Assembly: GCF_002995495.1 (NCBI RefSeq)
Contig: NZ_PVZV01000012.1
Location: forward strand, 124,001 to 188,000
Reading direction: 5' to 3'
Length of the DNA: 64,000 bases
Origin: Actinocorallia populi
Lineage (GTDB): Bacteria > Actinomycetota > Actinomycetes > Streptosporangiales > Streptosporangiaceae
Part shown: one piece after another, positions 1 through 64,000 of the stretch
Position numbering within the stretch: the first letter of the stretch is position 1
How the letters are laid out: every line of letters begins with the position of its first letter
Translations under genes and position numbers: made by a program
Notes under the pieces: generated by a model
The model's input: only the letters and a program-made list of their open reading frames with translations
The model's database searches: none
Told to the model about the DNA's origin: nothing

Positions 1-170
1 TCTTCGGTGATCGGGACCGCAACATCCCGGCCGAGGTGCTGCGGTTCATGGCCGAGCGCGCCTCCTCGCGCGGGACCCGCGAGATCGCGGGCGCCTCGCA
101 CGCGATCGCGGCGTCCCGGCCGGACGCCGTGGCCGCCGCCGTCCTGGAGGCCGCGGGGAAGGCCGTCTGA
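1..170 (+). CDS. alpha/beta hydrolase, C-terminal end only (cut by window edge)
   Basis: The reading frame is open from base 3 to a TGA at 168-170 and gives the last 55 residues of a protein. The visible segment has a loop aspartate (FGDRDRNIP) followed by a late histidine in GASHAIAASRP. This is the usual Asp...His end of an alpha/beta hydrolase such as an esterase or haloperoxidase-like enzyme. The nucleophile lies outside the window, so the substrate cannot be inferred. A perfect hairpin follows 47 bases after the stop. Confidence 0.7.
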   Translation, partial: FGDRDRNIPAEVLRFMAERASSRGTREIAGASHAIAASRPDAVAAAVLEAAGKAV

Positions 171-217
171 CAGGTGACGGCCACGTCGCGCGGTGTTCGG
201 GGGATCGCGCGACGGCT

Positions 218-256
218 CCGATGACCCGGTGGGCGTCGCGCCCACCGGGTCATCGG
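218..256 (+). terminator. 18-bp perfect hairpin, factor-independent terminator type
   Basis: CCGATGACCCGGTGGGCG at 218-235 is exactly complementary to 239-256, with a 3-base loop. There is no U-tract, as is common in actinomycetes. It ends the hydrolase transcript. It also argues against any start for the next gene that lies inside or upstream of it. Confidence 0.8.
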
Positions 257-331
257 CGGATCGTCCCGGTGAAGGCGGCTGGACGACCGCGAACAGGTTG
301 GCGGAATGACATCAACAGAGCGAAGGCTTGG

Positions 332-1252
332 ATGAACATGCATCTAGACGGCCAAGAACCGGAGAACTCCCTAGAACAGGCCGCTTCCACCTTCATCGAG
401 GTGCGTCCGCGCCTCTTCGGCATCGCCTACCGGATGCTCGGCAGCGCGGTGGAGGCCGAAGACGTGGTCCAGGAGACCTGGTTGCGCTGGCAGAACACCG
501 AACGTTCGGTCGTCGTCAACCCGGCGGCCTTCCTGTCCTTGATCACCACGCGGCTGTCCATCAACTCCGCGCAGTCCGCCCGGTCCCGCCGCGAGACCTA
601 CGTCGGTCCCTGGCTCCCCGAACCCGTCGACACCAGCGCCGACCCCGCCCTCGGCGCCGAACGGGGTGAAGCGCTCGAATTCGCCCTGCTGCTGCTGCTC
701 GAGAAGCTCACTCCCGCCCAGCGGGCCGCCTACGTCCTCCGCGAGGCCTTCGACTACCCCTACGAGCAGATCGCCGAGGTCCTCCAGCTCGGCCAGGCCA
801 ACGTCCGCCAGCTGGTGAGCCGCGCCCGCAGGCACCTGAACGACGAGCGGCGCGAGTCCATCGACGCGGCCGAGCACCGGCACCTCCTCTCGGCCTTCCT
901 CGACGCCGCGCAGGCGGGCAACGTCGCGGCCCTCGAGGACCTCTTCGCCGCGGACGTGGTCAGCTCCTCCGACGGCAACGGCATCCGCGGAGCCGCGAGA
1001 TTCCCTCTGACCGGCGCCAACCGCGTGGCGCGCTTCGTCGCGGCGTACGGCTCGAGGCACATATCGCCGGCCGACGTCGCCTGGGTCGACGTGAACGGGC
1101 GGCCCGGCGTGATCCTTCCACGCCCCTCGGGTTTCACGCTCCTCACCCTCGAGGCCTCGCCGGAGGGCATCCACCACCTCATGTGGATCGTCAGCCCCGC
1201 CAAGCTCGACGCGTTCGAGTGGTCGCGTTCCCGGAACCTCGCGAAAATCTGA
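332..1252 (+). CDS. sigJ: SigJ-family ECF RNA polymerase sigma factor with C-terminal SnoaL-like domain
   Basis: The protein has about 306 residues. Sigma region 2 is near the N-terminus (RLFGIAYRMLGS, AEDVVQETWLRW). Region 4 follows, with its helix-turn-helix (LTPAQRAAYVLREAFDYPY, then IAEVLQLGQANVRQLVSRA). A C-terminal SnoaL/NTF2-like domain of about 110 residues comes last, as in the SigJ (ECF41-like) group, where that extension modulates activity without a separate anti-sigma factor. I chose ATG 332 because longer starts lie in the upstream terminator; ATG 338 is also possible. It is the only one of the three sigma genes here with all domains intact. Confidence 0.85.
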   Translation: MNMHLDGQEPENSLEQAASTFIEVRPRLFGIAYRMLGSAVEAEDVVQETWLRWQNTERSVVVNPAAFLSLITTRLSINSAQSARSRRETYVGPWLPEPVDTSADPALGAERGEALEFALLLLLEKLTPAQRAAYVLREAFDYPYEQIAEVLQLGQANVRQLVSRARRHLNDERRESIDAAEHRHLLSAFLDAAQAGNVAALEDLFAADVVSSSDGNGIRGAARFPLTGANRVARFVAAYGSRHISPADVAWVDVNGRPGVILPRPSGFTLLTLEASPEGIHHLMWIVSPAKLDAFEWSRSRNLAKI

Positions 1253-1264
1253 TGGCGGGGGGCT

Positions 1265-1292
1265 GTCACAGATCACCCTGCTGTCCGGTCAA
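1265..1292 (+). promoter_or_regulatory. SigJ-type promoter-like element, copy 1 (GTCACA-N16-GGTCAA)
   Basis: GTCACA at 1265-1270 and GGTCAA at 1287-1292 are separated by 16 bases. The same pair with the same spacing recurs at 1849-1876, and the last six spacer bases (CTGTCC) are also identical. From memory, GTCACA is the -35 of the autoregulated SigJ promoter of mycobacteria. Use by the sigma factor encoded at 332-1252 is inference. Confidence 0.5.
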
Positions 1293-1355
1293 TGCTGTCC
1301 GAGGCCAGGCGATGGCCTGAAGAACGCGGTGACCGGCGGAACAGGAGCGATCACC

Positions 1356-1838
1356 ATGGCGGACGCCGGACCGGCGGACCCTGCGGACGGGACGGGGGAT
1401 CCCGGCGAGGCGGCAAGGGCCTTCGCCGAGATCCGGCCGCGCCTGTTCGGTATCGCCTACCGCATGCCGGGCAGCGTCACCGAAGCCGAAGACCTGCTCC
1501 AGGACGTGTGGCTGCGCTGGCAGGCGTACGACCGCGGATCCGTGGCCGCCTCGGCCGCCTTCCTGACGACGGCGACCACGCGGCTCGCGATCAACCTCCT
1601 GCAGTCCGCACGGGTCCGCCGGGAGGCCTACGTCGGCCAATGGCTGCCGGAACCCGTCACCACCGGTGCCGACCCGTACCTCGGCGCCGAACGCGGCGAG
1701 GCCCTCGGTCTCGCGGTCCTGCTCCTCCCGGAGCGGCTCTCGCCCACGGGCGGGCGCATCGACCAGGTCATGGGGATGATGGACCCTGACAAGATCGCCG
1801 CGGTGTCCGCGCCGTGTGCCCCGCGTCCTCTTCGGTGA
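1356..1838 (+). CDS. internally deleted SigJ-type sigma factor, probable pseudogene
   Basis: The frame is open for 160 residues. Residues from about 18 to 125 are a close paralogue of the sigma factor just upstream (RLFGIAYRMPGS, AEDLLQDVWLRW, REAYVGQWLPEPV, GAERGEA). After LLPERLSPT the sequence jumps to GRIDQVMGMMDPDKIAAV, which corresponds to the very end of the SnoaL-like domain. Region 4 and most of SnoaL are therefore missing through an in-frame deletion near 1743. Without region 4 it should not recognise a -35 element. ATG 1356 is preceded by an AGGAG seven bases upstream. It could still bind core RNA polymerase through region 2. Confidence 0.7.
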   Translation: MADAGPADPADGTGDPGEAARAFAEIRPRLFGIAYRMPGSVTEAEDLLQDVWLRWQAYDRGSVAASAAFLTTATTRLAINLLQSARVRREAYVGQWLPEPVTTGADPYLGAERGEALGLAVLLLPERLSPTGGRIDQVMGMMDPDKIAAVSAPCAPRPLR

Positions 1839-1848
1839 TACTGCGGAG

Positions 1849-1876
1849 GTCACAGAAGGGTGACCTGTCCGGTCAA
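1849..1876 (+). promoter_or_regulatory. SigJ-type promoter-like element, copy 2
   Basis: GTCACA at 1849-1854, 16 bases, then GGTCAA at 1871-1876, repeating the element at 1265-1292. It lies 133 bases before the GTG of the third sigma-like gene and just after the deleted copy. Part of the element also forms an imperfect dyad (GGTCAC...GTGACC). Confidence 0.5.
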
Positions 1877-2009
1877 AGTGACGAACCAAACGAAGTGAGG
1901 ACAACGTGCGGACGATCTCGACAGCCTGCGGCCACGCCGAACGCCGGAGACGGATGAGGGGCGGTCCCGCCCGCCCGGCCTCCCCGCCGCGCGGTCGGGA
2001 CGGCCGGCC

Positions 2010-2813
2010 GTGACCGGCACGAGCGCGGCCGCCTCGCTGGCGGAGATGCTCGACGAGCGGCGGCACCTGCTGGAGATCGCCACGTGGATGTTCAGCGAGG
2101 CCACCGCCGACGGGATCGTGCACGAGACCTACCGCCGGTGGTATGCCCTCGACGAGGCGGAACGTGCGGACATCGCGGTGCCCCGGGCCTGGCTGACCCG
2201 GGTCGCGGGCGGCATCTGCCTGGAGCTGCTCGCCTCGACCACCGCGGCCGGCGCGAAGGAGCCGGGCTCCCCGGCCCGGCGCACCGGACCGGCCCGCGAG
2301 CCGCGTCCCCGGCGGGAACCCGATCCCGTCGCCGCCTGGCTCGAGAACGATCCCCGTCCTGACCACGCCGACCCGGCGCTGCTGGCGCGGCACGACCACG
2401 TGGTCCACCGGTTCGCGGCGGCCTGCCGCACCGGGGACCCGGCCGCCCTGAAGGCGGTCCTGGCCCCGGCCGCGATCGTGGTCAGCGACGGCGGCGGCAA
2501 GGTGCGCGCCGCGACGGAGCCCACCGAAGGGGCGGACGCGGTCGCCCGTTTCGTCACGGACCTGCTCGCCGGCGAGCAGGCACCCGCCCTGACCGTCGAA
2601 CCGGTCAACGGCCGGGCGGGCCTGCTCCTGCGCTCGGAGGACCAGGTCGCGGCGGTGGTCGACATGAGCGTCGCCGACGGCAGGGCCACCGCCCTGTGGA
2701 TCGTGCTGAACCCTGACAAACTGCGGCGCTGGCAGCCCGGCGCCGGCGGCGTCCCCGGACCGCGCACCCCCCACCGGCCCCCCGCGGCCCCGGAACGAAA
2801 GGCGGAACCGTGA
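2010..2813 (+). CDS. sigma-70-like protein lacking region 4, with SnoaL-like C-terminal domain
   Basis: 267 residues. The N-terminus (ERRHLLEIATWMFSEA, VHETYRRWYAL, AWLTRVAGGICLELL) matches sigma region 2 as found in SigJ-type factors. A proline/arginine-rich stretch (residues about 85-110) replaces region 4, and a complete SnoaL/NTF2-like domain follows (DHVVHRFAAACRTGD to ATALWIVLNPDKLRRW). The start is GTG 2010; ATG 2046 has its best Shine-Dalgarno too close. Its stop overlaps the next start (GTGA), so the two proteins are translationally coupled. A role as a core-binding modulator rather than a promoter-specific factor is inference. Confidence 0.7.
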   Translation: MTGTSAAASLAEMLDERRHLLEIATWMFSEATADGIVHETYRRWYALDEAERADIAVPRAWLTRVAGGICLELLASTTAAGAKEPGSPARRTGPAREPRPRREPDPVAAWLENDPRPDHADPALLARHDHVVHRFAAACRTGDPAALKAVLAPAAIVVSDGGGKVRAATEPTEGADAVARFVTDLLAGEQAPALTVEPVNGRAGLLLRSEDQVAAVVDMSVADGRATALWIVLNPDKLRRWQPGAGGVPGPRTPHRPPAAPERKAEP

Positions 2814-3304
2814 ACGACCCGGTCCCCGCACGGTCCATGGACGGCGGCCGCGACGGCGGCGCGACTTTCAAACCGCTCTACACCGCGCGCGTCTCCATGG
2901 GCGGCGGCGGCCTCGCCCACGGCCGCGCGACCGGCACGGCCCGTTCCTCCGACGGGATCCTGCGGCTGGACCTGCGCATGCCCGGGGAACTGGGGGGCGA
3001 CTCCGCCGGCCCGAACCCCGAACAGCTCTTCGCGGCCGGATTCGCCGCGTCCCTGCACGGGGAGCTCAGCCTGGTGGCACGGCAGCACATGCTCGATCCC
3101 GCCCCGATCACGGTCGAGGCGACCGTGGCCGTCGGCCGCGACCCGTCCGCCGGCGGCTACCGGCTCCAGGCCGACCTGGTGGTGGACTGGCCGGGGGTCT
3201 CGCGGGCGACCGCGGACCGGCTGCTCGCGAGAGCGGCGGCGCTCTGCCCCTACGCGAAGATGACCGGCCAGGGGATCCCGACCACGATCAGCCTCACCTC
3301 CTGA
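2810..3304 (+). CDS. Ohr/OsmC-family protein lacking the first (peroxidatic) cysteine
   Basis: 164 residues. The family core is clear: LYTARV, an ELGG loop (Glu60), NPEQLFAAGFAA, and CPYAKMTGQG near the C-terminus. Ohr peroxiredoxins reduce organic hydroperoxides with two cysteines. Here the second is present (Cys146), but the position of the first, usually in an AAC(F/L)H motif, is Ser81 (AASLHGE). A normal two-cysteine peroxidase cycle is therefore unlikely. A binding, thioesterase-like or other role is possible. It is coupled to the sigma-like gene, in line with the frequent pairing of SigJ genes with redox proteins. Confidence 0.8.
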   Translation: MNDPVPARSMDGGRDGGATFKPLYTARVSMGGGGLAHGRATGTARSSDGILRLDLRMPGELGGDSAGPNPEQLFAAGFAASLHGELSLVARQHMLDPAPITVEATVAVGRDPSAGGYRLQADLVVDWPGVSRATADRLLARAAALCPYAKMTGQGIPTTISLTS

Positions 3305-3330
3305 GGCCGGTTCCGAAGTCGCCGTCCGGT

Positions 3331-3377
3331 CGGGCGGCCGCCTGCGGGGACTCGTCCGGCCGGGACGCGGCCGCCCG
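3331..3377. terminator. 11-bp GC-rich hairpin between convergent genes
   Basis: CGGGCGGCCGC at 3331-3341 pairs perfectly with 3367-3377 across a 25-base loop. It lies between the convergent Ohr-like and STAS genes and could serve both. Confidence 0.5.
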
Positions 3378-3384
3378 GCACCCG

Positions 3385-3879
3385 TCAGCGGAAGCGGAGG
3401 GCGCCTTCGGGCCTCCGGCGGGGAGGCCGCACATCCTGCGGCCTCACGCCGCCCGGTCTGCCATCGCGGGTCGGCGGGGCGGCGGGACGGCGCGGCACGA
3501 CGAACAATCCCGGCACACGGTCCCAGCCGATGAGCTGCAGGAGGCGCACCAGATGCGGTGCGACAGAGCACAACACCAGCCCGCGGCCCTGCCTGCCGAG
3601 TCGCTGCGCGGTGTCCACGAAGAGCCGGAGCCCCTCGATACCGCAGAAGTCGAGTCCGGCGAGATCGAGATAGACCTCCCGCTCGTCCCCGCTCACCGCC
3701 TCGGCGACGGCCGCCGAGACGTGGTCGATGGTGCAGATGTCGACGTCACCGTGGAACCGCAGGCCGGAAACCCTGTTGAAGGCCGTCACCTTCAACAGGG
3801 AGGTGCCGATGAGGACCCGTTCCTCGGGTCCGTTGAGCTCGCTGGCTTCCACCGTCTTCTCATCGCGTACGCATGGCAT
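3385..3879 (-). CDS. STAS-domain protein, anti-sigma-factor-antagonist-like
   Basis: 164 residues. A STAS fold spans about residues 27-125, with the core strand-loop-helix YLDLAGLDFCGIEGLRLF. In SpoIIAA/RsbV-type antagonists this loop reads D-S-S-G and the second serine is phosphorylated by the partner kinase. Here it reads G-I-E-G, so the phosphosite aligns with Glu82. The C-terminal 30 residues are basic and proline-rich. Start ATG 3879 has GGAG about nine bases upstream. No cognate anti-sigma kinase lies nearby. Either a constitutively mimicked state or a different signalling STAS is possible. Confidence 0.75.
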   Translation of the reverse strand: MPCVRDEKTVEASELNGPEERVLIGTSLLKVTAFNRVSGLRFHGDVDICTIDHVSAAVAEAVSGDEREVYLDLAGLDFCGIEGLRLFVDTAQRLGRQGRGLVLCSVAPHLVRLLQLIGWDRVPGLFVVPRRPAAPPTRDGRPGGVRPQDVRPPRRRPEGALRFR

Positions 3880-4024
3880 CCGACGTCTCCAGGTTCTCTC
3901 GTGGCATCGATGTCATCCTCCTGAGACCGGCCGTGCCTCCGCATCGTGTGAATGGTTGATCTCCAACCCGTCGCCGCGGCGACGCACCCTCGGCCGTCCC
4001 CCGAAAAGCAGCCGTGGAACGCGC

Positions 4025-4132
4025 TCAGCGCGGTACGGCTTCGGCGAGGTGCAGGAGGACGTTGAAGACCTCCGCGACCGCGAGGTCGGCGGCTTCACTC
4101 CAGCGCCAGAGAACCTGCGTGAATTCGGCCAT
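4025..4132 (-). other. possible 35-residue coding fragment within a 409-base gap (3880-4288)
   Basis: On the minus strand an open frame runs from just after a TGA near 4195 to a stop at 4025. Its part after ATG 4132 begins MAEFTQVLWRW and ends with LHLAEAVPR. The amphipathic, codon-typical look suggests a real remnant. No start with a Shine-Dalgarno is visible and I do not recognise the family. Nothing else in the 3880-4288 gap looks coding. The last bases before 4289 carry the AGAAGGAG ribosome site of the next gene. Confidence 0.25.
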
Positions 4133-4288
4133 GCCGCAGCATTCCAGGCACGGGTCCAGGAGGTCCCGGTGGTCCGGGCGGGCGGGAGTGAGGCGGATGA
4201 CTCATGTGCCTGGGCTGCCGGGCGGCCGATGGTGTTCTCATGCCCGCCGGCCAAAGGGGCGGCGGGGACGACCAGAAGGAGAATTCTC

Positions 4289-4678
4289 ATGGTGGACGCG
4301 CAGAGGGACATCACGGTTTCCGAGCTCGACGACCTCATCGGTCGGATGCGGGAGGCCGGTCAGGACCCCCGGGAGATCGAGGAGTTCAAGACCGTCCTGA
4401 GCGGGGGCCGGCAGATCCGGGCCGAGCAGCGCGCCGGGTTCACCAGGACGGCCATCGTCTACGCCCTGCGTTACGGAGGCAAGGCCCTGGCCTGGCTGCT
4501 GCGGTACTTCAGCGAGGAGGCCGCCGGCTACGTCCTCAGGCACGCCACGGCGCTGGGGGACTTCCTGGACGCGGCCGAGCACTGGGCGGTGAACGAGATC
4601 GCCGGGTTCCTGCAGCGGATGGGGGTCCCGGCCGGTCCCGCCCGGACCATCGCCGAGGTCATCGTGAGCCTCGTCTAG
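4289..4678 (+). CDS. hypothetical helical protein, 129 residues
   Basis: Start ATG 4289 has a strong AGAAGGAG eight bases upstream. The N-terminal third is charged (ELDDLIGRMREAGQDPREIEE). The rest is predicted helical and moderately hydrophobic (IVYALRYGGKALAWLLRYF, AAGYVLRHATALGDFLDAAE, VNEIAGFLQRMGVP). There is no signal peptide and no clear transmembrane helix. I do not recognise the family. A membrane-associated or small oligomeric protein would fit. Confidence 0.6.
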   Translation: MVDAQRDITVSELDDLIGRMREAGQDPREIEEFKTVLSGGRQIRAEQRAGFTRTAIVYALRYGGKALAWLLRYFSEEAAGYVLRHATALGDFLDAAEHWAVNEIAGFLQRMGVPAGPARTIAEVIVSLV

Positions 4679-4804
4679 CGACCCGCTCGCGGCGTGGCGG
4701 TCCGGCGGGTTCCTCCCGCCGGCCGTCACGCTGGACGACAGGTGTACGGCCATGGGCGCGTGATCCATGGTCGTACGCCTCTGAACCGCCCAGGGGGGAT
4801 GAAC

Positions 4805-5050
4805 ATGGGTTCCGTGTCGCAGAAGACGCGTGCTGCCCGAGCGGGTGCGGTGATCGTGGCCGCCGCCGGGGTGCTGTGGCCGTCGGCGGCTCTCGCGGCC
4901 GAGTCCGCCGGGGGCAAGTGGAAGGTCTACGGCGAGTACCACACGAAGAAGGAGTGCGAGGACGTGCGCGAGGACGTGCTGCGCCACCGGTTCAAGGAGG
5001 CGCGCTGCGACTCCTGGAGCTCAAGGTACGTCACGCTTTGGGTGAGATGA
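4805..5050 (+). CDS. small secreted protein, 81 residues
   Basis: A signal peptide is clear: basic start (SQKTRAARAG), hydrophobic core (AVIVAAAGVLWPSAALA) and an ALA-A cleavage site near residue 33. The mature part is about 50 residues, charged, with two cysteines that could form a disulfide (KKECEDV, EARCDSW). ATG 4805 has a G-rich ribosome site at the right distance; ATG 4799 is too close to it. Its stop overlaps the start of the sensor kinase (ATGA), so it is translationally coupled and may be a ligand or accessory of that kinase (inference). Confidence 0.7.
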   Translation: MGSVSQKTRAARAGAVIVAAAGVLWPSAALAAESAGGKWKVYGEYHTKKECEDVREDVLRHRFKEARCDSWSSRYVTLWVR

Positions 5051-7089
5051 GCGGGGCGGCCGGGTTCGCGACGGTCCGCTCTCACGATCGGGCGGCGCGG
5101 ATCGCCGGCGGGGCGGCGGCCGGAGTCGTGGGCGTCCTGGTCCTGTGGCTGGCGGTCCTGCTGCGCGTCGACGGCCCGTGGACGGACACGCTGAGTTCCC
5201 GGCCGAGGTGGTTCGCCGAGACGACCCGCATCGCGGTCGGGGTACCGATCTGCGTCCTGGGCGTGATGCTGCTGGCCGACCGGTTCGCCCATCGGCTGGG
5301 CGGGGTGGTGCTGGCCGCCGGAGGTCTGTGGCTGGTTCCCGCAGCGGTGCCGGAGGTGTTCTCCGCGGTAGGAGGAGGGACGGTCGCGGCCGGGACGGCG
5401 GTCGTGCTCAGGGCCGTCGGCATCGCCGGACGCTCCTTGAGCGTGCTGCTCTTCCCCTTGGTGCTGGCCGGCGGGTTTTCCCGGCCGTGGCGCCGCGGCG
5501 TGGCAGCGGTCGCCACCGTCTGGTACGGGGCGTACGCGGTGGTGTGGGCCGTCGGGACTCCGGGCGCCGCCCCGTTCCCCAGCCCGTGGGGCAACTCCGG
5601 GCTGAGTGATCGCGCCCGCGTCCTGCTGGACGTGGCCGATGCGTGGGAGCCGTGGGTGTGGGGCGGGGTGACCGTGGCGGTGACAGCAGGGCTGTCGGCG
5701 GCCGCGTACGCGGCGGGCAGCCCGCGGGAACGGTACGGGCGGGGGCTGCTGGCCGTGGTGTACCCCCTCGTGGTGTACCTGCTGATGACGAGGTCCTGGA
5801 GCGAGGACGAGGTCGTCATGGCGGCCCGGTTGACGGGTGTCGTGCTGTGGGCCGCGGTGATCTGCGTGACCGTGGTGCGCGCCGGGCTGTGGCGCCTGGA
5901 CCGCGTCACCGGGCACCGGTTGGCAGTGGGCTTCGTGGCGACGGGGATGACCGCGGCACTTCTCGGCGCCACCGTGTTGTTCCGGGCGTTCGCCCCGCAG
6001 GAGACACTCGTTCCGGTGGTGGCAGGCTGCGCGCTGGTGACGGGGTGGCTGGCCCGCCCGTTTCTGCGGTGGACGACTCTGCGGGTGGAGCGGGTCCTGT
6101 ACGGCCCCAGAGCCCGTCCGCGCGAGGCCGTGCACGCTCTGGCGACACGACTGCGGCAGGCGCCCGGGCCCGCCGAGGTGCCCGAGCAGATCTGCCGCAC
6201 CGTGGTCGAGGACCTGGGCCTGTCGGGAGCGGCGATCAGCGTCGACACCATGGCCGGTCCCCGGTTGCTCGCCACCGCCGGAGCGCCGCTGACCGGTTGG
6301 GAGCAGCAGTTCCCGTTGCACCACCACGGGCTGCTGGTGGGCCGCCTGACCGTCGCCCGCGACGCCGCCAGCACCCCCGCCGACCGCGACGGCGACCTGC
6401 TGGCCCTGCTCGCCGACCAGGCCGCCCCGGCCCTCGCCGCCCTCCGCCTGGCCGAACAGGCACAAGCCGCCCGGGAACGCCTGGTCCTGGCTCGCGAGGA
6501 GGAGCGCCGGCGCCTGCGCCGCGAGATCCACGACGGACTCGGCCCCCAGCTCGCCGCCGTCCAGCTCAGGATCGGCATCGCGCAGGACCACCGCTCACTC
6601 CCGGCGGCCGCCGATCGGCAACTGCAGACCGCCGCCGACCAGCTGGGCGAGGCCCTGACCGAGGTGCGGCGCATCACCGCCGGTCTTGCTCCGACCGCCC
6701 TGGTCGACCGCGGCCTGACCGGCGCGGTCAACGACCTGGCCCACCGCCTGAACACTCCGCACACCGCCATCACCGTCGGCGTCCCCGCACGACCGCTTCC
6801 CGCCCTGTCTCCCGGCGTGGAGACCGCGGCCTACCGGATCGTCTCCGAAGCGCTGACCAACGCCGTCCGACATGCCCAGGCCGCGAACGTCCGCGTCACC
6901 ATCGAGGCCTCTGCGGCAGAGTTGGCGGTCACCATCAGCGACGACGGGAGCGGCTTCTCCGAGGACCTGGTGCCCGGTACGGGTCTCGGCTCCCTCACCG
7001 AACGGGCCGAAGAGATCGGCGGCTCCTGCGAGATCAGCAGCGACTCCGACGGAGTCCGCGTCCGCGCCGTCCTGCCCATCACGATCTGA
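5047..7089 (+). CDS. membrane sensor histidine kinase (HisKA_3 type)
   Basis: 680 residues. The first about 345 residues hold roughly ten hydrophobic helices. A GAF-like segment follows (about residues 365-475). The dimerisation/phosphoacceptor helix has EERRRLRREIHDGLGPQLA with His495, and a HATPase_c domain has the N-box ALTNAVRHA (Asn605), DDGSGF and GTGLGSL. This is the NarX/DesK-like architecture paired with LuxR-type regulators. It begins inside the stop of the secreted-protein gene. A response regulator follows after 177 bases. The many-helix sensor suggests a membrane or lipid-borne signal. Confidence 0.9.
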   Translation: MSGAAGFATVRSHDRAARIAGGAAAGVVGVLVLWLAVLLRVDGPWTDTLSSRPRWFAETTRIAVGVPICVLGVMLLADRFAHRLGGVVLAAGGLWLVPAAVPEVFSAVGGGTVAAGTAVVLRAVGIAGRSLSVLLFPLVLAGGFSRPWRRGVAAVATVWYGAYAVVWAVGTPGAAPFPSPWGNSGLSDRARVLLDVADAWEPWVWGGVTVAVTAGLSAAAYAAGSPRERYGRGLLAVVYPLVVYLLMTRSWSEDEVVMAARLTGVVLWAAVICVTVVRAGLWRLDRVTGHRLAVGFVATGMTAALLGATVLFRAFAPQETLVPVVAGCALVTGWLARPFLRWTTLRVERVLYGPRARPREAVHALATRLRQAPGPAEVPEQICRTVVEDLGLSGAAISVDTMAGPRLLATAGAPLTGWEQQFPLHHHGLLVGRLTVARDAASTPADRDGDLLALLADQAAPALAALRLAEQAQAARERLVLAREEERRRLRREIHDGLGPQLAAVQLRIGIAQDHRSLPAAADRQLQTAADQLGEALTEVRRITAGLAPTALVDRGLTGAVNDLAHRLNTPHTAITVGVPARPLPALSPGVETAAYRIVSEALTNAVRHAQAANVRVTIEASAAELAVTISDDGSGFSEDLVPGTGLGSLTERAEEIGGSCEISSDSDGVRVRAVLPITI

Positions 7090-7266
7090 GGATGCAGAGC
7101 ACCACTGGTCCGGCGAGTCCTGGAAAAGACATCACGCGTGTCCTTCGACGCCATCACCAGCGGCGATCGCGCTCCGCTCTGTAGCCTTGACCCAACGCGA
7201 GGAGGGCTGTCCGCGTACAGCATCCCGCCATCACAGAAGCAGAAGAATCACCGATGGAAGGTGACG

Positions 7267-7971
7267 ATGCCGACACCCCCGACGGCCCCTCTGAACGAAG
7301 AAGACGTGCCGTCCGCGGCCGAGCTCCCGCGGCGCGTCCTGCTCGTCGATGACCACCCTCTGTTCCGAGAGGGCCTGGCCGCCGCCATCGACGCCGACGA
7401 CGCCTTCACCGTCGTCGCCGAAGCCGCGACCGCCGACCAAGCCCTCGCCGAAGCCCGGCGCACCCGGCCCCACGTCGTCGTCATGGACCTCGGCCTGCCC
7501 GGCCTGTCGGGAATCGAGGCGACGCGCGCGCTGCTGTCCGACCGCCCCGGCCTGCGGATCCTGGTCATGACGATGTCCGAGGACACCGACAGCCTGCTGG
7601 CGGCCGTACGGGCGGGGGCGCACGGATACATCCTCAAAGGAGCACCGCGCCAGGAGACCCTCCGCGCCCTGCACACGGTGGCCGAGGGAGGAGCGGTCTT
7701 CAGCCCGGGCATGACCCGGAGCATCACCACACTGCTCACCGCCCGCCACACCGGCTCCGCCCGGCAGGCGTTCCCCGCCCTCACCACCCGGGAACGGGAG
7801 ATCCTCGACCTGCTCGCCCGGGGGCTCACCTACCGCCAGATCGCCAGGCGACTCGTGATCGCGGACAAGACCATCCGCAACCACGCGGGCTCCATCTTCG
7901 CCAAGCTCCAGGTGCACGACCGCGCCGAAGCCATCCTCCGCGCCCGCGAGGCAGGCCTCGGACACGACTGA
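7267..7971 (+). CDS. NarL/FixJ-family response regulator
   Basis: 234 residues. The receiver domain (about residues 21-140) has the acidic pair in LLVDDHPLF, phospho-acceptor Asp74 in MDLGLPG, and the conserved Lys in ILKGAP. A LuxR-type helix-turn-helix follows near the C-terminus (LTTREREILDLLARGLTYRQ, KTIRNHAGSIFAKLQVHDRA). ATG 7267 has GGAAGGTG upstream. It is the obvious partner of the kinase just before it. Confidence 0.92.
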   Translation: MPTPPTAPLNEEDVPSAAELPRRVLLVDDHPLFREGLAAAIDADDAFTVVAEAATADQALAEARRTRPHVVVMDLGLPGLSGIEATRALLSDRPGLRILVMTMSEDTDSLLAAVRAGAHGYILKGAPRQETLRALHTVAEGGAVFSPGMTRSITTLLTARHTGSARQAFPALTTREREILDLLARGLTYRQIARRLVIADKTIRNHAGSIFAKLQVHDRAEAILRAREAGLGHD

Positions 7972-8070
7972 GCCCCGGCCGCCCGGGGCGGGCCGGCGTC
8001 TCCGCCGAACCCGGAGCACTTCGATCTAGGGTTGGGGGAGATATCCGCATTCGTACTGCATGGGAGAGCC

Positions 8071-9288
8071 ATGTCGGAGACCGGAGCCGTCGTGTCCGGG
8101 TGCGCACCGCATCCGCTGATCGTCCATGAGCCGACCCGCCGCGCCCTGGCGCCGGGGGAGCGGCTGGACGGCCGCGGCCTGGTGAGCTTCCACCCGCTCG
8201 GCGGGCCGTCGTTGTCGACGGTCCGTGAACGGGTGGCGGCGCTGGACGGCGATCCGTCGGAACTCGATGAGGACCTCGCCGAACTGCTGCTGATCGGCCA
8301 CCTGATCGTCGAGGGGGACGAGGAGGGCGAGGAGGTCGTCCTCGACGGCGGGACCGGCCGGGTGTTCAGCATGTGGCTCTACGCGAAGTCGCCGGACGGG
8401 GCGGAGCTGTTCCCGCTGGCCCCGTCGGTCGGGGCGCTGCTCGGGTTCCTCGCCGCGGTGGACGACTTCCGCCGCCTGCGCGGCAGGTTCGCCGCGCTGG
8501 CCGGGCGGACGGGCCCCGAGGCCGTACGCGAGGCGGAGCGGCTGCTGACCGAGGCCTTCACCGAGGAGGAGTGGGGCGAGGACGGCTGGGGCCCGGCCGG
8601 TCCGCGGTCCGGCTGGGAGCACCCGCTGCCGGCGTTGTGGCGGATCGCGGCGGTGATACGACCGCTCGGCCTGATCGCCGGACCCGGGCGCGGGCTGGCC
8701 CTGGACCTGCCGGACGAGCTGTTCGACGCCGAGGAGAAGGTGCGGCTCACGGACGATCGGCTGCCTCCGGTCCTCGTCCACCCGCAGACTCGCCGTTTCC
8801 TAACCGAAGTGGGCCTGCCCGAGGACGGGTTCATGTTCTACGGACCCGACCCCGGACCGCTTCCCACGCTCCCGGAGGACTGGGCCGATTCGCAGAGCAG
8901 GCCCGAGCACGCCCACCTGTGGCGCGGTGACGAGCGGCTGCCTTTGGAGGCGGAGCATCTGGTGGTGCTCGGCGGTCTCGTCCACGACTTCACCGTCCTG
9001 ATCGACGGCAGGACCGGCGCACTGTTCCACACAAGCCTCGGCTCCGGCCAGATCGTCCCGGTCAACGCCGACATCTCCACACTCGTCTTCACCCTCTGGC
9101 TGCACCGGCGGGAACGCGAGCTCGACGAGGAGCACGACTTCACGCAGGACTTCTACCACCAGCTCGCCGACACCATGGTCGAGGTGCTGGCCTCGGTCGA
9201 CCCGGTGGCCTGCCGCCCGGCCGAAGGCCCGGACGACTACCGGTACTGGCCGGAGGTCTTCCACGACGAGGCGGGCGGCGTCCTGTGA
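8071..9288 (+). CDS. tandem SUKH-4-like immunity-type protein
   Basis: 405 residues with two related halves. Each has an acidic body followed by a strand pair typical of SUKH-4 immunity proteins: IVEGDEEGEEVVLDGGTGRV then FSMWLY in the first, and VLIDGRTGALF then LVFTLWLHRRE in the second. The second half is the better match (ILVHPQT-like start, EDWADSQ, late YHQLADTMVEVLASVDP). SUKH proteins usually neutralise polymorphic nuclease or deaminase toxins. No toxin gene lies adjacent, so its partner is unknown. Start ATG 8071 has GGGAG upstream. It may be monocistronic. Confidence 0.7.
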   Translation: MSETGAVVSGCAPHPLIVHEPTRRALAPGERLDGRGLVSFHPLGGPSLSTVRERVAALDGDPSELDEDLAELLLIGHLIVEGDEEGEEVVLDGGTGRVFSMWLYAKSPDGAELFPLAPSVGALLGFLAAVDDFRRLRGRFAALAGRTGPEAVREAERLLTEAFTEEEWGEDGWGPAGPRSGWEHPLPALWRIAAVIRPLGLIAGPGRGLALDLPDELFDAEEKVRLTDDRLPPVLVHPQTRRFLTEVGLPEDGFMFYGPDPGPLPTLPEDWADSQSRPEHAHLWRGDERLPLEAEHLVVLGGLVHDFTVLIDGRTGALFHTSLGSGQIVPVNADISTLVFTLWLHRRERELDEEHDFTQDFYHQLADTMVEVLASVDPVACRPAEGPDDYRYWPEVFHDEAGGVL

Positions 9289-9333
9289 CGGCCCGGCTGC
9301 GATCCCCGAGGCGCTGAGACGGGCCAGAGGAGG

Positions 9334-9438
9334 CGGACCTTCCTCCTTGACGAGGAGACGCAGACCTTGCGCGTCATCGCCATGCCCGGGGCCGGCAAGG
9401 ACCGGGCCGGGTATCGCCAACTGCGGCTCCGGCATTAG
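9334..9438 (+). other. possible coding remnant before the DUF234 ATPase gene
   Basis: A frame open from about 9300 to a TAG at 9436-9438 reads RTFLLDEETQTLRVIAMPG and ends in LRLRH. It has protein-like composition but no start with a ribosome site. It could be the tail of a small lost gene such as a toxin of the RelE/ParE type (weak guess). The following AT-rich bases 9438-9475 probably hold the next gene's promoter (TATGGT at 9443-9448). Confidence 0.22.
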
Positions 9439-9480
9439 AGGTATGGTTATAAGGACTACAGTTCTCATACTGGAGGCAGT

Positions 9481-10941
9481 GTGATCAAACCCGGGCAGGT
9501 GTTCGATCGGGACTTCGAGTGGCGGCACCTGGCGGCCTTCGTGGAGCGCAGGAGTGATCGTCCTCAGCTCGCGGTCGTGAGCGGAAGGCGGCGGATGGGC
9601 AAGACGTTCCTGTTGGAGGCGCTGGCCCGGGAGGCGGGCGGGTTCTATTTCGGGGCGACCGAGGCGACGGAGACCGAGTCGTTGCTGCTGTTCGCCGAGG
9701 CGCTGACGGAGTACGTGGGCGCGCCCACCCCTCTGCGGTTCGCGAGCTGGGACGAGGCCATCGTGCATCTGTTCTCGGTGGGTGCCGAGAGACCCGGACC
9801 GATCGTGATCGATGAGTTTCCGTACTTGAGCAAGGTGGCGCCTGCTCTGCCGTCCATCTTGCAGCGGGAGATCGATCGGGGGGTGTCGCGCCGGAATCCG
9901 ATCAGGCTTCTGCTGTGCGGTTCGGCCATGTCGGTGATGGGCCGGCTGCTGGCGGGGACCGCACCGCTGCGGGGGCGCGCGAATCTGGAGCTGGTCGTCC
10001 GGCCGTTCGACTACCAGATGGCCGCTGGATTCTGGGGAGCCGATGACCCGGCCCTGGCGGTTCGGCTGCATGCCGTCGTTGGTGGAACCCCGGCCTACCG
10101 GCGCTTCGTCAACGACGACGCGCCCACGGATCTCGCCGATTTCGACGACTGGGTGCTGCGCACCGTCCTGGATCCCGGAACTCCTTTGTTCCGTGAGGCC
10201 CGTTATCTCTTGGACGAGGAGACCGAGGCACGCGATCCCGGCCTGTTCCACTCGGTGCTGTCCGCCGTCGCCCACGGCCGCTCGTCTCGGGGCGGGATCG
10301 CGGACTACATCGGGCGCAAGAGCACCGACATCGGCCACCCGCTCACCGTGCTGGAGGACTGCGGGCTGCTGCGCCGCGACCCTGACCTCTTCCACTCCGG
10401 GAAATCGCACTACCGCATCGCCGAGCCGTTGATCACCTTCTACCAGGTCGTCATGCGCCCGCAGTGGGGCCTGCTGGAGAGCGGTCGCGCCGCCCTCGTC
10501 TGGAATGCGGCCAAGGCCCGCTTCGCCTCGCAGGTGGCCGGCCCGCACTTCGAAGAGCTCTGCCGGCGGTTCGCCGTCACCGACCAAGCCACCGAACTGT
10601 GGGGAGACCTGCCGGCCGAAGTGGGCTCGGGCGTCCTCACCGACCACAAGATGCGGGCGAAACTCGAGCTCGACGTCGTCGTCCTCGCCCAGGCAGACCC
10701 GGGGGAGCGGCGCCGGGTCCTGTCCATCGGGGAGGCGAAGTGGGGCAAGACGATGGGGCCGTCCGACGTCGCACGGCTGGCTCGAGCCCGCGAGCTCCTC
10801 ACCGAACGCGGCTACGACACCACGGATACCAGACTCGTCTGCTACAGCGGTGCCAGCTTCACCGGTGACCTCGCCGATTCCCCGGAAACACCGATCCTTC
10901 TGGGAATCGCAGACCTCTACCCGTCAGCTTCTCGGCCCTGA
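9481..10941 (+). CDS. archaeal-type P-loop ATPase with DUF234, PD-(D/E)xK-like C-terminus
   Basis: 486 residues. An ATPase_2 (STAND-related) domain carries Walker A GRRRMGKT (residues 35-42), Walker B IVIDEFPY (Asp111, Glu112), and LLCGSAMSVM as sensor-like strand. A winged-helix region follows (about 285-350). The C-terminal DUF234 part has D398 in ELDVVVL and E418-A-K420 in IGEAKWGK, the spacing of a PD-(D/E)xK nuclease fold. GTG 9481 has GGAGG upstream. The family is abundant in archaea and patchy in bacteria. A role in nucleic-acid processing or defence is inference. Confidence 0.8.
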   Translation: MIKPGQVFDRDFEWRHLAAFVERRSDRPQLAVVSGRRRMGKTFLLEALAREAGGFYFGATEATETESLLLFAEALTEYVGAPTPLRFASWDEAIVHLFSVGAERPGPIVIDEFPYLSKVAPALPSILQREIDRGVSRRNPIRLLLCGSAMSVMGRLLAGTAPLRGRANLELVVRPFDYQMAAGFWGADDPALAVRLHAVVGGTPAYRRFVNDDAPTDLADFDDWVLRTVLDPGTPLFREARYLLDEETEARDPGLFHSVLSAVAHGRSSRGGIADYIGRKSTDIGHPLTVLEDCGLLRRDPDLFHSGKSHYRIAEPLITFYQVVMRPQWGLLESGRAALVWNAAKARFASQVAGPHFEELCRRFAVTDQATELWGDLPAEVGSGVLTDHKMRAKLELDVVVLAQADPGERRRVLSIGEAKWGKTMGPSDVARLARARELLTERGYDTTDTRLVCYSGASFTGDLADSPETPILLGIADLYPSASRP

Positions 10942-10950
10942 AGGGCCGAG
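10931..10950 (+). terminator. 8-bp hairpin with tetraloop overlapping the ATPase stop codon
   Basis: CTCGGCCC at 10931-10938 pairs with GGGCCGAG at 10943-10950. The loop TGAA contains the stop codon of the DUF234 ATPase gene. Confidence 0.6.
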
Positions 10951-11191
10951 CTCACAGCTCTTCACCGCACCTGGCCGGTGCGTTCAGGCCGCGTCGTCGG
11001 CAGCGTGGCTCATCGCCCAGACCGCTCGACCACAGAGTGGAGTCCATGTCAGGGCAGCCGGTTTCACCCTCCTTGGTCTCGTGGGAGACGACCTCCCACC
11101 ACGCGCAGGGGAGATCGGTGACCGGTGCGTGCAGCAGCCCGCGCGGTCCGGCCTCGACCGGACCGCGCACCGGGGAGCGCGACCGGGGGAT

Positions 11192-11344
11192 CTAGAGCCG
11201 GAGCAGGAGCGTGCCGAGCCCGATCAGCAGAAGGACCATGGAGGCCGGCCGGAAGCCGATCTGGCCGTTCGGGGCCTCCCGATCGCGCGACGGGGCGACG
11301 GTGAGAGAGGATGGCGGGGTGAGGGTGGTCGCGATCTCCGACAC
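11192..11344 (-). CDS. possible small membrane protein, 50 residues, overlapping a divergent gene
   Basis: A GTG-started frame on the minus strand ends in a clear transmembrane-like stretch (FRPASMVLLLIGLGTLLLRL) directly before a TAG. Its start would overlap the divergent phosphoesterase start by 26 bases, which is unusual. The hydrophobic end is the only reason to keep it. The rest of the 10942-11318 gap, apart from the terminator, shows nothing I recognise. Confidence 0.3.
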   Translation of the reverse strand: MSEIATTLTPPSSLTVAPSRDREAPNGQIGFRPASMVLLLIGLGTLLLRL

Positions 11345-11810
11345 GCACGCGCCGCGGCGCTGGCGGTCCTGTCCGCCTGCGGTCGCCGAGCATCTGCACA
11401 CGGCCGACGTGATCCTGCACGCCGGGGACGTCTGCACCGCCGAGGTCCTCGACGAGCTGTCCGCCTATGCGCCGGTCCACGCCGTTCTCGGCAACAACGA
11501 CGGTCCCGACGTGGCCGCCTGGGGCGCGCCCGAACGGCTCGAGCTGGACCTGGACGGCCTGCGCGTCGCGATGATCCACGACAGCGGCGCCTCCAAGGGG
11601 CGTCTCGCCCGTCTGCGCGGCACCTTTCCCCACGCGGACCTGGTCGTCTTCGGCCACTCGCACATTCCGTGGAACGAGACCGACGGCCATCTGCGCGTCT
11701 TCAATCCCGGCTCGCCCACCGACCGTCGCCGCCAGCCGCACGGAACCCTCGGGCTCCTCACGATCGAGGCCGGACGGCTGCTCTCCGCCGAGATCGTCCC
11801 CGTCACCTGA
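11319..11810 (+). CDS. YfcE/MJ0936-type metallophosphoesterase
   Basis: 163 residues. All family metal motifs are present: DTH near residue 8, a GD motif in HAGDV, GNND, a histidine in MIHDSG, and GHSH. Such proteins are small phosphodiesterases with two divalent metals in the cytoplasm. I chose GTG 11319 because the family starts right before the first strand (VRVVAISDTHA) and AGAGAGG lies eight bases upstream. A strong palindrome begins nine bases after the stop. Confidence 0.85.
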   Translation: MRVVAISDTHAPRRWRSCPPAVAEHLHTADVILHAGDVCTAEVLDELSAYAPVHAVLGNNDGPDVAAWGAPERLELDLDGLRVAMIHDSGASKGRLARLRGTFPHADLVVFGHSHIPWNETDGHLRVFNPGSPTDRRRQPHGTLGLLTIEAGRLLSAEIVPVT

Positions 11811-11818
11811 CCTCCGGG

Positions 11819-11870
11819 CCTGGTACTGCAACGACAGGTAATGATCACAACCTGTCGTTGCAGTACCAGG
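11819..11870. repeat. 20-21-bp perfect inverted repeat
   Basis: CCTGGTACTGCAACGACAGG at 11819-11838 is exactly complementary to 11851-11870. One further pair (11839/11850) leaves a 10-base loop containing TGATCA. It is AT-richer than its surroundings and unlike native terminators here. It may be a terminator for the phosphoesterase gene or a small non-autonomous mobile element or insertion-sequence relic. Confidence 0.7.
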
Positions 11871-12055
11871 CCTCTCGAAGGCCCAGATCGTGCCCCTGCC
11901 CGGATGGCCCGGGGTGCCGTCTGGCCATCCGGTATCCACACCGTCCGCATCCCGAACACCCGCGCTCGTCCGTGACCCGGTGGCGATCGCTTCGAACCGG
12001 AAGCGGTGACGTGGTGCTTCCCTGCAGGGGAAGGGGAGGCTGTAGAGGTGCGCTG

Positions 12056-12631
12056 ATGCCGTACAGGATGTACTTCGTTGATGTATCGGGTGGAGAGGTC
12101 GGGATGGGCGATTACGAGAAGGTCGTGCAGGCGGTGAAGGCGGCTCAGATGGCTGTGGGGATGTGGTCGGACCGGGTGCGCCAGTCGGGTGAGCGCCGTC
12201 ATGGGCTGGGACCGACCGATCCCTTGTGGGAGGTAGACGCCGATTACAGGGCCTCGCTGGACGCCGCAGCGGCGTTGAGCGACGCGTTGGAGGTGATAGA
12301 GGGGATGGCCGGGGTCGCCGATCGCACCGAGAAGGAGCATGCCGCGGCAGAGGCGCGAGAACGGGCGCGGGCGGGCTCTGAAAACCGGCAGCAGGTGCAT
12401 CAGGCCGCCGTGCTGAACGAGTTGGCCGAGGCGGGTTTCGAACACCAGGACGCGGAGTTCCGCCTGGAGGCGACGGCCGAGAGGGTCCGCCGTGCCGTCC
12501 AGGCCGCCTGCGCCGAAGGCGTCTCGGCCCAGCGGGCCGCTCAAATAGGAGGGGTCCCCCTGGAAGCGGTCAACCGCTGGGCATGCCGGGACGAAAACAC
12601 CCAGATGGCTGCGATGCGTAAGGACCAGTGA
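12056..12631 (+). CDS. hypothetical protein with helical body and C-terminal helix-turn-helix-like segment
   Basis: 191 residues. After a short strand-like start (MPYRMYFVDVSGGEV) the protein is rich in Ala, Glu and Arg, with a probable coiled coil at about residues 70-150. The end (AACAEGVSAQRAAQIGGVPL followed by EAVNRWA) looks like a DNA-binding helix-turn-helix. ATG 12056 has AGAGGTG upstream; ATG 12104 (MGDYEKVV) is an alternative. I do not recognise the family. Confidence 0.6.
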   Translation: MPYRMYFVDVSGGEVGMGDYEKVVQAVKAAQMAVGMWSDRVRQSGERRHGLGPTDPLWEVDADYRASLDAAAALSDALEVIEGMAGVADRTEKEHAAAEARERARAGSENRQQVHQAAVLNELAEAGFEHQDAEFRLEATAERVRRAVQAACAEGVSAQRAAQIGGVPLEAVNRWACRDENTQMAAMRKDQ

Positions 12632-12746
12632 GCCTCTTCGTCCTACGGGGCGAGGCGCACGGCCTCCCGCCGAGCCGGATCGCCCGCCACGGCGGAGAGG
12701 AGTCCGTGCCCTCGCCGGGTGTCCCGGGAGCGCCGGGTGAGGGCGT

Positions 12747-13295
12747 TCAGGCGGTGGTCGGCCTGTAGGTCAGGACCGTGACGCCGGAGGCGAAGGTGGT
12801 GCTGTCGGCGAGCTCGATGCCGGTGACGCTCTCGGGGCGGAACAGCGGCTCGCCCCGGCCCTTGAGGACGGGATAGATCCAGATCCGGTACTCGTCGAGC
12901 AGGCCGTGCCGGGCGAGGTCGTCGGTGAGGCGGCCGTTGCCCCAGATGAGGATGTCGCCGCCGTCCTGCTTCTTGAGTTCGGCGGTCCGGGCGGCCAGAT
13001 CGTCGCCGGGGATGACGACGGTGGGGTTCCAGGCGGTGGTGTCGACCGGCCGGGAGGCCACGACGTACTTGGTCATGGCGTTGACGTGGTCGGCGTAGGG
13101 GTTGCCGCCCATGTTCGGCCAGGCCTGGGCCATGCCCTCGTAGGTGACGCGGCCCAGCAGCAGGGCGTCGCAGCCGGTGGTCAGGGCGAAGGCGTAGGCC
13201 ATGGCGTCCTGGCTGTTGTGGCTCAGGGACCACTCGTGCGGGTCGTCGATGAAGCCGTCGAGCGTGGTGTACGTGGAGGCGATGATCTTGCGCAT
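12747..13295 (-). CDS. dihydrofolate-reductase-like (RibD C-terminal domain) protein
   Basis: 182 residues covering one RibD_C/DHFR-like fold: start MRKIIASTYTTLDGFID, nucleotide-binding LLLGRVTYEGMAQAWPN, and ILIWGNGRLTDDL for the second part of the NADPH site. Stand-alone members are NADPH-dependent reductases of unknown substrate and are common in actinomycetes. It lies 44 bases after the cupin gene on the same strand, so both are probably one transcript controlled by the divergent MarR gene. Confidence 0.85.
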   Translation of the reverse strand: MRKIIASTYTTLDGFIDDPHEWSLSHNSQDAMAYAFALTTGCDALLLGRVTYEGMAQAWPNMGGNPYADHVNAMTKYVVASRPVDTTAWNPTVVIPGDDLAARTAELKKQDGGDILIWGNGRLTDDLARHGLLDEYRIWIYPVLKGRGEPLFRPESVTGIELADSTTFASGVTVLTYRPTTA

Positions 13296-13339
13296 GGTGT
13301 CTCCCGGAGGGTGTGTGCGTAGCGGATGTGTCGGTGCGG

Positions 13340-13840
13340 TCAGACGGCGGCGCGGGTCCGCTGCCAGGGGTCGCTGCCGACGAAGTGGGTGTCGAAGCGC
13401 TCCTGGACGGCCAGCAGGTCGCGGGGATCGGCCTGGCCGCGGCGGACGCGGTCGAGCAGGCGGAAGTAGTCGAACCGCTCCACGCCCGGGGTGATCACGA
13501 TCAGTACGTCGGCGCCCGATCCGGGAGCCGCCGCGAAGGCGTGGACGGTGCGCGGGGGGACCACGAGGGTGTCGCCGGCCTCGGCGGTCACCACCTCCTC
13601 GCCCGCCAGCACCTGCAGCCGACCGTCCAGGACGAAGAACATCTCGGCCGAGCCGCGGTGGTAGTGCGGGGTCGCGCCGTCCTTCCCCCGTCCGAGGGAG
13701 GTGCGGATGACGCCCAGCCGGCCGTTGGTGGCCGACGCGTCGGCCAGCAGCGCGATGGTGTCGGGTCCGGCGCCGAGCAGCTCGGTGTCCTGGCGGCGTA
13801 CCACGAGGGGCTCGAACTCCGGTGTGTGCGTCTCGCTCAT
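13340..13840 (-). CDS. cupin-domain protein
   Basis: 166 residues with one conserved cupin barrel. The first metal motif is PHYHRGSAEMFFVLDGRLQV and the second is GDTLVVPPRTVHAFAA. Both histidine pairs and the glutamate are present, so it should bind a metal. Small single-domain cupins of this type act as dioxygenases, isomerases or sensors. It is divergent from the MarR gene with an operator-like repeat between them. Confidence 0.85.
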   Translation of the reverse strand: MSETHTPEFEPLVVRRQDTELLGAGPDTIALLADASATNGRLGVIRTSLGRGKDGATPHYHRGSAEMFFVLDGRLQVLAGEEVVTAEAGDTLVVPPRTVHAFAAAPGSGADVLIVITPGVERFDYFRLLDRVRRGQADPRDLLAVQERFDTHFVGSDPWQRTRAAV

Positions 13841-13861
13841 GCCGAGATGATTTCACGATTG

Positions 13862-13881
13862 ATAGTACGGCGTCAAACTAT
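13862..13881. promoter_or_regulatory. operator-like inverted repeat ATAGT-N10-ACTAT
   Basis: ATAGT at 13862-13866 and ACTAT at 13877-13881 lie in the 57-base gap between the divergent cupin and MarR genes, directly before the MarR ribosome site. The position fits autoregulation and control of the cupin/reductase pair by the MarR protein. Confidence 0.45.
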
Positions 13882-13897
13882 AAGGAGGTGAATATCC

Positions 13898-14482
13898 TTG
13901 ACCTCGAACTACACTGGGGGCATGAGCACTCCGCGCACCCGTGACGACGTCCCGGCTCCCGCCGGCACCCCCTACGACCCCGCCGCCCCGGACGCGGTGG
14001 ACGCGGTGGTCGCCGCCTGGCAGCGGGAGCGCCCCGACCTGGACCTCGCCGCGATCGCGGTGGTCGGCCGGCTGGGCCGGGTGGGCCTGCTCCTGGGTCC
14101 CGCCCAGGAGCGGGTGTTCACCGAATTCGGCCTGCAGCGCGGCGAGTTCGACGTCCTGGCGGCCCTGCGCCGCTCAGGCGCCCCCTACGTCCTCAGCCCC
14201 TCGCGGCTGTCCGCCCTGCTGATGCTCTCGCGAGCCGGGATGACCAACCGGCTGGACCGGCTGGAAGCCGCCGGAATGGTCGAACGCACCCTGGACCGGG
14301 CCGACCGCCGCAGCTTCCAGATCCGGCTCACCGACCAGGGCCACGCCACCGTCGACGCCGCCATGACCCGGCACACCGCCAACGTCACCGGCCTGCTGTC
14401 CGGCCTCACCCCCGGGGAACTGGCCACCCTGGACGGCCTGGCCCGCAAACTCCTGCACCACCTGGCCGACCCCGACCGGTGA
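13898..14482 (+). CDS. MarR-family transcriptional regulator (TTG start)
   Basis: 194 residues. The winged helix-turn-helix is clear: LQRGEFDVLAALRRSG, SPSRLSALLMLSRAGMTNRL, VERTLDRADRRSFQIRLTD. The AAGGAGGTG at 13882-13890 is a near-perfect Shine-Dalgarno seven bases before TTG 13898. The later ATG 13922 has only a G-run at poor spacing, so TTG is the better start. It probably represses the divergent cupin-reductase unit in response to a phenolic or redox ligand (family inference). Confidence 0.88.
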   Translation: MTSNYTGGMSTPRTRDDVPAPAGTPYDPAAPDAVDAVVAAWQRERPDLDLAAIAVVGRLGRVGLLLGPAQERVFTEFGLQRGEFDVLAALRRSGAPYVLSPSRLSALLMLSRAGMTNRLDRLEAAGMVERTLDRADRRSFQIRLTDQGHATVDAAMTRHTANVTGLLSGLTPGELATLDGLARKLLHHLADPDR

Positions 14483-14562
14483 ACCCCGCCGGGCTTTACC
14501 GCTCCGCTCCACCCGGGCGAGAACATCCCGAGGCGGCCCCGCCGCCCCGCGACGCGGACACG

Positions 14563-14585
14563 GCTCGGGCTTCGCCCGCCCGAGC
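14563..14585 (+). terminator. 8-bp hairpin after the MarR gene
   Basis: GCTCGGGC at 14563-14570 pairs with GCCCGAGC at 14578-14585 around a 7-base loop, between the MarR stop and the next start. Confidence 0.5.
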
Positions 14586-14639
14586 AGAACGAAGCCGCTC
14601 CCGGCACGGGTTGAGGAGAATGAGTGGAAAGGAGGGGGT

Positions 14640-16370
14640 ATGAGGGTCGAGGTCGAGGACTTCCGGGGGTTCGTCGAGGGGGCGCTGGAGGTGCGCGCGG
14701 ACGGGGTGGTGCTGGTCGTGGGCGGGAACGGGACCGGCAAAGGGGCGCTGGTGTCGGCGTTGGACGTGGTCGCGGGCCGTCGCGCGGAAGGCCGGACGGG
14801 GCATCTGGGGTCCGGTAGCGGTCTGGTGCGCGGCAGGTTCGGGCTCGTGGTGAGGACGGCGTGGGAGATCTCGGTCGACCCGGTGGGCGCCTGGGCCGAG
14901 TGGACCTTCGCCGAAGGAAGCCGGGACGGCATGCGCGCGCAGGCCGTGGCGGTGGGGCATGGCGACGGACGTGGAGACGTGGTGGGAAGGCTCGTCGAGA
15001 CGGACGGCGCCTGGCACGTCGAGCTGGCGGACGGGGAGCCGGGAGTCCTCGAGCGGGTCTGCGGCGGGGAGGGCACTGCGCCGCCCGGAGCACTGGAGAA
15101 GGCGGTCGCGGAGAGTCGGCTGCATGGCGTCGCTGAGCCGCTGCGGCGCTTTCGGGAGGGGTACGCGCACTTCCGCTTCGGTGCGGGCACGGCGGCCGGT
15201 GAACTGCCCGTGCGGGACGTCGGTGGCAGGCTCGCCGAGGACGGCGGGAATCTCGGAACCGTGCTGCTCGGGCTGAGCACCGGAGAGCCGCGGCTTTGGG
15301 CCGAGCTGCGGCGCCGGGCCGCGGAGATACTGCCGGAGACCGGCTCGCCGGTGACGCCCGTGACGGGGGAGACGTTCACCGTGGCGTTCTCCCAGGACGG
15401 TCTGCTCGACGAAGGCTGGGACGGCGCGGACGTGCGCATCGGCCTGGACGAGGCGGGGCGCGGGGCCGAACGCGTCCTGGCCCTGCTCGCCTGCCTGCTG
15501 ACGCGGCCGGAGCGCGTCGTCGTCCTGGAGGAGCCCGAGGAGGGGCTGCATCCGGCGGCGCAGCGCGCGGTGCTGGAACTGCTGCGTGAGCACGGCCGCG
15601 AGCGGACCTTCGTCGTCACCACCCACGCCCCCGTCCTGATCGACCGCGCCCTGACGGGGCAGGGCTCCCGCGTCCTGTCGGTGCGGCGGCGCCAGGGGAT
15701 CTCCACGGTCGCCGAACTGGACGCGAGCACGGCGGACGCCGTCCGAAGAACCGGGCTGCGGCTGAGCGACGTCGCCGGATGCGGGCGGATCATCGTCCTG
15801 GAGAGCGCCGAGGACGAGCGGATCCTGAGCGCCTGGATTCCCGAGGTGCTGCACGACCCGGACGTCGGCGTGGTGCTGGAACCGGACGCCCCGGGGCTGC
15901 TCGAGGCCTGGCTCGACGCCGGCGGGCTCCTGGCGTCCTGGACTCTGCTGTACGCGGGGGCGGCGGACGGTCTGACCCCGGCCCTACGGGCGAAGGCCGC
16001 CGCCTCCGGCGTTCACCTCCTCGGCGCGCGGAGCCTCGACAACCTGCTGCTCGACTTCGGTGCGCTCGCCGGTCTCCTCGACGCGGCCTTCCCCGGCCCG
16101 CCGATCGTGACACCGCCGGACCGGCTGGAGGCCGAGGCGCGCGCGTTCGCGGACGAGTGGCGGGCGACGGGCGGCGCCGCGCACGTCCCCGACGAGGAGT
16201 GGGCGGAACGCTGGACCGAACTGATCCCGGGAACGGACCTGCTCGGCGAACTCTGGCGCAGGTTCCTCGGCCGTCCCTACAGCAGGCGGGAGGACGGTTG
16301 CGAGCTGGCCCGCACGATGCGGCCTCCGCAAGCCCTCATGCGGGACATCGCGGCGTTCCTGGAGGCATGA
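14640..16370 (+). CDS. OLD-like AAA ATPase with degenerate TOPRIM-like C-terminal domain
   Basis: 576 residues. ABC/SMC-type ATPase: Walker A GGNGTGKG (28-35), signature-like EAGRGAERV (271-279), Walker B VVVLEEPEEGLHP (293-305), and switch His329 in TTHAP. The C-terminal half begins RIIVLESAEDER (383-394), where TOPRIM nucleases read a V-E-G-x-x-D-E motif. VHLLGARSLDNLLLD (458-472) matches the LxR-x-E-N-Y-L-L element of OLD-like proteins, with Glu replaced by Asp. Stand-alone OLD proteins act on DNA, often in phage defence. AAGGAGG precedes ATG 14640. No UvrD-like (Gabija) partner is next to it. Confidence 0.72.
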   Translation: MRVEVEDFRGFVEGALEVRADGVVLVVGGNGTGKGALVSALDVVAGRRAEGRTGHLGSGSGLVRGRFGLVVRTAWEISVDPVGAWAEWTFAEGSRDGMRAQAVAVGHGDGRGDVVGRLVETDGAWHVELADGEPGVLERVCGGEGTAPPGALEKAVAESRLHGVAEPLRRFREGYAHFRFGAGTAAGELPVRDVGGRLAEDGGNLGTVLLGLSTGEPRLWAELRRRAAEILPETGSPVTPVTGETFTVAFSQDGLLDEGWDGADVRIGLDEAGRGAERVLALLACLLTRPERVVVLEEPEEGLHPAAQRAVLELLREHGRERTFVVTTHAPVLIDRALTGQGSRVLSVRRRQGISTVAELDASTADAVRRTGLRLSDVAGCGRIIVLESAEDERILSAWIPEVLHDPDVGVVLEPDAPGLLEAWLDAGGLLASWTLLYAGAADGLTPALRAKAAASGVHLLGARSLDNLLLDFGALAGLLDAAFPGPPIVTPPDRLEAEARAFADEWRATGGAAHVPDEEWAERWTELIPGTDLLGELWRRFLGRPYSRREDGCELARTMRPPQALMRDIAAFLEA

Positions 16371-16651
16371 GGCCGCAGCCGCGCCGATTTTCAAGTTCTC
16401 TGCGGAAGAACTTTGGCGACTTCTTGTGACCAAGTGAGCACTCTGTGTAAGGTTCGTGGTGGGGCTGCAAAGAGCCCCGGCCGGGTCAACCTTCATCGAC
16501 CCCATCCCGCACTGACGGGGGGAAGGGAAGGAAGGCAGCCGCTCTCACCTGTGAGCGGCCTCTGCCCGGCCGATTCCGGAACGCCAGTGGCGCCGACCCC
16601 GGACAGGGGCCCGTAAGGGACCCCGCCGGACAGACGCCATCGGGCACCGGA
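16371..16651. other. non-coding gap with two weak hairpins
   Basis: A 7-bp stem (AAGTTCT at 16393-16399 with AGAACTT at 16407-16413) follows the OLD-like gene and may terminate it. A second short stem near 16538-16560 brackets CTCACCTGTG. No convincing coding frame or known riboswitch was seen. Confidence 0.35.
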
Positions 16652-16674
16652 CTGTTTCAGCGACTTTGAAACAG
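16652..16674. promoter_or_regulatory. TetR-type operator (CTGTTTCA-N7-TGAAACAG)
   Basis: A perfect 8-bp inverted repeat with a 7-base spacer ends 16 bases before the TetR start at 16691, an autoregulatory position. It is much AT-richer than its surroundings. Confidence 0.65.
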
Positions 16675-16690
16675 ACCTTAGGTTGGAGGA

Positions 16691-17269
16691 ATGGGCGGTG
16701 ACGAGGTAGTCGAGGCGGCCACCAGGCTGTTCTCCGCTCTCGGGTACGACGGGGTCACCACCGCGATGATCGCGGAGGCCGCCGGGGCCACCGAGGGCGA
16801 CGTGGCGGCGCTCGGCGGCAAGCGGGGCGTCTACGAAGCGGTGATGCGCCGCGTGCTTGAGGCGCAGGTCGCGCTGGTGGAGGAGATGCACCGGACCCTT
16901 CCCCCGGACGTCTCCGGCCTGCACGGCATGGTCGACATGTTCCTCGACTTCTACCAGGTGCATCCCGAGGCGATCACGCTGTGGCAGCATCGCGGCCTGT
17001 CGGACGCCGCCGACCTCGCCGGCATCGAACGCGATTACGCCGCCCCGGTCGTCCAGGGCATCAACGACCTGATCGCCCGCTCGGGCGTGCACCCCCGGGC
17101 CCGTTTCACGCTCCACAACGCCCTCGGCTGGTCCTTCTACGGTTTCCTCACCATCGGCATCGTCCACCCCGACGGTTCCACCACCCACTGGGAGGACCCC
17201 GCCGCCCGAGACCACTTCCGCCAGGCCGTCCGCTCCCTCATCAACGCCCTGGCAGCAACCCCGCCCTGA
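16691..17269 (+). CDS. TetR/AcrR-family regulator
   Basis: 192 residues. The N-terminal DNA-binding domain is intact in layout (VVEAATRLFSALGYDGVTTA, IAEAAGATEGDVAALGGKRG, VYEAVM), although the recognition helix is unusually small-residue rich. The C-terminal ligand domain has no specific match. No target gene sits beside it; the next gene is convergent. Probably autoregulated through the palindrome at 16652-16674. Confidence 0.85.
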   Translation: MGGDEVVEAATRLFSALGYDGVTTAMIAEAAGATEGDVAALGGKRGVYEAVMRRVLEAQVALVEEMHRTLPPDVSGLHGMVDMFLDFYQVHPEAITLWQHRGLSDAADLAGIERDYAAPVVQGINDLIARSGVHPRARFTLHNALGWSFYGFLTIGIVHPDGSTTHWEDPAARDHFRQAVRSLINALAATPP

Positions 17270-17383
17270 CCGTCGGCCCTGCCATCCGCGATCCCAGCGC
17301 TCGCCTGAACCGAGGTGGCCGTCGGACGGGTGAGCTCGCTCGTGCCTTTCGGACGGGCCGGGCCTCGAACGAAGAGCCGCGGC

Positions 17384-17941
17384 TCAGCCGGGCCAGCGGC
17401 CGAGCGCGGCCAGGTGGAGGACCAGGGCCGCGCCGTTCCAGGCGTCGTCGGCGCCCCTGTGCTCCGTGCCCTCGCCGGAGAGACCGGCGAGGCGAAGGGC
17501 CTCGGGCCTCGACGGACGGCGGGTGAGGCCGTGAGCGGCGGCGAACACGGCTTTGGCGTCGATGTGGTCGTCCGAGAACGGGTAGGTGACGCCGTCGCGG
17601 GCGCATTGGACCGTGAAGAGCCCGAGGTCGAAGGTGCCCCAGCTCGCCCAGGGCCGGGAGTCCGACCCGTGGACCTGCCGGAGCCGGTCGCATGCCTGCG
17701 CGAACGTCGGAGCAGTCGCCACCTCGTCTTCGGTGAGGCCGGTCAGCGCGGTGCAGAACGGCGACACCCGGGAGCGGGCGGGACGGACCAGAAGACGGTC
17801 GCGGGCCGCTCGCGTGCCGGAGGCGAGGTCCACCACGCAGACGCCGATCTCGATGATCTCGGCCACCTCGCCCGGCGGCGCGATCCTGTCCGGCCAGCAG
17901 GTGGCCTCGACGTCCACGACGTTCAACAGCATTCCTTCCAT
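17384..17941 (-). CDS. DEDD 3'-5' exonuclease-like protein (KapD/ERI-1 type)
   Basis: 185 residues. Exo I motif VVDVEATCW (DxE), Exo II in SWGTFDLGLF, and Exo III-like HRGADDAWNGA (H-x-x-A-x-D) are all present. These four acidic residues with histidine define DnaQ-fold exonucleases. KapD and ERI-1 members trim RNA 3' ends, so an RNA substrate is likely but not shown. I used ATG 17941; ATG 17932 (MLLNVVDVE) is close and equally possible. Confidence 0.82.
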   Translation of the reverse strand: MEGMLLNVVDVEATCWPDRIAPPGEVAEIIEIGVCVVDLASGTRAARDRLLVRPARSRVSPFCTALTGLTEDEVATAPTFAQACDRLRQVHGSDSRPWASWGTFDLGLFTVQCARDGVTYPFSDDHIDAKAVFAAAHGLTRRPSRPEALRLAGLSGEGTEHRGADDAWNGAALVLHLAALGRWPG

Positions 17942-18114
17942 GCGGCCGACGGTAGGAGCGCGGCATCCCACCGGCCAGGGGCCGGTGTCCCGTTGCGGGC
18001 TGGACCCGCGCAGCGCGCTTCGAGCCGTCCCCGGGGAGGCGGGACAGCGGTCCCTGGTCCCCGTGCCCGGGACTCCGGTGGGATGGCCCGCAGGAACCCG
18101 AGGCAGGAGGTGGG

Positions 18115-18714
18115 ATGGGACTCGCACGTACGCCGGCCGGACCGCTGTGCGCGGCGCTCGCGCTCACGGCGCTCACCGGATGCGGCGTCATCACCTACCC
18201 GGAGCCGCCCGAGCCCCACCGCCCCGCCTCCGCGCCCGGTGAGCGCCGCATCCTCGAACCGGAGAAGGCGGGCGGCCTGATCAAGGTCCCGGAGCTCGGC
18301 CTCCCCGACCACATCGACCTGGGCCCTGCCCGGCTCGCCGGCAGGACGCTCGCGGGCTACTACCGGCTGCCCTCGGTGGACGTCGAGGACGGCCCCGGCA
18401 GGTTCTCCCTGGTCATCGCCGCGGAGACCGGCTCCGACCTCGCGGAGTCGCGCCGCGACCACTTCCTGAAAGAGGTCCTGGGCGAGGACTCCTTCGGCCT
18501 CTACGGCCAGACCGGCCAGGACACCCCCGGCCCCCTCGGCGGCACGTCCTTCTGCGGCTGGACCGCCACTCCCGAGGACGGCGGCATGGCCTGCGCCTGG
18601 TCCGACGAGGACACCGCGGGCGTCATCACCTTCCCCAGCGGCGGCACCTCCGAGAAGGACCTGGAGAAGATCATCCGCACTTTCGTCGCCATGCGCCACG
18701 ACATCGAACGCTGA
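18115..18714 (+). CDS. putative lipoprotein, 199 residues
   Basis: The signal peptide ends in a lipobox (ALTALTGCGV, Cys near residue 23), so the protein should be anchored outside the membrane. The mature part has two further cysteines (SFCGWTA, MACAWSD) that could form a disulfide. The central ARLAGRTLAGYYRLP and late EKIIRTFVAMRHDIE look globular. AGGAGGTGGG directly precedes ATG 18115. I do not recognise a functional family. Similar lipoproteins are common in actinomycetes. Confidence 0.75.
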   Translation: MGLARTPAGPLCAALALTALTGCGVITYPEPPEPHRPASAPGERRILEPEKAGGLIKVPELGLPDHIDLGPARLAGRTLAGYYRLPSVDVEDGPGRFSLVIAAETGSDLAESRRDHFLKEVLGEDSFGLYGQTGQDTPGPLGGTSFCGWTATPEDGGMACAWSDEDTAGVITFPSGGTSEKDLEKIIRTFVAMRHDIER

Positions 18715-18912
18715 CCGCCCGGGAACACGGTCACTCCCGAACACGGGGCCGCCGGGCTTCGTGCCGTGCCCGTCACGACGGCCGCCCACCGGGTCGGCCA
18801 TGCCGCGCCGAGCGACTTCGGCGCATACTTCGTCTTTTTGCGTGCGTCAGTCGGTAGGGTCGGGAAATCCCGAAACGATCATGTTTCTTCCCCTCGGATT
18901 CAAGGAGTCGCC

Positions 18913-19716
18913 ATGGGTGATGGTGCCGTTCCCTCTTCCATCGATACCTCTGTTCCGCATCCGGCGCGGATCTACAACGCGTTCCTGGGCGGCAAGGACA
19001 ATTTCGCCGTCGACCGCCAGATCGCCGAGCAGACGCTCGCCCTCTTCCCCGATATCCCGGTGATGGCCCGGCAGAACAGGGAGTTCCTGCACCGGGTCGT
19101 GCGGTACATGGTGCAGGAGGCGGGCATCGACCAGTTCCTGGACATCGGCTCGGGGCTCCCGGCCGAAGGCAACGTCCACGAGGTCGCCCAGGAGCTCAAC
19201 CCCGAGGCGAAGGTCCTCTACATCGACAACGACCCGCTCGTCCTGGTGCACGGCCAGGCGCTGCTGGCGAAGAACGGCAACACCAAGGTGATCACCGCGG
19301 ACCTGCGCCAGGTGGACGAGCTGCTGTCCGCGGTCGAGGAGAGCGGGCTGCTGGACCTCTCCCGCCCGGTGGGGCTGATGCTCGTCGCGGTGCTGCACTT
19401 CGTCTCCGACGAGGAGGACGTCGAGGGCCTCCTGCGCGCCTACCTGGCGCGTCTGGCTCCGGGTTCGGCCATGGCGATCTCGCACATCTCCCCGGGCGGC
19501 GCCGATTCCGAGCGGCTGGACCAGGCGGTCGACATCTACTCCGCCGCGACCCCGCCTGGAGTGCATCTGCGCACCGCCGAGCAGGTGACCCGGTTGTTCG
19601 ACGGCACGACCCTGCTGCCCCCGGGTGTGGTGCCCATCGCCGACTGGCACCCCCGGCGCGGCGACGACACCCGCCCGACCGCCGCCACCGGCCTGGGCGG
19701 AGTGGGCATGCTCTGA
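18913..19716 (+). CDS. SAM-dependent methyltransferase of the DUF574 family
   Basis: 267 residues. Diagnostic segments are HPARIYNAFLGGKDNFAVDR at the N-terminus, the SAM-binding FLDIGSGLPAEGNVHEVAQ, ARV-like KVLYIDNDPLVLVHGQALL, and LMLVAVLHFVSDEED. The family is expanded in actinomycetes, often next to regulators, and its substrate is unknown. AAGGAG lies nine bases before ATG 18913. It is monocistronic here. Confidence 0.9.
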   Translation: MGDGAVPSSIDTSVPHPARIYNAFLGGKDNFAVDRQIAEQTLALFPDIPVMARQNREFLHRVVRYMVQEAGIDQFLDIGSGLPAEGNVHEVAQELNPEAKVLYIDNDPLVLVHGQALLAKNGNTKVITADLRQVDELLSAVEESGLLDLSRPVGLMLVAVLHFVSDEEDVEGLLRAYLARLAPGSAMAISHISPGGADSERLDQAVDIYSAATPPGVHLRTAEQVTRLFDGTTLLPPGVVPIADWHPRRGDDTRPTAATGLGGVGML

Positions 19717-19989
19717 CGCTGTTACGCGCTGCGCCTCGGCGGCCGAAGACGTGAGCTGTCCAGGATCGGTGAAGTCCTTTGACGTTCGAGCCGAGCGCGG
19801 ACGTCGGGAAGCCGACGGGCGTTGCGGTATCAGGCCATGCCTGCCAGCTCCCGATCGGCTTCCCCGAGGACGAGCCGGATCGGATTTCGCACGAGATCAC
19901 ATCGACGGCGCATTCCAAGGACAACGCGTATCCTCCGGAGACGGGATGACCTGTGTAGCGGATGGCGGCCGCCGTACCTGAGGAGACCT

Positions 19990-20679
19990 GTGACCGGGAA
20001 CGACACCGAAGAACAGGTATGGGATCCTTTCGGCACGCTTCGTCGGACCCTCTGGATCGGCGGCGGGCAATGGGCCGGCAAGTCCACCGTCGCCCGGTTG
20101 CTGGCCCTCCGATACGGGATGACCGTCTACCACTACGACCATCACGATGCCCGCGGCCACAATGACCGCCGGATCGCTCGCCGCGTCAGGCTCGGCCTGC
20201 CTCCCGAAGGCCCGGACCCTGAACGGACCTGGGTGAACACCACCCCTGAGGAGATGGCCGCCGAAACGCTGGCCGGTTTTCCGATCCGGTTCGCATGGGC
20301 CTTGGACGATCTGCGCTGCCTGGTCTCCGGGCGTCCCGTCATCGCCGAGGGCTGGGGGCTCCGTCCCGAGCTGGTCGCCCCGATCATCGGCTCTTCCCGG
20401 CAGATGGTCGTCATGGTGCCCACCCAGGCTTTCCGCGACCACCAGCTCCACGGACTCCCGCGAGCCGCCGCCATCGACCATGACGTCAGCGACCCCGAAC
20501 GAGCCCAGCGCAACCGGCTGGAGCGGGACCGCCTCGTCGCCGACGACGCCGTCCGCTCCGCCCGGCGCCTCGGCATCCGCGTGATCGAGGTCGACGGATC
20601 CCGCGACGCCGCGGCCGTCGCCGACATCGTCGCCGACCACTTCAGCCCCTACCTGCCACCGGAGGACCACATCGCCTGA
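19990..20679 (+). CDS. P-loop kinase-like ATPase of unknown substrate
   Basis: 229 residues. The Walker A is GGGQWAGKST, followed by VARLLALRYGMTVYHYD. A lid-like basic region (QRNRLERDRLV) and a final VIEVDGSRDAAAVADIV resemble nucleotide- or small-molecule kinases. AGGAG precedes GTG 19990. No partner gene is adjacent. Bases 19717-19989 between it and the methyltransferase show no convincing gene. Confidence 0.7.
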   Translation: MTGNDTEEQVWDPFGTLRRTLWIGGGQWAGKSTVARLLALRYGMTVYHYDHHDARGHNDRRIARRVRLGLPPEGPDPERTWVNTTPEEMAAETLAGFPIRFAWALDDLRCLVSGRPVIAEGWGLRPELVAPIIGSSRQMVVMVPTQAFRDHQLHGLPRAAAIDHDVSDPERAQRNRLERDRLVADDAVRSARRLGIRVIEVDGSRDAAAVADIVADHFSPYLPPEDHIA

Positions 20680-20695
20680 CCGGCATGGCGGGTGC

Positions 20696-20729
20696 CGGCC
20701 GGGTCGCGCCGGTGGGCGCGACCCGGCCG
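20696..20729. terminator. 15-bp perfect hairpin between convergent genes
   Basis: CGGCCGGGTCGCGCC at 20696-20710 is fully complementary to 20715-20729 with a GGTG loop. It can act for both the kinase-like gene and the SDR gene. Confidence 0.85.
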
Positions 20730-20761
20730 TGTACTCGTCTGCCGTGGCCGTGGTGAGGCCG

Positions 20762-21514
20762 TCAAAGGCGCAGCCCGAAGGGCGCGGCTCCCACGAGGCC
20801 GCCGTCGATGACGAGGTCCTGGCCGGTGATGTACGACGCGTCGTCCGAGGCGAGGAAGGCGACGGCGGCGGCGACGTCGTCCGGGTGGCCGAGCGAGCCG
20901 AGCGGTATTTCCGCCAGGATGCGGCTCTCCGCGTCGGGGTCGATGGCGGACCGGTACATCTCGGTCTCGATGTAGCCGGGGCTGACGGAGTTGACGCGGA
21001 TGCCGCGGGGCGCGAGGTCGGTGCCGAGCGTGCGGGCGAGATTGTGCACGGCCGCCTTGCTGGCGGCGTAGACCGAGGCCACCGGGAGGCCGCGGTGCAG
21101 GGTCCAGGAGGCGTTGATGACGACGGCTCCTCCGTCGCCCATCAGCGGCAGCGCCTTCTGGATCGTGAAGAACACCCCCTTGAAGTTGGTTCCGACGGTA
21201 TGGTCGAAGTCCTTCGGGGTGAAATTTGGCTTGAAGTCCGCAATACCGGCGTTGGCGAATACCGCGTCGAGAGTGCCGCGCCAGGTCTCGACGCGTCGCA
21301 CGAGGAGATCGAGGTCGGCGTCGACGCCGACGTCCGCGCGGACGGACAGGACCCGCTCGGAGCCCAGGCGTTCTGCCGCGGTGTCGAGGCGGGCCCGGTC
21401 GCGGCCGGTGATGACGACGTACGCGCCCTCGTCGAGGAGCCTGCGCGCGGTCGCGAAACCGATGCCGCTCGTGCCGCCGGTGATCAGAACCGTTTTGTTC
21501 GTGAATCGCTTCAT
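20762..21514 (-). CDS. short-chain dehydrogenase/reductase (SDR)
   Basis: 250 residues. Classical SDR: cofactor loop TGGTSGIG (12-19), NAG at 88-90, catalytic Ser136, Tyr149 and Lys153 (YAASK), then GRD after the second strand, which favours NADP(H). The end (GQDLVIDGGLVG) is standard. It starts 27 bases after the stop of an XRE regulator on the same strand, so both are probably co-transcribed and the regulator may govern this enzyme. Confidence 0.92.
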   Translation of the reverse strand: MKRFTNKTVLITGGTSGIGFATARRLLDEGAYVVITGRDRARLDTAAERLGSERVLSVRADVGVDADLDLLVRRVETWRGTLDAVFANAGIADFKPNFTPKDFDHTVGTNFKGVFFTIQKALPLMGDGGAVVINASWTLHRGLPVASVYAASKAAVHNLARTLGTDLAPRGIRVNSVSPGYIETEMYRSAIDPDAESRILAEIPLGSLGHPDDVAAAVAFLASDDASYITGQDLVIDGGLVGAAPFGLRL

Positions 21515-21540
21515 GACGACGATCCTCGGGCGGTGCGAGC

Positions 21541-22410
21541 CTATGCGGCAGTGTCGGCTGAACCTGGGTCCGGCACCACCACCAAGCGCTCCAGCATGGC
21601 CTCCGTTCCCGTCCCGGGTGCGGGGACGTGCAGCGACAGGCGGTGGCCGGGCAGCTCGGGCAGCGGCAGGACGGTGGCCTCGAAGGTCAGCGTCCCCAGG
21701 CCGGGAACCTCCAGGGCCTTGGTGCCATGGGTGGGACCGCCGACGGGGAGCTCCGCCCAGATCTCGGCGAAGGCGGGGCTCGCGGCGCACATGTCCGCGG
21801 CCAGGCGGCCGAACTCGGGATCGTCCGGGTAGCGGGCGGCGTCCGCTCGGAACAGGCCGACCATCGCTCGCGCCGCGTCGTGCCAGTCCACGACCGTCGC
21901 ACGGTAGCGGGCGTTGGTGAAGAAGCTGACCAGGCAGTTGTGGTCGTACTCGTTGCACTGGAACACGATCTCGGCCGCGCGGTTGAGCGCGAGGACGTTC
22001 CAGTGCCGGTCGATGACGTACGCGGGCCGCGGCAGCCAGCCCTCCAGCAGCCGCCGCACGGCATCGGGGACCCGGTCTTCGGCAGGCACCGCCCGCGGCG
22101 GGTTGAGACCGGCGAGAAGGTACAGGTGCTCGCGTTCGGCGGGCTCCAGGCGCAGCACCCTGGCGACGGCGTCCAGGACGTCGGCGGAGACGTTGATGTC
22201 GCGTCCCTGTTCGAGCCAGGTGTACCAGGACACCCCCACGCCGGCGAGCACCGCCACCTCCTCCCGCCGCAGTCCGGGCGTACGGCGGCCTCCGCCCGCC
22301 GGCATGCCCACGTCGGCGGGCGTCACCCGCGCTCGCCGCGACCGGAGGAACGCACGCATCTCGGAACTGCGCCGCTGCCGCGCATCCGCAGAGAGCCGGG
22401 AAATATCCAC
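21541..22410 (-). CDS. XRE-family regulator with MmyB-like ligand-binding domain
   Basis: 289 residues. The helix-turn-helix is in LRREEVAVLAGVGVSWYTWL followed by EQGRDINVS. The MmyB-like domain (about residues 115-270) has the typical PAYVIDRHWNVLALN and DMCAASPAFAEIWAE segments. MmyB-type regulators often bind fatty-acid-like ligands and sit beside oxidoreductases. The start used is GTG 22410, with a weak ribosome site. It is the first of three such regulators in 10 kb. Confidence 0.88.
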   Translation of the reverse strand: MDISRLSADARQRRSSEMRAFLRSRRARVTPADVGMPAGGGRRTPGLRREEVAVLAGVGVSWYTWLEQGRDINVSADVLDAVARVLRLEPAEREHLYLLAGLNPPRAVPAEDRVPDAVRRLLEGWLPRPAYVIDRHWNVLALNRAAEIVFQCNEYDHNCLVSFFTNARYRATVVDWHDAARAMVGLFRADAARYPDDPEFGRLAADMCAASPAFAEIWAELPVGGPTHGTKALEVPGLGTLTFEATVLPLPELPGHRLSLHVPAPGTGTEAMLERLVVVPDPGSADTAA

Positions 22411-22827
22411 CAGACAATGCTATGTCGTGATCTACAAGCCTGGTCTGCACGGCGCGTCCTCGCATGCCGCCGCCCGGAGGGCCACCGCCGAAGGCGGCTC
22501 ATGCCCCGCCAGGTGATCGGACAGCGCCGTCCCCACCGGCACCACGCCTGGCCCGCGCCCGTCGAAGGAAGGCCCTTTCATGCGGGGAGCAGCCCTGAAC
22601 TGCCCCGATGCGTGCTGATCCTCCAGGACGACGGACTGGATGAGGTGCATTTGCCGCTCGGCGGATGCCGCCGGTCATCCGGTTCGGTCTGGCGACTTGT
22701 AGAGGTCGCCAAGGCGGGCGAAGCCGCCGCTCATTCGGTTCCGGTGCGGGCCGTTGTATCCACAGGCCGTCGGGCATGTTCTTCGGGGTTCCCTTACTCT
22801 CGTTGCAGGCGGGGAAGGGACGGACAG
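22411..22827. other. non-coding gap with a 7-bp hairpin
   Basis: TGGCGAC at 22690-22696 pairs with GTCGCCA at 22705-22711. A short protein-like stretch near 22610-22660 (VLILQDDGLDEVHLPLGG) has no start and may be a remnant. The end of the gap must contain the divergent promoters of the XRE and TetR genes. Confidence 0.35.
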
Positions 22828-23457
22828 GTGGGGACGAGGACGGGCTCGCGTCGCAACCAGCAGGAGCGGACGAGGGCGACCACGGCGGCTCTGGTGGCCG
22901 CGGCACGCGAGTTGTTCGTCGCGGAGGGCTTCGCGGGCACCTCGCTGGGTGCGATCTGCGATCGGGTCGGGGTGACGCGAGGGGCGTTCTACCACCACTT
23001 CGAGAACAAGGAGCAGATCTTCCGCGAGGTGTACGCGGCCGAGCAGAAGGAGCTCGGCGTCGTGGTGCGGCGGGCCTTCCTCGCCGAGCGCGACCCCTGG
23101 GACGGGCTGGTCGCAGGCAGCCGCGCGATGCTGGAGGCGTCCCTCGAGCCCGCGGTGCGCCGGATCACCCTGGTCGAGGCGCCGGGCGCGCTCGGCTGGA
23201 CGGTGATGCGCGGCATCCAGGCCGGTTGCAAGGAGCAGTTGCGCATCGGGCTGGCCCTGTCCGTCGAGGCGGGCTGCCTCCCCGCCCGCCCGCTGGATCC
23301 CATGACCTCCCTGCTGTACGGGGCGTTGTGCGAGAGCGCGCTGGACATCGCCGGCGCCGAGGACCCCCGCGCGGTGCTGGAGGACACCACCGTCCAGCTC
23401 GAAGCGCTGCTGACGGGCCTCGCGGGCCGCGTCGGGCCAGGCTGCGCCCACAGCTGA
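22828..23457 (+). CDS. TetR-family regulator
   Basis: 209 residues. The DNA-binding domain is textbook: ALVAAARELFVAEGFAGTSL, GAICDRVGVTRGAFYHHF, ENKEQIFREVYA. The C-terminal domain ends VQLEALLTGL. GTG 22828 has GGGAAGGGA upstream. Downstream is a promoter with a CATACA-GCA-TGTATG operator (23596-23624), a plausible target that now drives a broken gene and a mycothiol-type enzyme. Confidence 0.88.
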   Translation: MGTRTGSRRNQQERTRATTAALVAAARELFVAEGFAGTSLGAICDRVGVTRGAFYHHFENKEQIFREVYAAEQKELGVVVRRAFLAERDPWDGLVAGSRAMLEASLEPAVRRITLVEAPGALGWTVMRGIQAGCKEQLRIGLALSVEAGCLPARPLDPMTSLLYGALCESALDIAGAEDPRAVLEDTTVQLEALLTGLAGRVGPGCAHS

Positions 23458-23459
23458 CC

Positions 23460-23488
23460 GGGGCCCGCCCGCGCGGGTGACCGGCCCC
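23460..23488 (+). terminator. nested GC hairpin after the TetR gene
   Basis: GGGGCC at 23460-23465 pairs with GGCCCC at 23483-23488, enclosing an inner CCCGC/GCGGG stem. Confidence 0.45.
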
Positions 23489-23595
23489 GGGCACGTCGAA
23501 GGCGGGTCGCGAGCCCGCCGGTCGTGCGCTTCCCGCAAACCGGCGCGGGCCCTCATGGACAACGGCTTCACCATCTCCTCGCGCCAATGCGATCA

Positions 23596-23624
23596 TTGAC
23601 ATGCATACAGCATGTATGTAAATC
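23596..23624 (+). promoter_or_regulatory. consensus -35 with embedded palindromic operator
   Basis: TTGACA at 23596-23601 is a perfect -35; a TAAATC-like -10 lies about 17 bases on. Between them CATACA-GCA-TGTATG (23604-23618) is a perfect inverted repeat, so a repressor bound there would block polymerase. The TetR gene just upstream is the likely regulator. Confidence 0.6.
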
Positions 23625-24084
23625 TCCCTGAGATCAACGACTCGACGGAAAGCGGGGGAGATGCACGCGATACGGCCGGACATACGGGCGGAACCGAGAC
23701 GACGCACCTGGTGGAGACCGGGGCACCGTACGACCTCGTCGCGACCGGCCGCACCACCGGCAAGGTCGTCCGCACCGTCACCGACCCGGCCGATCACACC
23801 GGTCGGCCACGGCTGCGCGGGCTTCGTCGTCCGGGAGGCCGCCGACCGGATGCCCGAACGCGCGGCCTCTCTCGCCTTGCTCGACACCTGGGCGTTGCGG
23901 GGGAGGAGCCGCCCGGCTCGTTCACCGGACGTTACTGGAGCTTCCCGAGCAGTACCTCGCCCGACTCGGTGAACACGCCGACGCGGATGCGCAGCACCTC
24001 GCGCTGCCCGTCGGCGCGCTGGATCTCACCAGCCATCTGGAACCGGTCGCCGAATTGACGGCGGCCTTGACGAAAGAAGCGTGA
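23612..24084 (+). pseudogene. frameshifted gene remnant before the mycothiol-type enzyme
   Basis: Protein-like segments occur in three successive frames: YDLVATGRTTGKVVRTV, then GFVVREAADRMPERAASLA, then LPEQYLARLGEHADADAQHL and on to LTAALTKEA at a TGA that overlaps the next start (GTGA). This reads as one former gene with two frame disruptions. I cannot name its family. The promoter and overlap suggest it was the first gene of an operon with the next one. Sequencing error is an alternative. Confidence 0.45.
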
Positions 24085-24731
24085 ACATGCCACCCCGTAC
24101 CTCCACCATCGACGGAACGATCGCCGAGTACACGGCCTTCGCCGAACTGGTCGGCGCGCTGCCGCCCCACCAGTGGGAGGCCGCCACACGCTGCGAAGGC
24201 TGGCAGGTCCGCGACGTCGCCGGGCATGTGCTCGGCGGCGCCGAGGACGTCCTGGCCGGCCGCGTCGGTACCCGCACCGCCGACGAGCAGGCGGCGGCAT
24301 GCCGCGATCTCGCCCCCGAAACCGTGGCGCTCCGGTTGCGGGAGGCCGCGGCGAAGCTGCGTGCGCTGCTGGAGTCTCTGGACGAGAAGGCATGGTCGAG
24401 TCCCGGCCCGGTGCCCGGGTACGCCATTGGCGAGAGCGTCCTCAACCTCTGGCACGACACGTACATGCACGCCGACGACATCCGCGCCGTGCTCGGCGTC
24501 CCGTCCGAACGCGGCCCCGCCCTGGCGGCGACGGTGAGCTGGCTTCGTATCGTCCTCGAGCGGCGCGGCTGGGGGCCTGCCCGGCTGGTGCTGGACGGCC
24601 TGGACGCCTTCTCGATCGGCGAAGGCGGCCCCGAACTGCGCGGAGACCCCCTCGACTTCGTCCTGGCCGCGACCGGCCGAGCCGATCCCGTCGTCTTCGG
24701 AGCGGACCCGGGCATGAACATCTATGCCTGA
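24081..24731 (+). CDS. maleylpyruvate-isomerase-family (mycothiol-dependent, DinB-like) protein
   Basis: 216 residues. The family pattern is clear: EYTAFAELVGALPPHQWEAA followed by TRCEGWQVRDVAGHVLGG, then LNLWHDTYMHADDIRAVLG, which contributes the metal-binding histidines. Members use mycothiol or are uncharacterised DinB-like metalloproteins. GTG 24081 overlaps the stop of the upstream remnant; ATG 24087 is an alternative. The reaction catalysed here is unknown. Confidence 0.82.
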   Translation: MNMPPRTSTIDGTIAEYTAFAELVGALPPHQWEAATRCEGWQVRDVAGHVLGGAEDVLAGRVGTRTADEQAAACRDLAPETVALRLREAAAKLRALLESLDEKAWSSPGPVPGYAIGESVLNLWHDTYMHADDIRAVLGVPSERGPALAATVSWLRIVLERRGWGPARLVLDGLDAFSIGEGGPELRGDPLDFVLAATGRADPVVFGADPGMNIYA

Positions 24732-24904
24732 CCCGGGATCGCTCTGAAGAGGGCAGAAGCTCGACGTTCGCGGCCGCGGCGGATGTTCGAGATCCTGCAC
24801 ACCGGACGTCCTCGTCGGCTGATGCGAACGCCCGCCCCGGCGAAGGCGGAGGGGCCCGGGGCCTTCCGCCGCCCGATCCCTCTTACTGATCTACAACGTA
24901 AAGC

Positions 24905-24926
24905 CGCGTCCCCGTGGCGGGACGCG
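24905..24926. terminator. 8-bp hairpin between convergent genes
   Basis: CGCGTCCC at 24905-24912 pairs with GGGACGCG at 24919-24926 around a 6-base loop, 28 bases before the end of the minus-strand DUF5997 gene. Confidence 0.6.
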
Positions 24927-24953
24927 AAACCGCGCGGGGCCTCGCCCCTCGGA

Positions 24954-25337
24954 TCAGGACCCGGCGCGCTGCTGCTTGAGCCGCTGGGCCTCGTCGCGGA
25001 CCTCGGCCTGGGTCGCCTGCTCGCGCTTCAGCCACTCGGGCTTCGCGGCCCGCAGGGCCTCGATCTCGGCGGTGGTGAGGGGGCCCGTGACACCGCCGCG
25101 GGCCAGGCCCGAGACGGAGACGCGGAGCCTGGCCGCGACGACCTGCTTGGGGTGGGGGCCCTCGCGGCGCAGGTCGGCGAGCCAGGCGGGCGGATCGGCC
25201 TGGAGCGCGTTCAGCTCGTCCCGGGACACGGTGCCCTCCTGGAACTCGGCGGGTGCTGCCGACAGCAGGATCCCCAGCTTCTTGGCCGCGGTCGCGGGCT
25301 TCATGGTCTGCGGGGTCTTCGACTTGGACGTGCTCAT
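24954..25337 (-). CDS. DUF5997-family protein
   Basis: 127 residues, basic and helical: TMKPATAAKKLGILLSAAPA, FQEGTVSRDELNALQADPPA, WLADLRREGPHP. The composition and the KK/ATxAKKLGI start fit the actinobacterial DUF5997 family of unknown function. It is divergent by 55 bases from a LysR-substrate-domain protein, an arrangement conserved across actinomycetes, so the two probably work together. Confidence 0.8.
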   Translation of the reverse strand: MSTSKSKTPQTMKPATAAKKLGILLSAAPAEFQEGTVSRDELNALQADPPAWLADLRREGPHPKQVVAARLRVSVSGLARGGVTGPLTTAEIEALRAAKPEWLKREQATQAEVRDEAQRLKQQRAGS

Positions 25338-25392
25338 GAGGTCAAGGGTAGCCAGTGTGAAAGGGCCGTCCGACCGCCGCTAGGCTGGGGAG

Positions 25393-26052
25393 GTGACCGA
25401 GTTCCGGCTGGCCTACGCGCCGGGGGTGACGCCCGCGAAATGGGCGGGAGTCTGGGCCGAGCGGGTGCGTGAGGTGCCTCTCCGGCTGATCCAGGTGCCC
25501 GCCGCCGAGGCCGCCCCCCTCCTGCGGGACGGCGGCGCGGAAGCGGCGTTCGTGCGCCTGCCCGTCGACCGCGAGTCCCTGCACGTGATCCCGCTCTATG
25601 TGGAGACGACCGTCGTCGTGGTGCCGAAGGAGCACGCGGTGGCCGCGGTCGACGAGCTGGAGCTCGCCGATCTCGCCGACGAGGACGTCTTCGAACCGCT
25701 CGACGACGTCCTGGAGTGGGCCGACCGCCCCGGACGGCCCGCCTTCACCCGCCCCGAGAGCACAGCGGACGCGATCGAACTGGTGGCATCGGAGGCCGGC
25801 GTACTGCTGCTCCCGCAGTCACTGGCCCGCCTCCACCACCGCAAGGACCTCACCTACCGGCCCGTGACGGACGCCCCGCAGTCCCAGATCGGCCTGGCCT
25901 GGCTCGAGGACGCGACGACCGATCTCATGGAGGAACTGATCGGCATCGTCCGCGGCCGCACCCCCAACAGCTCCCGCGGCCGAGCCCCTGAGCGGCGCAC
26001 CCCCAGACCAGCCGCGAAGAAGCGCCCCGCCCCCAGGCACCGGCGGCGCTGA
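25393..26052 (+). CDS. LysR-type substrate-binding domain protein without DNA-binding domain
   Basis: 219 residues. The protein begins at the first strand of a periplasmic-binding-like fold (FRLAYAPGVTPAKWAGVWAE) and has LIQVP...AAFVRLP, VVVVPKEHAVAAVDELELAD and AGVLLLPQSLARLHHRKDL as in LysR effector domains. No helix-turn-helix precedes it. The last 30 residues are strongly basic and could bind nucleic acid. It pairs with the divergent DUF5997 gene. A ligand-sensing role is inference. Confidence 0.82.
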   Translation: MTEFRLAYAPGVTPAKWAGVWAERVREVPLRLIQVPAAEAAPLLRDGGAEAAFVRLPVDRESLHVIPLYVETTVVVVPKEHAVAAVDELELADLADEDVFEPLDDVLEWADRPGRPAFTRPESTADAIELVASEAGVLLLPQSLARLHHRKDLTYRPVTDAPQSQIGLAWLEDATTDLMEELIGIVRGRTPNSSRGRAPERRTPRPAAKKRPAPRHRRR

Positions 26053-26062
26053 GCCGCTCCGG

Positions 26063-26100
26063 GCCGCCCGGCGTCGGTCCGGACGTCCGGGCCGGGCGGC
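26063..26100. terminator. 10-bp hairpin between convergent genes
   Basis: GCCGCCCGGC at 26063-26072 pairs with GCCGGGCGGC at 26091-26100; the loop itself can fold (TCCGGACGTCCGG). Confidence 0.7.
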
Positions 26101-26110
26101 GAGGCGGAGA

Positions 26111-27397
26111 TCAGCGTCCGACGGCCAGGTAGGTGAATCCCGACCCGGTGAGCTTCTCGCGGTCCAGGGCGTTGCGGCCGTCGAAGACGACGGGGCGGGC
26201 CATCACCCGCAGGGCGCCGTCCCAGTCGACGTCCTGGAGCTGGGGCCATTCGGTCACCACGATCGCCGCGTCGGCTCCTTCCATGGCCTGGAGGGGGCTG
26301 TCGCACCGGGTCGCTGCCGTCCAGGGTTCGACTGAGGAGAGGTCGGGGGCGAGCGGGTCCCAGCAGCGGATGCGGGCACCTTCGGCCAGCAGCCGGGAGG
26401 CCACCACGATGCTGGGGGCCTCGCGCATGTCATCGGTGCCCGGTTTGAACGTCAGCCCCAGCAGCGCGACGGTGCGGCCGCGCAGGTCGCCGAGCAGGTC
26501 CTTGAGGCGGACGACCGGCATCCTCTGCTGCAGGGCGTTCACCTCGATCACCGAGGACAGCAGCTGGAAGTGGTAGCCGCTGCCGTCCGCCATCGCCTTC
26601 AGCGCCCGGGTGTCCTTGGGGAAGCAGCTGCCGCCGTAGCCGATGCCGGCGCCCAGGAAGTGCGTGCCGAGCCGGTGGTCGAGCCCGACCGCGCGCATCA
26701 CGTCGACGACGTCCGCGCCGACCTCCCCGCACAGGTTGGCGATCTCGTTCGCGAAACTGATCTTCGTGGCGAGCAGGGCGTTCGCGGCGAGTTTCACCAT
26801 CTCCGCGGACTCCACGTCCATCCGCACGACCGGCCCGTTGACGCCCTCGTGCAGTTCGGCCACCAGGTCGGCGGTGGCCTCCTCCCACGCGCCCACCACC
26901 ACCCGGTCGGGGTTGAGGAAGTCGGAGACCGCGCGGCCTTCGGCGGTGAACTCCGGGTTGGAGGCATAACCGACCTGCTCCAGGCCGGCCTCGTCCAGCG
27001 CGTACCGGATCCGCGCGCCCGTGCCGACCGGCACCGTGCTCTTGACCACCAGCGCCTTCAGATGGGCCGCGTCCTTCAGGGACTCCACGACCGCCCAGAC
27101 CCGTGAGAGGTCGGCGTCCCCGGAAGCGGTGGGCGGCGTGTCGACGGCGATGATCGCCACCTGGGCGTCGCGCACGGCCTCGTCCGCGTCCAGGGTGAAG
27201 GTCAGGCGCGGCCGGTTGCGGGCGATGAGCTCGGCCAGGCCGGGCTCGTAGATGGGGATCTCGCCGGCCTCCAGACGGGCGATCCGCTCGGGCTGGATGT
27301 CCCTCACCACCACGCGGTGGCCCAGATCGGCCAGGCACGCGCCGGTCACCAGTCCGATGTACCCGGCGCCGAACACCGCGACGTTCCGCTGAGTCAT
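26111..27397 (-). CDS. UDP-glucose/GDP-mannose dehydrogenase family protein
   Basis: 428 residues, full length for the family. NAD-binding GAGYIG (10-15), KSTVPVGTG, the catalytic segment GGSCFPKD with Cys258, and LGLTFKPGTDDMREAP are all intact. The enzyme oxidises a nucleotide-activated hexose to the uronate in two NAD+ steps, supplying precursors for cell-surface or capsule polymers. UDP-glucose is the likeliest substrate. ATG 27397 is used; ATG 27406 adds three residues. No glycosyltransferases lie nearby. Confidence 0.92.
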   Translation of the reverse strand: MTQRNVAVFGAGYIGLVTGACLADLGHRVVVRDIQPERIARLEAGEIPIYEPGLAELIARNRPRLTFTLDADEAVRDAQVAIIAVDTPPTASGDADLSRVWAVVESLKDAAHLKALVVKSTVPVGTGARIRYALDEAGLEQVGYASNPEFTAEGRAVSDFLNPDRVVVGAWEEATADLVAELHEGVNGPVVRMDVESAEMVKLAANALLATKISFANEIANLCGEVGADVVDVMRAVGLDHRLGTHFLGAGIGYGGSCFPKDTRALKAMADGSGYHFQLLSSVIEVNALQQRMPVVRLKDLLGDLRGRTVALLGLTFKPGTDDMREAPSIVVASRLLAEGARIRCWDPLAPDLSSVEPWTAATRCDSPLQAMEGADAAIVVTEWPQLQDVDWDGALRVMARPVVFDGRNALDREKLTGSGFTYLAVGR

Positions 27398-27564
27398 GGG
27401 TCTCATTCTCTCGGATCGATGGAAAACCCCGCTGAGCGGCGAGGTACTGAAACCCCAACTTAAGACGATTGATCGGTCATTTGGTCACATTGCACGTCTT
27501 GCCGAGGAACCGTTGCCGAACCGACGAGGGAAGAGCGGTGGCGACTGGTTTCCTACGCGGTCTC

Positions 27565-27610
27565 GCGGGTCCTCCGTCCCGAGCCGCGTGCTTCGGGACG
27601 GAGGACCCGC
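27565..27610 (-). terminator. 18-bp perfect hairpin after the DHA2 exporter gene
   Basis: GCGGGTCCTCCGTCCCGA at 27565-27582 is exactly complementary to 27593-27610 with a 10-base loop, directly after the exporter stop at 27620. Confidence 0.85.
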
Positions 27611-27619
27611 CTTCGCGTT

Positions 27620-29263
27620 CTAGCTGTCTCGGGTCGCCGGCGTCTCGGTGCCGGTCTTCGTGACGGCACCGGCGAGCGGAGCAGGGGCGCCGGCCGTGCC
27701 GCCGCTCTCCTCGGCGAGCCGCTCCATGCCGCTGGTGGTCTTCAGCGGCTTCTCCTTGATGAACGGGACGACGATCAGGGCGAGCAGCGCGAAAGGCGTG
27801 GCGACGAGGAAGAGGTCGGCGGTGGCCACCCCGTAGGCGTGCTCCACGATGACCCGCATCGGCTCGGGCAGCGTCGTCATGTCCGGGACGCCGTGGCCTG
27901 CGGCCTGGCCGGTGCCCGCCGGGACGCCCGACTCCTCCAGGCTCTTGGTGATCTCGGCCGCGACGCGGTTGGCCAGGATCGCGCCGAGCACGCTGGTGCC
28001 GATGGTGCCGCCCATGCTGCGGAAGAAGGACAGCACGGAGGTCGCGGCGCCCAGTTCGGCAGCGGGGACGTCGTTCTGCGCGGCCAGTACCAGGTTCTGC
28101 ATCAGCAGGCCGACGCCGACGCCGAGCACCGCCATGTAGACGCTGAGCACCCAGAAGTGCGTGTCGGCACCGATCGTGGACAGCAGGCCGAGGCCCACGG
28201 TCATGAGGGCGGCTCCCGCCACGAGGTAGATCTTCCACTTGCCGGTCTTGCTGATGAGCTGCCCGGCGACCGTGGAGGAGACCAGCAGGCCCATGATCAT
28301 CGGCAGGCTCATCAGGCCCGCGACCGTCGCGGACTTGCCCAGCGAGATCTGGAAGTACTGCGAGAGGAAGACGGTGCCGCCGAACATGGCCACACCGACC
28401 AGCAGGCTCGCGATGGTCGTCAGCGTCACGGTGCGGTTGCGGAAGATGTCCAGCGGGATGATCGGCTCGGCGACCCGCGACTCGACGTACACGGCGGCGG
28501 CCAGCAGCACGACGCCACCGCCGGTCAGGGCCGCGGTCTGCCAGGAGAGCCAGTCGAACTGGTTGCCGGCCAGCGACACCCAGATGAGCAGCGCGCAGAC
28601 ACCCGCGACGATCAGGAAGGCGCCCAGGTAGTCGATCTTCACTTCGCGGCGGACGGTGGGCAGCTTCAGCGTGCGCTGCAGCAGCACGATGGCCAGCAGC
28701 GCGAACGGGACGCCGATGAAGAAGCACCAGCGCCAGCCGAGCCACGAGGTGTCCACCATGAGGCCGCCGATCAGCGGCCCGGCCACGGTGCCGACGGCGA
28801 AGACGGCGCCGAAGATGCCGGCGTACTTGCCCAGCCGGCGAGGCGGGATGATCGCCGCCATCACGACCTGGGCGAGGGCGGTGAGACCGCCGGCGCCGAT
28901 GCCCTGCACCACCCGGCTGAAGATGAGCAGCCCCACCTCGTGGGAGAAGCCCGCCAGCAGCGAGCCGATCACGAACATGCCCAGGGAGAGCTGGAGCAGC
29001 AGCTTCTGGTTGTACAGGTCCGCCAGCTTGCCCCACAGCGGCACCGTCGCCGTCATGGCCAGCAGTTCGGCGGTGACGACCCAGGTGTAGGAGGACTGCC
29101 CGGCCCCCAGGTCGGCGATGATCCGGGGCAGCGCGTTGGCGACCACGGTACCGGCCAGGATGGCGACGAACATGCCCGCCATCAGCCCGGACATGGCCTG
29201 GAGTATCTGTCGTTCGGACATGGGGGCGGGTGACGCCTGCTCGGGCGCCGTTGATGTGTTCAC
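27620..29263 (-). CDS. DHA2-family (14-helix) MFS drug exporter, EmrB/QacA type
   Basis: 547 residues with about 14 hydrophobic helices. Motif A is VTAELLAMTATVPLWGKLAD then LYNQKLLL, and motif C is near GIGAGGLTALAQVVMA and GTVAGPLIGGLM. The family exports hydrophobic compounds against the proton gradient. It lies 93 bases after a TetR gene on the same strand, so it is probably that repressor's operon partner. The start is GTG 29263. Confidence 0.92.
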   Translation of the reverse strand: MNTSTAPEQASPAPMSERQILQAMSGLMAGMFVAILAGTVVANALPRIIADLGAGQSSYTWVVTAELLAMTATVPLWGKLADLYNQKLLLQLSLGMFVIGSLLAGFSHEVGLLIFSRVVQGIGAGGLTALAQVVMAAIIPPRRLGKYAGIFGAVFAVGTVAGPLIGGLMVDTSWLGWRWCFFIGVPFALLAIVLLQRTLKLPTVRREVKIDYLGAFLIVAGVCALLIWVSLAGNQFDWLSWQTAALTGGGVVLLAAAVYVESRVAEPIIPLDIFRNRTVTLTTIASLLVGVAMFGGTVFLSQYFQISLGKSATVAGLMSLPMIMGLLVSSTVAGQLISKTGKWKIYLVAGAALMTVGLGLLSTIGADTHFWVLSVYMAVLGVGVGLLMQNLVLAAQNDVPAAELGAATSVLSFFRSMGGTIGTSVLGAILANRVAAEITKSLEESGVPAGTGQAAGHGVPDMTTLPEPMRVIVEHAYGVATADLFLVATPFALLALIVVPFIKEKPLKTTSGMERLAEESGGTAGAPAPLAGAVTKTGTETPATRDS

Positions 29264-29356
29264 TGCATATCTCTCAAGGGTTCTAGGGGTTTTCAGGCAC
29301 GCGCGGGCGCCTTGGAGCGTGACACACGACGGCGTGCGGGATGGGCGGTGCTTCTT

Positions 29357-30034
29357 TCAGCGCCGCCCGACGTCTTCGGACGGCACGGGCAGCCCGGCGG
29401 CCAGCTGCGCGAACACTTCACGGAAGACGTCCGTGAAGACGAGTTCGTGCTGCCGCGCGCACCAGTACTCGACGGCGACCCGGACGGCCGTCGCCCCGAC
29501 GGCCGCCAGCAACCGCGGATACAGGTCGAGCGCCGGGAACCGCCGCCCGTCCTCTTCCCCGGAGGTCTCCGCACGGCCGCCGGGACGCGGGCCGATGCGT
29601 TCGGCGAGCGTATCGGCCAGCTCGATCTCGTCGGCGATGTGGACGCAGAGACCGCGTACGAGCAGGTGCGGAGACCTGCGCAGCACCTCGGCGTGGAGGC
29701 TCCACAGTTCGTGCTGCTGCTCGACCTCCGCCAGCTCCGCGGCCAGGGCCTCGCGCAGGGCCTCCAGGGGGGAGAGCCCGGACGGCGCTTCGAGCACGGC
29801 CCTCCGGATCCTGGTGCCCGACTCCGCACCGATCATGACGAAGGCGTCGTCACGGGTGTCGAAGTAGTTGAAGAAGGTGCGAGGGGAGACGCCCGCCGCC
29901 TCGCTGATCGCTTCGACGGTGACGTTCTCCGCACCATGCTCCGCCGCCAGCCGCACCGCGGCGTCCACGAGAGCGGCACGCGTGGCCCGCTTCTTGCGTT
30001 CCCGCAGACCGCCCTCGGCGGCATCCTTCTCCAT
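29357..30034 (-). CDS. TetR-family repressor of the adjacent exporter
   Basis: 225 residues. DNA-binding domain: LRERKKRATRAALVDAAVRL, VTVEAISEAAGVSPRTFFNY, FDTRDDAFV. Longer starts (30046, 30055) fall inside the TTGCAT-CGT-ATGCAA palindrome, so ATG 30034 is preferred. The palindrome just upstream implies autoregulation, and the downstream DHA2 gene would follow the same control. Confidence 0.88.
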   Translation of the reverse strand: MEKDAAEGGLRERKKRATRAALVDAAVRLAAEHGAENVTVEAISEAAGVSPRTFFNYFDTRDDAFVMIGAESGTRIRRAVLEAPSGLSPLEALREALAAELAEVEQQHELWSLHAEVLRRSPHLLVRGLCVHIADEIELADTLAERIGPRPGGRAETSGEEDGRRFPALDLYPRLLAAVGATAVRVAVEYWCARQHELVFTDVFREVFAQLAAGLPVPSEDVGRR

Positions 30035-30040
30035 CACGCG

Positions 30041-30055
30041 TTGCATCGTATGCAA
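30041..30055. promoter_or_regulatory. TetR-type operator (TTGCAT-CGT-ATGCAA)
   Basis: A perfect 6-bp inverted repeat with a 3-base spacer sits right before the TetR start at 30034. A partial second half-site (TGCAAAAATT) follows at about 30068. Confidence 0.65.
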
Positions 30056-30180
30056 AAATGCGGTGTCTGCAAAAATTTAAACTCCCGCAGGCCCCACCAT
30101 GATCTCCATCGCGGTGAGGGCGGCGGCGACTTCACACCGGTTGTGGGCACCGGGTCCACGGCGACCCGGACGGGTTCGCC

Positions 30181-31047
30181 TCAGTGGTACGTGGCTTCCT
30201 GGACGCCTTCGCGAACGTTCCTCTTCGTTCGGGACGTGCCGATGCGTTCGGCCAGGCGTTGGAAGGCGGCGGCGGTCGGGCCGGCGGGCTCGGCCTGGTA
30301 GACGATGAGTTGCTGGTGGGGTGCGCCGTTGACGGTGAGGGCCGAGAACTGGATGTGCAGGTCGCCCACGTGCGGGTGCCGCAGGTGCTTGACCTCGTGG
30401 GTCTTGGGCTTCACGTCGTGGCGGCTCCACAGGTCGGCGAACTCGGGGCTCCGTGAGGACAGGTCGGCCACCACTTCGGCGATCCGCGTGCTTTCCGGAT
30501 CATGGCCGTAGGCGGCGCGCAGCTCCGCCACGCACGAGTGCGCGGTGCGCTCCCATTCCCGGTAGAACTCACGGCCCGCCGGATCGCAGAACACCATGCG
30601 CACGAGGTTGTCGGCGGGGGAGAAGGGCTCGTGCAGGGCGTCGGCCATCGCGTTGCCCGCCAGGATGTCCAGCGCGGGCCCCAGTACGAAGGCCGGGGAG
30701 TGGGTGAATCCGTCCATCAGCTGCAGCAGCTGCGGGCCGACCCGGTCCCGGGCGGGCCGTCCGAGGCGCGGTTCTGACCGGGCCAGGCGGCGCAGGTGGT
30801 CGGCGGCTGCTTCGTCCAGCAGCAGCGCCCGCGCCACCGCCTCGATCACCTGAGGCGACGGGCTGGACTCCCGGCCCTGCTCCAGGCGGATGTAGTAGTC
30901 GCTGCTCATCCCCGCCAGCATCGCGACCTCTTCCCGCCGCAGCCCCTTCACCCGGCGGCGCCCGTGTTCCGGCAGGCCGACGTCCGGTGGCTTCAGGCCC
31001 TCACGGCGTGCTCTGAGGAACTCCCCCAGCGGCGTACTGCTACTCAT
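30181..31047 (-). CDS. XRE-family regulator with MmyB-like domain
   Basis: 288 residues. HTH: LRREEVAMLAGMSSDYYIRL then EQGRESSPS. MmyB-like domain: RVGPQLLQLMDGFTHSPAFV, LVRMVFCDPAGREFYREWE, and QLIVYQAEPAGPTAAAF. ATG 31047 has AGG at a fair distance; ATG 31056 is an alternative. It is head-to-head with a paralogue at 31155, separated by 107 AT-rich bases, so they may cross-regulate. Confidence 0.88.
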   Translation of the reverse strand: MSSSTPLGEFLRARREGLKPPDVGLPEHGRRRVKGLRREEVAMLAGMSSDYYIRLEQGRESSPSPQVIEAVARALLLDEAAADHLRRLARSEPRLGRPARDRVGPQLLQLMDGFTHSPAFVLGPALDILAGNAMADALHEPFSPADNLVRMVFCDPAGREFYREWERTAHSCVAELRAAYGHDPESTRIAEVVADLSSRSPEFADLWSRHDVKPKTHEVKHLRHPHVGDLHIQFSALTVNGAPHQQLIVYQAEPAGPTAAAFQRLAERIGTSRTKRNVREGVQEATYH

Positions 31048-31154
31048 CTGCCTCATTATTAAATAGGGAAGTTCAAAACGGGCAATTCATCCAGGGGGTA
31101 ATACACCCACCCTGGACGCCCTGGCGGCGGCCCTCACCGCTTTAGCCTCCAGAC

Positions 31155-31994
31155 GTGGACAGCGGCGACTTCTCCCTCGGAGGCTTCCTGCGCCGGCACC
31201 GGGACCTGCTCCGGCCCGACCGGCGGCCGGACGCGCGGCGCCGGGTGCCCGGCGCGCGCCGCGACGAGATCGCCAGGGCGGCGGGCATCAGCACCGGCCA
31301 CTACGCCCGCCTGGAGCAGGACCGCGCCGCGCGGCCGTCCTGGCAGACCGTCGCGGCGCTGGCCCGTGCCCTGCATCTGGACGACGAGGCCACCGCGCAG
31401 CTGTACCGCCTGGCCCGCCCGGCCGCCCACCGCAGCCGCCCCGCCCGCCGGGAACGGGTCTCGCCGGAGGTCCGGCGGCTCATGGACGGCTGGAACGGCG
31501 TCGCCGCGATCGTCGTCGACACCGCCCAGGACGTGCTGGCCCGCAACGCGCCGGCCTCCGTCCTGCACGGGCGCTTCACCCGCGACGGCAACGTGCCGCA
31601 CATGGTCTTCCTCGACCCGGCCGCGGCCGAGCACTTCGGCGACTGGAACAGGACGGCCGCCGACGTGGTGGCCGACCTGCGCCGGGCGGTACGCGAGGCG
31701 CCCGACGACCCCCGCCTGACCACCCTGGTGGGCGAGCTGTCGATCCACAGCGCCCCGTTCCGCCGTCTGTGGGCGGCCCGGGAGACGACCACGATCGCCC
31801 GCCGCCGTCTGCGCCTGTTCCATCCCGAGGTCGGGGAACTCCACCTCACCACCGAGGTCTTCGCCATCGCCCGCGCGGCGGGCCAGCGGCTCGTCACCTA
31901 CCAGGCCGAGCCCGGCTCCGCCTCCGCCGACGCCCTGGTCCTCCTCGGCACGCTCGCCGCCCGGACCGGCATCACGCCCGGCGCCGAAGCCTAG
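31155..31994 (+). CDS. XRE-family regulator with MmyB-like domain (paralogue of the divergent gene)
   Basis: 279 residues. The DNA-binding part is ARRDEIARAAGISTGHYARL then EQDRAARPS; the usual LRREEVA is altered to ARRDEIA. The ligand domain parallels the divergent gene (RVSPEVRRLMDGWNGVAAIV, HMVFLDPAAAEHFGDWNRTA, RLVTYQAEPGSASADALVLL). It starts with GTG. An amidohydrolase gene follows after 110 bases and could be its target. Confidence 0.88.
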   Translation: MDSGDFSLGGFLRRHRDLLRPDRRPDARRRVPGARRDEIARAAGISTGHYARLEQDRAARPSWQTVAALARALHLDDEATAQLYRLARPAAHRSRPARRERVSPEVRRLMDGWNGVAAIVVDTAQDVLARNAPASVLHGRFTRDGNVPHMVFLDPAAAEHFGDWNRTAADVVADLRRAVREAPDDPRLTTLVGELSIHSAPFRRLWAARETTTIARRRLRLFHPEVGELHLTTEVFAIARAAGQRLVTYQAEPGSASADALVLLGTLAARTGITPGAEA

Positions 31995-32104
31995 GTGCCG
32001 CACTCCCAGGAAACCGGCGGCCTTCCTGCCCCGGGCCGCTTCTCGCAGACTCATCACCACCGGCGGGAACAGCCCGCCGGAACCTTCCACGAAAGAACAC
32101 CTCC

Positions 32105-33511
32105 ATGAACACCAGCGCCGCCCGTACCCGGATCCTCGACGCGCTGCGCCGCCAGGCCGCCGACCCCGGCCGCCGCATCCTGCTCACCGGCGCCGCCGTG
32201 GTCACCATGGACCCGCGGCTCGGCACCCTGCCGCAGGCGGACCTGCTCGTCCAGGGCGAGACCATCGCCGCCGTCGCCCCCGACCTGACCGCGCAGGGCG
32301 CCGCCGACGGCGCCGTGGTCATCGACGCGCGCGGCTTCATCCTCGCCCCCGGCTTCGTCGACACCCACCGGCACGCCTGGGAGGCCCAGCTGCGCCGGAT
32401 CATGCCCGACGTCAACGACCTCGGCGAATACGTCATGTCGACCCTGGCCGGCCTCGCCCCCGCCTACACCCCGCACGACGTGTACGTCGGCACCCGCCTG
32501 GCGGCCATCACCGCCCTGGACTGCGGCATCACCACCCTGCTCGACTTCTCCCACAACTCGCGCACCGCCGCCCACTCCGACAGCGCGATCCAGGCCCTCA
32601 TCGACACCGGCATCCGTGGCGTGCACGCCTCCATGCGCCCTCACTTCGGCGACTGGGACGGCCAGTGGCCGGGCGACCTCGCCCGCCTGAAGGACGAGTA
32701 CTTCTCCACCGACGACGGGCTCCTGACCCTGCGCCTGGCCGCCCTGGCCACCGACGAGATCGCCGGCCCCGACCTCGCCTACGGTCCCCGGCTCGCCCGG
32801 ACCGCCCGGGAACTGGGCATCGGAGTCAGCGTCGACGCCGTCTTCGGCACCCCGTCCTCCGCCGCGGTCATGCAGTGGGAGAAGGCCGGGCTGCTCGGCC
32901 CCGACGTCTCCCTCATCCACTGCACCGGCCTGACCGCCGACGCCTGGCGGGCCATGGGAGCCACCGGCGCCAACGTCGCTCTGGCCCCCACCTCCGACGC
33001 CCAGATCGGGCTGGAGACCGCGATCCCCGCGATCGACGAGGCACTGGCCGCCGGAATCCGGCCCGGCCTCAGCATCGATGTCGAAGTCGCGCTGTCCAGC
33101 GACATGTTCACCCAGATGCGCGCCCTGCTCGCCATCCAGCGGATGCGCGCCGTCAACGCCGCCTACGGCACCGGCACCCGGCCTTCGCGCGTCGGCGTCG
33201 CCGATGTCCTGGACTTCGCCACTTTGTCGGGCGCCCGCAGCATCGGGCTCGGCGCTACCACCGGCTCCCTCACGCCGGGCAAGCAGGCCGACCTCCTGCT
33301 CGTCGGAGCGGAAGACGTCAACACCATGCCGCTCAACGACCCGATCGGCACCCTCGTCCTGGGAGCCGACCCCCGCAACATCGACGCCGTGTTCGTCGCC
33401 GGACACGTCCGCAAATGGGCCGGCACCGTCCTGGACGTCGACGTGGCCGCCCTCGGCGACGATGTCCGCGCCTCCCGCGACAGCGTCCTGCACGCCGCCG
33501 GCCGCGCCTGA
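32105..33511 (+). CDS. amidohydrolase-superfamily enzyme (deaminase/chlorohydrolase-like)
   Basis: 468 residues. The N-terminal metal motif is FVDTHRHAWE (His88, His90). Later strands have SLIHCTGL and IRPGLSIDVEVALSSDMFTQ, and the end (GSLTPGKQADLLLVGAEDVN) is typical of the TIM-barrel hydrolase branch with a small beta-sandwich. The strand that normally gives a third metal histidine reads VSVDAVFG, so metal binding may differ. The product could deaminate or hydrolyse a ring compound. A small secreted Atu4866-like protein follows. Confidence 0.82.
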   Translation: MNTSAARTRILDALRRQAADPGRRILLTGAAVVTMDPRLGTLPQADLLVQGETIAAVAPDLTAQGAADGAVVIDARGFILAPGFVDTHRHAWEAQLRRIMPDVNDLGEYVMSTLAGLAPAYTPHDVYVGTRLAAITALDCGITTLLDFSHNSRTAAHSDSAIQALIDTGIRGVHASMRPHFGDWDGQWPGDLARLKDEYFSTDDGLLTLRLAALATDEIAGPDLAYGPRLARTARELGIGVSVDAVFGTPSSAAVMQWEKAGLLGPDVSLIHCTGLTADAWRAMGATGANVALAPTSDAQIGLETAIPAIDEALAAGIRPGLSIDVEVALSSDMFTQMRALLAIQRMRAVNAAYGTGTRPSRVGVADVLDFATLSGARSIGLGATTGSLTPGKQADLLLVGAEDVNTMPLNDPIGTLVLGADPRNIDAVFVAGHVRKWAGTVLDVDVAALGDDVRASRDSVLHAAGRA

Positions 33512-33543
33512 CCGGCCCGCCCGGCTCAGTGAAAGCCGCCGCC

Positions 33544-33918
33544 ATGGTCCGCTCCGCGCTGCTCGCCACCGGCCTGCTCGCGGCCCTCGCCACCGCCGCC
33601 TGCCACCACCCCGACCCCACCGCCACGAACACCACGACCACCGCCCGGGAGGCTCCCATGACCGCTCAGACCATCACCACCGGCCCCCACCCGCACGTGG
33701 GCATGTGGGTCACCGCCGACGGCCGCATCCGCCAGGAACTCCTGCCCACCGGCCGCTACGAGGAAGCCCGCGACGGCCGCGAACGCGCCTACACCGGCCG
33801 CTACACCGTCACCGGCGACCACATCGACTACTACGACGACCTCGGCTTCACCGCCACCGGCGACGTCCGCGACGGCGTCCTCTACCACGAGCACCTCGTC
33901 CTGTACCGCGAGCGCTGA
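33544..33918 (+). CDS. Atu4866-domain protein with N-terminal signal peptide
   Basis: 124 residues. A hydrophobic leader (ALLATGLLAALATAACHH) ends at a cysteine, with a weak lipobox. The remainder matches the small Atu4866 beta-barrel: HPHVGMWVTADGRIRQELLP, YTGRYTVTGDHIDYYDDLGF. The domain's function is unknown; related genes often sit beside oxidoreductases or amidohydrolases. GTG 33529 is an alternative start. An intracellular form could begin at a second ATG (33658). Confidence 0.78.
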   Translation: MVRSALLATGLLAALATAACHHPDPTATNTTTTAREAPMTAQTITTGPHPHVGMWVTADGRIRQELLPTGRYEEARDGRERAYTGRYTVTGDHIDYYDDLGFTATGDVRDGVLYHEHLVLYRER

Positions 33919-34260
33919 ACCGCGTCCGGGGCGTCGCCGCCCCCGGACCCCGCCTTCTCCACGGGACCACTCGAAGGAGAACACCGCGCACGAGCCGCCG
34001 CGGTGCCCGGAGGCACGGCTCCGACCGGACATCTGCCGGATGGCGAAGGACGATCTGTCCTGTGACGCCTTGTCGGTGGGGGAACGGCTCAACGGGGGAA
34101 CACCTAGACCAGGAACAACGGCAGCCGACTCCCTGCGGCTGCTGGACCGCCCCCACCTGACCGCCGCCGACCCGGGCCGGACCGGCCAGACCCCGCCGGG
34201 ACCCCGCGGTCCCGGATCGGTGACCCGGTCGCCCGGATCGCTGTCCTGGGACGTGACGAC
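33919..34260. other. gap before the TPR protein, possibly a lost N-terminal domain
   Basis: No convincing gene. The frame of the following gene stays open upstream of its ATG for over 100 bases (ending RIAVLGRDD before the Met), so the true start may lie further upstream or a domain may have been lost. Confidence 0.3.
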
Positions 34261-35283
34261 ATGCTCGATCGGCGCACGCTGCTCACCGCCGGAACCTGCT
34301 CACTGACCGCCGCCGCCCTCTCACCCGCCTCCAGGTCCGCCGTCCTGCACCGGACCGGCCCCGCCGCCCGTGCCGGAGCCGGCGACGTCGCCCGCATCCG
34401 CCAGATGACCGGCCTCTTCCAGCAGATGGACGACCGCCACGGCGGCGGTCACGCCCGCAACGTCGTCGCCGCCTACCTCACCCAGGAGGTCGCGCCGCTC
34501 CTGCGCGGCACCACCGGCGCCGCCCGCCCCGACCTGTTCACCGCCGCGGCCGAGCTCGCCTACCTGCTGGGCTGGATGGCCTCCGACGACCTGCGGACCG
34601 GCCTGTCCCAGCGCTACTACATCCAGGCCTTCCGGCTCGCCGAGGAGGCCGACGATCCGGTGAAGTGCGCCACGGTCCTGCGGTCCTTGTCCGTGCAGGC
34701 CGTCGAACTGGGCCGCGGCCGCCAGGGCCTGGAGCTCGCCGAGGCCGCCGGGAGCATGCTCGGCACCCGGGCGCCGCTGCGCACCCGGGCGTGGGTGACC
34801 GGCATGCGGGCGGAGGCCGTCGCGGCCGCCGACCAGGACCACGGCCGTGCCCGCCGCCTCTTGGCCGAGGCCGAAAGCCACCTGGAGAGGGCCGACTCCC
34901 GGCCCCGGGACGAATGGACGGGCGACTACCAACGCAGCAGCTACGAGCACCAGATCGGCCTGACCCTGGGCGAACTCGGCAACTGGTCCCGAGCCGAGAA
35001 ACACTTCCAGGCCTCGATGGACACCAGGGACCCGGCCGAACGCCGCTCCCTCACCCTCGTAGGGGTTCGGCTCGCCCACGCCCAGCTCCGACAGCGCCGC
35101 CCCGAACAAGCCGCCCGAACGCTGCTGGACCTGCGCGAGAACCTGGTGGGAGTCTCCTCCGGCCGGATCCGCAACCACCTGAAGGACATCCACGCCTCCT
35201 GGCGGCCTTATCGGACGGAGGAGAAGGTAGGCGAGGCCGACGAACTACTGCTCGATATCCTCCAACCCGCCAAGAACCGGTGA
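34261..35283 (+). CDS. TPR-like protein resembling the C-terminal part of actinomycete XRE/TPR regulators
   Basis: 340 residues. It begins MLDRRTLLTAGTCSLTAAAL, the linker that in many actinomycete regulators joins an XRE helix-turn-helix to a TPR array. The rest is helical repeats (VAAYLTQEVAPLLRG, LFTAAAELAYLLGWMASDD, RYYIQAFRLAEEADD, YEHQIGLTLGELGNWSRAEK). No DNA-binding domain is present, so it is either N-terminally truncated or a stand-alone TPR effector. The linker also mimics a signal peptide. Confidence 0.68.
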   Translation: MLDRRTLLTAGTCSLTAAALSPASRSAVLHRTGPAARAGAGDVARIRQMTGLFQQMDDRHGGGHARNVVAAYLTQEVAPLLRGTTGAARPDLFTAAAELAYLLGWMASDDLRTGLSQRYYIQAFRLAEEADDPVKCATVLRSLSVQAVELGRGRQGLELAEAAGSMLGTRAPLRTRAWVTGMRAEAVAAADQDHGRARRLLAEAESHLERADSRPRDEWTGDYQRSSYEHQIGLTLGELGNWSRAEKHFQASMDTRDPAERRSLTLVGVRLAHAQLRQRRPEQAARTLLDLRENLVGVSSGRIRNHLKDIHASWRPYRTEEKVGEADELLLDILQPAKNR

Positions 35284-35298
35284 GCGGCTCACGGCCGG

Positions 35299-36537
35299 TC
35301 AGCCGTCGGTGCGGCCGAGGGCGGTGCGGAAGGCGCGTTCGGCGGTGTCGATCTCGGTGATCTGCTTGATGATCTCGCCGGGGGAGGACTCGCCTACGGC
35401 CTTCTGGAGCAGCGGGGTGTGGTCGAGGATCAGGTCGCGGACGACCTGGAGGGGCTTGGGGGCGTGGTGGAAGACCTTGCCGAGGACGAAGGCCTGCTGG
35501 GACTGGCGGGCGGTGTGGGGTTTGCGGGGGTCTTCGTAGGCCTGGAGGGCGGTGCGGACGGCGGCGTGGTCGCGCAGGTCGACGCCTGCGAGGCGGCGGC
35601 CGATGAAGTAGCCGTCCTCGGTGGCCATGCCGGCTCCGTAGGCGGCGTACGGGGAGGTGGGGTGGGCGGCGTCTCCGGCGAGGGTGGCGCGGCCTTTGGA
35701 CCACTGCTTGAGGGGTTTGCGGTCGCGCAGGAGCCAGCGCTGCACGCTGGCGGGGTCGGTGGCGGCGATGAGCTGCGGGAGCGGTGAGGGGAACTCGCGG
35801 GCGAGGGCCGTGGCGGCGGCGTGCAGGTCGCCGGTGAACTCCTCGCGGGCGTCGTGGGCGCTCAGCACCCACCACTGGTAGCCGTCGCGGCCCTGGTGGC
35901 GGATGGAGGTCCAGGCGCCCTGGACGGTGCGGCTGTGGGTGAGGACGCACTGGTTGCGGGGGGCGTCGATGTCCTCGGCGAGGGTGAAGCCGCCGAAGAT
36001 GTGCAGGTTGTGCTCGCGTTTGGGCGCCTCGCCCCACAGGGTGCGGCGGACGAGGGAGTCGATGCCGTCGGCGCCCACGACGACGTCGCATTCGTGGACG
36101 TCGCCGCCGGCCATGTGCAGGCGCACCCCGGTCTCGTCCTGCTCCAGCCGCTCGACGGCGCGGTCGACCTGGAGGACGCCGGGCGGCAGCGCCGCCAGGA
36201 GCCGCTCGTACAGGGCCGGGCGGAGCAGGCCGATGAACCCGCCGCCGTAGTCGCGCACGATGTCGTCGGGCAGCTCGACCGAGACGCGGCGGCGCCCGGC
36301 GGTGTTGCGGAACTCGGTGTGGCAGGGGGAGCCGAGGTCGTCGGTGTCGACGCCCATGAGGCCGAGGGCCTTGATGGGCGGCGGCCACAGGTTGAGGATG
36401 TTGCCGGCCGCGCGGGCCCGGGGGTAGCGCTCCAGGAGCACGACCTCATGGCCGGCCTGGTGGACCGACAGGGCGGTGGCCATGCCGGCGGGGCCGGCGC
36501 CGATGACGGCGACGCGGCCGCGTGGGGTGGATGCCAT
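35299..36537 (-). CDS. FAD-dependent aromatic-ring monooxygenase (class A)
   Basis: 412 residues. FAD-binding RVAVIGAGPAGMATALSVHQ, the DG motif VVGADGIDSLVRRTLWG, and the GD motif ATLAGDAAHPTSPYAAYGAG place it with p-hydroxybenzoate- or salicylate-hydroxylase-like enzymes, which use NAD(P)H and O2. AGGAGG lies about nine bases before ATG 36537. It is divergent from a TetR gene, with an operator between, so it is probably repressed by that protein. Confidence 0.88.
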   Translation of the reverse strand: MASTPRGRVAVIGAGPAGMATALSVHQAGHEVVLLERYPRARAAGNILNLWPPPIKALGLMGVDTDDLGSPCHTEFRNTAGRRRVSVELPDDIVRDYGGGFIGLLRPALYERLLAALPPGVLQVDRAVERLEQDETGVRLHMAGGDVHECDVVVGADGIDSLVRRTLWGEAPKREHNLHIFGGFTLAEDIDAPRNQCVLTHSRTVQGAWTSIRHQGRDGYQWWVLSAHDAREEFTGDLHAAATALAREFPSPLPQLIAATDPASVQRWLLRDRKPLKQWSKGRATLAGDAAHPTSPYAAYGAGMATEDGYFIGRRLAGVDLRDHAAVRTALQAYEDPRKPHTARQSQQAFVLGKVFHHAPKPLQVVRDLILDHTPLLQKAVGESSPGEIIKQITEIDTAERAFRTALGRTDG

Positions 36538-36623
36538 GGGGACGTCCTCCTCAGGTGGGGCGGGGAGCGGGAGAGGTCTCAGTTCGCAGGGCGGGCGTCG
36601 TAGACGGCCGTCTCGTCCGAGAA

Positions 36624-36645
36624 AACTTTAGTGCGTGCTAATGTT
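36624..36645. promoter_or_regulatory. operator-like dyad between the monooxygenase and TetR genes
   Basis: The core TTAG-TGCGTG-CTAA (36628-36641) is flanked by matching AAC and GTT, giving 7 of 8 paired positions per arm. It sits in the divergent promoter region. Confidence 0.55.
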
Positions 36646-36716
36646 TGAAGGATGATGGAGCACGCGTCACACGGTTGTCAAGGGAGCGGGAACGAAAGGG
36701 GCGGCGGTGCGGAACA

Positions 36717-37403
36717 ATGCTCACCATGAGCGAAAGCCAGCCTCCGACCAGCGCTGATCTGCAGATCCGGCCGCCGCTGCAGGAGCGCAGCCGCCGGGTG
36801 TGGACGAGGATCCTGGACGCCGGAGTGGAGATCGTCGAAGAGGGCGGGTACGAGGCGTTCACCATCGCCGCGGTGTGCGAGCGCGCCGAAGTGGCGCCGC
36901 CGACCGTCTACGCCCGCGTCGACACCAAGGACGCCCTGTTCCTGGCCGTCTACGAGCACGGCATCGCCCGCGCCCGGGTCGATGAGGCCGTCTTCGCCGA
37001 CCACGGGCGCTGGACGGACCTGGAACCGGCACGGCTCGTCGGAGCGGTCGTCGCCGAGCTCGCCGGGATGTTCCAGCGCCATGCCCGCTTCCTCGGCGCC
37101 GTGGTGCTGATCTCCGGGGCCCACCCGGAGATCAAACGCCGCGGCTCCCACCACGCCCGCCGCATCGGTGAGGCGTTCACCGCCGTCCTCCTGCGCGCCG
37201 AGCGGCACATCACCCACCCCGACCCCCGCGCCGCAGCCCTGGCCTGTTACGAGACCCTCTTCTCCGCCCTCGTGCTGCGCACCGCCTACGGCCCCGGCTT
37301 CGCCATTCCCGCGACCACCGACCAGGCCTTCACCGACCACCTCGCCCAGACCGCCATCCGCTACCTGCTCGGAGACCAGACGGGCGCCTCTCCTTGGCCA
37401 TAG
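36717..37403 (+). CDS. TetR-family regulator divergent from the FAD monooxygenase
   Basis: 228 residues. DNA-binding domain: ILDAGVEIVEEGGYEAFTIA, AVCERAEVAPPTVYARVDTK, DALFLAVYEHG. ATG 36717 is used; ATG 36726 is also possible. A longer TTG start at 36645 would lie at the operator and is unlikely. Its ligand may be the aromatic substrate of the divergent enzyme (inference). Confidence 0.85.
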   Translation: MLTMSESQPPTSADLQIRPPLQERSRRVWTRILDAGVEIVEEGGYEAFTIAAVCERAEVAPPTVYARVDTKDALFLAVYEHGIARARVDEAVFADHGRWTDLEPARLVGAVVAELAGMFQRHARFLGAVVLISGAHPEIKRRGSHHARRIGEAFTAVLLRAERHITHPDPRAAALACYETLFSALVLRTAYGPGFAIPATTDQAFTDHLAQTAIRYLLGDQTGASPWP

Positions 37404-37415
37404 CCGGCTCGGCGG

Positions 37416-40289
37416 TCACGGAGAACCGGACGCCCTGGAACCGCCGGACGGCGGCGTACGCCGGGATCCGTCCCGGCGGCGGTGCAGATCGGCCAGCGCC
37501 CGCTCGATCGCGGTGAGCGCCGCCGGATCGGTGAAGAGCAGCGCCGTCCGCAGTGTCGAGCCCGCCTCGTAGCGGATCGCACCGCCGAAGGCGCGGGCCC
37601 GTCCCGGATCGTGCTCGGCCAGTATCGACCGGACGAGGCGGAGAGCCTCGGGGTCGTCGACGAGGTCGGCCAGATCGGTGTCGAGGCCGTGCTCGACGAC
37701 GGGCCGTGCCGCGGGGGTCCAGGGCAGGACCCAGCGGTGCCGGCCCGGGCCCGCGTCCGGTCGCGGACCGTCGGGCAGGACGACTTCGGCGGTCGTGTTC
37801 GGCGGCACGAGGGCCGAGACGGTGAGCGCGCCGTCCGCGACGGTCCACTCGACGCTCGCCCTCCCGTACGGTGTGGTCTGCTCGCTGCGGGCGTGCGACA
37901 GGCCGGTGAGCACCGTGGGGGAGACGCGGAGGCGCCGGTAGCCCGGCTCGGCGGGAGCCAGGCCGGCCAGGCCCCGGTGGAGCCAGTCCGCGACGGCGCC
38001 GAGGGCGTAGTGGTTGAACGAGGTCATCTCGTGGGGGTTGACCGAGCCGTCGGGAAGCAGCGCGTCCCAGCGCTCCCAGACCGTCGTCGCCCCGACGGTC
38101 ACCGGGTACAGCCAGGACGGCTCCTCGGTCTGCAGGAGCAGGCGCGCCGCGGCGTCCAGCCGTCCTGTGGCGCAGAGGGCGTCCATGATCAGGGGAGTCC
38201 CGACGAAACCCGTGCCGATGCGGTAGCCGTCCTCCCGGACGATCTCCGCGAGGCGCCGTCCCAGGGCCGCTCGGAGGTCCGGTTCGCGGGCGATGCCGAA
38301 CACGAGGGCCAGGGCGTACGTCGTCGGCCCTTCCGAGACCATCCGGCCGGCCGGTGTCACGTACGTCTGGAGGAACGCCAGCCGTGTCCGTTCCGCGAGC
38401 CCACCGTAGTGGCGGGCCAGTGCGGTGTCCCCGAGGATCCGCGCCGTGCGGGCGACGATGTCCAGGGACCGGAACAGGTAGGCGGACGCGACGAGGGACG
38501 GGTGCGTCCGCCCTTCCCTCGGCCGGTCCGCGGGGGCCTTGGGGTCGAGCCAGTCGCCGAGCTGGTAGCCGCGCGTCCACAGGCCGTCGGGGTCGGCGCA
38601 GGCCAGTTCGGCCTCCGCCCAGGCGCGCATGCTCGGGAACTGGCGGGACAGGAGGTCGATGTCGCCGAGGCGCTCGTAGAGCGTCCACGGGACGACGGTG
38701 GCGGCGTCCCCCCAGGCGGCCACGACGCCGTCGGTGTCCTCGGGCATGGCGCTCGGCACGACGAGCGGGGTGACCCCGCCGTGGCGCGCCTGCTCCAGGG
38801 CGAGGTCGGAGAGCCAGGACGCCAGGAAGGCGCCGCAGTCGTGCAGCGTGGCGGCCGTGCCCGCGAAGACCTGGAGGTCGCCGGTCCAGCCCAGCCGCTC
38901 GTCGCGTTGCGGGCAGTCCGTCGGGATCGACAGGAAGTTCCCGCGCATGCTCCACACGACGTTCTCGTGGAACCGGTCCAGCAGCGGCTCGGAGCTGGAG
39001 AACCGGCCGGTGCGGCGCAGGTCCGAGGAGCAGACGACGGCCGTGACGGACGACGGGTCGAAAGCGCCGGGCCAGTCGTCGATCTGGAGGTAGCGGAAGC
39101 CGTGGAAGGTGAAGCGTGGCTCCCACTCCTCGACGCCGCCGCCGCGCAGCGTGTAGGCGTCCACCGAGTGGGCCTGGCGGAGCTGGCGGGTGGCGAGCTC
39201 GCCGTTCTCCAGGACCTCCGCGTGTCGCAGCGTGACCGTGTGCCCTCGCGGGCCGTCCACCCGGATCCGCACCCGGCCCACGAGGTTCTGCCCGAAGTCC
39301 ACGAGGGTCTTGCCCGACGGCGAGCTCAGCACCGCGACCGGTGCGACCTCCCCGACCCGGCGGACGGGTTCGGCGCCCGCCGGACGCAGCAGCTCATGGG
39401 GGACGTCCCGGACGGCGACCGGCAGCCAGCCCTCCCCGCCGCCGCCCGGCGTGGACCACGCGGGATCGTGGCCCCTGGCGTCGAACCGCTCACCGGCGTA
39501 GACACCGCTGGAGAGCAGAGCGTCCGAAGGCCTGCAACGCCAGTCGGGAGAGGTCCCGACGACGGCATGACGCCCGTCCTCGTAGGTCACTTCCACCTGG
39601 GCCAGGACGGCGGCCGGGCCCTCGTAGGCGCGCCGGGCGCGGCCGAAGAAGCCGTAGCGCTCGGTGAACCAGCCACCCGCCAGCCAGATGCCGAGCGTGT
39701 TGCGGCAGGGGCGCACGAGCCCCGTGATGTCGTGGGTCTGGAAGAGCACCCGGTCCCGGTAGCTCGTCCAGCCGGGAGCCAGGACGTCGGATCCGACGCG
39801 CGCCCCGTTCAGCTCGGCCTCGTAGACCCCGAGCGCGGTCACGTGCAGGCGGGCGCGGACCACGCCCGGCCCCAGGTCGACGGTGTGCCGGAACTGTCCG
39901 GGCCTGTCGTCCGGTGTCCCGGCGGGCAGCGCCACCCAGCACGCCGACCAGTCGGACGCCTCCAGGAGCGGCGCCTCGACGTCGATCTCCGCCGGCTCGG
40001 AACGGACTCCGTCGGAACCCGTGGTCGACACCTGGAGGAGGACGCGTTCGCGGGAGCGCAGTGGACGGAACGGCCACGGGACGCACACCGAGTCGCCGCC
40101 GTCCAGATCGACGGTCTCCGTGCGACCGCCGTCATCCGGCCGGGTCAGGGTGAGCCGGGCGGACGCCTGCCGCCAGCCGGGAGCCGGGGTGTCCGTGCGC
40201 CACGACACGGCGGGCGCCGCGCCGTCCGTCCAGGACGCGCCGTCGCGTCGGCGGCCGGCGCGCAGGTCCGAGACCACGGCATGGGACAA
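37416..40289 (-). CDS. alpha-L-rhamnosidase, glycoside hydrolase family 78
   Basis: 957 residues. N-terminal beta-sandwich domains (about 1-420; LNGARVGSDVLAPGWTSYRD is typical) precede the (alpha/alpha)6 catalytic domain. The catalytic-acid segment is IPTDCPQRDERLGWTGDLQ (455-473) and the general base is Glu739 in ATTVWERWDAL. There is no signal peptide, so it acts on imported rhamnosides. The start is TTG 40289 with GGAGGTG five bases upstream. It is divergent from the ROK regulator over a shared operator. It would remove terminal rhamnose from compounds such as flavonoid rutinosides before further breakdown (inference). Confidence 0.92.
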   Translation of the reverse strand: MSHAVVSDLRAGRRRDGASWTDGAAPAVSWRTDTPAPGWRQASARLTLTRPDDGGRTETVDLDGGDSVCVPWPFRPLRSRERVLLQVSTTGSDGVRSEPAEIDVEAPLLEASDWSACWVALPAGTPDDRPGQFRHTVDLGPGVVRARLHVTALGVYEAELNGARVGSDVLAPGWTSYRDRVLFQTHDITGLVRPCRNTLGIWLAGGWFTERYGFFGRARRAYEGPAAVLAQVEVTYEDGRHAVVGTSPDWRCRPSDALLSSGVYAGERFDARGHDPAWSTPGGGGEGWLPVAVRDVPHELLRPAGAEPVRRVGEVAPVAVLSSPSGKTLVDFGQNLVGRVRIRVDGPRGHTVTLRHAEVLENGELATRQLRQAHSVDAYTLRGGGVEEWEPRFTFHGFRYLQIDDWPGAFDPSSVTAVVCSSDLRRTGRFSSSEPLLDRFHENVVWSMRGNFLSIPTDCPQRDERLGWTGDLQVFAGTAATLHDCGAFLASWLSDLALEQARHGGVTPLVVPSAMPEDTDGVVAAWGDAATVVPWTLYERLGDIDLLSRQFPSMRAWAEAELACADPDGLWTRGYQLGDWLDPKAPADRPREGRTHPSLVASAYLFRSLDIVARTARILGDTALARHYGGLAERTRLAFLQTYVTPAGRMVSEGPTTYALALVFGIAREPDLRAALGRRLAEIVREDGYRIGTGFVGTPLIMDALCATGRLDAAARLLLQTEEPSWLYPVTVGATTVWERWDALLPDGSVNPHEMTSFNHYALGAVADWLHRGLAGLAPAEPGYRRLRVSPTVLTGLSHARSEQTTPYGRASVEWTVADGALTVSALVPPNTTAEVVLPDGPRPDAGPGRHRWVLPWTPAARPVVEHGLDTDLADLVDDPEALRLVRSILAEHDPGRARAFGGAIRYEAGSTLRTALLFTDPAALTAIERALADLHRRRDGSRRTPPSGGSRASGSP

Positions 40290-40396
40290 GGGGACACCTC
40301 CGGGGAGCGATGCGCGGCACAGGCGTTTCGGCGGCAGGATGATGCCCGCCGGTGCGGCGCGTCCGCTGTCGCCTGCCGCGGCGAAGACCTAGCCTA

Positions 40397-40418
40397 ATGT
40401 TCCATTAGAACTTATGTC
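40397..40418. promoter_or_regulatory. putative ROK operator, site 1 (rhamnosidase/regulator promoter)
   Basis: A 22-bp site beginning ATGTTCCATT, with an inner GTTC-CATTA-GAAC dyad, is 18/22 identical to the site at 41716-41737. On the minus strand it falls between ATGACA (-35-like) and TAGGCT (-10-like) of the rhamnosidase promoter. Confidence 0.65.
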
Positions 40419-40442
40419 ATTCCCATACCCCCGGAGGTCGCG

Positions 40443-41705
40443 ATGAGCGGTTCGACTCCCTCGCCCCAGGAGGCTTTCATCCACGGGCGGCTGATCAACT
40501 TGGTGCGGACCGGCCGGGCGCTGACCCGGCCCGCGCTGGAGCAGGAGACGGGCCTGGGCCGCAAGATCGTCGCCCAGCGGGTCCAGCAGGCGATCGACGC
40601 CGGGCTGCTCGAGGACGCCGCCCTCGTCCCGTCCGGCGGGGGCCGCCCGTCCCGGCAGCTGCGCTTTCGCGCCGAGGCCGGGCACGTCTACGCCGGCGTC
40701 GTCGGGGCGACGGAGATGACCGCGGCGGTCGCCACGCTCGACGGCACGCTGGTCGCCTCGCTGCACGAGGACTGGGACGCCGCGGACCGCCCCGACGAGA
40801 CCATGGAGCTGCTGAACGGGCTGTTCGCCCGGCTCGCCCGCAGGACCCGCACCCTGCCGTGGGCCTTCGGGATCGGCGTCGCCGGACCGGTGGACTTCGC
40901 GACGGGCCGCCTCGTCGACCCGCCGATCATGCCGGGCTGGGACGGCTACAGCGTCCGCTCCTGGCTGCGCGACCGCTACGACGCGGCGGTCTGGGTCGAC
41001 AACGACGTGAACCTCATGGCCCTGGGCGAGTGGCACAAGGGGATTCCCCATGACGGCCGCGACCTGCTGTACGTGCTGGCGGACCAGGGCATCGGAGCGG
41101 GCCTGGTGTCCCGCGGGCTCGTCTTCCGCGGCGACACCGGCGCCGCGGGCGACATCGGGCACATCCAGGTCAGCCATTCCTCGGACGTCGTCTGCCGGTG
41201 CGGCCGCACCGGCTGCCTCGAGGCCCTCGCGGGGGGCTGGGGGATCATCCGGCAGGTCACCGAGCGGACGGGGGAGAGCCCCCGGCTGGCGGCGCGGCTC
41301 GCGCAGGAGGGCAGGCTCACCGCCCAGGACGTCGGCCTGGCCGCCGCCGCGGACGACCCGCTGGCCGTCGAGGTGGTGCTCCGGGCGACGCGCCTGCTGG
41401 GGCGGACCACGGCCAACCTGGTGAACTTCGTCAACCCCGGCACGGTGGTGCTGGGCGGCGGCGCGCTGCGCGTCGGGGACTGGGTGCTCGAGACGTTCGA
41501 GGACACCGTCCGCGCCGGCGTCGGCCGGCTCGCCGGGGGGAGGCTCGCGGTGCGGCCGGCCTCGCTGGACTTCAGGGAGGGGGTGACGGGAGCGGCGATC
41601 CTGGCGATCGAGCACCTGTTCGGCCCCTCCTCGGTCGGGCTCTGGATCGAGAACGGCTCGCCGGTCGGCCACGCGGCGCCTTTGCAGCGCCTGTCTCTGC
41701 TGTGA
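40443..41705 (+). CDS. ROK-family transcriptional regulator
   Basis: 420 residues. An N-terminal winged helix-turn-helix (GRLINLVRTGRALTRPALEQ, TGLGRKIVAQRVQQAIDAGL) is fused to a sugar-kinase-like ROK domain with GDIGHIQVSH and the zinc motif CRCGRTGCLEALAGG. The family (NagC/XylR) senses sugars or their phosphates. GGAGG precedes ATG 40443. The neighbours imply that its ligand is a glycoside-derived sugar and that it controls the rhamnosidase and the transporter operon through the repeated operator. Confidence 0.92.
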   Translation: MSGSTPSPQEAFIHGRLINLVRTGRALTRPALEQETGLGRKIVAQRVQQAIDAGLLEDAALVPSGGGRPSRQLRFRAEAGHVYAGVVGATEMTAAVATLDGTLVASLHEDWDAADRPDETMELLNGLFARLARRTRTLPWAFGIGVAGPVDFATGRLVDPPIMPGWDGYSVRSWLRDRYDAAVWVDNDVNLMALGEWHKGIPHDGRDLLYVLADQGIGAGLVSRGLVFRGDTGAAGDIGHIQVSHSSDVVCRCGRTGCLEALAGGWGIIRQVTERTGESPRLAARLAQEGRLTAQDVGLAAAADDPLAVEVVLRATRLLGRTTANLVNFVNPGTVVLGGGALRVGDWVLETFEDTVRAGVGRLAGGRLAVRPASLDFREGVTGAAILAIEHLFGPSSVGLWIENGSPVGHAAPLQRLSLL

Positions 41706-41708
41706 CCC

Positions 41709-41737
41709 TTGACATATGTTCCATTGGGACTAAAGTC
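41709..41737 (+). promoter_or_regulatory. transporter-operon promoter with ROK operator site 2 in the spacer
   Basis: A perfect -35 TTGACA (41709-41714), a 16-base spacer and TAAAGT (41731-41736) form a good sigma-70-type promoter. The 22-bp site 41716-41737 fills the spacer and -10, so binding would exclude RNA polymerase. Confidence 0.7.
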
Positions 41738-41868
41738 GGCGCAGGCGGGCCCGCCCCGCGGAGCTCTCCGGGTACTCCTGACCGGAACGGCCCTGCCCCG
41801 CCTCATCTCCGACCGGCGCCCGCACGGCGCCCGGGCCGACCACGGTCCTCAGTCCCCCTGGAGTGCAT

Positions 41869-43389
41869 ATGCGCAGGTCAATCGTCGCGGCCTCGGCCGC
41901 GGCCTTCCTCTTCGGCCTCTCCGCCTGCGGCGGCGGCTCGTCGTCGGCGGAAGGGAGCCAGACGCTCACCCTGGCCATCGTCACGCCGCCCACCTCGTTC
42001 GAGCCGGGCGCGATGGCCATGGGCGGTCCGGAGGACCACTACTACCAGGCGGTCTACGACACGCTGCTGGCGCTCGACGCCGCCGGCAAGCCGGCCGCCA
42101 ACGTCGCGACGGCATGGAGCTACGACCCCTCGAACACCAGGCTGAGCCTCACCCTGCGCGAAGACGTGACCTTCACGGACGGCACGAAGCTCGACGCGGC
42201 CGCGGTCAAGGCCAACCTCGAGCACGCCAAGAAGGGCACCGGAGAGGCGGCGAGCGCCCTGCGCGCCGTCGACGAGGTGAACGTCACCGATGCCGCCCAC
42301 GCCGAGATCGTGCTCAGCGCCCCGGACCCCTCGCTGGTCCCCAGCCTCGCCCGCAGCGCCGGCTACCTGGCCAGCCCGAAGGCCCTCGGCAGCCCGGAGA
42401 TCAAGACCGCCCCGGTCGGCAGCGGCCCCTACCGACTCGACAAGAGCCGCAGCACCTCCGGAGACGCCTACGTCTTCACCCGCAACGAGTCCTACTGGAA
42501 CAAGTCCGCCTACCCGTACGACCAGGTGGACATCAAGCACCTCGACAACACGACGGCGGCGATCAACGGTCTGCGCTCGGGCCAGATCCTCGGTGTCTCC
42601 GCCATCAGCAAGGACATCGTCCAGGGGGCGAAGCAGGCGGGCCTGACCGTCGCGACGTACGACAACGGGACCATCGAGGGCATCTTCCTGTGGGACCGGG
42701 CCGGTGAGAACACCAAGGCGCTCGGCGACCTCCGCGTCCGGCGGGCCATCAACCACGCGCTGGACCGGGAGACGATCGTCGAGAACGTCAAGGGCGGCCT
42801 CGCCACCCCCAGCGCGCAGATCTTCGCGCCGACCACGAGCGGCTACGACAAGGCCCTGGACGACGCCTACCCCTACGACGTCGCCAAGGCCAAGCGGCTC
42901 ATGGCCGAAGCGGGCTACGCCTCGGGCTTCACCCTGACCGTGGCCGACTTCTCGCCGGTCTACCCCGACGAGCAGGCCGCGATGACCGAGTCGCTCGCCG
43001 CCATCGGCATCAAGGTGAAGTACACCCCCATCACGGCCGACCAGGCGGTCGGCAGCATCATCGGCGGCAGGTGGCCGATCAACTACTTCAACCTCACGTC
43101 GAGCAACCCGTGGGCGTTCGCCCAGCTCACACTCGACCCGAAGGCGGCCTTCAACCCCTTCCACGTGACCGACCCGAAGGTCACCGAGCTGCTCGAGACG
43201 ATCCGCACCTCGGACTCCGCAGAACAGGACGCCGCCTACAAGCGGCTCAACGCCCACATCGTCGACCAGGCGTGGTTCGCGCCGTGGGCCTTCCAGCAGG
43301 GGGCCTACGCCCTCGGCAAGAGCGTCGAGGTGACCACGGTCCCCGGCGTCAGCGTCCCGCCGCTGTCCGGCTTCGCACCCGCAGCCTGA
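41869..43389 (+). CDS. ABC transporter solute-binding lipoprotein (SBP_bac_5, DppA/OppA type)
   Basis: 506 residues. Signal peptide with lipobox FLFGLSACGGGSS. The SBP_bac_5 fold is clear: YYQAVYDTLLALDAAGKPAA, NVATAWSYDP, LTLREDVTFTDGTKLDAAAV, and later RRAINHALDRETIVENVKGG. Although named for peptides, this family also binds opines, nickel complexes and oligosaccharides. Here the operon points to glycosides. ATG 41869 has GGAG six bases upstream. Confidence 0.92.
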   Translation: MRRSIVAASAAAFLFGLSACGGGSSSAEGSQTLTLAIVTPPTSFEPGAMAMGGPEDHYYQAVYDTLLALDAAGKPAANVATAWSYDPSNTRLSLTLREDVTFTDGTKLDAAAVKANLEHAKKGTGEAASALRAVDEVNVTDAAHAEIVLSAPDPSLVPSLARSAGYLASPKALGSPEIKTAPVGSGPYRLDKSRSTSGDAYVFTRNESYWNKSAYPYDQVDIKHLDNTTAAINGLRSGQILGVSAISKDIVQGAKQAGLTVATYDNGTIEGIFLWDRAGENTKALGDLRVRRAINHALDRETIVENVKGGLATPSAQIFAPTTSGYDKALDDAYPYDVAKAKRLMAEAGYASGFTLTVADFSPVYPDEQAAMTESLAAIGIKVKYTPITADQAVGSIIGGRWPINYFNLTSSNPWAFAQLTLDPKAAFNPFHVTDPKVTELLETIRTSDSAEQDAAYKRLNAHIVDQAWFAPWAFQQGAYALGKSVEVTTVPGVSVPPLSGFAPAA

Positions 43390-43461
43390 CCTTCGCCCGT
43401 GCCCCGCGGCCCACGGGCCGCGGGGCACGGCACGGCCGACCATCCGCCACGGAGCCGAACC

Positions 43462-44403
43462 ATGATCACTTTCCTGCTCCGCCGGCTCGCCGCCGGCGTC
43501 GTCCTGGTCTTCGTCATCGCGACGGCCACCTTCTTCCTCACCGGCCTGACCGGTTCCGACCCCGCGCAGCGGATCGCCGGAACCCAGGCCGGCGCCGCCC
43601 AGGTCGCCGCCAAGCGGCACGAACTCGGGCTGGACCGTCCGCTGGTCGAGCGGTACGCGGACTGGCTCGGCCACGCCGTCCGAGGCGACCTCGGAACCTC
43701 ATGGTTCACCAACCAGCCCGTCTCGCGCGTCGTGGGCGAGGCACTGCCGGTCTCCCTGTCCCTCGTGCTGGCCGCGATCCTGCTCACCGCCGCCGTGAGT
43801 ATCGTGCTCGGCGTGGCCGCCGCCGTCCGCGGCGGCTGGGCCGACCGGGTGCTGCAGGTGGTGTCCGTCGTCGCGTTCGCCGTCCCGAACTTCCTCGTGG
43901 GGATGATCCTCGCGCTCGTCTTCGCCGTCCAGCTCGGCCTGTTCCCGGCCATCGGGTACGTGAAGCCGAGCGTGGACCCCGCCGGTTGGCTGGCCTCCAT
44001 CACCCTGCCCGCACTGGCCCTGGCGATCGGCGCCATCGCCACCGTCGCCGCCCAGACCCGCGGCTCCATGATCGACGTCCTGCGGCAGGACTACATCCGG
44101 ACCCTGCGCAGCCGCGGACTGCCCGCCCGCAGCGTGCTGCTCAAGCACGCCCTGCGCAACGCCGCCCCCGCCTCCCTGACGGTCCTCTCGCTGCAGTTCA
44201 TCGCGCTCATCGGCGGCGCCGTCGTCATCGAGCAGGTCTTCGGCCTCACCGGGATCGGGGAGCGCGCCACGTCCGCCGCGAGCCAGGGCGACGTGCCGCT
44301 CGTCCTCGGCGTCGTCGTCGTGACGGTCGTCCTGGTCGTCATCGTCAACCTTTTGGCCGACGTCCTCCTCGGTTGGCTCAACCCGAAAGTGCGCATGTCA
44401 TGA
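43462..44403 (+). CDS. ABC transporter permease (DppB type)
   Basis: 313 residues with about six helices. Start MITFLLRRLAAGVVLVFVIA, periplasmic segment ELGLDRPLVERYADWLGHAV, and the EAA loop DYIRTLRSRGLPARSVLLKH are typical of the DppB family. Its TGA overlaps the ATG of the next gene. Confidence 0.92.
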   Translation: MITFLLRRLAAGVVLVFVIATATFFLTGLTGSDPAQRIAGTQAGAAQVAAKRHELGLDRPLVERYADWLGHAVRGDLGTSWFTNQPVSRVVGEALPVSLSLVLAAILLTAAVSIVLGVAAAVRGGWADRVLQVVSVVAFAVPNFLVGMILALVFAVQLGLFPAIGYVKPSVDPAGWLASITLPALALAIGAIATVAAQTRGSMIDVLRQDYIRTLRSRGLPARSVLLKHALRNAAPASLTVLSLQFIALIGGAVVIEQVFGLTGIGERATSAASQGDVPLVLGVVVVTVVLVVIVNLLADVLLGWLNPKVRMS

Positions 44404-46217
44404 GCGTCCCCAACGAACCGAACCCCGCCCACGGGCCCTCGGAGCCCGTCGCGCCGCGAGCGGGTGTCCTGCGCCGCCTTCTGCGCGACCCGCTCGCCGT
44501 GGCGGCCCTCGCCTACGTTGCGATCGTCGTCGTGGCGAGCGTGCTCGCACCGCTTCTGACGTCGCAGAGCCCCACGGCGTCCAAGATCGCCGACGCGCTG
44601 CTGCCCATGGGGGACGGCCACCCGCTCGGCACCGACGGAGTCGGACGCGACGTGCTCGCCCAGCTCCTCCACGGCGGGCGCACCAGCCTCACCGGGGCGC
44701 TCATCGTCGTCGCCGTGTCGCTGGCCGTGGGCCTGCCGGCCGGCATCGCGGCCGGGTACTACCGGGGCTGGTTCGACGGCGTGGCCGGCTGGCTGAGCAA
44801 CCTCGTCATGGCGCTGCCCGCCATCATCGTGCTGCTCGTCGTCCTGGCGCAGTGGGGCCGCAGCACCGGCCTCGCGATGGCCGTCTTCGGCCTGCTCATC
44901 GCGCCCGGCATCTTCCGGCTCATCAGGGCGTCCGTCGTCGCGGTCCGCGAGGAGCTCTACGTCGACGCCGCCCGCGTGTCCGGCCTGGGAGACGCCCGCA
45001 TCATGCGCCGGCACATCCTGCCCGTCGTCGTGGCGCCGACGGTGATCCAGGTGTCGCAGCTGCTGGGCATCGCGATCGTCCTCCAGGCGGGGCTGGAGTT
45101 CCTCGGGCTCGGCTCGGAGAACCAGGCCAGCTGGGGAGGCATGCTCAACGACGCCTTCGCCAACATCTACAGCGCGCCGCGACTGCTGCTCTGGCCGAGC
45201 CTGGCGATCGTGCTCACCGTCACCGCCTTCAGCCTCATCGGCAACGCCCTGCGGGACGCGCTCGGGGTCGGCGGGACCGCCGTCCACGTGCGTTCGCGGG
45301 CGGAGGCCGCGCCGTCCGGTCCCGTCGTGGCGGCTTCGCCGTCCCCGGCCGGTGAAGCGGACGAGAGCGATGAGGCGGACGTCCTCCTCGCCGTCGAGGA
45401 CCTGCACGTCGCCTATCCGCGGCCGGACGGCTCCCAGGCCGTCGTCGTGAAGGGGGCCTCGCTGTCCGTGCGCAAGGGCGAGATCCTCGGCCTCGTAGGG
45501 GAGTCCGGTTCGGGCAAGTCCCAGACCGCGTTCTCGGTGCTGGGCCTGCTCCCGCCCCTGGCCAGGACCTCCGCCGCCCGCATGGAGTTCGGCGGCCGGG
45601 ACCTGCGCGGCCTGTCCCCGGCGGCGATGAACCGGTTGCGCGGCAAGCGGATCGGCTACATCCCGCAGGAGCCGATGTCCAACCTCGACCCGTCGTTCCG
45701 GGTGGGCAACCAGCTCGTCGAGCCGATGCGGCACCACCTGGGCCTGTCCCGCAACGCGGCGCGCACCCGGGCGCTCGACCTGCTCGAGCGGGTCGGCGTC
45801 GCCGATCCGGAGCGCGTCTTCGCCTCCTACCCGCACCAGATCTCCGGCGGCATGGCGCAGCGCGTGCTCATCGCGGGCGCCATGTCATGCGACCCGGAAC
45901 TGCTCATCGCGGACGAGCCCACGACGGCGCTCGACGTGACCGTCCAGGCGGAGGTCCTCGACCTCATCCGCGAGCTCCAGGCCGAGCGGGGCATGGGCGT
46001 CATCCTCGTGACCCACGACTTCGGGGTCGTGGCCGACCTGTGCGACACGGTCGCCGTCATGCAGACCGGCCGCATCGTCGAGACGGCGCCGGCGGCGCGG
46101 CTGTTCGCCGAGCCGCAGCACGAGTACACCCGGATGCTCCTCGCGTCGACCCTCGACGACTGCGAACCCCGGGCCGCCCGCTCGCACCCCGTCCAGAACC
46201 TCGGAGGGACCCGATGA
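44400..46217 (+). CDS. fused ABC permease (DppC type) and ATP-binding protein (DppD type)
   Basis: 605 residues. Residues about 1-290 are a DppC-like permease (LLRDPLAVAALAYVAIVVVA; EAA loop ELYVDAARVSGLGDARIMRR). A Ser/Ala/Glu-rich linker (about 292-322) joins an ABC ATPase: Walker A GESGSGKS (from residue 367), signature ISGGMAQR, Walker B LLIADEPTTALD, and the C-terminal peptide-transporter extension. The fusion leaves one separate ATPase (next gene) to complete the heterodimer. Both ends overlap neighbours by ATGA. Confidence 0.92.
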   Translation: MSVPNEPNPAHGPSEPVAPRAGVLRRLLRDPLAVAALAYVAIVVVASVLAPLLTSQSPTASKIADALLPMGDGHPLGTDGVGRDVLAQLLHGGRTSLTGALIVVAVSLAVGLPAGIAAGYYRGWFDGVAGWLSNLVMALPAIIVLLVVLAQWGRSTGLAMAVFGLLIAPGIFRLIRASVVAVREELYVDAARVSGLGDARIMRRHILPVVVAPTVIQVSQLLGIAIVLQAGLEFLGLGSENQASWGGMLNDAFANIYSAPRLLLWPSLAIVLTVTAFSLIGNALRDALGVGGTAVHVRSRAEAAPSGPVVAASPSPAGEADESDEADVLLAVEDLHVAYPRPDGSQAVVVKGASLSVRKGEILGLVGESGSGKSQTAFSVLGLLPPLARTSAARMEFGGRDLRGLSPAAMNRLRGKRIGYIPQEPMSNLDPSFRVGNQLVEPMRHHLGLSRNAARTRALDLLERVGVADPERVFASYPHQISGGMAQRVLIAGAMSCDPELLIADEPTTALDVTVQAEVLDLIRELQAERGMGVILVTHDFGVVADLCDTVAVMQTGRIVETAPAARLFAEPQHEYTRMLLASTLDDCEPRAARSHPVQNLGGTR

Positions 46218-47056
46218 CCGGCATGAATCCGCTTCTCGAGGCCCGCGACGTCATCGTGGAATTCCCCGTCAAAGGCTGGCGGCGGCCGCCGTTCCGGGCG
46301 CTCAAGGGAGTGTCGCTCACCATCGACCCCGGAGAGACCCTCGGCCTCGTCGGAGAGTCGGGCTCGGGCAAGACGACGCTGGGCCGGGCCATCCTCGGGC
46401 TCGCTCCCGTCACCGGCGGCGACATCCGCTTCGCGGGCCGGACCGTCTCCGGGCTGGGCAAACGCGAACGGCGCGCGCTGAGCAAGGACATCCAGGTCGT
46501 CTTCCAGGACCCCTACACCTCGCTGAACCCCGCGATGACGGTCGGGGACATCCTCACCGAGCCCCTGCTCGTCGCCGGAACCAGCAGGGCGGACGCCGAG
46601 CGGCGGGTTCGCGGCCTCCTCGACGAGGTGCACCTTCCCGCCGACACGGCGCATCGGCTGCCGCGGGAGTTCTCCGGCGGGCAGCGGCAACGCCTGGCCA
46701 TCGCCCGCGCGCTGTCCCGCGACCCCAAGCTCATCGTCTGCGACGAACCGGTCAGCGCGCTCGACCTGTCCACCCAGGCGCGGGTCCTCGACCTGTTCAT
46801 CGAAATCCAGGAGCGCACCGGCGTCGCCTACCTGTTCGTGACGCACGACCTGTCGGTGGTCCGCCACATCAGCCACCGGGTCGCCGTCATGTACCGCGGG
46901 GAGATCGTCGAGGACGGTGACGCCGGCGTCGTCACCTCGGCCCCCGCGCACCCTTACACCCAGCGACTGCTCCTCGCGGCGCCGGTCCCCGACCCCGCCC
47001 GCCAGGCACAGCGCCGCGCCGAGCGCCACCGGTTCCTCGCCGAGCAGGCCGTCTAG
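46214..47056 (+). CDS. ABC transporter ATP-binding protein (DppF type)
   Basis: 280 residues. Walker A GESGSGKTT, Q-loop VFQDPYTSLNP, signature FSGGQRQR, Walker B LIVCDEPVSALD, H-loop THDLSVV. With the fused ATPase it gives the two nucleotide-binding sites of the importer. It overlaps the upstream stop by ATGA. After its stop 118 bases separate it from the oxidoreductase genes, with no strong terminator. Confidence 0.92.
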   Translation: MTGMNPLLEARDVIVEFPVKGWRRPPFRALKGVSLTIDPGETLGLVGESGSGKTTLGRAILGLAPVTGGDIRFAGRTVSGLGKRERRALSKDIQVVFQDPYTSLNPAMTVGDILTEPLLVAGTSRADAERRVRGLLDEVHLPADTAHRLPREFSGGQRQRLAIARALSRDPKLIVCDEPVSALDLSTQARVLDLFIEIQERTGVAYLFVTHDLSVVRHISHRVAVMYRGEIVEDGDAGVVTSAPAHPYTQRLLLAAPVPDPARQAQRRAERHRFLAEQAV

Positions 47057-47174
47057 GCGAGGGACGCCGGCCGACCCGACCGGGCTGATCCGGAACGAGA
47101 ACAGCGCACCAGGCCGTCGCCGATCCGCCACGGCCCGGGAATCGCATGCCCCAACACACGAAAGCGAGAAGGCC

Positions 47175-48254
47175 ATGGCCGATCGTCGACAAGCCGGCAT
47201 CATCGGCACGGGATTCATGGGAACCGTCCACGCCCGGGCGATCCGGCGCTCCGGCGGCACCGTCGCCCGGATCGTCGGCTCCACACCGCAGTCCTCGCGG
47301 GCCGGTGCGCGTCTCGTCGACGCCGAGCGGGTCACCGAGACCCTCGACGAGCTGCTCCAGGACTCCGCCATCGACGTCGTCCACGTCTGCACACCGAATA
47401 CCACCCACGGATCCCTGGTCCGGGAGGCCATCCGGCACGGCAAGCACGTGGTGTGCGAGAAGCCGCTCGCGGTCGACCCCGCCGAGGCCGAGGAGCTGGT
47501 GAATCTGGCGGCCGAGGCCGGGGTGACGGCGACGGTGCCGTTCGTCTACCGCTTCTACCCCACCGTCCGGGAGGCGCGGGCCCGGGTGGCCGACGGCAGC
47601 ACCGGGCCGGTGCGGTTGCTGCACGGCTCGTACCTGCAGGACTGGCTGGCCGGAGACACCGACGACAACTGGCGGGTCGACGCCGCGACCGGTGGTGCCT
47701 CACGGGCGTTCGCCGACATCGGCGTGCACTGGTGCGACCTGGTGGAGTTCGTCTCGGGCCACCGCATCACCCGGCTGACGGCGCGGACCGTCGTCGCCGT
47801 CCCGGAGCGCGGCGGACGCCCGGTGACGACCGAAGACGTCGCGGCCGTGCTGTTCGAGACCGACCGGGGCGCGTTCGGCACGGTGACCGTCAGCCAGATC
47901 AGCCCCGGGCGGAAGAACCGGCTGTGGTTGTCCGTCGACGGCGCCGACGAGAGCCTGTGCTTCGACCAGGAGAACCCCGATTCGCTGTGGATCGGCGGCC
48001 GCGACGTCAACCGGCAGCTGATGCGCGGCACCGGCGAGCACCCGTCCGCCGCCCGCTACGCGGTCGTGCCGTCCGGACATCCGCAGGGCTACCAGGACAG
48101 CTTCGACGCCTTCGTCGCCGACACCTACGCCGCCATCGCAGGCGAGGCCCCCGACGGACTGCCCACCTTCGCCGACGGCCTGCGCGCCGCGCGCATCACC
48201 CGAGCCGTCCTCGACTCCTCCCGTACTTCTGGCTGGGTCGAGGTGCCCGCGTGA
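47175..48254 (+). CDS. Gfo/Idh/MocA-family oxidoreductase
   Basis: 359 residues. NAD(P)-binding AGIIGTGFMGTVHARAI, the EKP motif HVVCEKPLAVDP, and the catalytic GGASRAFADIGVHWCDLVEF segment. Members oxidise or reduce sugar hydroxyls, including C3 of glucosides. In this operon it may reduce the free 3-keto sugar after cleavage or serve as an alternative 3-dehydrogenase (inference). GAGAAGG precedes ATG 47175. Confidence 0.9.
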   Translation: MADRRQAGIIGTGFMGTVHARAIRRSGGTVARIVGSTPQSSRAGARLVDAERVTETLDELLQDSAIDVVHVCTPNTTHGSLVREAIRHGKHVVCEKPLAVDPAEAEELVNLAAEAGVTATVPFVYRFYPTVREARARVADGSTGPVRLLHGSYLQDWLAGDTDDNWRVDAATGGASRAFADIGVHWCDLVEFVSGHRITRLTARTVVAVPERGGRPVTTEDVAAVLFETDRGAFGTVTVSQISPGRKNRLWLSVDGADESLCFDQENPDSLWIGGRDVNRQLMRGTGEHPSAARYAVVPSGHPQGYQDSFDAFVADTYAAIAGEAPDGLPTFADGLRAARITRAVLDSSRTSGWVEVPA

Positions 48255-48295
48255 CCCCGGCCGGCCGTTCCCACCAGACAAGGACTACCACCCCC

Positions 48296-49837
48296 ATGAC
48301 CCGGACGTTCCCCGACACCGTCGACGTGGCCATCGTCGGCAGCGGACCCTGCGGCGCGGCGTACGCACGCATCCTCAGCGAGCGCTGCCCGGACGCGACC
48401 GTGGCGGCCTTCGAGGTCGGGCCGCTGCTGGCCGACCCGCCCGGCGTGCACGTGAAGAACATCGCAGACCCCGACGAGCGGGCGCTCGCACAGCGCCGCT
48501 CGGAGGGCCCGGCACCGCTCGCCGCGGACACCTCCACCGACACGATGGACGGGTACGCCGACGAGTCGTTCCGGCTGGTCCGTCCCGGGACCTTCCTGCT
48601 CGCCACCGGATACCGGCAGCCGGGGGAGGACGGGCTCCCCGGCGCCGCGATGTCCAGCAACGTCGGGGGGATGGGAGCGCACTGGACCGGCGCCTGCCCG
48701 CGTCCCGGCGACAGCGAGCGCATCGCCTTCCTGCCCGACCTCGACGAACTCCTCGCCGAGGGGGAGCGGCTGCTGTCCGTCGACACGCACGCCTTCGACG
48801 ACGCTCCCTTCGCCGACGAGGTGCGCAAGCGGCTGAGCACCGCGCTCGACGCGGGGCGCGAGGAGGACCGCAGGGTCGCGCCGATGCCGCTGGCGGTCGT
48901 CCGGCACGACGACGGCAGGGTCACCTGGTCCGGGTCCGATGTCGTCTTCGGTGACGTCACGCGCGCCAACCCGAACTTCACTCTCATCCCGGAGGCGCTC
49001 GTCACCGAGGTCGTCATCACGGACGGCCGGGCCGCGGGCGTGCGGGTCCGCGACATGGGCAGCGGCGGCGAGCACACCGTCCGCGCCAGGTTCGTCGTCG
49101 TCGCGGCCGACTCCCTGCGCACCCCCCAGTTGCTGTGGGCCTCCGGCGTCCGCCCCCGCGCCCTCGGCAGGTACCTCAACGACCAGCCCCAGACGGTCTT
49201 CGCCGTCCGGCTGCGCGACGTCGAGCCGGGGCCCGACGAGCAGGCCGTCCCGCGCGACCGGCCGGAGATCGTGCGGCACAGCGGTGTGAACTGGGTGCCC
49301 TACACCGACGAGGAGCCGTTCCACGGGCAGGTCATGCAGCTCGACGCGAGCCCGGTGCCGTTGGCCGCCGACGACGTGCCGGTACCGGGGTCCATCGTCG
49401 GCCTGGGCTGGTTCTGCGCCAAGGACCTCCAGGAATCCGACCGCGTCGAGTTCGACGACGAGACCGACCCGTACGGCATGCCGGCCATGCGCATCCACTA
49501 CCGCCTGACCGAGCGCGACCGCACATCGATCGAGGCCTCCCGGGCCGCCGTCCGCCGGGCCGCCGAGGCGCTCGGCGACCCCCTGGACGACGAGCCGCTG
49601 ACGTTCCCGCCCGGCGCTTCACTGCACTACCAGGGCACCGTCCGGATGGGGGCGGCCGACGACGGCACGTCGGTGTGCTCGCCCGACTCGCAGGTCTGGG
49701 GCGTCGACGGGCTCTACGTCGCCGGCAACGGAGTCATCCCGACCGCCACCGCCTGCAACCCCACCCTCACCGCGGTCGGCCTCGCCGTCGGCGGTGCCCG
49801 CCACATCGCCGCCAAGCTCACCACCGAGAGGAACTGA
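48296..49837 (+). CDS. GMC-superfamily sugar oxidase, pyranose 2-oxidase/C-glycoside 3-oxidase (CarA) type
   Basis: 513 residues. FAD-binding VDVAIVGSGPCGAAYARIL (9-27). NVGGMGAHWTGACPRP (122-137) matches the loop whose histidine carries FAD covalently in fungal pyranose 2-oxidase; His129 is conserved. The catalytic pair is His444 (ASLHYQGTVRMG) and Asn488 (ACNPTLTAVG). Bacterial members such as CarA and G3Ox oxidise the 3-hydroxyl of the sugar in C- and O-glucosides with O2. That creates the 3-oxo-glycoside that CarBC-type enzymes need. Four bases separate it from the deglycosidase fusion. The substrate is inferred from context. Confidence 0.85.
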   Translation: MTRTFPDTVDVAIVGSGPCGAAYARILSERCPDATVAAFEVGPLLADPPGVHVKNIADPDERALAQRRSEGPAPLAADTSTDTMDGYADESFRLVRPGTFLLATGYRQPGEDGLPGAAMSSNVGGMGAHWTGACPRPGDSERIAFLPDLDELLAEGERLLSVDTHAFDDAPFADEVRKRLSTALDAGREEDRRVAPMPLAVVRHDDGRVTWSGSDVVFGDVTRANPNFTLIPEALVTEVVITDGRAAGVRVRDMGSGGEHTVRARFVVVAADSLRTPQLLWASGVRPRALGRYLNDQPQTVFAVRLRDVEPGPDEQAVPRDRPEIVRHSGVNWVPYTDEEPFHGQVMQLDASPVPLAADDVPVPGSIVGLGWFCAKDLQESDRVEFDDETDPYGMPAMRIHYRLTERDRTSIEASRAAVRRAAEALGDPLDDEPLTFPPGASLHYQGTVRMGAADDGTSVCSPDSQVWGVDGLYVAGNGVIPTATACNPTLTAVGLAVGGARHIAAKLTTERN

Positions 49838-49841
49838 CGAC

Positions 49842-51137
49842 ATGCTCGACTTCCCCATCATCCAAGGCAGGGGCTTCCGCAACGTCGTCGAGGGCGGCCG
49901 GGTGACCGGCTTCGCCTTCCAGCTGCGCAACCCGAACTACCGCGGGTTCGCGGCCAGCCTGCTCGACGGCGTCGAGGTGCTCGTCGACGGAGAACGCATC
50001 CCCGACCACGTGCCGCTGTGGACGCTGCAGGGGCGCACCTTCACCCTCGAGGAGCTGCGGGCCTCCACCGACGTGCGGTGGCAGCTGGACGAGCCGGCGA
50101 CGATCACCGTGCCCAGGCCGGGCGGCCTCTCGGCCGGGGTCCACGAGCTCGAGGCCGTCGTCCAGCTGCGCCGGTCGTACTTCCCGCCGCTCGTCGCGCG
50201 CACGCCGTTCACCGCGTCGGCCAAGGCCGTGATCGTCCCCCCGGCGCCCGCCGGCGGGCTGCGCTTCGGCGTGTCCACCTACAGCTACTCCGGCGACGTC
50301 CACACCTCGATGACCCTCGAGGACGTCTTCGCCGACATCGCCGACCTCGGCGCCGACGGCATCGAGATCCTCGGCGAGGGCAACATCCCGGGCTACCCGT
50401 CGCCCGATTCCGCCTGGATCGACGGGTGGCACGGACTGCTGGAGAAGTACGGGCTGACGGCCACCAACTACGGCTCCTGGGTCGACACCACGAGATGGCG
50501 GGACCGCGACCTCACCGTCGAGGAGGGAGCGGCGCAGATCCAGCTCGACCTCCGGCTCGCCGCGCGGCTGGGCTTCACCTCGGTGCGGCCGAAGTTCGGC
50601 GTCACCTCCTGGGACCTGGACCCCCACCCGATCTGGGAGGAGGCCGTCGAGCGCTCCCTGGACCTCGCGGCGGAGCTCGACGTCGTCATCTGCCCGGAGA
50701 TCCACGCCCCCACGCCGATCAAGCACCCCGTCACCCAGGGGTACCTCGAGTTCATCGAGCGCACCGGCAGCGAGCACTTCAAGCTGCTGATCGACACCGG
50801 CATCTTCCAGACCGAGCCGGTCCGCGACTACGCCGAGGAGATCGACGTGGAGGAGGGCGAGGAGGTGCCGGCGCACCTGCGGCCGCTCGCCGTGCCGATG
50901 GCCGACCTGGTCGAGGTGCTGCCGCACGTGCACTTCATCCAGGCCAAGTTCTTCGACATCGACGACCGGCTCCACGACCGGCACGTCCCCTGGGACGAGA
51001 TCATCACGACCCTGCGGACCGCGGGCTGGTCGGGCTGGCTGTCCAGCGAGTACGAGGGCGTGCGCGCGCCCGGCCGCGGCCGCGACCAGGTCCGCCGCCA
51101 GCACGCCCTGCTGCGCACGCTCTGCGCGGGGCGGTGA
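49842..51137 (+). CDS. C-glycoside deglycosidase beta-subunit domain (DUF6379) fused to a sugar-isomerase-like TIM barrel
   Basis: 431 residues. Residues about 1-125 ([51 protein letters not shown]) match the small beta-sandwich CarC/DgpC subunit of C-glycoside deglycosidases. A short linker leads to an AP_endonuc_2-type TIM barrel (about 140-427). Its candidate metal ligands are Glu286 (CPEIHAP), Asp318 (LLIDTG) and Glu403 (SSEYEG). Normally the beta subunit is a separate polypeptide of about 130 residues bound to an alpha-subunit barrel. The alpha-like gene starts 7 bases downstream. The fusion could tether two barrels or couple cleavage to isomerisation. Confidence 0.82.
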
Positions 51138-51144
51138 GCGCCCG

Positions 51145-52155
51145 ATGACGCGCCCGATCACGCTCTTCACCGGCCAGTGGGCAGACCTGCCGTTCGAGGA
51201 GGTCGCCCGCCTCGCCTCGTCCTGGGGATACGACGGGCTCGAGATCGCCTGCTGGGGCGACCACCTCGACCCCGACCGCGGCGCCGTGGACGACGCCTAC
51301 CTCGACGGGAAGCGCGCCGTACTGGACAGGTACGGGCTGAAGGTCTTCGCGATCTCCAACCACCTCAAGGGCCAGGCGGTCTGCGACGACCCGATCGACG
51401 GCCGGCACCGCGCCATGCTGCCGGACTCGGTCTGGGGCGACGGCGACCCCGAAGGGGTGCGGCGGCGGGCCGCGGAGGAGATGAAGAACACCGCCCGCAC
51501 CGCCGCCCGGCTCGGCGTGGACACCGTCGTCGGCTTCACCGGTTCGGCCATCTGGAAGTACGTGGCGATGTTCCCCCCGGTCACCCAGGAGGTCATCGAC
51601 GCCGGCTACCGGGACTTCGCCGACCGGTGGAACCCGATCCTCGACGTCTTCGACGAGGTCGGCGTCCGCTTCGCGCACGAGGTCCACCCCTCAGAGATCG
51701 CCTACGACCACTGGACGACCCGGCGCGCACTGGAGGCGATCGGCCACCGCGAGGCGTTCGGCCTGAACTGGGACCCCAGCCACATGATGTGGCAGGACCT
51801 GGACCCGGCCGGCTTCATCCTCGACTTCGCCGAACGCATCTACCACGTCGACTGCAAGGACGTGAAGCTCGCCGTCGGCAACGGCCGCAACGGCCGCCTC
51901 GGCTCCCATCTGGCCTGGGCCGACCTGAACCGCGGCTGGGACTTCGTCTCGACCGGCCACGGCGACGTCCCCTGGGAGCGCTGCTTCCGCGCACTGAACT
52001 CGATCGGCTACAAGGGCCCCATCTCGATCGAGTGGGAGGACGCCGGCATGGACCGTCTCGTCGGCGCCCCCGACGCACTGCGGTTCGTACGCGGCAAGCT
52101 CTTCGACGCCCCGGCGGCCGCCTTCGACGCGGCCTTCAGAACCGGCGCGCAATAA
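51145..52155 (+). CDS. C-glycoside deglycosidase alpha-subunit-like (CarB/DgpB) TIM-barrel protein
   Basis: 336 residues, AP_endonuc_2 fold. Characteristic segments: [32 protein letters not shown], and [18 protein letters not shown]. Probable metal ligands are Glu179 (FAHEVHPSE), Asp210 (NWDPSHMMW), His234 (YHVDCKD) and Glu296 (ISIEWED). This pattern fits the sugar phosphate isomerase/epimerase branch that includes the alpha subunits of C-glycoside deglycosidases. Those cleave the C-C or C-O bond of 3-oxo-glycosides with a divalent metal. A plain sugar isomerase cannot be excluded. Confidence 0.82.
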
Positions 52156-52168
52156 GAGCCCGCCACCC

Positions 52169-52182
52169 GGCCCTTCCGGGCC
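52169..52182 (+). terminator. weak 5-bp hairpin at the end of the glycoside operon
   Basis: GGCCC at 52169-52173 pairs with GGGCC at 52178-52182 around TTCC. It is the only hairpin close to the operon end. Confidence 0.3.
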
Positions 52183-52285
52183 CCGCCACGCCCCCGGCAC
52201 CCGCTGGATCAGCGACGCCCGACCATCCGGCCACGCCCGGCTGCTCGGAACGCCGCATGACCGTGGGCGCCGGGGGCGCGGACTC

Positions 52286-52957
52286 CTACTTGCCGGGATG
52301 GCTGTTCAACTGCACCGCCTGACCGGTGAGGGCGAAGGTTTCCGAGCGCAGTCCGTGGTCGTCGCGTTGTGCCAGGGTGATGCACTGGACCATCCAGACG
52401 GTCAGCGCCATCGCGGTGATCATGATCGCGCCCTCGACGAGGGATCCGCAGGCCTGCACGGTCAGTTGCGATCCGGACGTGACGGGAAGCCGGTCGACGA
52501 GCCGGCCTACGAGGAGCGCGGCCAGGCAGGCGGGCCACCAGAAGTTGATGACCACGCGGATCCCGGGGCGGCGGTGGCCGGGAGAGGTGTCACTGATGTC
52601 GAGGAGGATCCGACGGGGGACCCAGAGATTGAGGACAGGCACGATCCAGCCGAGAAGCAGCCAGCGCCGTTTGTAGCGATGCCGGATGAAACCGCCGACC
52701 TCGGCATTCCGCCGGGCCTGGAACACCCAGACCGGCAGAACGCAGAACACCGGTGCCAGGCTGAGGAGATTGAATCCCCGGTTGAGCTCGAGAAAGCTGG
52801 CAAGCCCGATGTAAATATCTTCGGGCCTGTCGCTGCGCAACCACTCGATGGCGGCGGAGACCTGAAGGTACTGGACGTACAGGCCGGGCAGCAACGCCAG
52901 GAACAACAGGCTCCGCCAGACATTGAGCGACCGCACGGACTCCGCTTTCTGGGGCAT
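52286..52957 (-). CDS. DUF4328 membrane protein
   Basis: 223 residues with about five hydrophobic helices. The family signature is WVFQARRNAEVGGFIRHRYK followed by GWIVPVLNLWVPRRILLDI. Function is unknown; the family is widespread in actinomycetes. It is a single gene on the minus strand, starting at ATG 52957. Bases 52958-53214 upstream hold no gene I can support. Confidence 0.85.
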   Translation of the reverse strand: MPQKAESVRSLNVWRSLLFLALLPGLYVQYLQVSAAIEWLRSDRPEDIYIGLASFLELNRGFNLLSLAPVFCVLPVWVFQARRNAEVGGFIRHRYKRRWLLLGWIVPVLNLWVPRRILLDISDTSPGHRRPGIRVVINFWWPACLAALLVGRLVDRLPVTSGSQLTVQACGSLVEGAIMITAMALTVWMVQCITLAQRDDHGLRSETFALTGQAVQLNSHPGK

Positions 52958-53214
52958 TGCGGCAGCTTAGGCGAGCCTCGCGGACGAGGATCGAATGCCC
53001 TCGCCGACGGACGGTTTTCCGCCCAGGCCGCCCAGGTCGGCGACACGTCCATGCTGAGTTCGAGGCAGGGTGGCATACGCGAGGGCGGGGTGCATTTCGG
53101 CCTCGGCGCCTTGTTCGAGGCGGTGGATGAGCCTGCACGACCAAGCTGGCAGGATCTCCTTCATAGCGCTGGAGAACACGCGATGGAGAGCATCGCTGAT
53201 GCCGATGGAGCACC

Positions 53215-53661
53215 ATGACCGACGATGAGATCATCGGCAGGATCCGAGGCCGGCTCGCAGGGAGAAGCGCGCCGCCGCTCGCTTCTGCTGAAGCCGTCGC
53301 CGCACTCGAGGAAGTCGTCGCGATTGCGGCCGTAGCCCATCTGGAGATCGCCTGGCGTCGGATGGACGACACCGAGGCGTCTTCCTCCCAGGTCCTGCGT
53401 GAATATTTCCGTGCGCCCTCGGTGGCCATTCTCATGCGCGAAGCATCCGACCTGTGGGCGCGGCAATCCCGCCCGCACCCACATGGCCGAGAAGCCCATC
53501 ACCTGCTCGGTGCCGTTCACTACTTCGGCGGCGACCTTGAGCGTGCTGGTTTCCATCTCTCCCGCGCGGGTGACAGTTTGCCGAAGACCTTGCCCTGGAG
53601 CGTCGCCTCGACGTTGCCCGGGCGGTATTACGCCAAGGTCCGGCATGAGCTCGGGCTTTGA
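53215..53661 (+). CDS. hypothetical protein, 148 residues
   Basis: ATG 53215 has GGAG upstream. The protein looks globular and helical (VAALEEVVAIAAVAHLEIAW, APSVAILMREASDLWARQ) with a histidine-rich middle (RPHPHGREAHHLLGAVHYFG). The end (GRYYAKVRHELGL) resembles the tail of some immunity proteins, but I cannot assign a family. It lies 188 bases before the barstar-domain gene on the same strand. Confidence 0.55.
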   Translation: MTDDEIIGRIRGRLAGRSAPPLASAEAVAALEEVVAIAAVAHLEIAWRRMDDTEASSSQVLREYFRAPSVAILMREASDLWARQSRPHPHGREAHHLLGAVHYFGGDLERAGFHLSRAGDSLPKTLPWSVASTLPGRYYAKVRHELGL

Positions 53662-53849
53662 AGGCCCGGTAGGAGATTTCCCAGGGAAAGCGGTCTGAGC
53701 TGTGGGAACACTGAGGCGGTTCGGTGATCGATATGGGCGGTGACCGTTTCGGCTGAGTCGGGTGCGGGCGTTGCTCGATGCCGGACGGGCTTCATAAGGC
53801 AGGACGGTAGGGTCGTCCGCGGTGACGACGTCTTTCCCGCGGAGGCCGT

Positions 53850-55094
53850 ATGGATAAGGTGCGGGCCTGGGACCAGAAGGTGCCGCTGCGTTGGCTGCTG
53901 GTCGATGAGGGCGGCGCGGATGATTCCGACGTTCCCGTGGCGCTCTGCGCCGAGATCGATGGACTGTTCGTCGAGCCCGAGCCTCCACCGGTTCCGGAGC
54001 ACTACACCCTGATCGGCTGCGAGCCGGCCGGGTCCCTGCGCGAGGCGCTGCTGCGGGCCGACAGCGATCGGGCCTGGCTGGCGGGGATCGTGTTGGATCC
54101 GGTGCACGATCCCCGAAAGCCGTCGCCGGACGGCTGCCAGCGTTATGACTTCGGGTGCTCCTGCATGGAGGAATTGTGTGACGTCACGGTCCTCAACCGG
54201 CGCTCGTCGCAGGATGGAACCGGACTGGTCGACATCGACCTGCGCGGGTATCTGCGCATCCTCCCGGAGACCCGATGGCCACCGGCACGGCCGCCCGCCG
54301 CGCAGGCATTCCTGCTGACCGGCAGCGATGGGGAGGCTCTGGGCAGATGCCGCCGCACCACCGGAATCTTCCGCGAGCGTCCGCGACCACCGGTGCAGCC
54401 GGTGACGCTCGTCGGTTGTCGGCCCCAAGCACCACTGCTGGCGCTGCTGGAGCGGCGCTCGGCCCGGAGGCGTGCCCTGCAGGCGACGATCCACGCCATC
54501 GACGACAGCGGGCACGCCGTGAACACGGGTCGAGCGGTGTCGGCCACCGTGACCGGAACACGCCCTTCCCTGCTGGGCGCCGGACTGGTCGACGTCACCC
54601 TCGACGCCGGCGTCGACGACCCCTTGCCCGCCGACGCCCGGGCGATCTGGCGGCTATGGCACACAGGTCGGCCGGCCCGCCCCGGCCTGTGGGCCGACTA
54701 CGACCGGGCGCTACGTCACGAATGGTCCGGCGCGGCCCTGGCCCACCACCCTCACGAACGCCCTGACCGGCCGCCCGGACGCGTCTACCACCTCGACGGC
54801 CGGTTCATCACCGACATCGAAGGCTTCTACTGTGCTCTGGGCGAGGCCATCAACGGCCCCGGCGGATACTTCGGCTGGAACCTCGACGCGCTCGACGACT
54901 GCCTGCGCGGCAGGTGGGGTGCCACGCCGCCCTTCCGGCTCCTATGGCACCACGCCGACGTCGCACGCCACCACCTCGTACCGGGCTATGACCGTCCCTC
55001 CTCCGCACTACGCAGCTGGGGTCCGGCCAACACCCTGCAGGACCTGCTCGACATCCTCTCCGACAGCAGGATCGACGTCGACTTCTGTGATTAG
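53850..55094 (+). CDS. barstar-domain protein with duplicated N-terminal module
   Basis: 414 residues. The last about 95 residues match barstar (YHLDGRFITDIEGFYCALGE, YFGWNLDALDDCLRG, RLLWHHADVARHHL), the inhibitor of barnase-type ribonucleases. The N-terminal part has two related modules, one starting YTLIGCEPAGSL and one VTLVGCRPQAPLL, each ending in a DIDLRG/DVTLDAG-like strand (GLVDIDL, GLVDVTL). GGAGG precedes ATG 53850. No barnase-like toxin is adjacent, so it may be an orphan immunity protein or a regulator of a distant ribonuclease. Confidence 0.8.
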   Translation: MDKVRAWDQKVPLRWLLVDEGGADDSDVPVALCAEIDGLFVEPEPPPVPEHYTLIGCEPAGSLREALLRADSDRAWLAGIVLDPVHDPRKPSPDGCQRYDFGCSCMEELCDVTVLNRRSSQDGTGLVDIDLRGYLRILPETRWPPARPPAAQAFLLTGSDGEALGRCRRTTGIFRERPRPPVQPVTLVGCRPQAPLLALLERRSARRRALQATIHAIDDSGHAVNTGRAVSATVTGTRPSLLGAGLVDVTLDAGVDDPLPADARAIWRLWHTGRPARPGLWADYDRALRHEWSGAALAHHPHERPDRPPGRVYHLDGRFITDIEGFYCALGEAINGPGGYFGWNLDALDDCLRGRWGATPPFRLLWHHADVARHHLVPGYDRPSSALRSWGPANTLQDLLDILSDSRIDVDFCD

Positions 55095-55215
55095 CGGCGG
55101 TGAGATCGGGCGGGCGGTTTCGCGAGGAGACCGGTACAGGAATCAGCGGTGGCGGGCACCCGGGCGGCAGAAGGGGGACTCCTGTCTTCGGGGTTCGGAG
55201 TCTGATCCGGGGTGT

Positions 55216-56103
55216 TCAGGGTGTCGGTGGGGTGGCGGCGGCACGTAGGGGCTGGAGGTTGGCGGTGAGGAAGGCGTCGAATGTGCGGGGTGGTCGGCCG
55301 GTGATGTCGCGGACCGTGGTCGTGGTCGCGGTCTGGGAACCGGCGGCGACCTCTTTGACCAGGTAGGCGAGGTCTTCGGCGAACCGGCGCGGGAGGCCCT
55401 GGGACGTCATGGCGGCGGCCAGGGCGTCGGGGGGAAGTTCGGCGCGGTGCACCGTCCGTCCCAGCGCGGATGAGATCTTGTCGGCTATCTCGGCGTCGGT
55501 GAGCGCCTCGGGGCCGGTGAGGACGAAGGCGTCCTTCCTGTCCTGGGGGCCTGCCAGCAGGGTGGCCGCGCAGGCGGCGATGTCGTGGCAGTCGATGTGG
55601 GCGACGGGGGTGTCGCCATAGGAGCTGACCAGGTCTCCGTCGGGGGTGAACGCTCCGGGCGCGATGAAGTTCTGCATGAAGCCGGCGGGCTGCAGCAGGG
55701 ACCAGGCGAGGCCGGAGGCTCTGAGGTGTTCGTCGATCTCCCAGTGCGCGCTCTGGGAGAGCCTCGACTCCCGGCGGGCGTGCCAGACCGACACCTTCAC
55801 CACGTGTGCGACACCGGCCCTGCGCGCCGCGTCGATCACGGTCTTCTGCCGGCGGATCATCGGCTGCTCCCCGTCCAGCGGCTGGGCGCCGGAGCCGTTG
55901 AGGAACAGGCGGTCCACGCCGTGGAGAGCCGCGGCGATCGAGTCCGGGTCGTCGAAGTCGCCGACGGCGAAGTCGCAGCCGAGCGCCTGTCCCTTCGCCT
56001 CGTCGCGGACCAGCGCCCGGAACGCCGCGCCGTCCCGGCGCAACCGGTGCACCAGAGACCTGCCGATGGAGCCGGTGGCACCCGTCACCAAGATCATGTT
56101 CAT
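55216..56103 (-). CDS. NmrA-like NAD(P)-binding protein (atypical SDR)
   Basis: 295 residues. The cofactor loop is ILVTGATGSIGRSLVHRL; further matches are GDFDDPDSIAAALHGVDRLF, AHVVKVSVWHARRESRL and FMQNFIAPGAF. NmrA/QOR2-like proteins are redox sensors or NADPH:quinone reductases. It is divergent from a TetR gene, with two operators between them, so it is the likely target of that repressor. Confidence 0.88.
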   Translation of the reverse strand: MNMILVTGATGSIGRSLVHRLRRDGAAFRALVRDEAKGQALGCDFAVGDFDDPDSIAAALHGVDRLFLNGSGAQPLDGEQPMIRRQKTVIDAARRAGVAHVVKVSVWHARRESRLSQSAHWEIDEHLRASGLAWSLLQPAGFMQNFIAPGAFTPDGDLVSSYGDTPVAHIDCHDIAACAATLLAGPQDRKDAFVLTGPEALTDAEIADKISSALGRTVHRAELPPDALAAAMTSQGLPRRFAEDLAYLVKEVAAGSQTATTTTVRDITGRPPRTFDAFLTANLQPLRAAATPPTP

Positions 56104-56134
56104 CCTTCGGTGTCATGGGCCTCGAGGGGATAAC

Positions 56135-56174
56135 CTGAGGGGCCCTCGGGTAATTCAATCTGAGGGTACCTCGA
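56135..56174. promoter_or_regulatory. two tandem operator-like palindromes between NmrA-like and TetR genes
   Basis: CTGAGGGGCCCTCGG (56135-56149) and CTGAGGGTACCTCGA (56160-56174) are near-identical dyads 25 bp apart, start to start. They fill the divergent promoter region. Confidence 0.7.
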
Positions 56175-56196
56175 CTTATTGCCGAGCGGAGTGAAG

Positions 56197-56802
56197 ATGG
56201 CAGAAACCCCGCGGCGCAGACCGCGTGCCGACGCGCGGCGCAACCGCGAACGCCTGCTGGCGGAGGCCGACGCGGTCTTCCGCCGAGAGGGCACCGACGC
56301 GTCCCTGGAGAGCGTCGCCCGGCGGGCGGGTGTCGCGATCGGCACGCTGTACGGACATTTCCCCAACCGCCGCGCCCTCATCGGTGCGCTGCTGAGCGAA
56401 CGCAACGAGGCCCTTTTCGAGCAGGGGCGGGAACTGCTCGCCGGCTCCGAGCCCGCGCGGGCGCTCACCCGGTGGGTGCGGCTGGTGGTCGAGCACGCCG
56501 CCGCCTACCAGGGGCTGGCCGCCGTGCTGGCCGACGGCCTGGGCGATCGGGATTCCGAACTCCACGCCTCCTGCACGCGCATGACCGACATCAGCGACCG
56601 GCTGCTCGCCGACGCCCGAACGGCCGGAGCCCTCCGCCGGGACGTGACCGGTGCCGACATCTTCGCCCTGATGAACGCCGCCGCCTGGGTCCGCGAGCAC
56701 ATGTCCCCCGAGCAGGCGGAACGGCTCGTGGCACTGACCATGGACGGCATGCTGACCCAGGAGCCGGACGGCGCCGGGGGCCGGGTCATTCGTAGACCTT
56801 GA
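56197..56802 (+). CDS. TetR-family repressor divergent from the NmrA-like gene
   Basis: 201 residues. DNA-binding domain: RRNRERLLAEADAVFRREG, SLESVARRAGVAIGTLYGHF, PNRRALIGALL. ATG 56197 has GGAG upstream; the TTG 18 bases earlier is less likely. It ends overlapping the 3' end of a convergent sigma-factor fragment by 17 bases. Confidence 0.9.
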   Translation: MAETPRRRPRADARRNRERLLAEADAVFRREGTDASLESVARRAGVAIGTLYGHFPNRRALIGALLSERNEALFEQGRELLAGSEPARALTRWVRLVVEHAAAYQGLAAVLADGLGDRDSELHASCTRMTDISDRLLADARTAGALRRDVTGADIFALMNAAAWVREHMSPEQAERLVALTMDGMLTQEPDGAGGRVIRRP

Positions 56803-56986
56803 GGGTCCATGCGCCCATCGGGTCGGGGTCCTTCTCGATCCGCCGCCAGGCCGTCCAGGCCTTCGCCAACGCGGTCTGGAGCAGGTCCTCGGCCATCGCC
56901 CGGTCCCGGCAGAGCAGGTAGGCGGTGTGCAGCAGCCGTGGTGAGCGCTCCCGTACGTAGGTCGCGTATTCGGGGGGTTCCCGCAT
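56786..56986 (-). pseudogene. truncated SigE-type ECF sigma factor (region 2 only)
   Basis: 66 residues. YATYVRERSPRLLHTAYLLC, RDRAMAEDLLQTALAKAWTA and WRRIEKDPDP match region 2 of SigE-type ECF factors, which normally continue for over 100 residues to region 4. The frame stops at LKVYE, where intact proteins read on through a conserved tyrosine. A normal ATG with a purine-rich stretch upstream remains. The 3' loss meets the end of the convergent TetR gene. Confidence 0.7.
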
Positions 56987-57111
56987 CTGTCAGCCGCCTT
57001 CCTCAAGGTTCCGCGACTAAGACAGCCGAGCACCGGGAAAAGGTTGCCCGGCCCGCCGGAGCCCTCGGTTAGCGGCGAAGTGCGCTGGCCGGTGGCGGAC
57101 TTCATCGCATG

Positions 57112-57145
57112 CAGCACATCTGCTGTACTTGCAGCAGATGTGCTG
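57112..57145. repeat. 14-bp perfect inverted repeat upstream of an unknown gene
   Basis: CAGCACATCTGCTG (57112-57125) and CAGCAGATGTGCTG (57132-57145) are exact complements with a 6-base spacer, ending 12 bases before the next start. TGCTGTACTT/TGCTGTAATT also repeats directly. The position suggests an operator of the protein encoded next. Confidence 0.75.
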
Positions 57146-57157
57146 TAATTTGGTGGT

Positions 57158-58000
57158 ATGGAGAAACTCACCGGGCCGCTTCATGAGCTGGACAAGCAGG
57201 TCCACAAGGAGCAGAAGACGCTGGAAGTGCTCATCGAGCAGGTTCGGCCGGTGGCCGAGGCCGTTCTGGCCGACTTCCGGGAGAACGTGGTCGACGGCCA
57301 GGCCGTCTATGAGGTCGTCAGAGCGGGTGTGGTCCATCCCTGGCGGCGCGTCGGCCTCCTGGAAGAGCACGCTGCCTCGGCGGCGCAGGAGGACTGCCTC
57401 GTCGTGGCCGACGGGGATGATCCCACTCCCGTGTTCCGGCACCTGCTCTTCGGGGCCTACAACTTTCTCGGGGGCCTGCGCGGACGGCAGGAGGCGGTAC
57501 GGGAACTGGAGCCGGTCGCCGCCATGGCGCTGGCGCTCCAGCTCGGCCACGGAATGGAGTGGGCCAGCGAGGAGACCCTCGTGCAGGCGGCCGGACGCCT
57601 GCTCAAGGACGCCGCCGTCCTGCCCCGCAACTTCTCCCCGAACGTCACGCGCCGGTTGTGGGAGGAGTACACCTGGCTGCTGGAGGGCGACCCGCACCAG
57701 CCGCGCTTCGGCTACGTCCAGTCTCGCCGGTTGGGCTCCTGGAGAGAGGTCGCCCAGGCCTATCTGAATTCGCGGTCCGAAATCACCCGGGCCATCGACG
57801 AGCAGCACGTCAACGTCGGCCAGAGCGCGCTGGCCGGACCCGAGGCGGCACGGCGCGCCGGGGTGGCCTGGTCTACGTGGAGGGCCTACGTCTCCGCCGA
57901 CCGGGCGCCCGCCGCGGACCTGACCGGTCCCGCCCGGTGGTGGCCGCTGACCGTGGACGCCTGGCGCATCGCCACCGGCCGCTCCGGCCCCGCCGGATGA
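57158..58000 (+). CDS. unknown protein with C-terminal winged-helix-like segment
   Basis: 280 residues. The N-terminus is a probable coiled coil (LHELDKQVHKEQKTLEVLIE). The middle is globular (PVFRHLLFGAYNFLGGLRGR, LLKDAAVLPRNFSPNVTRRL). The end (ALAGPEAARRAGVAWSTWRA, PARWWPLTVDAWRIATGR) resembles an excisionase or MerR-like DNA-binding fold. With the palindrome 12 bases upstream this fits an autoregulated DNA-binding protein. The ATG at 57158 has only a GGTGGT upstream. I do not recognise the family. Confidence 0.6.
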   Translation: MEKLTGPLHELDKQVHKEQKTLEVLIEQVRPVAEAVLADFRENVVDGQAVYEVVRAGVVHPWRRVGLLEEHAASAAQEDCLVVADGDDPTPVFRHLLFGAYNFLGGLRGRQEAVRELEPVAAMALALQLGHGMEWASEETLVQAAGRLLKDAAVLPRNFSPNVTRRLWEEYTWLLEGDPHQPRFGYVQSRRLGSWREVAQAYLNSRSEITRAIDEQHVNVGQSALAGPEAARRAGVAWSTWRAYVSADRAPAADLTGPARWWPLTVDAWRIATGRSGPAG

Positions 58001-58016
58001 CCTCCGCTTTCGTTAC

Positions 58017-58049
58017 GTACAAGCGTACGCCCGGTATGTACACTTGTAC
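58017..58049. promoter_or_regulatory. paired operator-like sites (GTAC-N4-GTAC) and probable leaderless promoter
   Basis: GTACAAGCGTAC (58017-58028) and GTACACTTGTAC (58038-58049) start 21 bp apart, two helical turns. The -10-like TATGTA at 58035-58040 would place transcription start near the ATG at 58052. No ribosome site precedes that ATG. Confidence 0.55.
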
Positions 58050-58051
58050 GT

Positions 58052-58636
58052 ATGGCTGACGTGGACGACCGCTCGATGCGCGAGCGGATGCTCGCCGGTG
58101 ACCTGTACCTCGCCGACGACCCGGAGCTGACCGAGCACTGCCTGCGGGCCATGGACCTGGCGGACGCCTTCAACACGACGCCGGCCCGCGACCGGCGGGA
58201 ACGGCGCAGGCTGCTCACCGAGCTGCTCGGCGCGATCGGCGAGGGCACGGAGATCCGGCCGCCGCTGCGCGTCGACTACGGCGGCAACATCCGCATCGGC
58301 GCCCGGTCGTTCGCCAACTTCGGCCTCACCGCCCTGGACGTCGCGCCGATCACCATCGGCGACGACGTGCAGATCGGGCCGAACGTCCAGCTGCTCACCC
58401 CCACGCACCCGATCGAACCCGGACCCCGCCGTGACAAGTGGGAGGCGGCCCGGCCGATCACCATCGCCGACAACGTGTGGCTGGGCGGAGGGGTGATCGT
58501 CCTGGCCGGGGTCACGATCGGGGAGAACACCGTCGTCGGCGCAGGCGCGGTGGTCACCCGCGACCTGCCGGCGAACGTCGTCGCGGTCGGGAGCCCCGCC
58601 CGTGTGATCCGCACGATCGGGCCGGACACGGCATGA
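58052..58636 (+). CDS. sugar O-acetyltransferase (Maa/LacA family)
   Basis: 194 residues. N-terminal Maa domain (RERMLAGDLYLADDPELTEH) and a left-handed beta-helix of hexapeptide repeats (FANFGLTALDVAPITIGDDV, VWLGGGVIVLAGVTIGENTV) with the catalytic histidine in LTPTHPI. It acetylates maltose- or galactoside-like sugars with acetyl-CoA. It is first in an operon with TetR and MFS genes, suggesting that it modifies a compound which the pump then exports. Confidence 0.9.
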   Translation: MADVDDRSMRERMLAGDLYLADDPELTEHCLRAMDLADAFNTTPARDRRERRRLLTELLGAIGEGTEIRPPLRVDYGGNIRIGARSFANFGLTALDVAPITIGDDVQIGPNVQLLTPTHPIEPGPRRDKWEAARPITIADNVWLGGGVIVLAGVTIGENTVVGAGAVVTRDLPANVVAVGSPARVIRTIGPDTA

Positions 58637-59202
58637 GCGGCTCGGCCCCGCCGCCCGCCTCCCGAAGGCCCCGCCGGCACGACCCCGGAAGGCGGGACCG
58701 GCTGATCGACGCCGCGCTCACCGTCATCGCCGAGCGCGGCGTCGCCGCGACGACGCACCGGGAGATCGCCCGCGCCGCGGACGTGCCGCTGGGGTCGATG
58801 ACCTACCACTTCACCTCCCTGGAGGAGGTCCTCACCGAGGCGTTCACCCGGCACGCCGAGTCGGTGGCCCGCGTCTTCGACGAGCGCCTGAGCGCCGCGA
58901 AGGACCGTGAGGCGGCCGCGGAGGCCGTCATCGCGCTGGTGGCCGACGACCTGCTCGGCTCCCGGCACGACCTCGTCCTCACCGTGGAGCTGTACGTGGC
59001 CGCGGCGCGCGAGCCGGCTCTGCGAGCCGTCACGCAGGCGTGGATGGCGCGCAGCCGCCAGGCGCTGGAACGCCACTTCGACGCCACCACCGCCCGCGAG
59101 CTGGACGCGCTCATCGAAGGCCTCGTCCTGCACAGCGCCCTGTCGACCGACCCGATGACGCCCGAGCAGATCCGCCACGCCATCCACCGCCACCTGCGCT
59201 GA
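58633..59202 (+). CDS. TetR-family regulator in acetyltransferase-MFS operon
   Basis: 189 residues. DNA-binding domain: DRLIDAALTVIAERGVAATT, HREIARAADVPLGSMTYHFT, SLEEVLTEAFTRHA. Its ATG overlaps the acetyltransferase stop (ATGA). It is the likely ligand-responsive repressor at the paired GTAC sites upstream of the operon. Confidence 0.9.
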   Translation: MSGSAPPPASRRPRRHDPGRRDRLIDAALTVIAERGVAATTHREIARAADVPLGSMTYHFTSLEEVLTEAFTRHAESVARVFDERLSAAKDREAAAEAVIALVADDLLGSRHDLVLTVELYVAAAREPALRAVTQAWMARSRQALERHFDATTARELDALIEGLVLHSALSTDPMTPEQIRHAIHRHLR

Positions 59203-59231
59203 CCCCTCCCGCACCACGTGATCGGAAGCCG

Positions 59232-60473
59232 ATGCCCGTCGACGTCCCCCTCAACGCGCCCACCCGCCAGGCGCGCCTGGCCCGCGCCGCCGTGGCCGCG
59301 CTGTTCCTCACCAACGGCGCCGTGTTCTTCAACGTGGTCCCGCGTTACCCGCAGATCAAGGCGGACCTCGACCTGAGCAACGCCACCCTGGGTGTCGCGC
59401 TCGCCGCGTTCCCGCTCGGCGCGCTGCTGGCCGGGCTCCTCGCGGCCGCCGCGATCCGCCGGTTCCGCTCCTCGCGCGTGGCGGCGCTCGGGATCGTGCT
59501 GCTCGCCGCCACGACACTGGCCATCCCCGTCGCGCCGAACTGGATCGTGTTCGCCGCCGTGCTGTTCGTCGTGGGCGCCCTCGACTCGATCATCGACGTC
59601 GCCCAGAACGCGCACGGCCTGCGGGTGCAGCGCCTCTACGGGCGCTCCATCCTCAACTCGCTGCACGGCGTGTGGAGCATCGGCGCGGTCCTGGGCGGCC
59701 TGATGGGCGCGGCCGCCGCCGGTCTGCGCATTCCCCTCGCGGTCCACCTGGGCGTCTCCGCGGCCCTGTTCAGCCTCATCGCCCTCGTCGCCTACCGGTT
59801 CCTGCTGCCCGGCCCCGAAGACGCCGAACGCCCCGCCGAAGCCCAGAACCTCGCCGCCGCCGACGGACACGCGGCGGCCCCGCCCGCCCGCGGCGAAGGC
59901 CGTCGCGCCTTCACCGGCGCGGCGGTGCGGATGCTCGCGGCGCTCGGCGTGCTGGCCGCCTGCGGCGCGCTCGTCGAGGACGCAGGAGCGTCCTGGGGCG
60001 CCATCTACCTCAGCGACGACCTGCACGCCGACGCCGCCACCGCGGGCCTGGCCGTCGTGGCGCTCCAGACCGCCATGACCGTCGGACGCCTCACCGGCGA
60101 CCGCGTCGTGGACCGCTTCGGCCCGCGCGCCGTCACCCGCGCCGGCGGGCTCCTCGCCGCTCTCGGCATGGGCGCCGCCCTGGCCGTGCCGTCCGTGGGG
60201 ACCGCGCTGGCCGGGTTCGCCCTGGCGGGTCTCGGCGTCGCCACCCTCGTCCCCGCGGCCATGCACGCCGCCGACGAGCTGCCCGGACTACCCCCGGGCA
60301 CCGGCCTGACCATCGTCAGCTGGCTGCTGCGCGGAGGTTTCCTGCTCTCCCCGCCCCTCGTCGGATTCGTCTCCGACCTCACCAGCCTGCGCATCGGCCT
60401 GCTGTCCGTCGTCCTGGCCGGCGTCACCACCGCCCTCCTCGCCCGCACCCTGACGAACCGCACATCCGCTTAG
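59232..60473 (+). CDS. MFS transporter, 12 helices
   Basis: 413 residues with two groups of six helices. The first begins AALFLTNGAVFFNVVPRYPQ; motif-A-like segments are GALLAGLLAAAAIRRFRSSR and VGRLTGDRVVDRFGPRAVTR. A hydrophilic loop (about residues 198-228) separates the halves. The gene is 29 bases after the TetR gene and belongs to the same operon. Substrate unknown; export of a sugar-like or acetylated compound is plausible. Confidence 0.88.
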   Translation: MPVDVPLNAPTRQARLARAAVAALFLTNGAVFFNVVPRYPQIKADLDLSNATLGVALAAFPLGALLAGLLAAAAIRRFRSSRVAALGIVLLAATTLAIPVAPNWIVFAAVLFVVGALDSIIDVAQNAHGLRVQRLYGRSILNSLHGVWSIGAVLGGLMGAAAAGLRIPLAVHLGVSAALFSLIALVAYRFLLPGPEDAERPAEAQNLAAADGHAAAPPARGEGRRAFTGAAVRMLAALGVLAACGALVEDAGASWGAIYLSDDLHADAATAGLAVVALQTAMTVGRLTGDRVVDRFGPRAVTRAGGLLAALGMGAALAVPSVGTALAGFALAGLGVATLVPAAMHAADELPGLPPGTGLTIVSWLLRGGFLLSPPLVGFVSDLTSLRIGLLSVVLAGVTTALLARTLTNRTSA

Positions 60474-60506
60474 GCGAAGCCCTCGAGCCGCCGGCGCGGC
60501 CCGGCT

Positions 60507-61085
60507 TCAGGCGCGGGTGAAGACACGGCCGATGGAGACGGTGTAGCCCCGGTGCTTGTAGGACGAGAAGAACTTGAGGGTCTTGCCGGAGCAGCTGAAG
60601 GAGGACTTCACCGGGACGAAGGACTCCGGCGTGCCGGTGCGCAGGCTCTTGGCCAGTTTCCACTTGCTCAGGTTCTCGTGTTCCGGCCACGTCCGGGTGT
60701 TGGCGCCGGTGGCGTCGCCGGTCGCGGTCCTGGGCTTCAGGACGACGGAACCCTTCTTGGCTCCCCGCACCGTCGCCTTGACGCTGAGCTTCTTGGCGTA
60801 CTTCACCTGGCTCCTGAAGCTGGGGTCACCGAGGTTGTAACCGATGAGCTCTTCCTTCGTGGACTTGTTGAAGTCGTAAGCGAGCGACGTTCGGCTGACC
60901 GTCAGCCGCACCCCCTTCAACCCGCTCCCGTGGGTCTCCGCGCCCGCTCCCTGGATGAGCATGGTGTAGGAGGTGCTCTTCCACTTGCCGAGTACGCAGG
61001 ACTTCGCGGCCTCGGCGGGGGAGGCCGCCACGACCGACGCGGATGCGAGGGTTCCCGCCAGGATGACCTTCGACGCAACAGACAT
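60507..61085 (-). CDS. secreted protein of unknown function, 192 residues
   Basis: A signal peptide (VILAGTLASASVVAASPAEA, cleavage near residue 26) is followed by a basic, beta-rich domain (CVLGKWKSTSYTMLIQGAG, GLKGVRLTVSRTSLAYDFNK, VKYAKKLSVKATVRGAKKG) and two cysteines (SCVLG, FSCSG). The layout resembles small extracellular lipocalin-like or ligand-binding domains. GGAGG lies 7-8 bases before ATG 61085. It is convergent with the MFS gene. Confidence 0.75.
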   Translation of the reverse strand: MSVASKVILAGTLASASVVAASPAEAAKSCVLGKWKSTSYTMLIQGAGAETHGSGLKGVRLTVSRTSLAYDFNKSTKEELIGYNLGDPSFRSQVKYAKKLSVKATVRGAKKGSVVLKPRTATGDATGANTRTWPEHENLSKWKLAKSLRTGTPESFVPVKSSFSCSGKTLKFFSSYKHRGYTVSIGRVFTRA

Positions 61086-61240
61086 GTCACTACCTCCGTT
61101 GGGGGGAGTACAACGTAGCCTCAGGAGGCACGTAAGAGCACGGCCCGCCCGAGGCCGGGACAGGACATGCGGGATCCCGGTCCCGGGGTCAGGGTCGCCG
61201 GCGCCTGCTGTTCTTCCGGGTCGTCCCGCGGGTCAGGGCC

Positions 61241-61253
61241 TATGATCGGCCGG
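61241..61253 (+). promoter_or_regulatory. -10 element placing transcription start at the GTG of the LexA-like gene
   Basis: TATGAT at 61241-61246 is a near-consensus -10. Seven bases later is the GTG at 61253, and no ribosome site exists between, so a leaderless transcript is likely. No actinobacterial SOS box (GAAC-N4-GTTC type) is seen in 61086-61252. Confidence 0.55.
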
Positions 61254-61915
61254 TGAGCGCCTACGACGAGTCCGACCTGTTCGAACACCTGGACGCGGCG
61301 GGTCTGCCGGTGCGGCAGCAGCAGATCCTGGTCGTGATCCGGGACTGGGCCGCCCGGCACGGGTACGCGCCGAGCCTGCGGCAGATCGGCGACGCGGTGG
61401 GGCTGCGGTCGTCGTCCTCGGTGTCGCGGCATCTGGCGAGCCTGGAGGAGCGGGGCTTCCTGCGGCGCGGCGCGAGCGTGTCGCGGCCGATCGACGTGCG
61501 GGCGTTCCTGCCGGCCGCCCGGCCGTCGGAGCCGGACGGCGACTCGGTGGTCGTGCCGATGGTCGGCGACATCGCCGCGGGCGTCCCGATCGCGGCGGAC
61601 GAGCACGTCGACGACCTGCTGAGGCTGCCCCGCGGGCTGACCGGCCGCGGAACGGTGTTCGGGCTGCGGGTGCGCGGGGACTCGATGATCGACGCGGCGA
61701 TCTGCGACGGCGACACCGTCGTGGTGCGCCGGCAGCAGGAGGCCCACTCGGGGCAGATCGTGGCCGCGATGATCGACGGGGAGGCCACGGTCAAGGTGTA
61801 CCGGCGCCGCGACGGCCACGTCCTGCTCGAGCCCCGCAACCCCGCCTATGAGGTGATCGACGGCGATCGGGCGGCCGTGCTGGGCGTCGTCGTGTCGGTC
61901 CTGCGCACCCTCTGA
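61253..61915 (+). CDS. LexA-family repressor (S24 autoprotease), atypical paralogue
   Basis: 220 residues. Winged helix-turn-helix (QQQILVVIRDWAARHGYAPS, LRQIGDAVGLRSSSSVSRHL) and a complete S24 domain: cleavage site Ala109-Gly110 in GDIAAGVPI, nucleophile Ser144 in RGDSMID, and general-base Lys181 in ATVKVY. It should therefore cleave itself with activated RecA. It lacks the usual LexA-dinB or nrdR context and a visible SOS box, suggesting a second, specialised LexA. Confidence 0.88.
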   Translation: MSAYDESDLFEHLDAAGLPVRQQQILVVIRDWAARHGYAPSLRQIGDAVGLRSSSSVSRHLASLEERGFLRRGASVSRPIDVRAFLPAARPSEPDGDSVVVPMVGDIAAGVPIAADEHVDDLLRLPRGLTGRGTVFGLRVRGDSMIDAAICDGDTVVVRRQQEAHSGQIVAAMIDGEATVKVYRRRDGHVLLEPRNPAYEVIDGDRAAVLGVVVSVLRTL

Positions 61916-61924
61916 CGCCGTCCG

Positions 61925-62305
61925 CTACCTCCATCCTCCATAGGGGACGGTGAGGATCTCCATGCTGTGACCGTTGGGGTCGTTGAAGTACAGACCCCGG
62001 CCGCCGTCGCGGCGGTTGATCTCACCGGCTCCGCTGCCGTCGGGGTTGGCATGGTACGCGACCGCCTCCTGCCTGATCCGGGCGAAGATGGCGTCGAACT
62101 CCTCCTCCGACACCAGGAACGCGCAGTGGTGCCACCGGAAGTCCTGGGAGTCCATGTAGTCGAGCGTGACGCCGTTGCCGGTCGTGACCGGCACGAACGG
62201 CCCCGTCTGTGCGCCCGCCTCCACGCCGAGCATGCGGGCGAGGAACTCCGCGGAGCTCTTCTTGTCCCGCGCGGGGATGATGATGTGGTCGAGCAGTACC
62301 GCCAT
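61925..62305 (-). CDS. VOC (glyoxalase/dioxygenase superfamily) protein
   Basis: 126 residues forming two beta-alpha-beta-beta-beta units: VLLDHIIIPARDKKSSAEFL, WHHCAFLVSEEEFDAIFARI and a final RGLYFNDPNGHSMEILTVPY. Metal-ligand positions are His7, a His in the third strand and Glu near the end. Members resist antibiotics or act as lyases. GGAGG lies upstream of ATG 62305. The upstream promoter has the form controlled by MerR-type activators. Confidence 0.87.
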   Translation of the reverse strand: MAVLLDHIIIPARDKKSSAEFLARMLGVEAGAQTGPFVPVTTGNGVTLDYMDSQDFRWHHCAFLVSEEEFDAIFARIRQEAVAYHANPDGSGAGEINRRDGGRGLYFNDPNGHSMEILTVPYGGWR

Positions 62306-62332
62306 GTCGTTCTCCCTCCGTCGTCGCCTCCG

Positions 62333-62363
62333 AGTCTGCAACTTCAAGCAAGGTTGAAGTCAA
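62333..62363 (-). promoter_or_regulatory. MerR-type promoter with 19-base spacer upstream of the VOC gene
   Basis: On the minus strand TTGACT (62363-62358) and CAGACT (62338-62333) are 19 bases apart. The perfect dyad ACTTCAA-N6-TTGAAGT (62341-62360) lies between and over the -35. Overlong spacers with a central dyad are the hallmark of MerR/SoxR-regulated promoters. Confidence 0.62.
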
Positions 62364-62384
62364 CCCCGGACGCTCCGCCACGTT

Positions 62385-63869
62385 CTAGGGGCCGTCGACG
62401 CCCGGCACGTCCGGTGCCGGGCGCCGGTCCGTCCGGCCGGGGATGCGGGCCACGAGGAACGCGCAGGCCAGGGCGGCGAGGGCGAAGATCCAGAAGCTGA
62501 GCCGGTAGCCCGACAGGAGGGCGTCGCGGACCGCCGCCGATGGCCGGTCATCCGCGCTCGCGTAGAGGACGTGCCCGTCGCCCGGGGCCAGGCGGGAGGA
62601 GACGACGGCGAGGCAGATGGCGGGGCTGAGCGAGACTCCGAGGAAGTGGACGGTGAGGCGCACGCCGTTGACCACGCCGAGCCTTTCGGCGGGGACGCCC
62701 ATGATGAGCATCGTGGTGTTGGCGGTGTAGAAGACGCCGCCGCCTGCGGACACCAGCACCATCGCGGTGGCGATCAGCCAGTAGGGCGTGTCCTCGGCCA
62801 GGGAGACCGCCAGGAGGGCCAGGCCCGCCGCGGCCGCGGCGGTGCCCCACACCGCGATGCGGTGGGGAGGGAAGCGCGACCCCAGCCTGCCGCTGACGGG
62901 CGGGGCGATCATCCCGGCCAGGGGTCCGGCGAGGACGGCGAGCCCCGCCTGGACGGTGGACATGCCCTGCACGTTCTGCAGGTACAGCGCCAGGAGGAAC
63001 GCCATGCCGACCGAGCCGACGGCGCTCAGCGGCGCGGCGAGGTTGCCGAGCACGAACGCGCGCGTCGAGAACAGGCCCGGGTCGATCAGCGGGGACCGGG
63101 ACCGCCGCTGGTGCGCGGCGAAGACGACGAACAGCAGCGGGCAGAGCACCAGCGGCACCAGCCGCGGCGCGTCGAGCCAGCTCCCGGAACCGGCCTGCGA
63201 GACGACCAGGACGAGGAGGGCGAGCCAGCCGGTCAGCAGCGCTGCGCCGGCCGTGTCGATCGGGTCGCGGGAGGAGGCCGCGGCGCGGGGCAGGCAGTAC
63301 GCGCCCCACGCGAGGGCCGCGACGCCGACCGGGACGTCCAGGAGGAACACCCACTGCCAGCCGAACGTGTCGGCGAGGTAGCCGCCCAGGGACGGGCCGA
63401 GGAGCGGGGCCACCGCCAGCGCGCCCAGGTACACGCCCATGCTCTGGCTCAGGCGCTCCCTCGGCACGGCGGCGGCGATGAGAGCCGTGCCGTTGGCCAT
63501 GGCCATGGCCGCGGCGATCCCCTGCAGCGTCCGCAGGGCGATGAGCACCTCGATGGTCGGCGCCGAGGCCGCCGCCAGGCTCGCCAGGGTGAACAGGGCG
63601 ATCCCCGACAGGTACACCTTGCGCCGGTCGAAGCGGTCGGCGAGCCTGCCGCACACGACCAGCAGGGACGTCTGGACCAGCATGAACCCCAGCACGACCC
63701 AGGTCGCCGCCAGCGGCCCGGCCTCGTAGTGCCCGGCGATGAGCGGAAGAGCGATGTTGAGGACGGTGCCGCTGAGCACGAGCATCGTCGTCCCCAGGCT
63801 CACCGTCGCCACGATCTGCCAGGTGCCGGAGGCCGTCGGCGCGGCGGTGTTGTCGCGTGCGGAGACCAG
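62385..63869 (-). CDS. DHA2-type MFS exporter with probable CTG start
   Basis: 494 residues from CTG 63869. About 14 helices; motif A near LLVVCGRLADRFDRRKVYLS and motif C near GVYLGALAVAPLLGPSLGGY. The first normal start candidate, GTG 63812, lacks a ribosome site and would cut into the first helix. AGGAGG (63880-63875) sits five bases before CTG 63869, and the extra 19 residues complete the cytoplasmic N-terminus and helix 1. The substrate is unknown. A palindrome upstream (63928-63939) suggests control by a TetR or MarR protein encoded beyond the window edge. Confidence 0.85.
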   Translation of the reverse strand: MVSARDNTAAPTASGTWQIVATVSLGTTMLVLSGTVLNIALPLIAGHYEAGPLAATWVVLGFMLVQTSLLVVCGRLADRFDRRKVYLSGIALFTLASLAAASAPTIEVLIALRTLQGIAAAMAMANGTALIAAAVPRERLSQSMGVYLGALAVAPLLGPSLGGYLADTFGWQWVFLLDVPVGVAALAWGAYCLPRAAASSRDPIDTAGAALLTGWLALLVLVVSQAGSGSWLDAPRLVPLVLCPLLFVVFAAHQRRSRSPLIDPGLFSTRAFVLGNLAAPLSAVGSVGMAFLLALYLQNVQGMSTVQAGLAVLAGPLAGMIAPPVSGRLGSRFPPHRIAVWGTAAAAAGLALLAVSLAEDTPYWLIATAMVLVSAGGGVFYTANTTMLIMGVPAERLGVVNGVRLTVHFLGVSLSPAICLAVVSSRLAPGDGHVLYASADDRPSAAVRDALLSGYRLSFWIFALAALACAFLVARIPGRTDRRPAPDVPGVDGP

Positions 63870-63927
63870 CGGAACCTCCTGGTGACGGTCGCGCCGTGAG
63901 GGGGGACGACATACGCTTTGCCGGGAT

Positions 63928-63939
63928 TATTCTAGAATA
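63928..63939. promoter_or_regulatory. 12-bp palindrome TATTCTAGAATA upstream of the DHA2 exporter
   Basis: A perfect palindrome in otherwise GC-rich DNA, with a second AGAA-N5-TTCT dyad overlapping it. It is a likely operator. Nothing else is recognisable between 63870 and 64000. Confidence 0.6.
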
Positions 63940-64000
63940 GCGTTCTGGTCTGGTCGCCCCGGCGCGTGCGGCGTCCTTCCTCTCCGCACGGCGCGCGACC

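Follow-up and report, generated by a model that had tools for sequence, protein, structure and literature searches.

A putative glycoside-catabolism locus was confirmed at positions 37416-52155 of the window, a 64,000-nucleotide stretch of contig NZ_PVZV01000012.1 from Actinocorallia populi, and by its sequence it is a regulon built from known enzyme kinds. We consider it probable, on sequence grounds, that this is an inducible regulon for the import of decorated plant glycosides followed by rhamnose trimming, 3-oxidation, elimination, hydration and reduction. All genes named in a sequence-only reading of the locus were present with the domains it gave them, Pfam profiles matching the GH78 set, ROK, SBP_bac_5, BPD_transp_1, ABC_tran, GFO_IDH_MocA, GMC_oxred (N and C), PF19906 CGDB (the DUF6379 of that reading) and AP_endonuc_2 (Table 1), and the divergent arrangement of GH78 and ROK regulator was also upheld. 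Its description of the genes as mostly overlapping fits only two 4-base overlaps (DppB/DppCD and DppCD/DppF), the other gaps being 4-163 bases. At 72.5% GC, compared with 71.3% in the remainder of the window, the locus gives no compositional sign of recent import; a match to its C-glycoside deglycosidase (CGD) was absent from two searched genomes of the same genus.

Table 1. Features of the putative glycoside-catabolism locus and its flank (positions in the window)
Feature	Position	Strand	Basis
Aromatic-hydroxylase-like FAD monooxygenase	35299..36537	-	FAD_binding_3 6.2e-24
TetR regulator, divergent from FAD monooxygenase	36717..37403	+	TetR_N 3.3e-11
GH78 alpha-L-rhamnosidase, 957 aa	37416..40289	-	Pfam Bac_rhamnosid6H 4e-110
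Predicted ROK operator 1, between GH78 and ROK	40396..40415	+	leave-one-out matrix 10.6 bits
ROK-family transcriptional regulator	40443..41705	+	Pfam ROK 8e-46
Predicted importer promoter TTGACA-N16-TAAAGT, operator 2 in spacer	41709..41737	+	conserved in 7/7 loci
Lipoprotein solute-binding protein SBP_bac_5	41869..43389	+	Pfam 3.5e-60
DppB-type permease	43462..44403	+	Pfam BPD_transp_1 1e-35
Fused DppC permease - DppD ATPase	44400..46217	+	BPD_transp_1 + ABC_tran in single 605-aa ORF
DppF-type ATPase	46214..47056	+	Pfam ABC_tran 2.2e-33
Gfo/Idh/MocA oxidoreductase	47175..48254	+	Pfam 4.3e-29
FAD-dependent glycoside 3-oxidase, clade IV CarA/PsG3Ox type	48296..49837	+	7dve 2.4e-215, 7qf8 3.3e-212
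Beta-alpha fused C-glycoside deglycosidase (CGDB + TIM barrel)	49842..51137	+	Pfam; 8qrz 2.1e-138
2-hydroxy-3-keto-glucal hydratase-like TIM barrel (SCO6571/AtHYD type), Pfam AP_endonuc_2	51145..52155	+	2zds 9.5e-163, 8ro4 6.4e-38

Enzymes and importer of the locus

The oxidase is, by sequence, a clade IV CarA-type glycoside 3-oxidase. It matches 7dve and 7qf8 over its full length, has the flavin motif AHW from residue 128 and the loop LDASPVPLAADD from residue 349, one residue off the end of the consensus (PMC10807413), and its H444, N488, K54, R96 and Q299 align with H440, N484, K55, R94 and Q297 of PsG3Ox, residues named in the same paper. The next gene had been taken for a fusion of the beta subunit, which was right for the beta part and incomplete, as 49842..51137 already holds both CGD subunits, a CGDB beta domain and an AP_endonuc_2 alpha barrel within one ORF; Foldseek aligns its model with 8un2 and 8qrz at a TM score of 0.92. 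Its putative catalytic His and Glu/Asp/Glu metal ligands (E286, H288, D318 and E403), with roles transferred by strand order from PMC10628242, are invariant in 81 of 81 sequences. The fourth metal ligand, usually His, is Gln367 in all 81 fused CGDs; alignments place His there in the split 7bvs, 8qvc and 9m3b and Gln in the fused 8qrz, and because 8qrz is itself titled a CGD we read Gln367 as a subtype mark. The beta-alpha fusion as such is not new, being known from 8qrz and 8un2.

The sequence-only reading was borne out for a CarA-like oxidase and a fusion, but its last, “alpha-subunit-like” barrel has AtHYD as closest characterised relative and fold, and appears hydratase-like, resembling the 2-hydroxy-3-keto-glucal hydratase AtHYD in sequence and predicted structure. 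After 2zds and 8ro4 the next solved match reaches only 4.6e-4, and Foldseek ranks 1-4 are all of the SCO6571/AtHYD type (AtHYD 9.1e-17; model of medium confidence, mean pLDDT 75.1). A CGD alpha subunit was found neither among the solved sequence matches at 0.001 nor among the 50 listed fold matches, and that identity was rejected for the barrel. At a second hydratase locus in the window genome, a hydratase and a ROK gene lie on the same strand. The Gfo/Idh/MocA enzyme has levoglucosan dehydrogenase as its best NCBIfam match (155.6 bits, far below the cut-off of 650) and its best solved matches bear generic names; its likeliest role would be that of a terminal 3-keto-glucose reductase.

The GH78 protein contains five Pfam GH78-type domains above cut-off (Bac_rhamnosid6H and four more) together with DCPQRDERLGWTGD and TTVWERWD, motifs that we take to have functional roles in GH78. 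Its best solved relatives are 6gsz, presumably of fungal origin and active on flavonoids, and 3w5m. No signal peptide was seen by eye and the enzyme is predicted to be cytoplasmic; its start is apparently a TTG at 40289 behind GGAGGTG, with ATG at the same place in the Streptomyces humidus orthologue. The solute-binding protein of the importer has a lipobox, LSAC, recognised by eye. Opp/Dpp-type importers take up many kinds of substrate and the family alone is therefore no proof of glycoside import; import of rhamnosylated glycosides would be its role in this locus. The flanking FAD monooxygenase matches 6-hydroxynicotinate 3-monooxygenase at 2.4e-35 and has a 65% orthologue in the K. soli locus L020, as does the TetR regulator (~54%); speculatively, the monooxygenase may act on the aglycone.

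Regulator, predicted operators and conservation

The ROK regulator has the zinc motif CxCGxxGCxE at residue 251 and an N-terminal helix-turn-helix-like region discerned by eye only. In the window a predicted operator lies between the divergent GH78 and ROK genes and again within the importer promoter; it was found in seven of seven loci, as a near-palindrome conserved at the regulator's own and target promoters. Operator 1 lies 107 bases from the GH78 start and 27 bases before the ROK start, and its score was reached in none of 400 shuffles; a search of the 8.25-Mb genome with up to 2 mismatches allowed finds the window operator pattern just two times.

Six named genomes share the eight-gene run from ROK to CGD in unchanged order (58-87% protein identity), which argues that the grouping is more than chance. 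Comparison of flanks (10 kb around CGD, plus stretches of 14-19 kb that surround ROK or GH78 or lie upstream of them) at 1e-15 gave no further match to a window gene in these six relatives beyond GH78, the hydratase-like gene (HYD), the monooxygenase/TetR pair (in L020) and two MFS transporters of 28-30% identity. HYD adjoins the operon in L015 only and is non-adjacent in the other five, yet each of their genomes has a copy elsewhere. The fused CGD of the window is placed in an 18-locus subgroup (70-84% identity) whose members come from Streptomyces, Geodermatophilaceae, Actinomadura and Actinoallomurus; L013 and L014 are TIM-barrel ORFs without the fusion.

Rhamnosidases near deglycosidase operons

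A GH78 orthologue (69-82% identity) is present in four of the six operon genomes, and both relatives without one have a GH106 rhamnosidase downstream of CGD. By comparison, the highest GH78 identity listed in 393 other sampled genomes of the class, with at most 2 candidates scored per genome, was 56%. Within the fetched flanks, GH78 or GH106 was found near 16 of 80 fused-CGD loci (GH78 at 6, GH106 at 10) and near none of the other 64, which include 13 of the 18 closest loci (L015-L032). Chance expectation in 1.60 Mb is ~0.49 GH78 (from 36 matches, fragments among them, across 18 genomes totalling ~117.9 Mb) and ~0.15 GH106 (from four genes in seven genomes); the excess gives no P value because the 80 loci are mutually related and several matches are cut by flank ends. 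The two families never occur together at one of the 80 loci, which means little by itself. A rhamnosidase link to CGD operons is supported at the sequence level and is not unique to the window, and the earlier impression that a rhamnosidase combined with this machinery under a ROK switch is unusual is weakened by these 16 loci and by the known beta-alpha fusion of 8un2 and 8qrz.

A search for CGD on plasmids gave eight records, among them one full-length fused relative (Arthrobacter, 53.6%) and the megaplasmid of Novosphingobium PP1Y. No rhamnosidase was detected within 20 kb of the split CGD on this megaplasmid or within 15 kb of CGD in Novosphingobium ES2-1; a GH106 of strain PP1Y acts on flavonoid glycosides (PMC10653915).

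Candidate pathway, substrates and known systems

The CarA-type oxidase, the CGD, the Dpp-type importer, the ROK switch with predicted operators and the membership of a rhamnosidase all have sequence support, and we infer activities, substrate identity, inducer and step order as follows. The importer would take up the intact rhamnosylated glycoside, a sugar ligand would release the ROK regulator and so open two promoters, and cytoplasmic GH78 would cut off the outer rhamnose. The FAD oxidase would oxidise the inner glucose at C3 with formation of H2O2, the fused CGD would eliminate the C- or O-linked aglycone from the 3-keto glycoside to leave 2-hydroxy-3-keto-glucal, the second TIM barrel would add water to give 3-keto-glucose, and the Gfo enzyme would reduce this to glucose. 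An oxidation-elimination-hydration-reduction order is described in PMC10628242. The substrates are probably rhamnosylated C- or O-glucosides, and the locus may cleave C-C bonds.

Alternatively, the true substrates could be ordinary O-glycosides (rutinosides, neohesperidosides), the oxidase and CGD acting in non-hydrolytic O-deglycosylation with C-C cleavage incidental, which we find unlikely but worth serious consideration, as rhamnosyl-glucose is a common O-linked unit and 6gsz, the best structural relative of GH78, is titled an alpha-L-rhamnosidase. A CGD is reported to cleave both 3-keto O- and C-glucosides (PMC10628242), whereas clade IV oxidases favour C-glycosides, of the four glycosides fraxin, naringin, salicin and rutin only fraxin is listed as a substrate of PsPOx (PMC10807413), and Pfam names the beta domain after C-glycoside deglycosidases. 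The rutin and naringin point is indecisive because prior rhamnose removal would answer it.

It is very unlikely that GH78 has a separate function, merely sharing its divergent promoter with an operon for plain glucosides. The S. humidus GH78 does lie on a different contig, unlinked to its operon, actinomycetes often carry GH78 homologues (57 of 394 genomes at 1e-200, counting the window genome) and most CGD loci have no rhamnosidase nearby; but the displaced S. humidus gene keeps two predicted operators, scoring 22.2 and 24.7 bits and one of them again at a distance of 107 bases, GH106 replaces GH78 in two relatives, and in a tree of 29 sequences (L092 as a 204-aa fragment) the operon GH78s form their own clade with the window protein (support 1.000), sister to the GH78 of a Microbacterium CGD operon. 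We also doubt, if less strongly, an epimerase/isomerase or second-lyase role for the second TIM barrel in place of that of a hydratase: AP_endonuc_2 barrels are functionally diverse and identity to AtHYD is only ~26%, but apart from 2zds, whose function is unassigned, AtHYD alone among solved relatives scores strongly (134 bits, the next reaching 23), and all 10 fused-CGD genomes searched, the window genome among them, have a copy of HYD (76-90% identity in the nine others).

Within the preferred reading of an import, trimming and 3-oxidation regulon, the ROK operon could tentatively, at somewhat less than even chance, be an actinomycete system devoted to C-glycosyl flavonoids that carry O-linked rhamnose (e.g. 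2''-O-rhamnosyl vitexin types) with an interchangeable trimming module feeding one oxidation-elimination core. This module, which would prepare diverse decorated C-glycosides, would consist of GH78 or GH106, joined in relatives by GH43, an esterase and a GH35/42-like enzyme; among the 80 loci, many of the matches to GH43 and some of those to esterases are weak (29-39% identity). If true, this would help to explain widespread C-glycoside enzymes in soil despite scarce bare C-glycosides; PMC10628242 asks whether the broad distribution of C-glycoside-cleaving enzymes agrees with their substrates being scarce. The core enzymes are of known kinds, and their combination with import and rhamnose trimming in one regulon points to decorated glycosides as natural substrates of the enzyme class. 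The locus also offers testable substrates, promoters and enzymes and, for enzymatic work with rhamnosylated flavonoids, a single-chain deglycosidase subgroup.

Our literature search, over sources available in part, returned no description of an operon that combines a rhamnosidase and a CGD, and an earlier description is possible. Catenibacillus decagia uses flavonoid rhamnosides, and its genome encodes both flavonoid rhamnosidases and CGD, but the portion of PMC11170127 available describes no shared operon or regulator. The complete GH78 domain set is common to 6gsz, 3w5m and the window protein; the last differs in that its position and the predicted operators it shares tie it to a 3-oxidation pathway. 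The clade IV C-glycoside 3-oxidases CarA and PsG3Ox are alike with the window oxidase in AHW, the substrate loop LDASPVPLA and catalytic H444/N488, whereas the latter shares its operon with a rhamnosidase, an importer and a ROK regulator. The Microbacterium testaceum CGD (8qrz, 8un2) has the same beta-alpha fusion at 51-52% identity and the same Gln at the metal-ligand position, while the window CGD falls in the 18-locus subgroup. The same logic of oxidation, elimination, hydration and reduction, with hydratase- and Gfo-type partners, is found in the Agrobacterium tumefaciens glycoside operon (GlycDH, AtOGE, AtHYD, Gfo) and the gut DgpABC and DfgABCDE systems; in contrast, oxidation in the window would be performed by a CarA-like FAD oxidase of the GMC type, and importer, GH78 and ROK appear joined in one regulon.

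Gene content and predicted enzymes

The ten genes that the sequence-only reading had placed at 37416-52155 were confirmed, as were their domains (Pfam), and a gene caller using codon-position GC chose the same reading frames. DppC and DppD form a single ORF, as do the CGDB beta domain and alpha TIM barrel of the C-glycoside deglycosidase (CGD), and overlaps are confined to two gene pairs, at 4 bases each. By eye, the solute-binding protein (SBP) of the importer is a lipoprotein and no signal peptide is present in the GH78 rhamnosidase or the four pathway enzymes, suggesting that rhamnose would be trimmed after import. An aromatic-type FAD monooxygenase gene and a divergent TetR gene lie beside the locus and also adjoin that of Klenkia soli; the pair may have a role in aglycone processing, and the operator matrix found no site at it.

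The GMC oxidase matches 7dve (2.4e-215) and 7qf8 (3.3e-212), which we take to be MtCarA and PsG3Ox respectively, with pyranose 2-oxidases far lower; the 7dve database entry bears a paromomycin-oxidase name. It carries AHW and LDASPVPLAADD at the places of the clade IV motifs (G/A)AHW and LDASPVPL(A/G)(D/E)DD, and its H444, N488, K54, R96 and Q299 align with H440, N484, K55, R94 and Q297 of PsPOx, whose substrates in the available text are C-glycosides and, among four O-glycosides assayed, fraxin (PMC10807413).

The fused CGD matches 8qrz almost over its full length (2.1e-138), and its AlphaFold model (mean pLDDT 87.6) places 8un2 and 8qrz, both titled Microbacterium testaceum C-glucosyl deglycosidase, at the top Foldseek ranks, indicating that the beta-alpha fusion is an already known form. 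Across the window protein and those of the 80 loci, Glu286, His288, Asp318 and Glu403 do not vary (81 of 81 fused CGDs). Gln367 is likewise present in 81 of 81 and is Gln in 8qrz, the aligned position in split CGDs being a metal-ligand His, and we read it as a probable mark of the fused subtype. Elsewhere, loci L021-L027 carry two tandem GMC oxidases (43-54% identity) near the fused CGD, with additional split CGD genes upstream in L021, L022 and L025, which suggests several paired specificities within one cluster. In four Microbacterium and Agromyces loci (L047, L056, L083 and L091) a second CGD-like paralogue (491-508 aa, 24-26% identical) follows the fused CGD, and Novosphingobium plasmids encode split CGDs in which the alpha gene (55% to the window barrel) precedes beta, the reverse of the fused order.

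The last TIM barrel (HYD), read from sequence alone as alpha-subunit-like, is corrected here to hydratase-like. Its best match is 2zds (SCO6571, 68-69% identical), 8ro4 (AtHYD, a 2-hydroxy-3-keto-glucal hydratase) matches at 6.4e-38 with the next match at 4.6e-4, and its weaker model (mean pLDDT 75.1) returns the same two entries at Foldseek ranks 1-4. A pathway of oxidation, elimination, hydration and reduction has been described, with preliminary evidence in the available text that AtHYD acts as the hydratase and a Gfo enzyme as the reductase (PMC10628242). From this pathway and the AtHYD match we infer that HYD is a putative hydratase and the Gfo enzyme of the window a putative reductase. 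On contig C4 of the same genome (~77-85 kb), a second HYD copy (79%) adjoins a same-strand ROK gene (38-39%), and facing away from the pair are a further Gfo enzyme gene and importer genes, one of them encoding a Peripla_BP_4 protein; this is possibly a second 3-keto-sugar locus.

Coordinates of features in the window and in loci fetched from other genomes or contigs (L-numbers)
Feature	Location	Coordinates
FAD monooxygenase and TetR	window	35299-37403
GH78 rhamnosidase (-)	window	37416-40289
Predicted operator 1 (GH78/ROK gap)	window	40396-40415
Predicted importer promoter with predicted operator 2	window	41709-41737
SBP	window	41869-43389
DppCD	window	44400-46217
Gfo/Idh/MocA oxidoreductase	window	47175-48254
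GMC oxidase	window	48296-49837
Fused CGD	window	49842-51137
HYD	window	51145-52155
Second HYD/ROK locus	L127	17316-19642
Second HYD/ROK locus	L128	2-4577
CGD-like paralogue	L047	11313-12788
CGD-like paralogue	L056	11326-12807
CGD-like paralogue	L083	11353-12879
CGD-like paralogue	L091	11342-12817
Novosphingobium split CGD	L152	20001-21276
Novosphingobium split CGD	L153	15001-16382
S. humidus GH78 region	L132	11474-12087

Distribution and rhamnosidase membership

The fused CGD is rare among near relatives, with matches in 2 of 60 (the window genome itself and one whose homologues are weak, 6e-25) and in 5 of 394 genomes of the class at 1e-40, window genome counted. A scan of named genomes, keeping the best 80 of 119 relatives, found the series ROK, SBP, DppB, DppCD, DppF, Gfo, GMC and CGD complete in six loci at 58-87% identity (Streptomyces humidus L015, Geodermatophilaceae URHA0031 L016, Blastococcus tunisiensis L017, Geodermatophilus aquaeductus L018, Klenkia terrae L019 and K. 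soli L020). HYD adjoins the operon only in L015, orthologues (76-80%) lying elsewhere in the other five genomes, and a copy is present in 10 of 10 fused-CGD genomes searched.

Does the rhamnosidase belong to the system? Four lines of sequence evidence (orthologues, a GH106 stand-in, a tree and predicted operators) indicate that it does. GH78 orthologues of 69-82% identity occur in four of the six operon relatives, divergent from ROK in three; the highest identity listed among 393 other sampled class genomes is 56% (matches at 1e-200, at most two candidates scored per genome). No orthologue was found in the L016 genome, which has two other GH78s (51% and 42%), or in that of L017, with no other GH78 at 1e-20. 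Both carry, downstream of CGD on the same strand, the sole GH106 detected in their genomes; none was found in the other four relatives' genomes, and the window genome has two weak matches. Characterised members of both families are predominantly alpha-L-rhamnosidases, according to the available text of PMC10653915. In a tree of 29 GH78s, those of the operons form one clade (support 1.000), which leaves out the window genome's five other GH78s and is sister (1.000) to a Microbacterium aerolatum GH78 that sits in a series of importer, GH78 and fused CGD.

Among the best 80 CGD loci, which are mutually related and whose flanks end at 10 kb or contig ends, six have a GH78 nearby, 10 a GH106 (M. 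trichothecenolyticum L056 is one of them) and 64 have neither; 5 of the 18 closest loci have a rhamnosidase nearby. Other enzymes near the 80 are GH43 (19, many matches weak), GH35/42-like (9) and BD-FAE esterase (6), the Pfam searches covering only those from L015 and L016.

Control region

Between ROK and SBP, 7 of 7 loci share TTGACATAWGTKCCNNNGGNNCTAAAGTC, a sigma-70-like predicted promoter whose hexamers flank a near-palindrome. A weight matrix built from these ROK/SBP sites, with the tested locus left out, detects a second copy of the predicted operator 27-36 bases upstream of ROK in all seven, its score being reached by 0 of 400 dinucleotide shuffles in every locus. A pattern derived from, and hence fitted to, the two window sites has no further occurrence in the 8.25-Mb genome at up to two mismatches (reversed control 0). 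The S. humidus GH78 is on another contig than the operon, yet has two predicted sites upstream (22.2 and 24.7 bits), left out of matrix training, one of them with the 107-base distance seen in the window. Outside the operon and GH78 loci, only three other places score 14-16 bits in 2.03 Mb of fetched sequence. We infer that ROK binds the predicted operators. The two predicted operators at the S. humidus GH78 lie 136 bases apart, and the stretch separating them contains no ROK gene, a pattern that might reflect loss of the regulator or relocation of the block.

Proposed pathway and known systems

The order of steps would be import, rhamnose removal, C3 oxidation, elimination, hydration and reduction. 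From family knowledge, candidate substrates are C-glycosyl flavones with O-linked rhamnose or rhamnosyl O-glucosides. Rhamnosidases and CGDs occur within one gut genome (PMC11170127, available text); no description of an operon linking them was found in the literature searched, most subscription papers being outside the search. We conclude that the locus is a real, well-conserved regulon composed of known kinds, and that its novelty lies in their combination and control.
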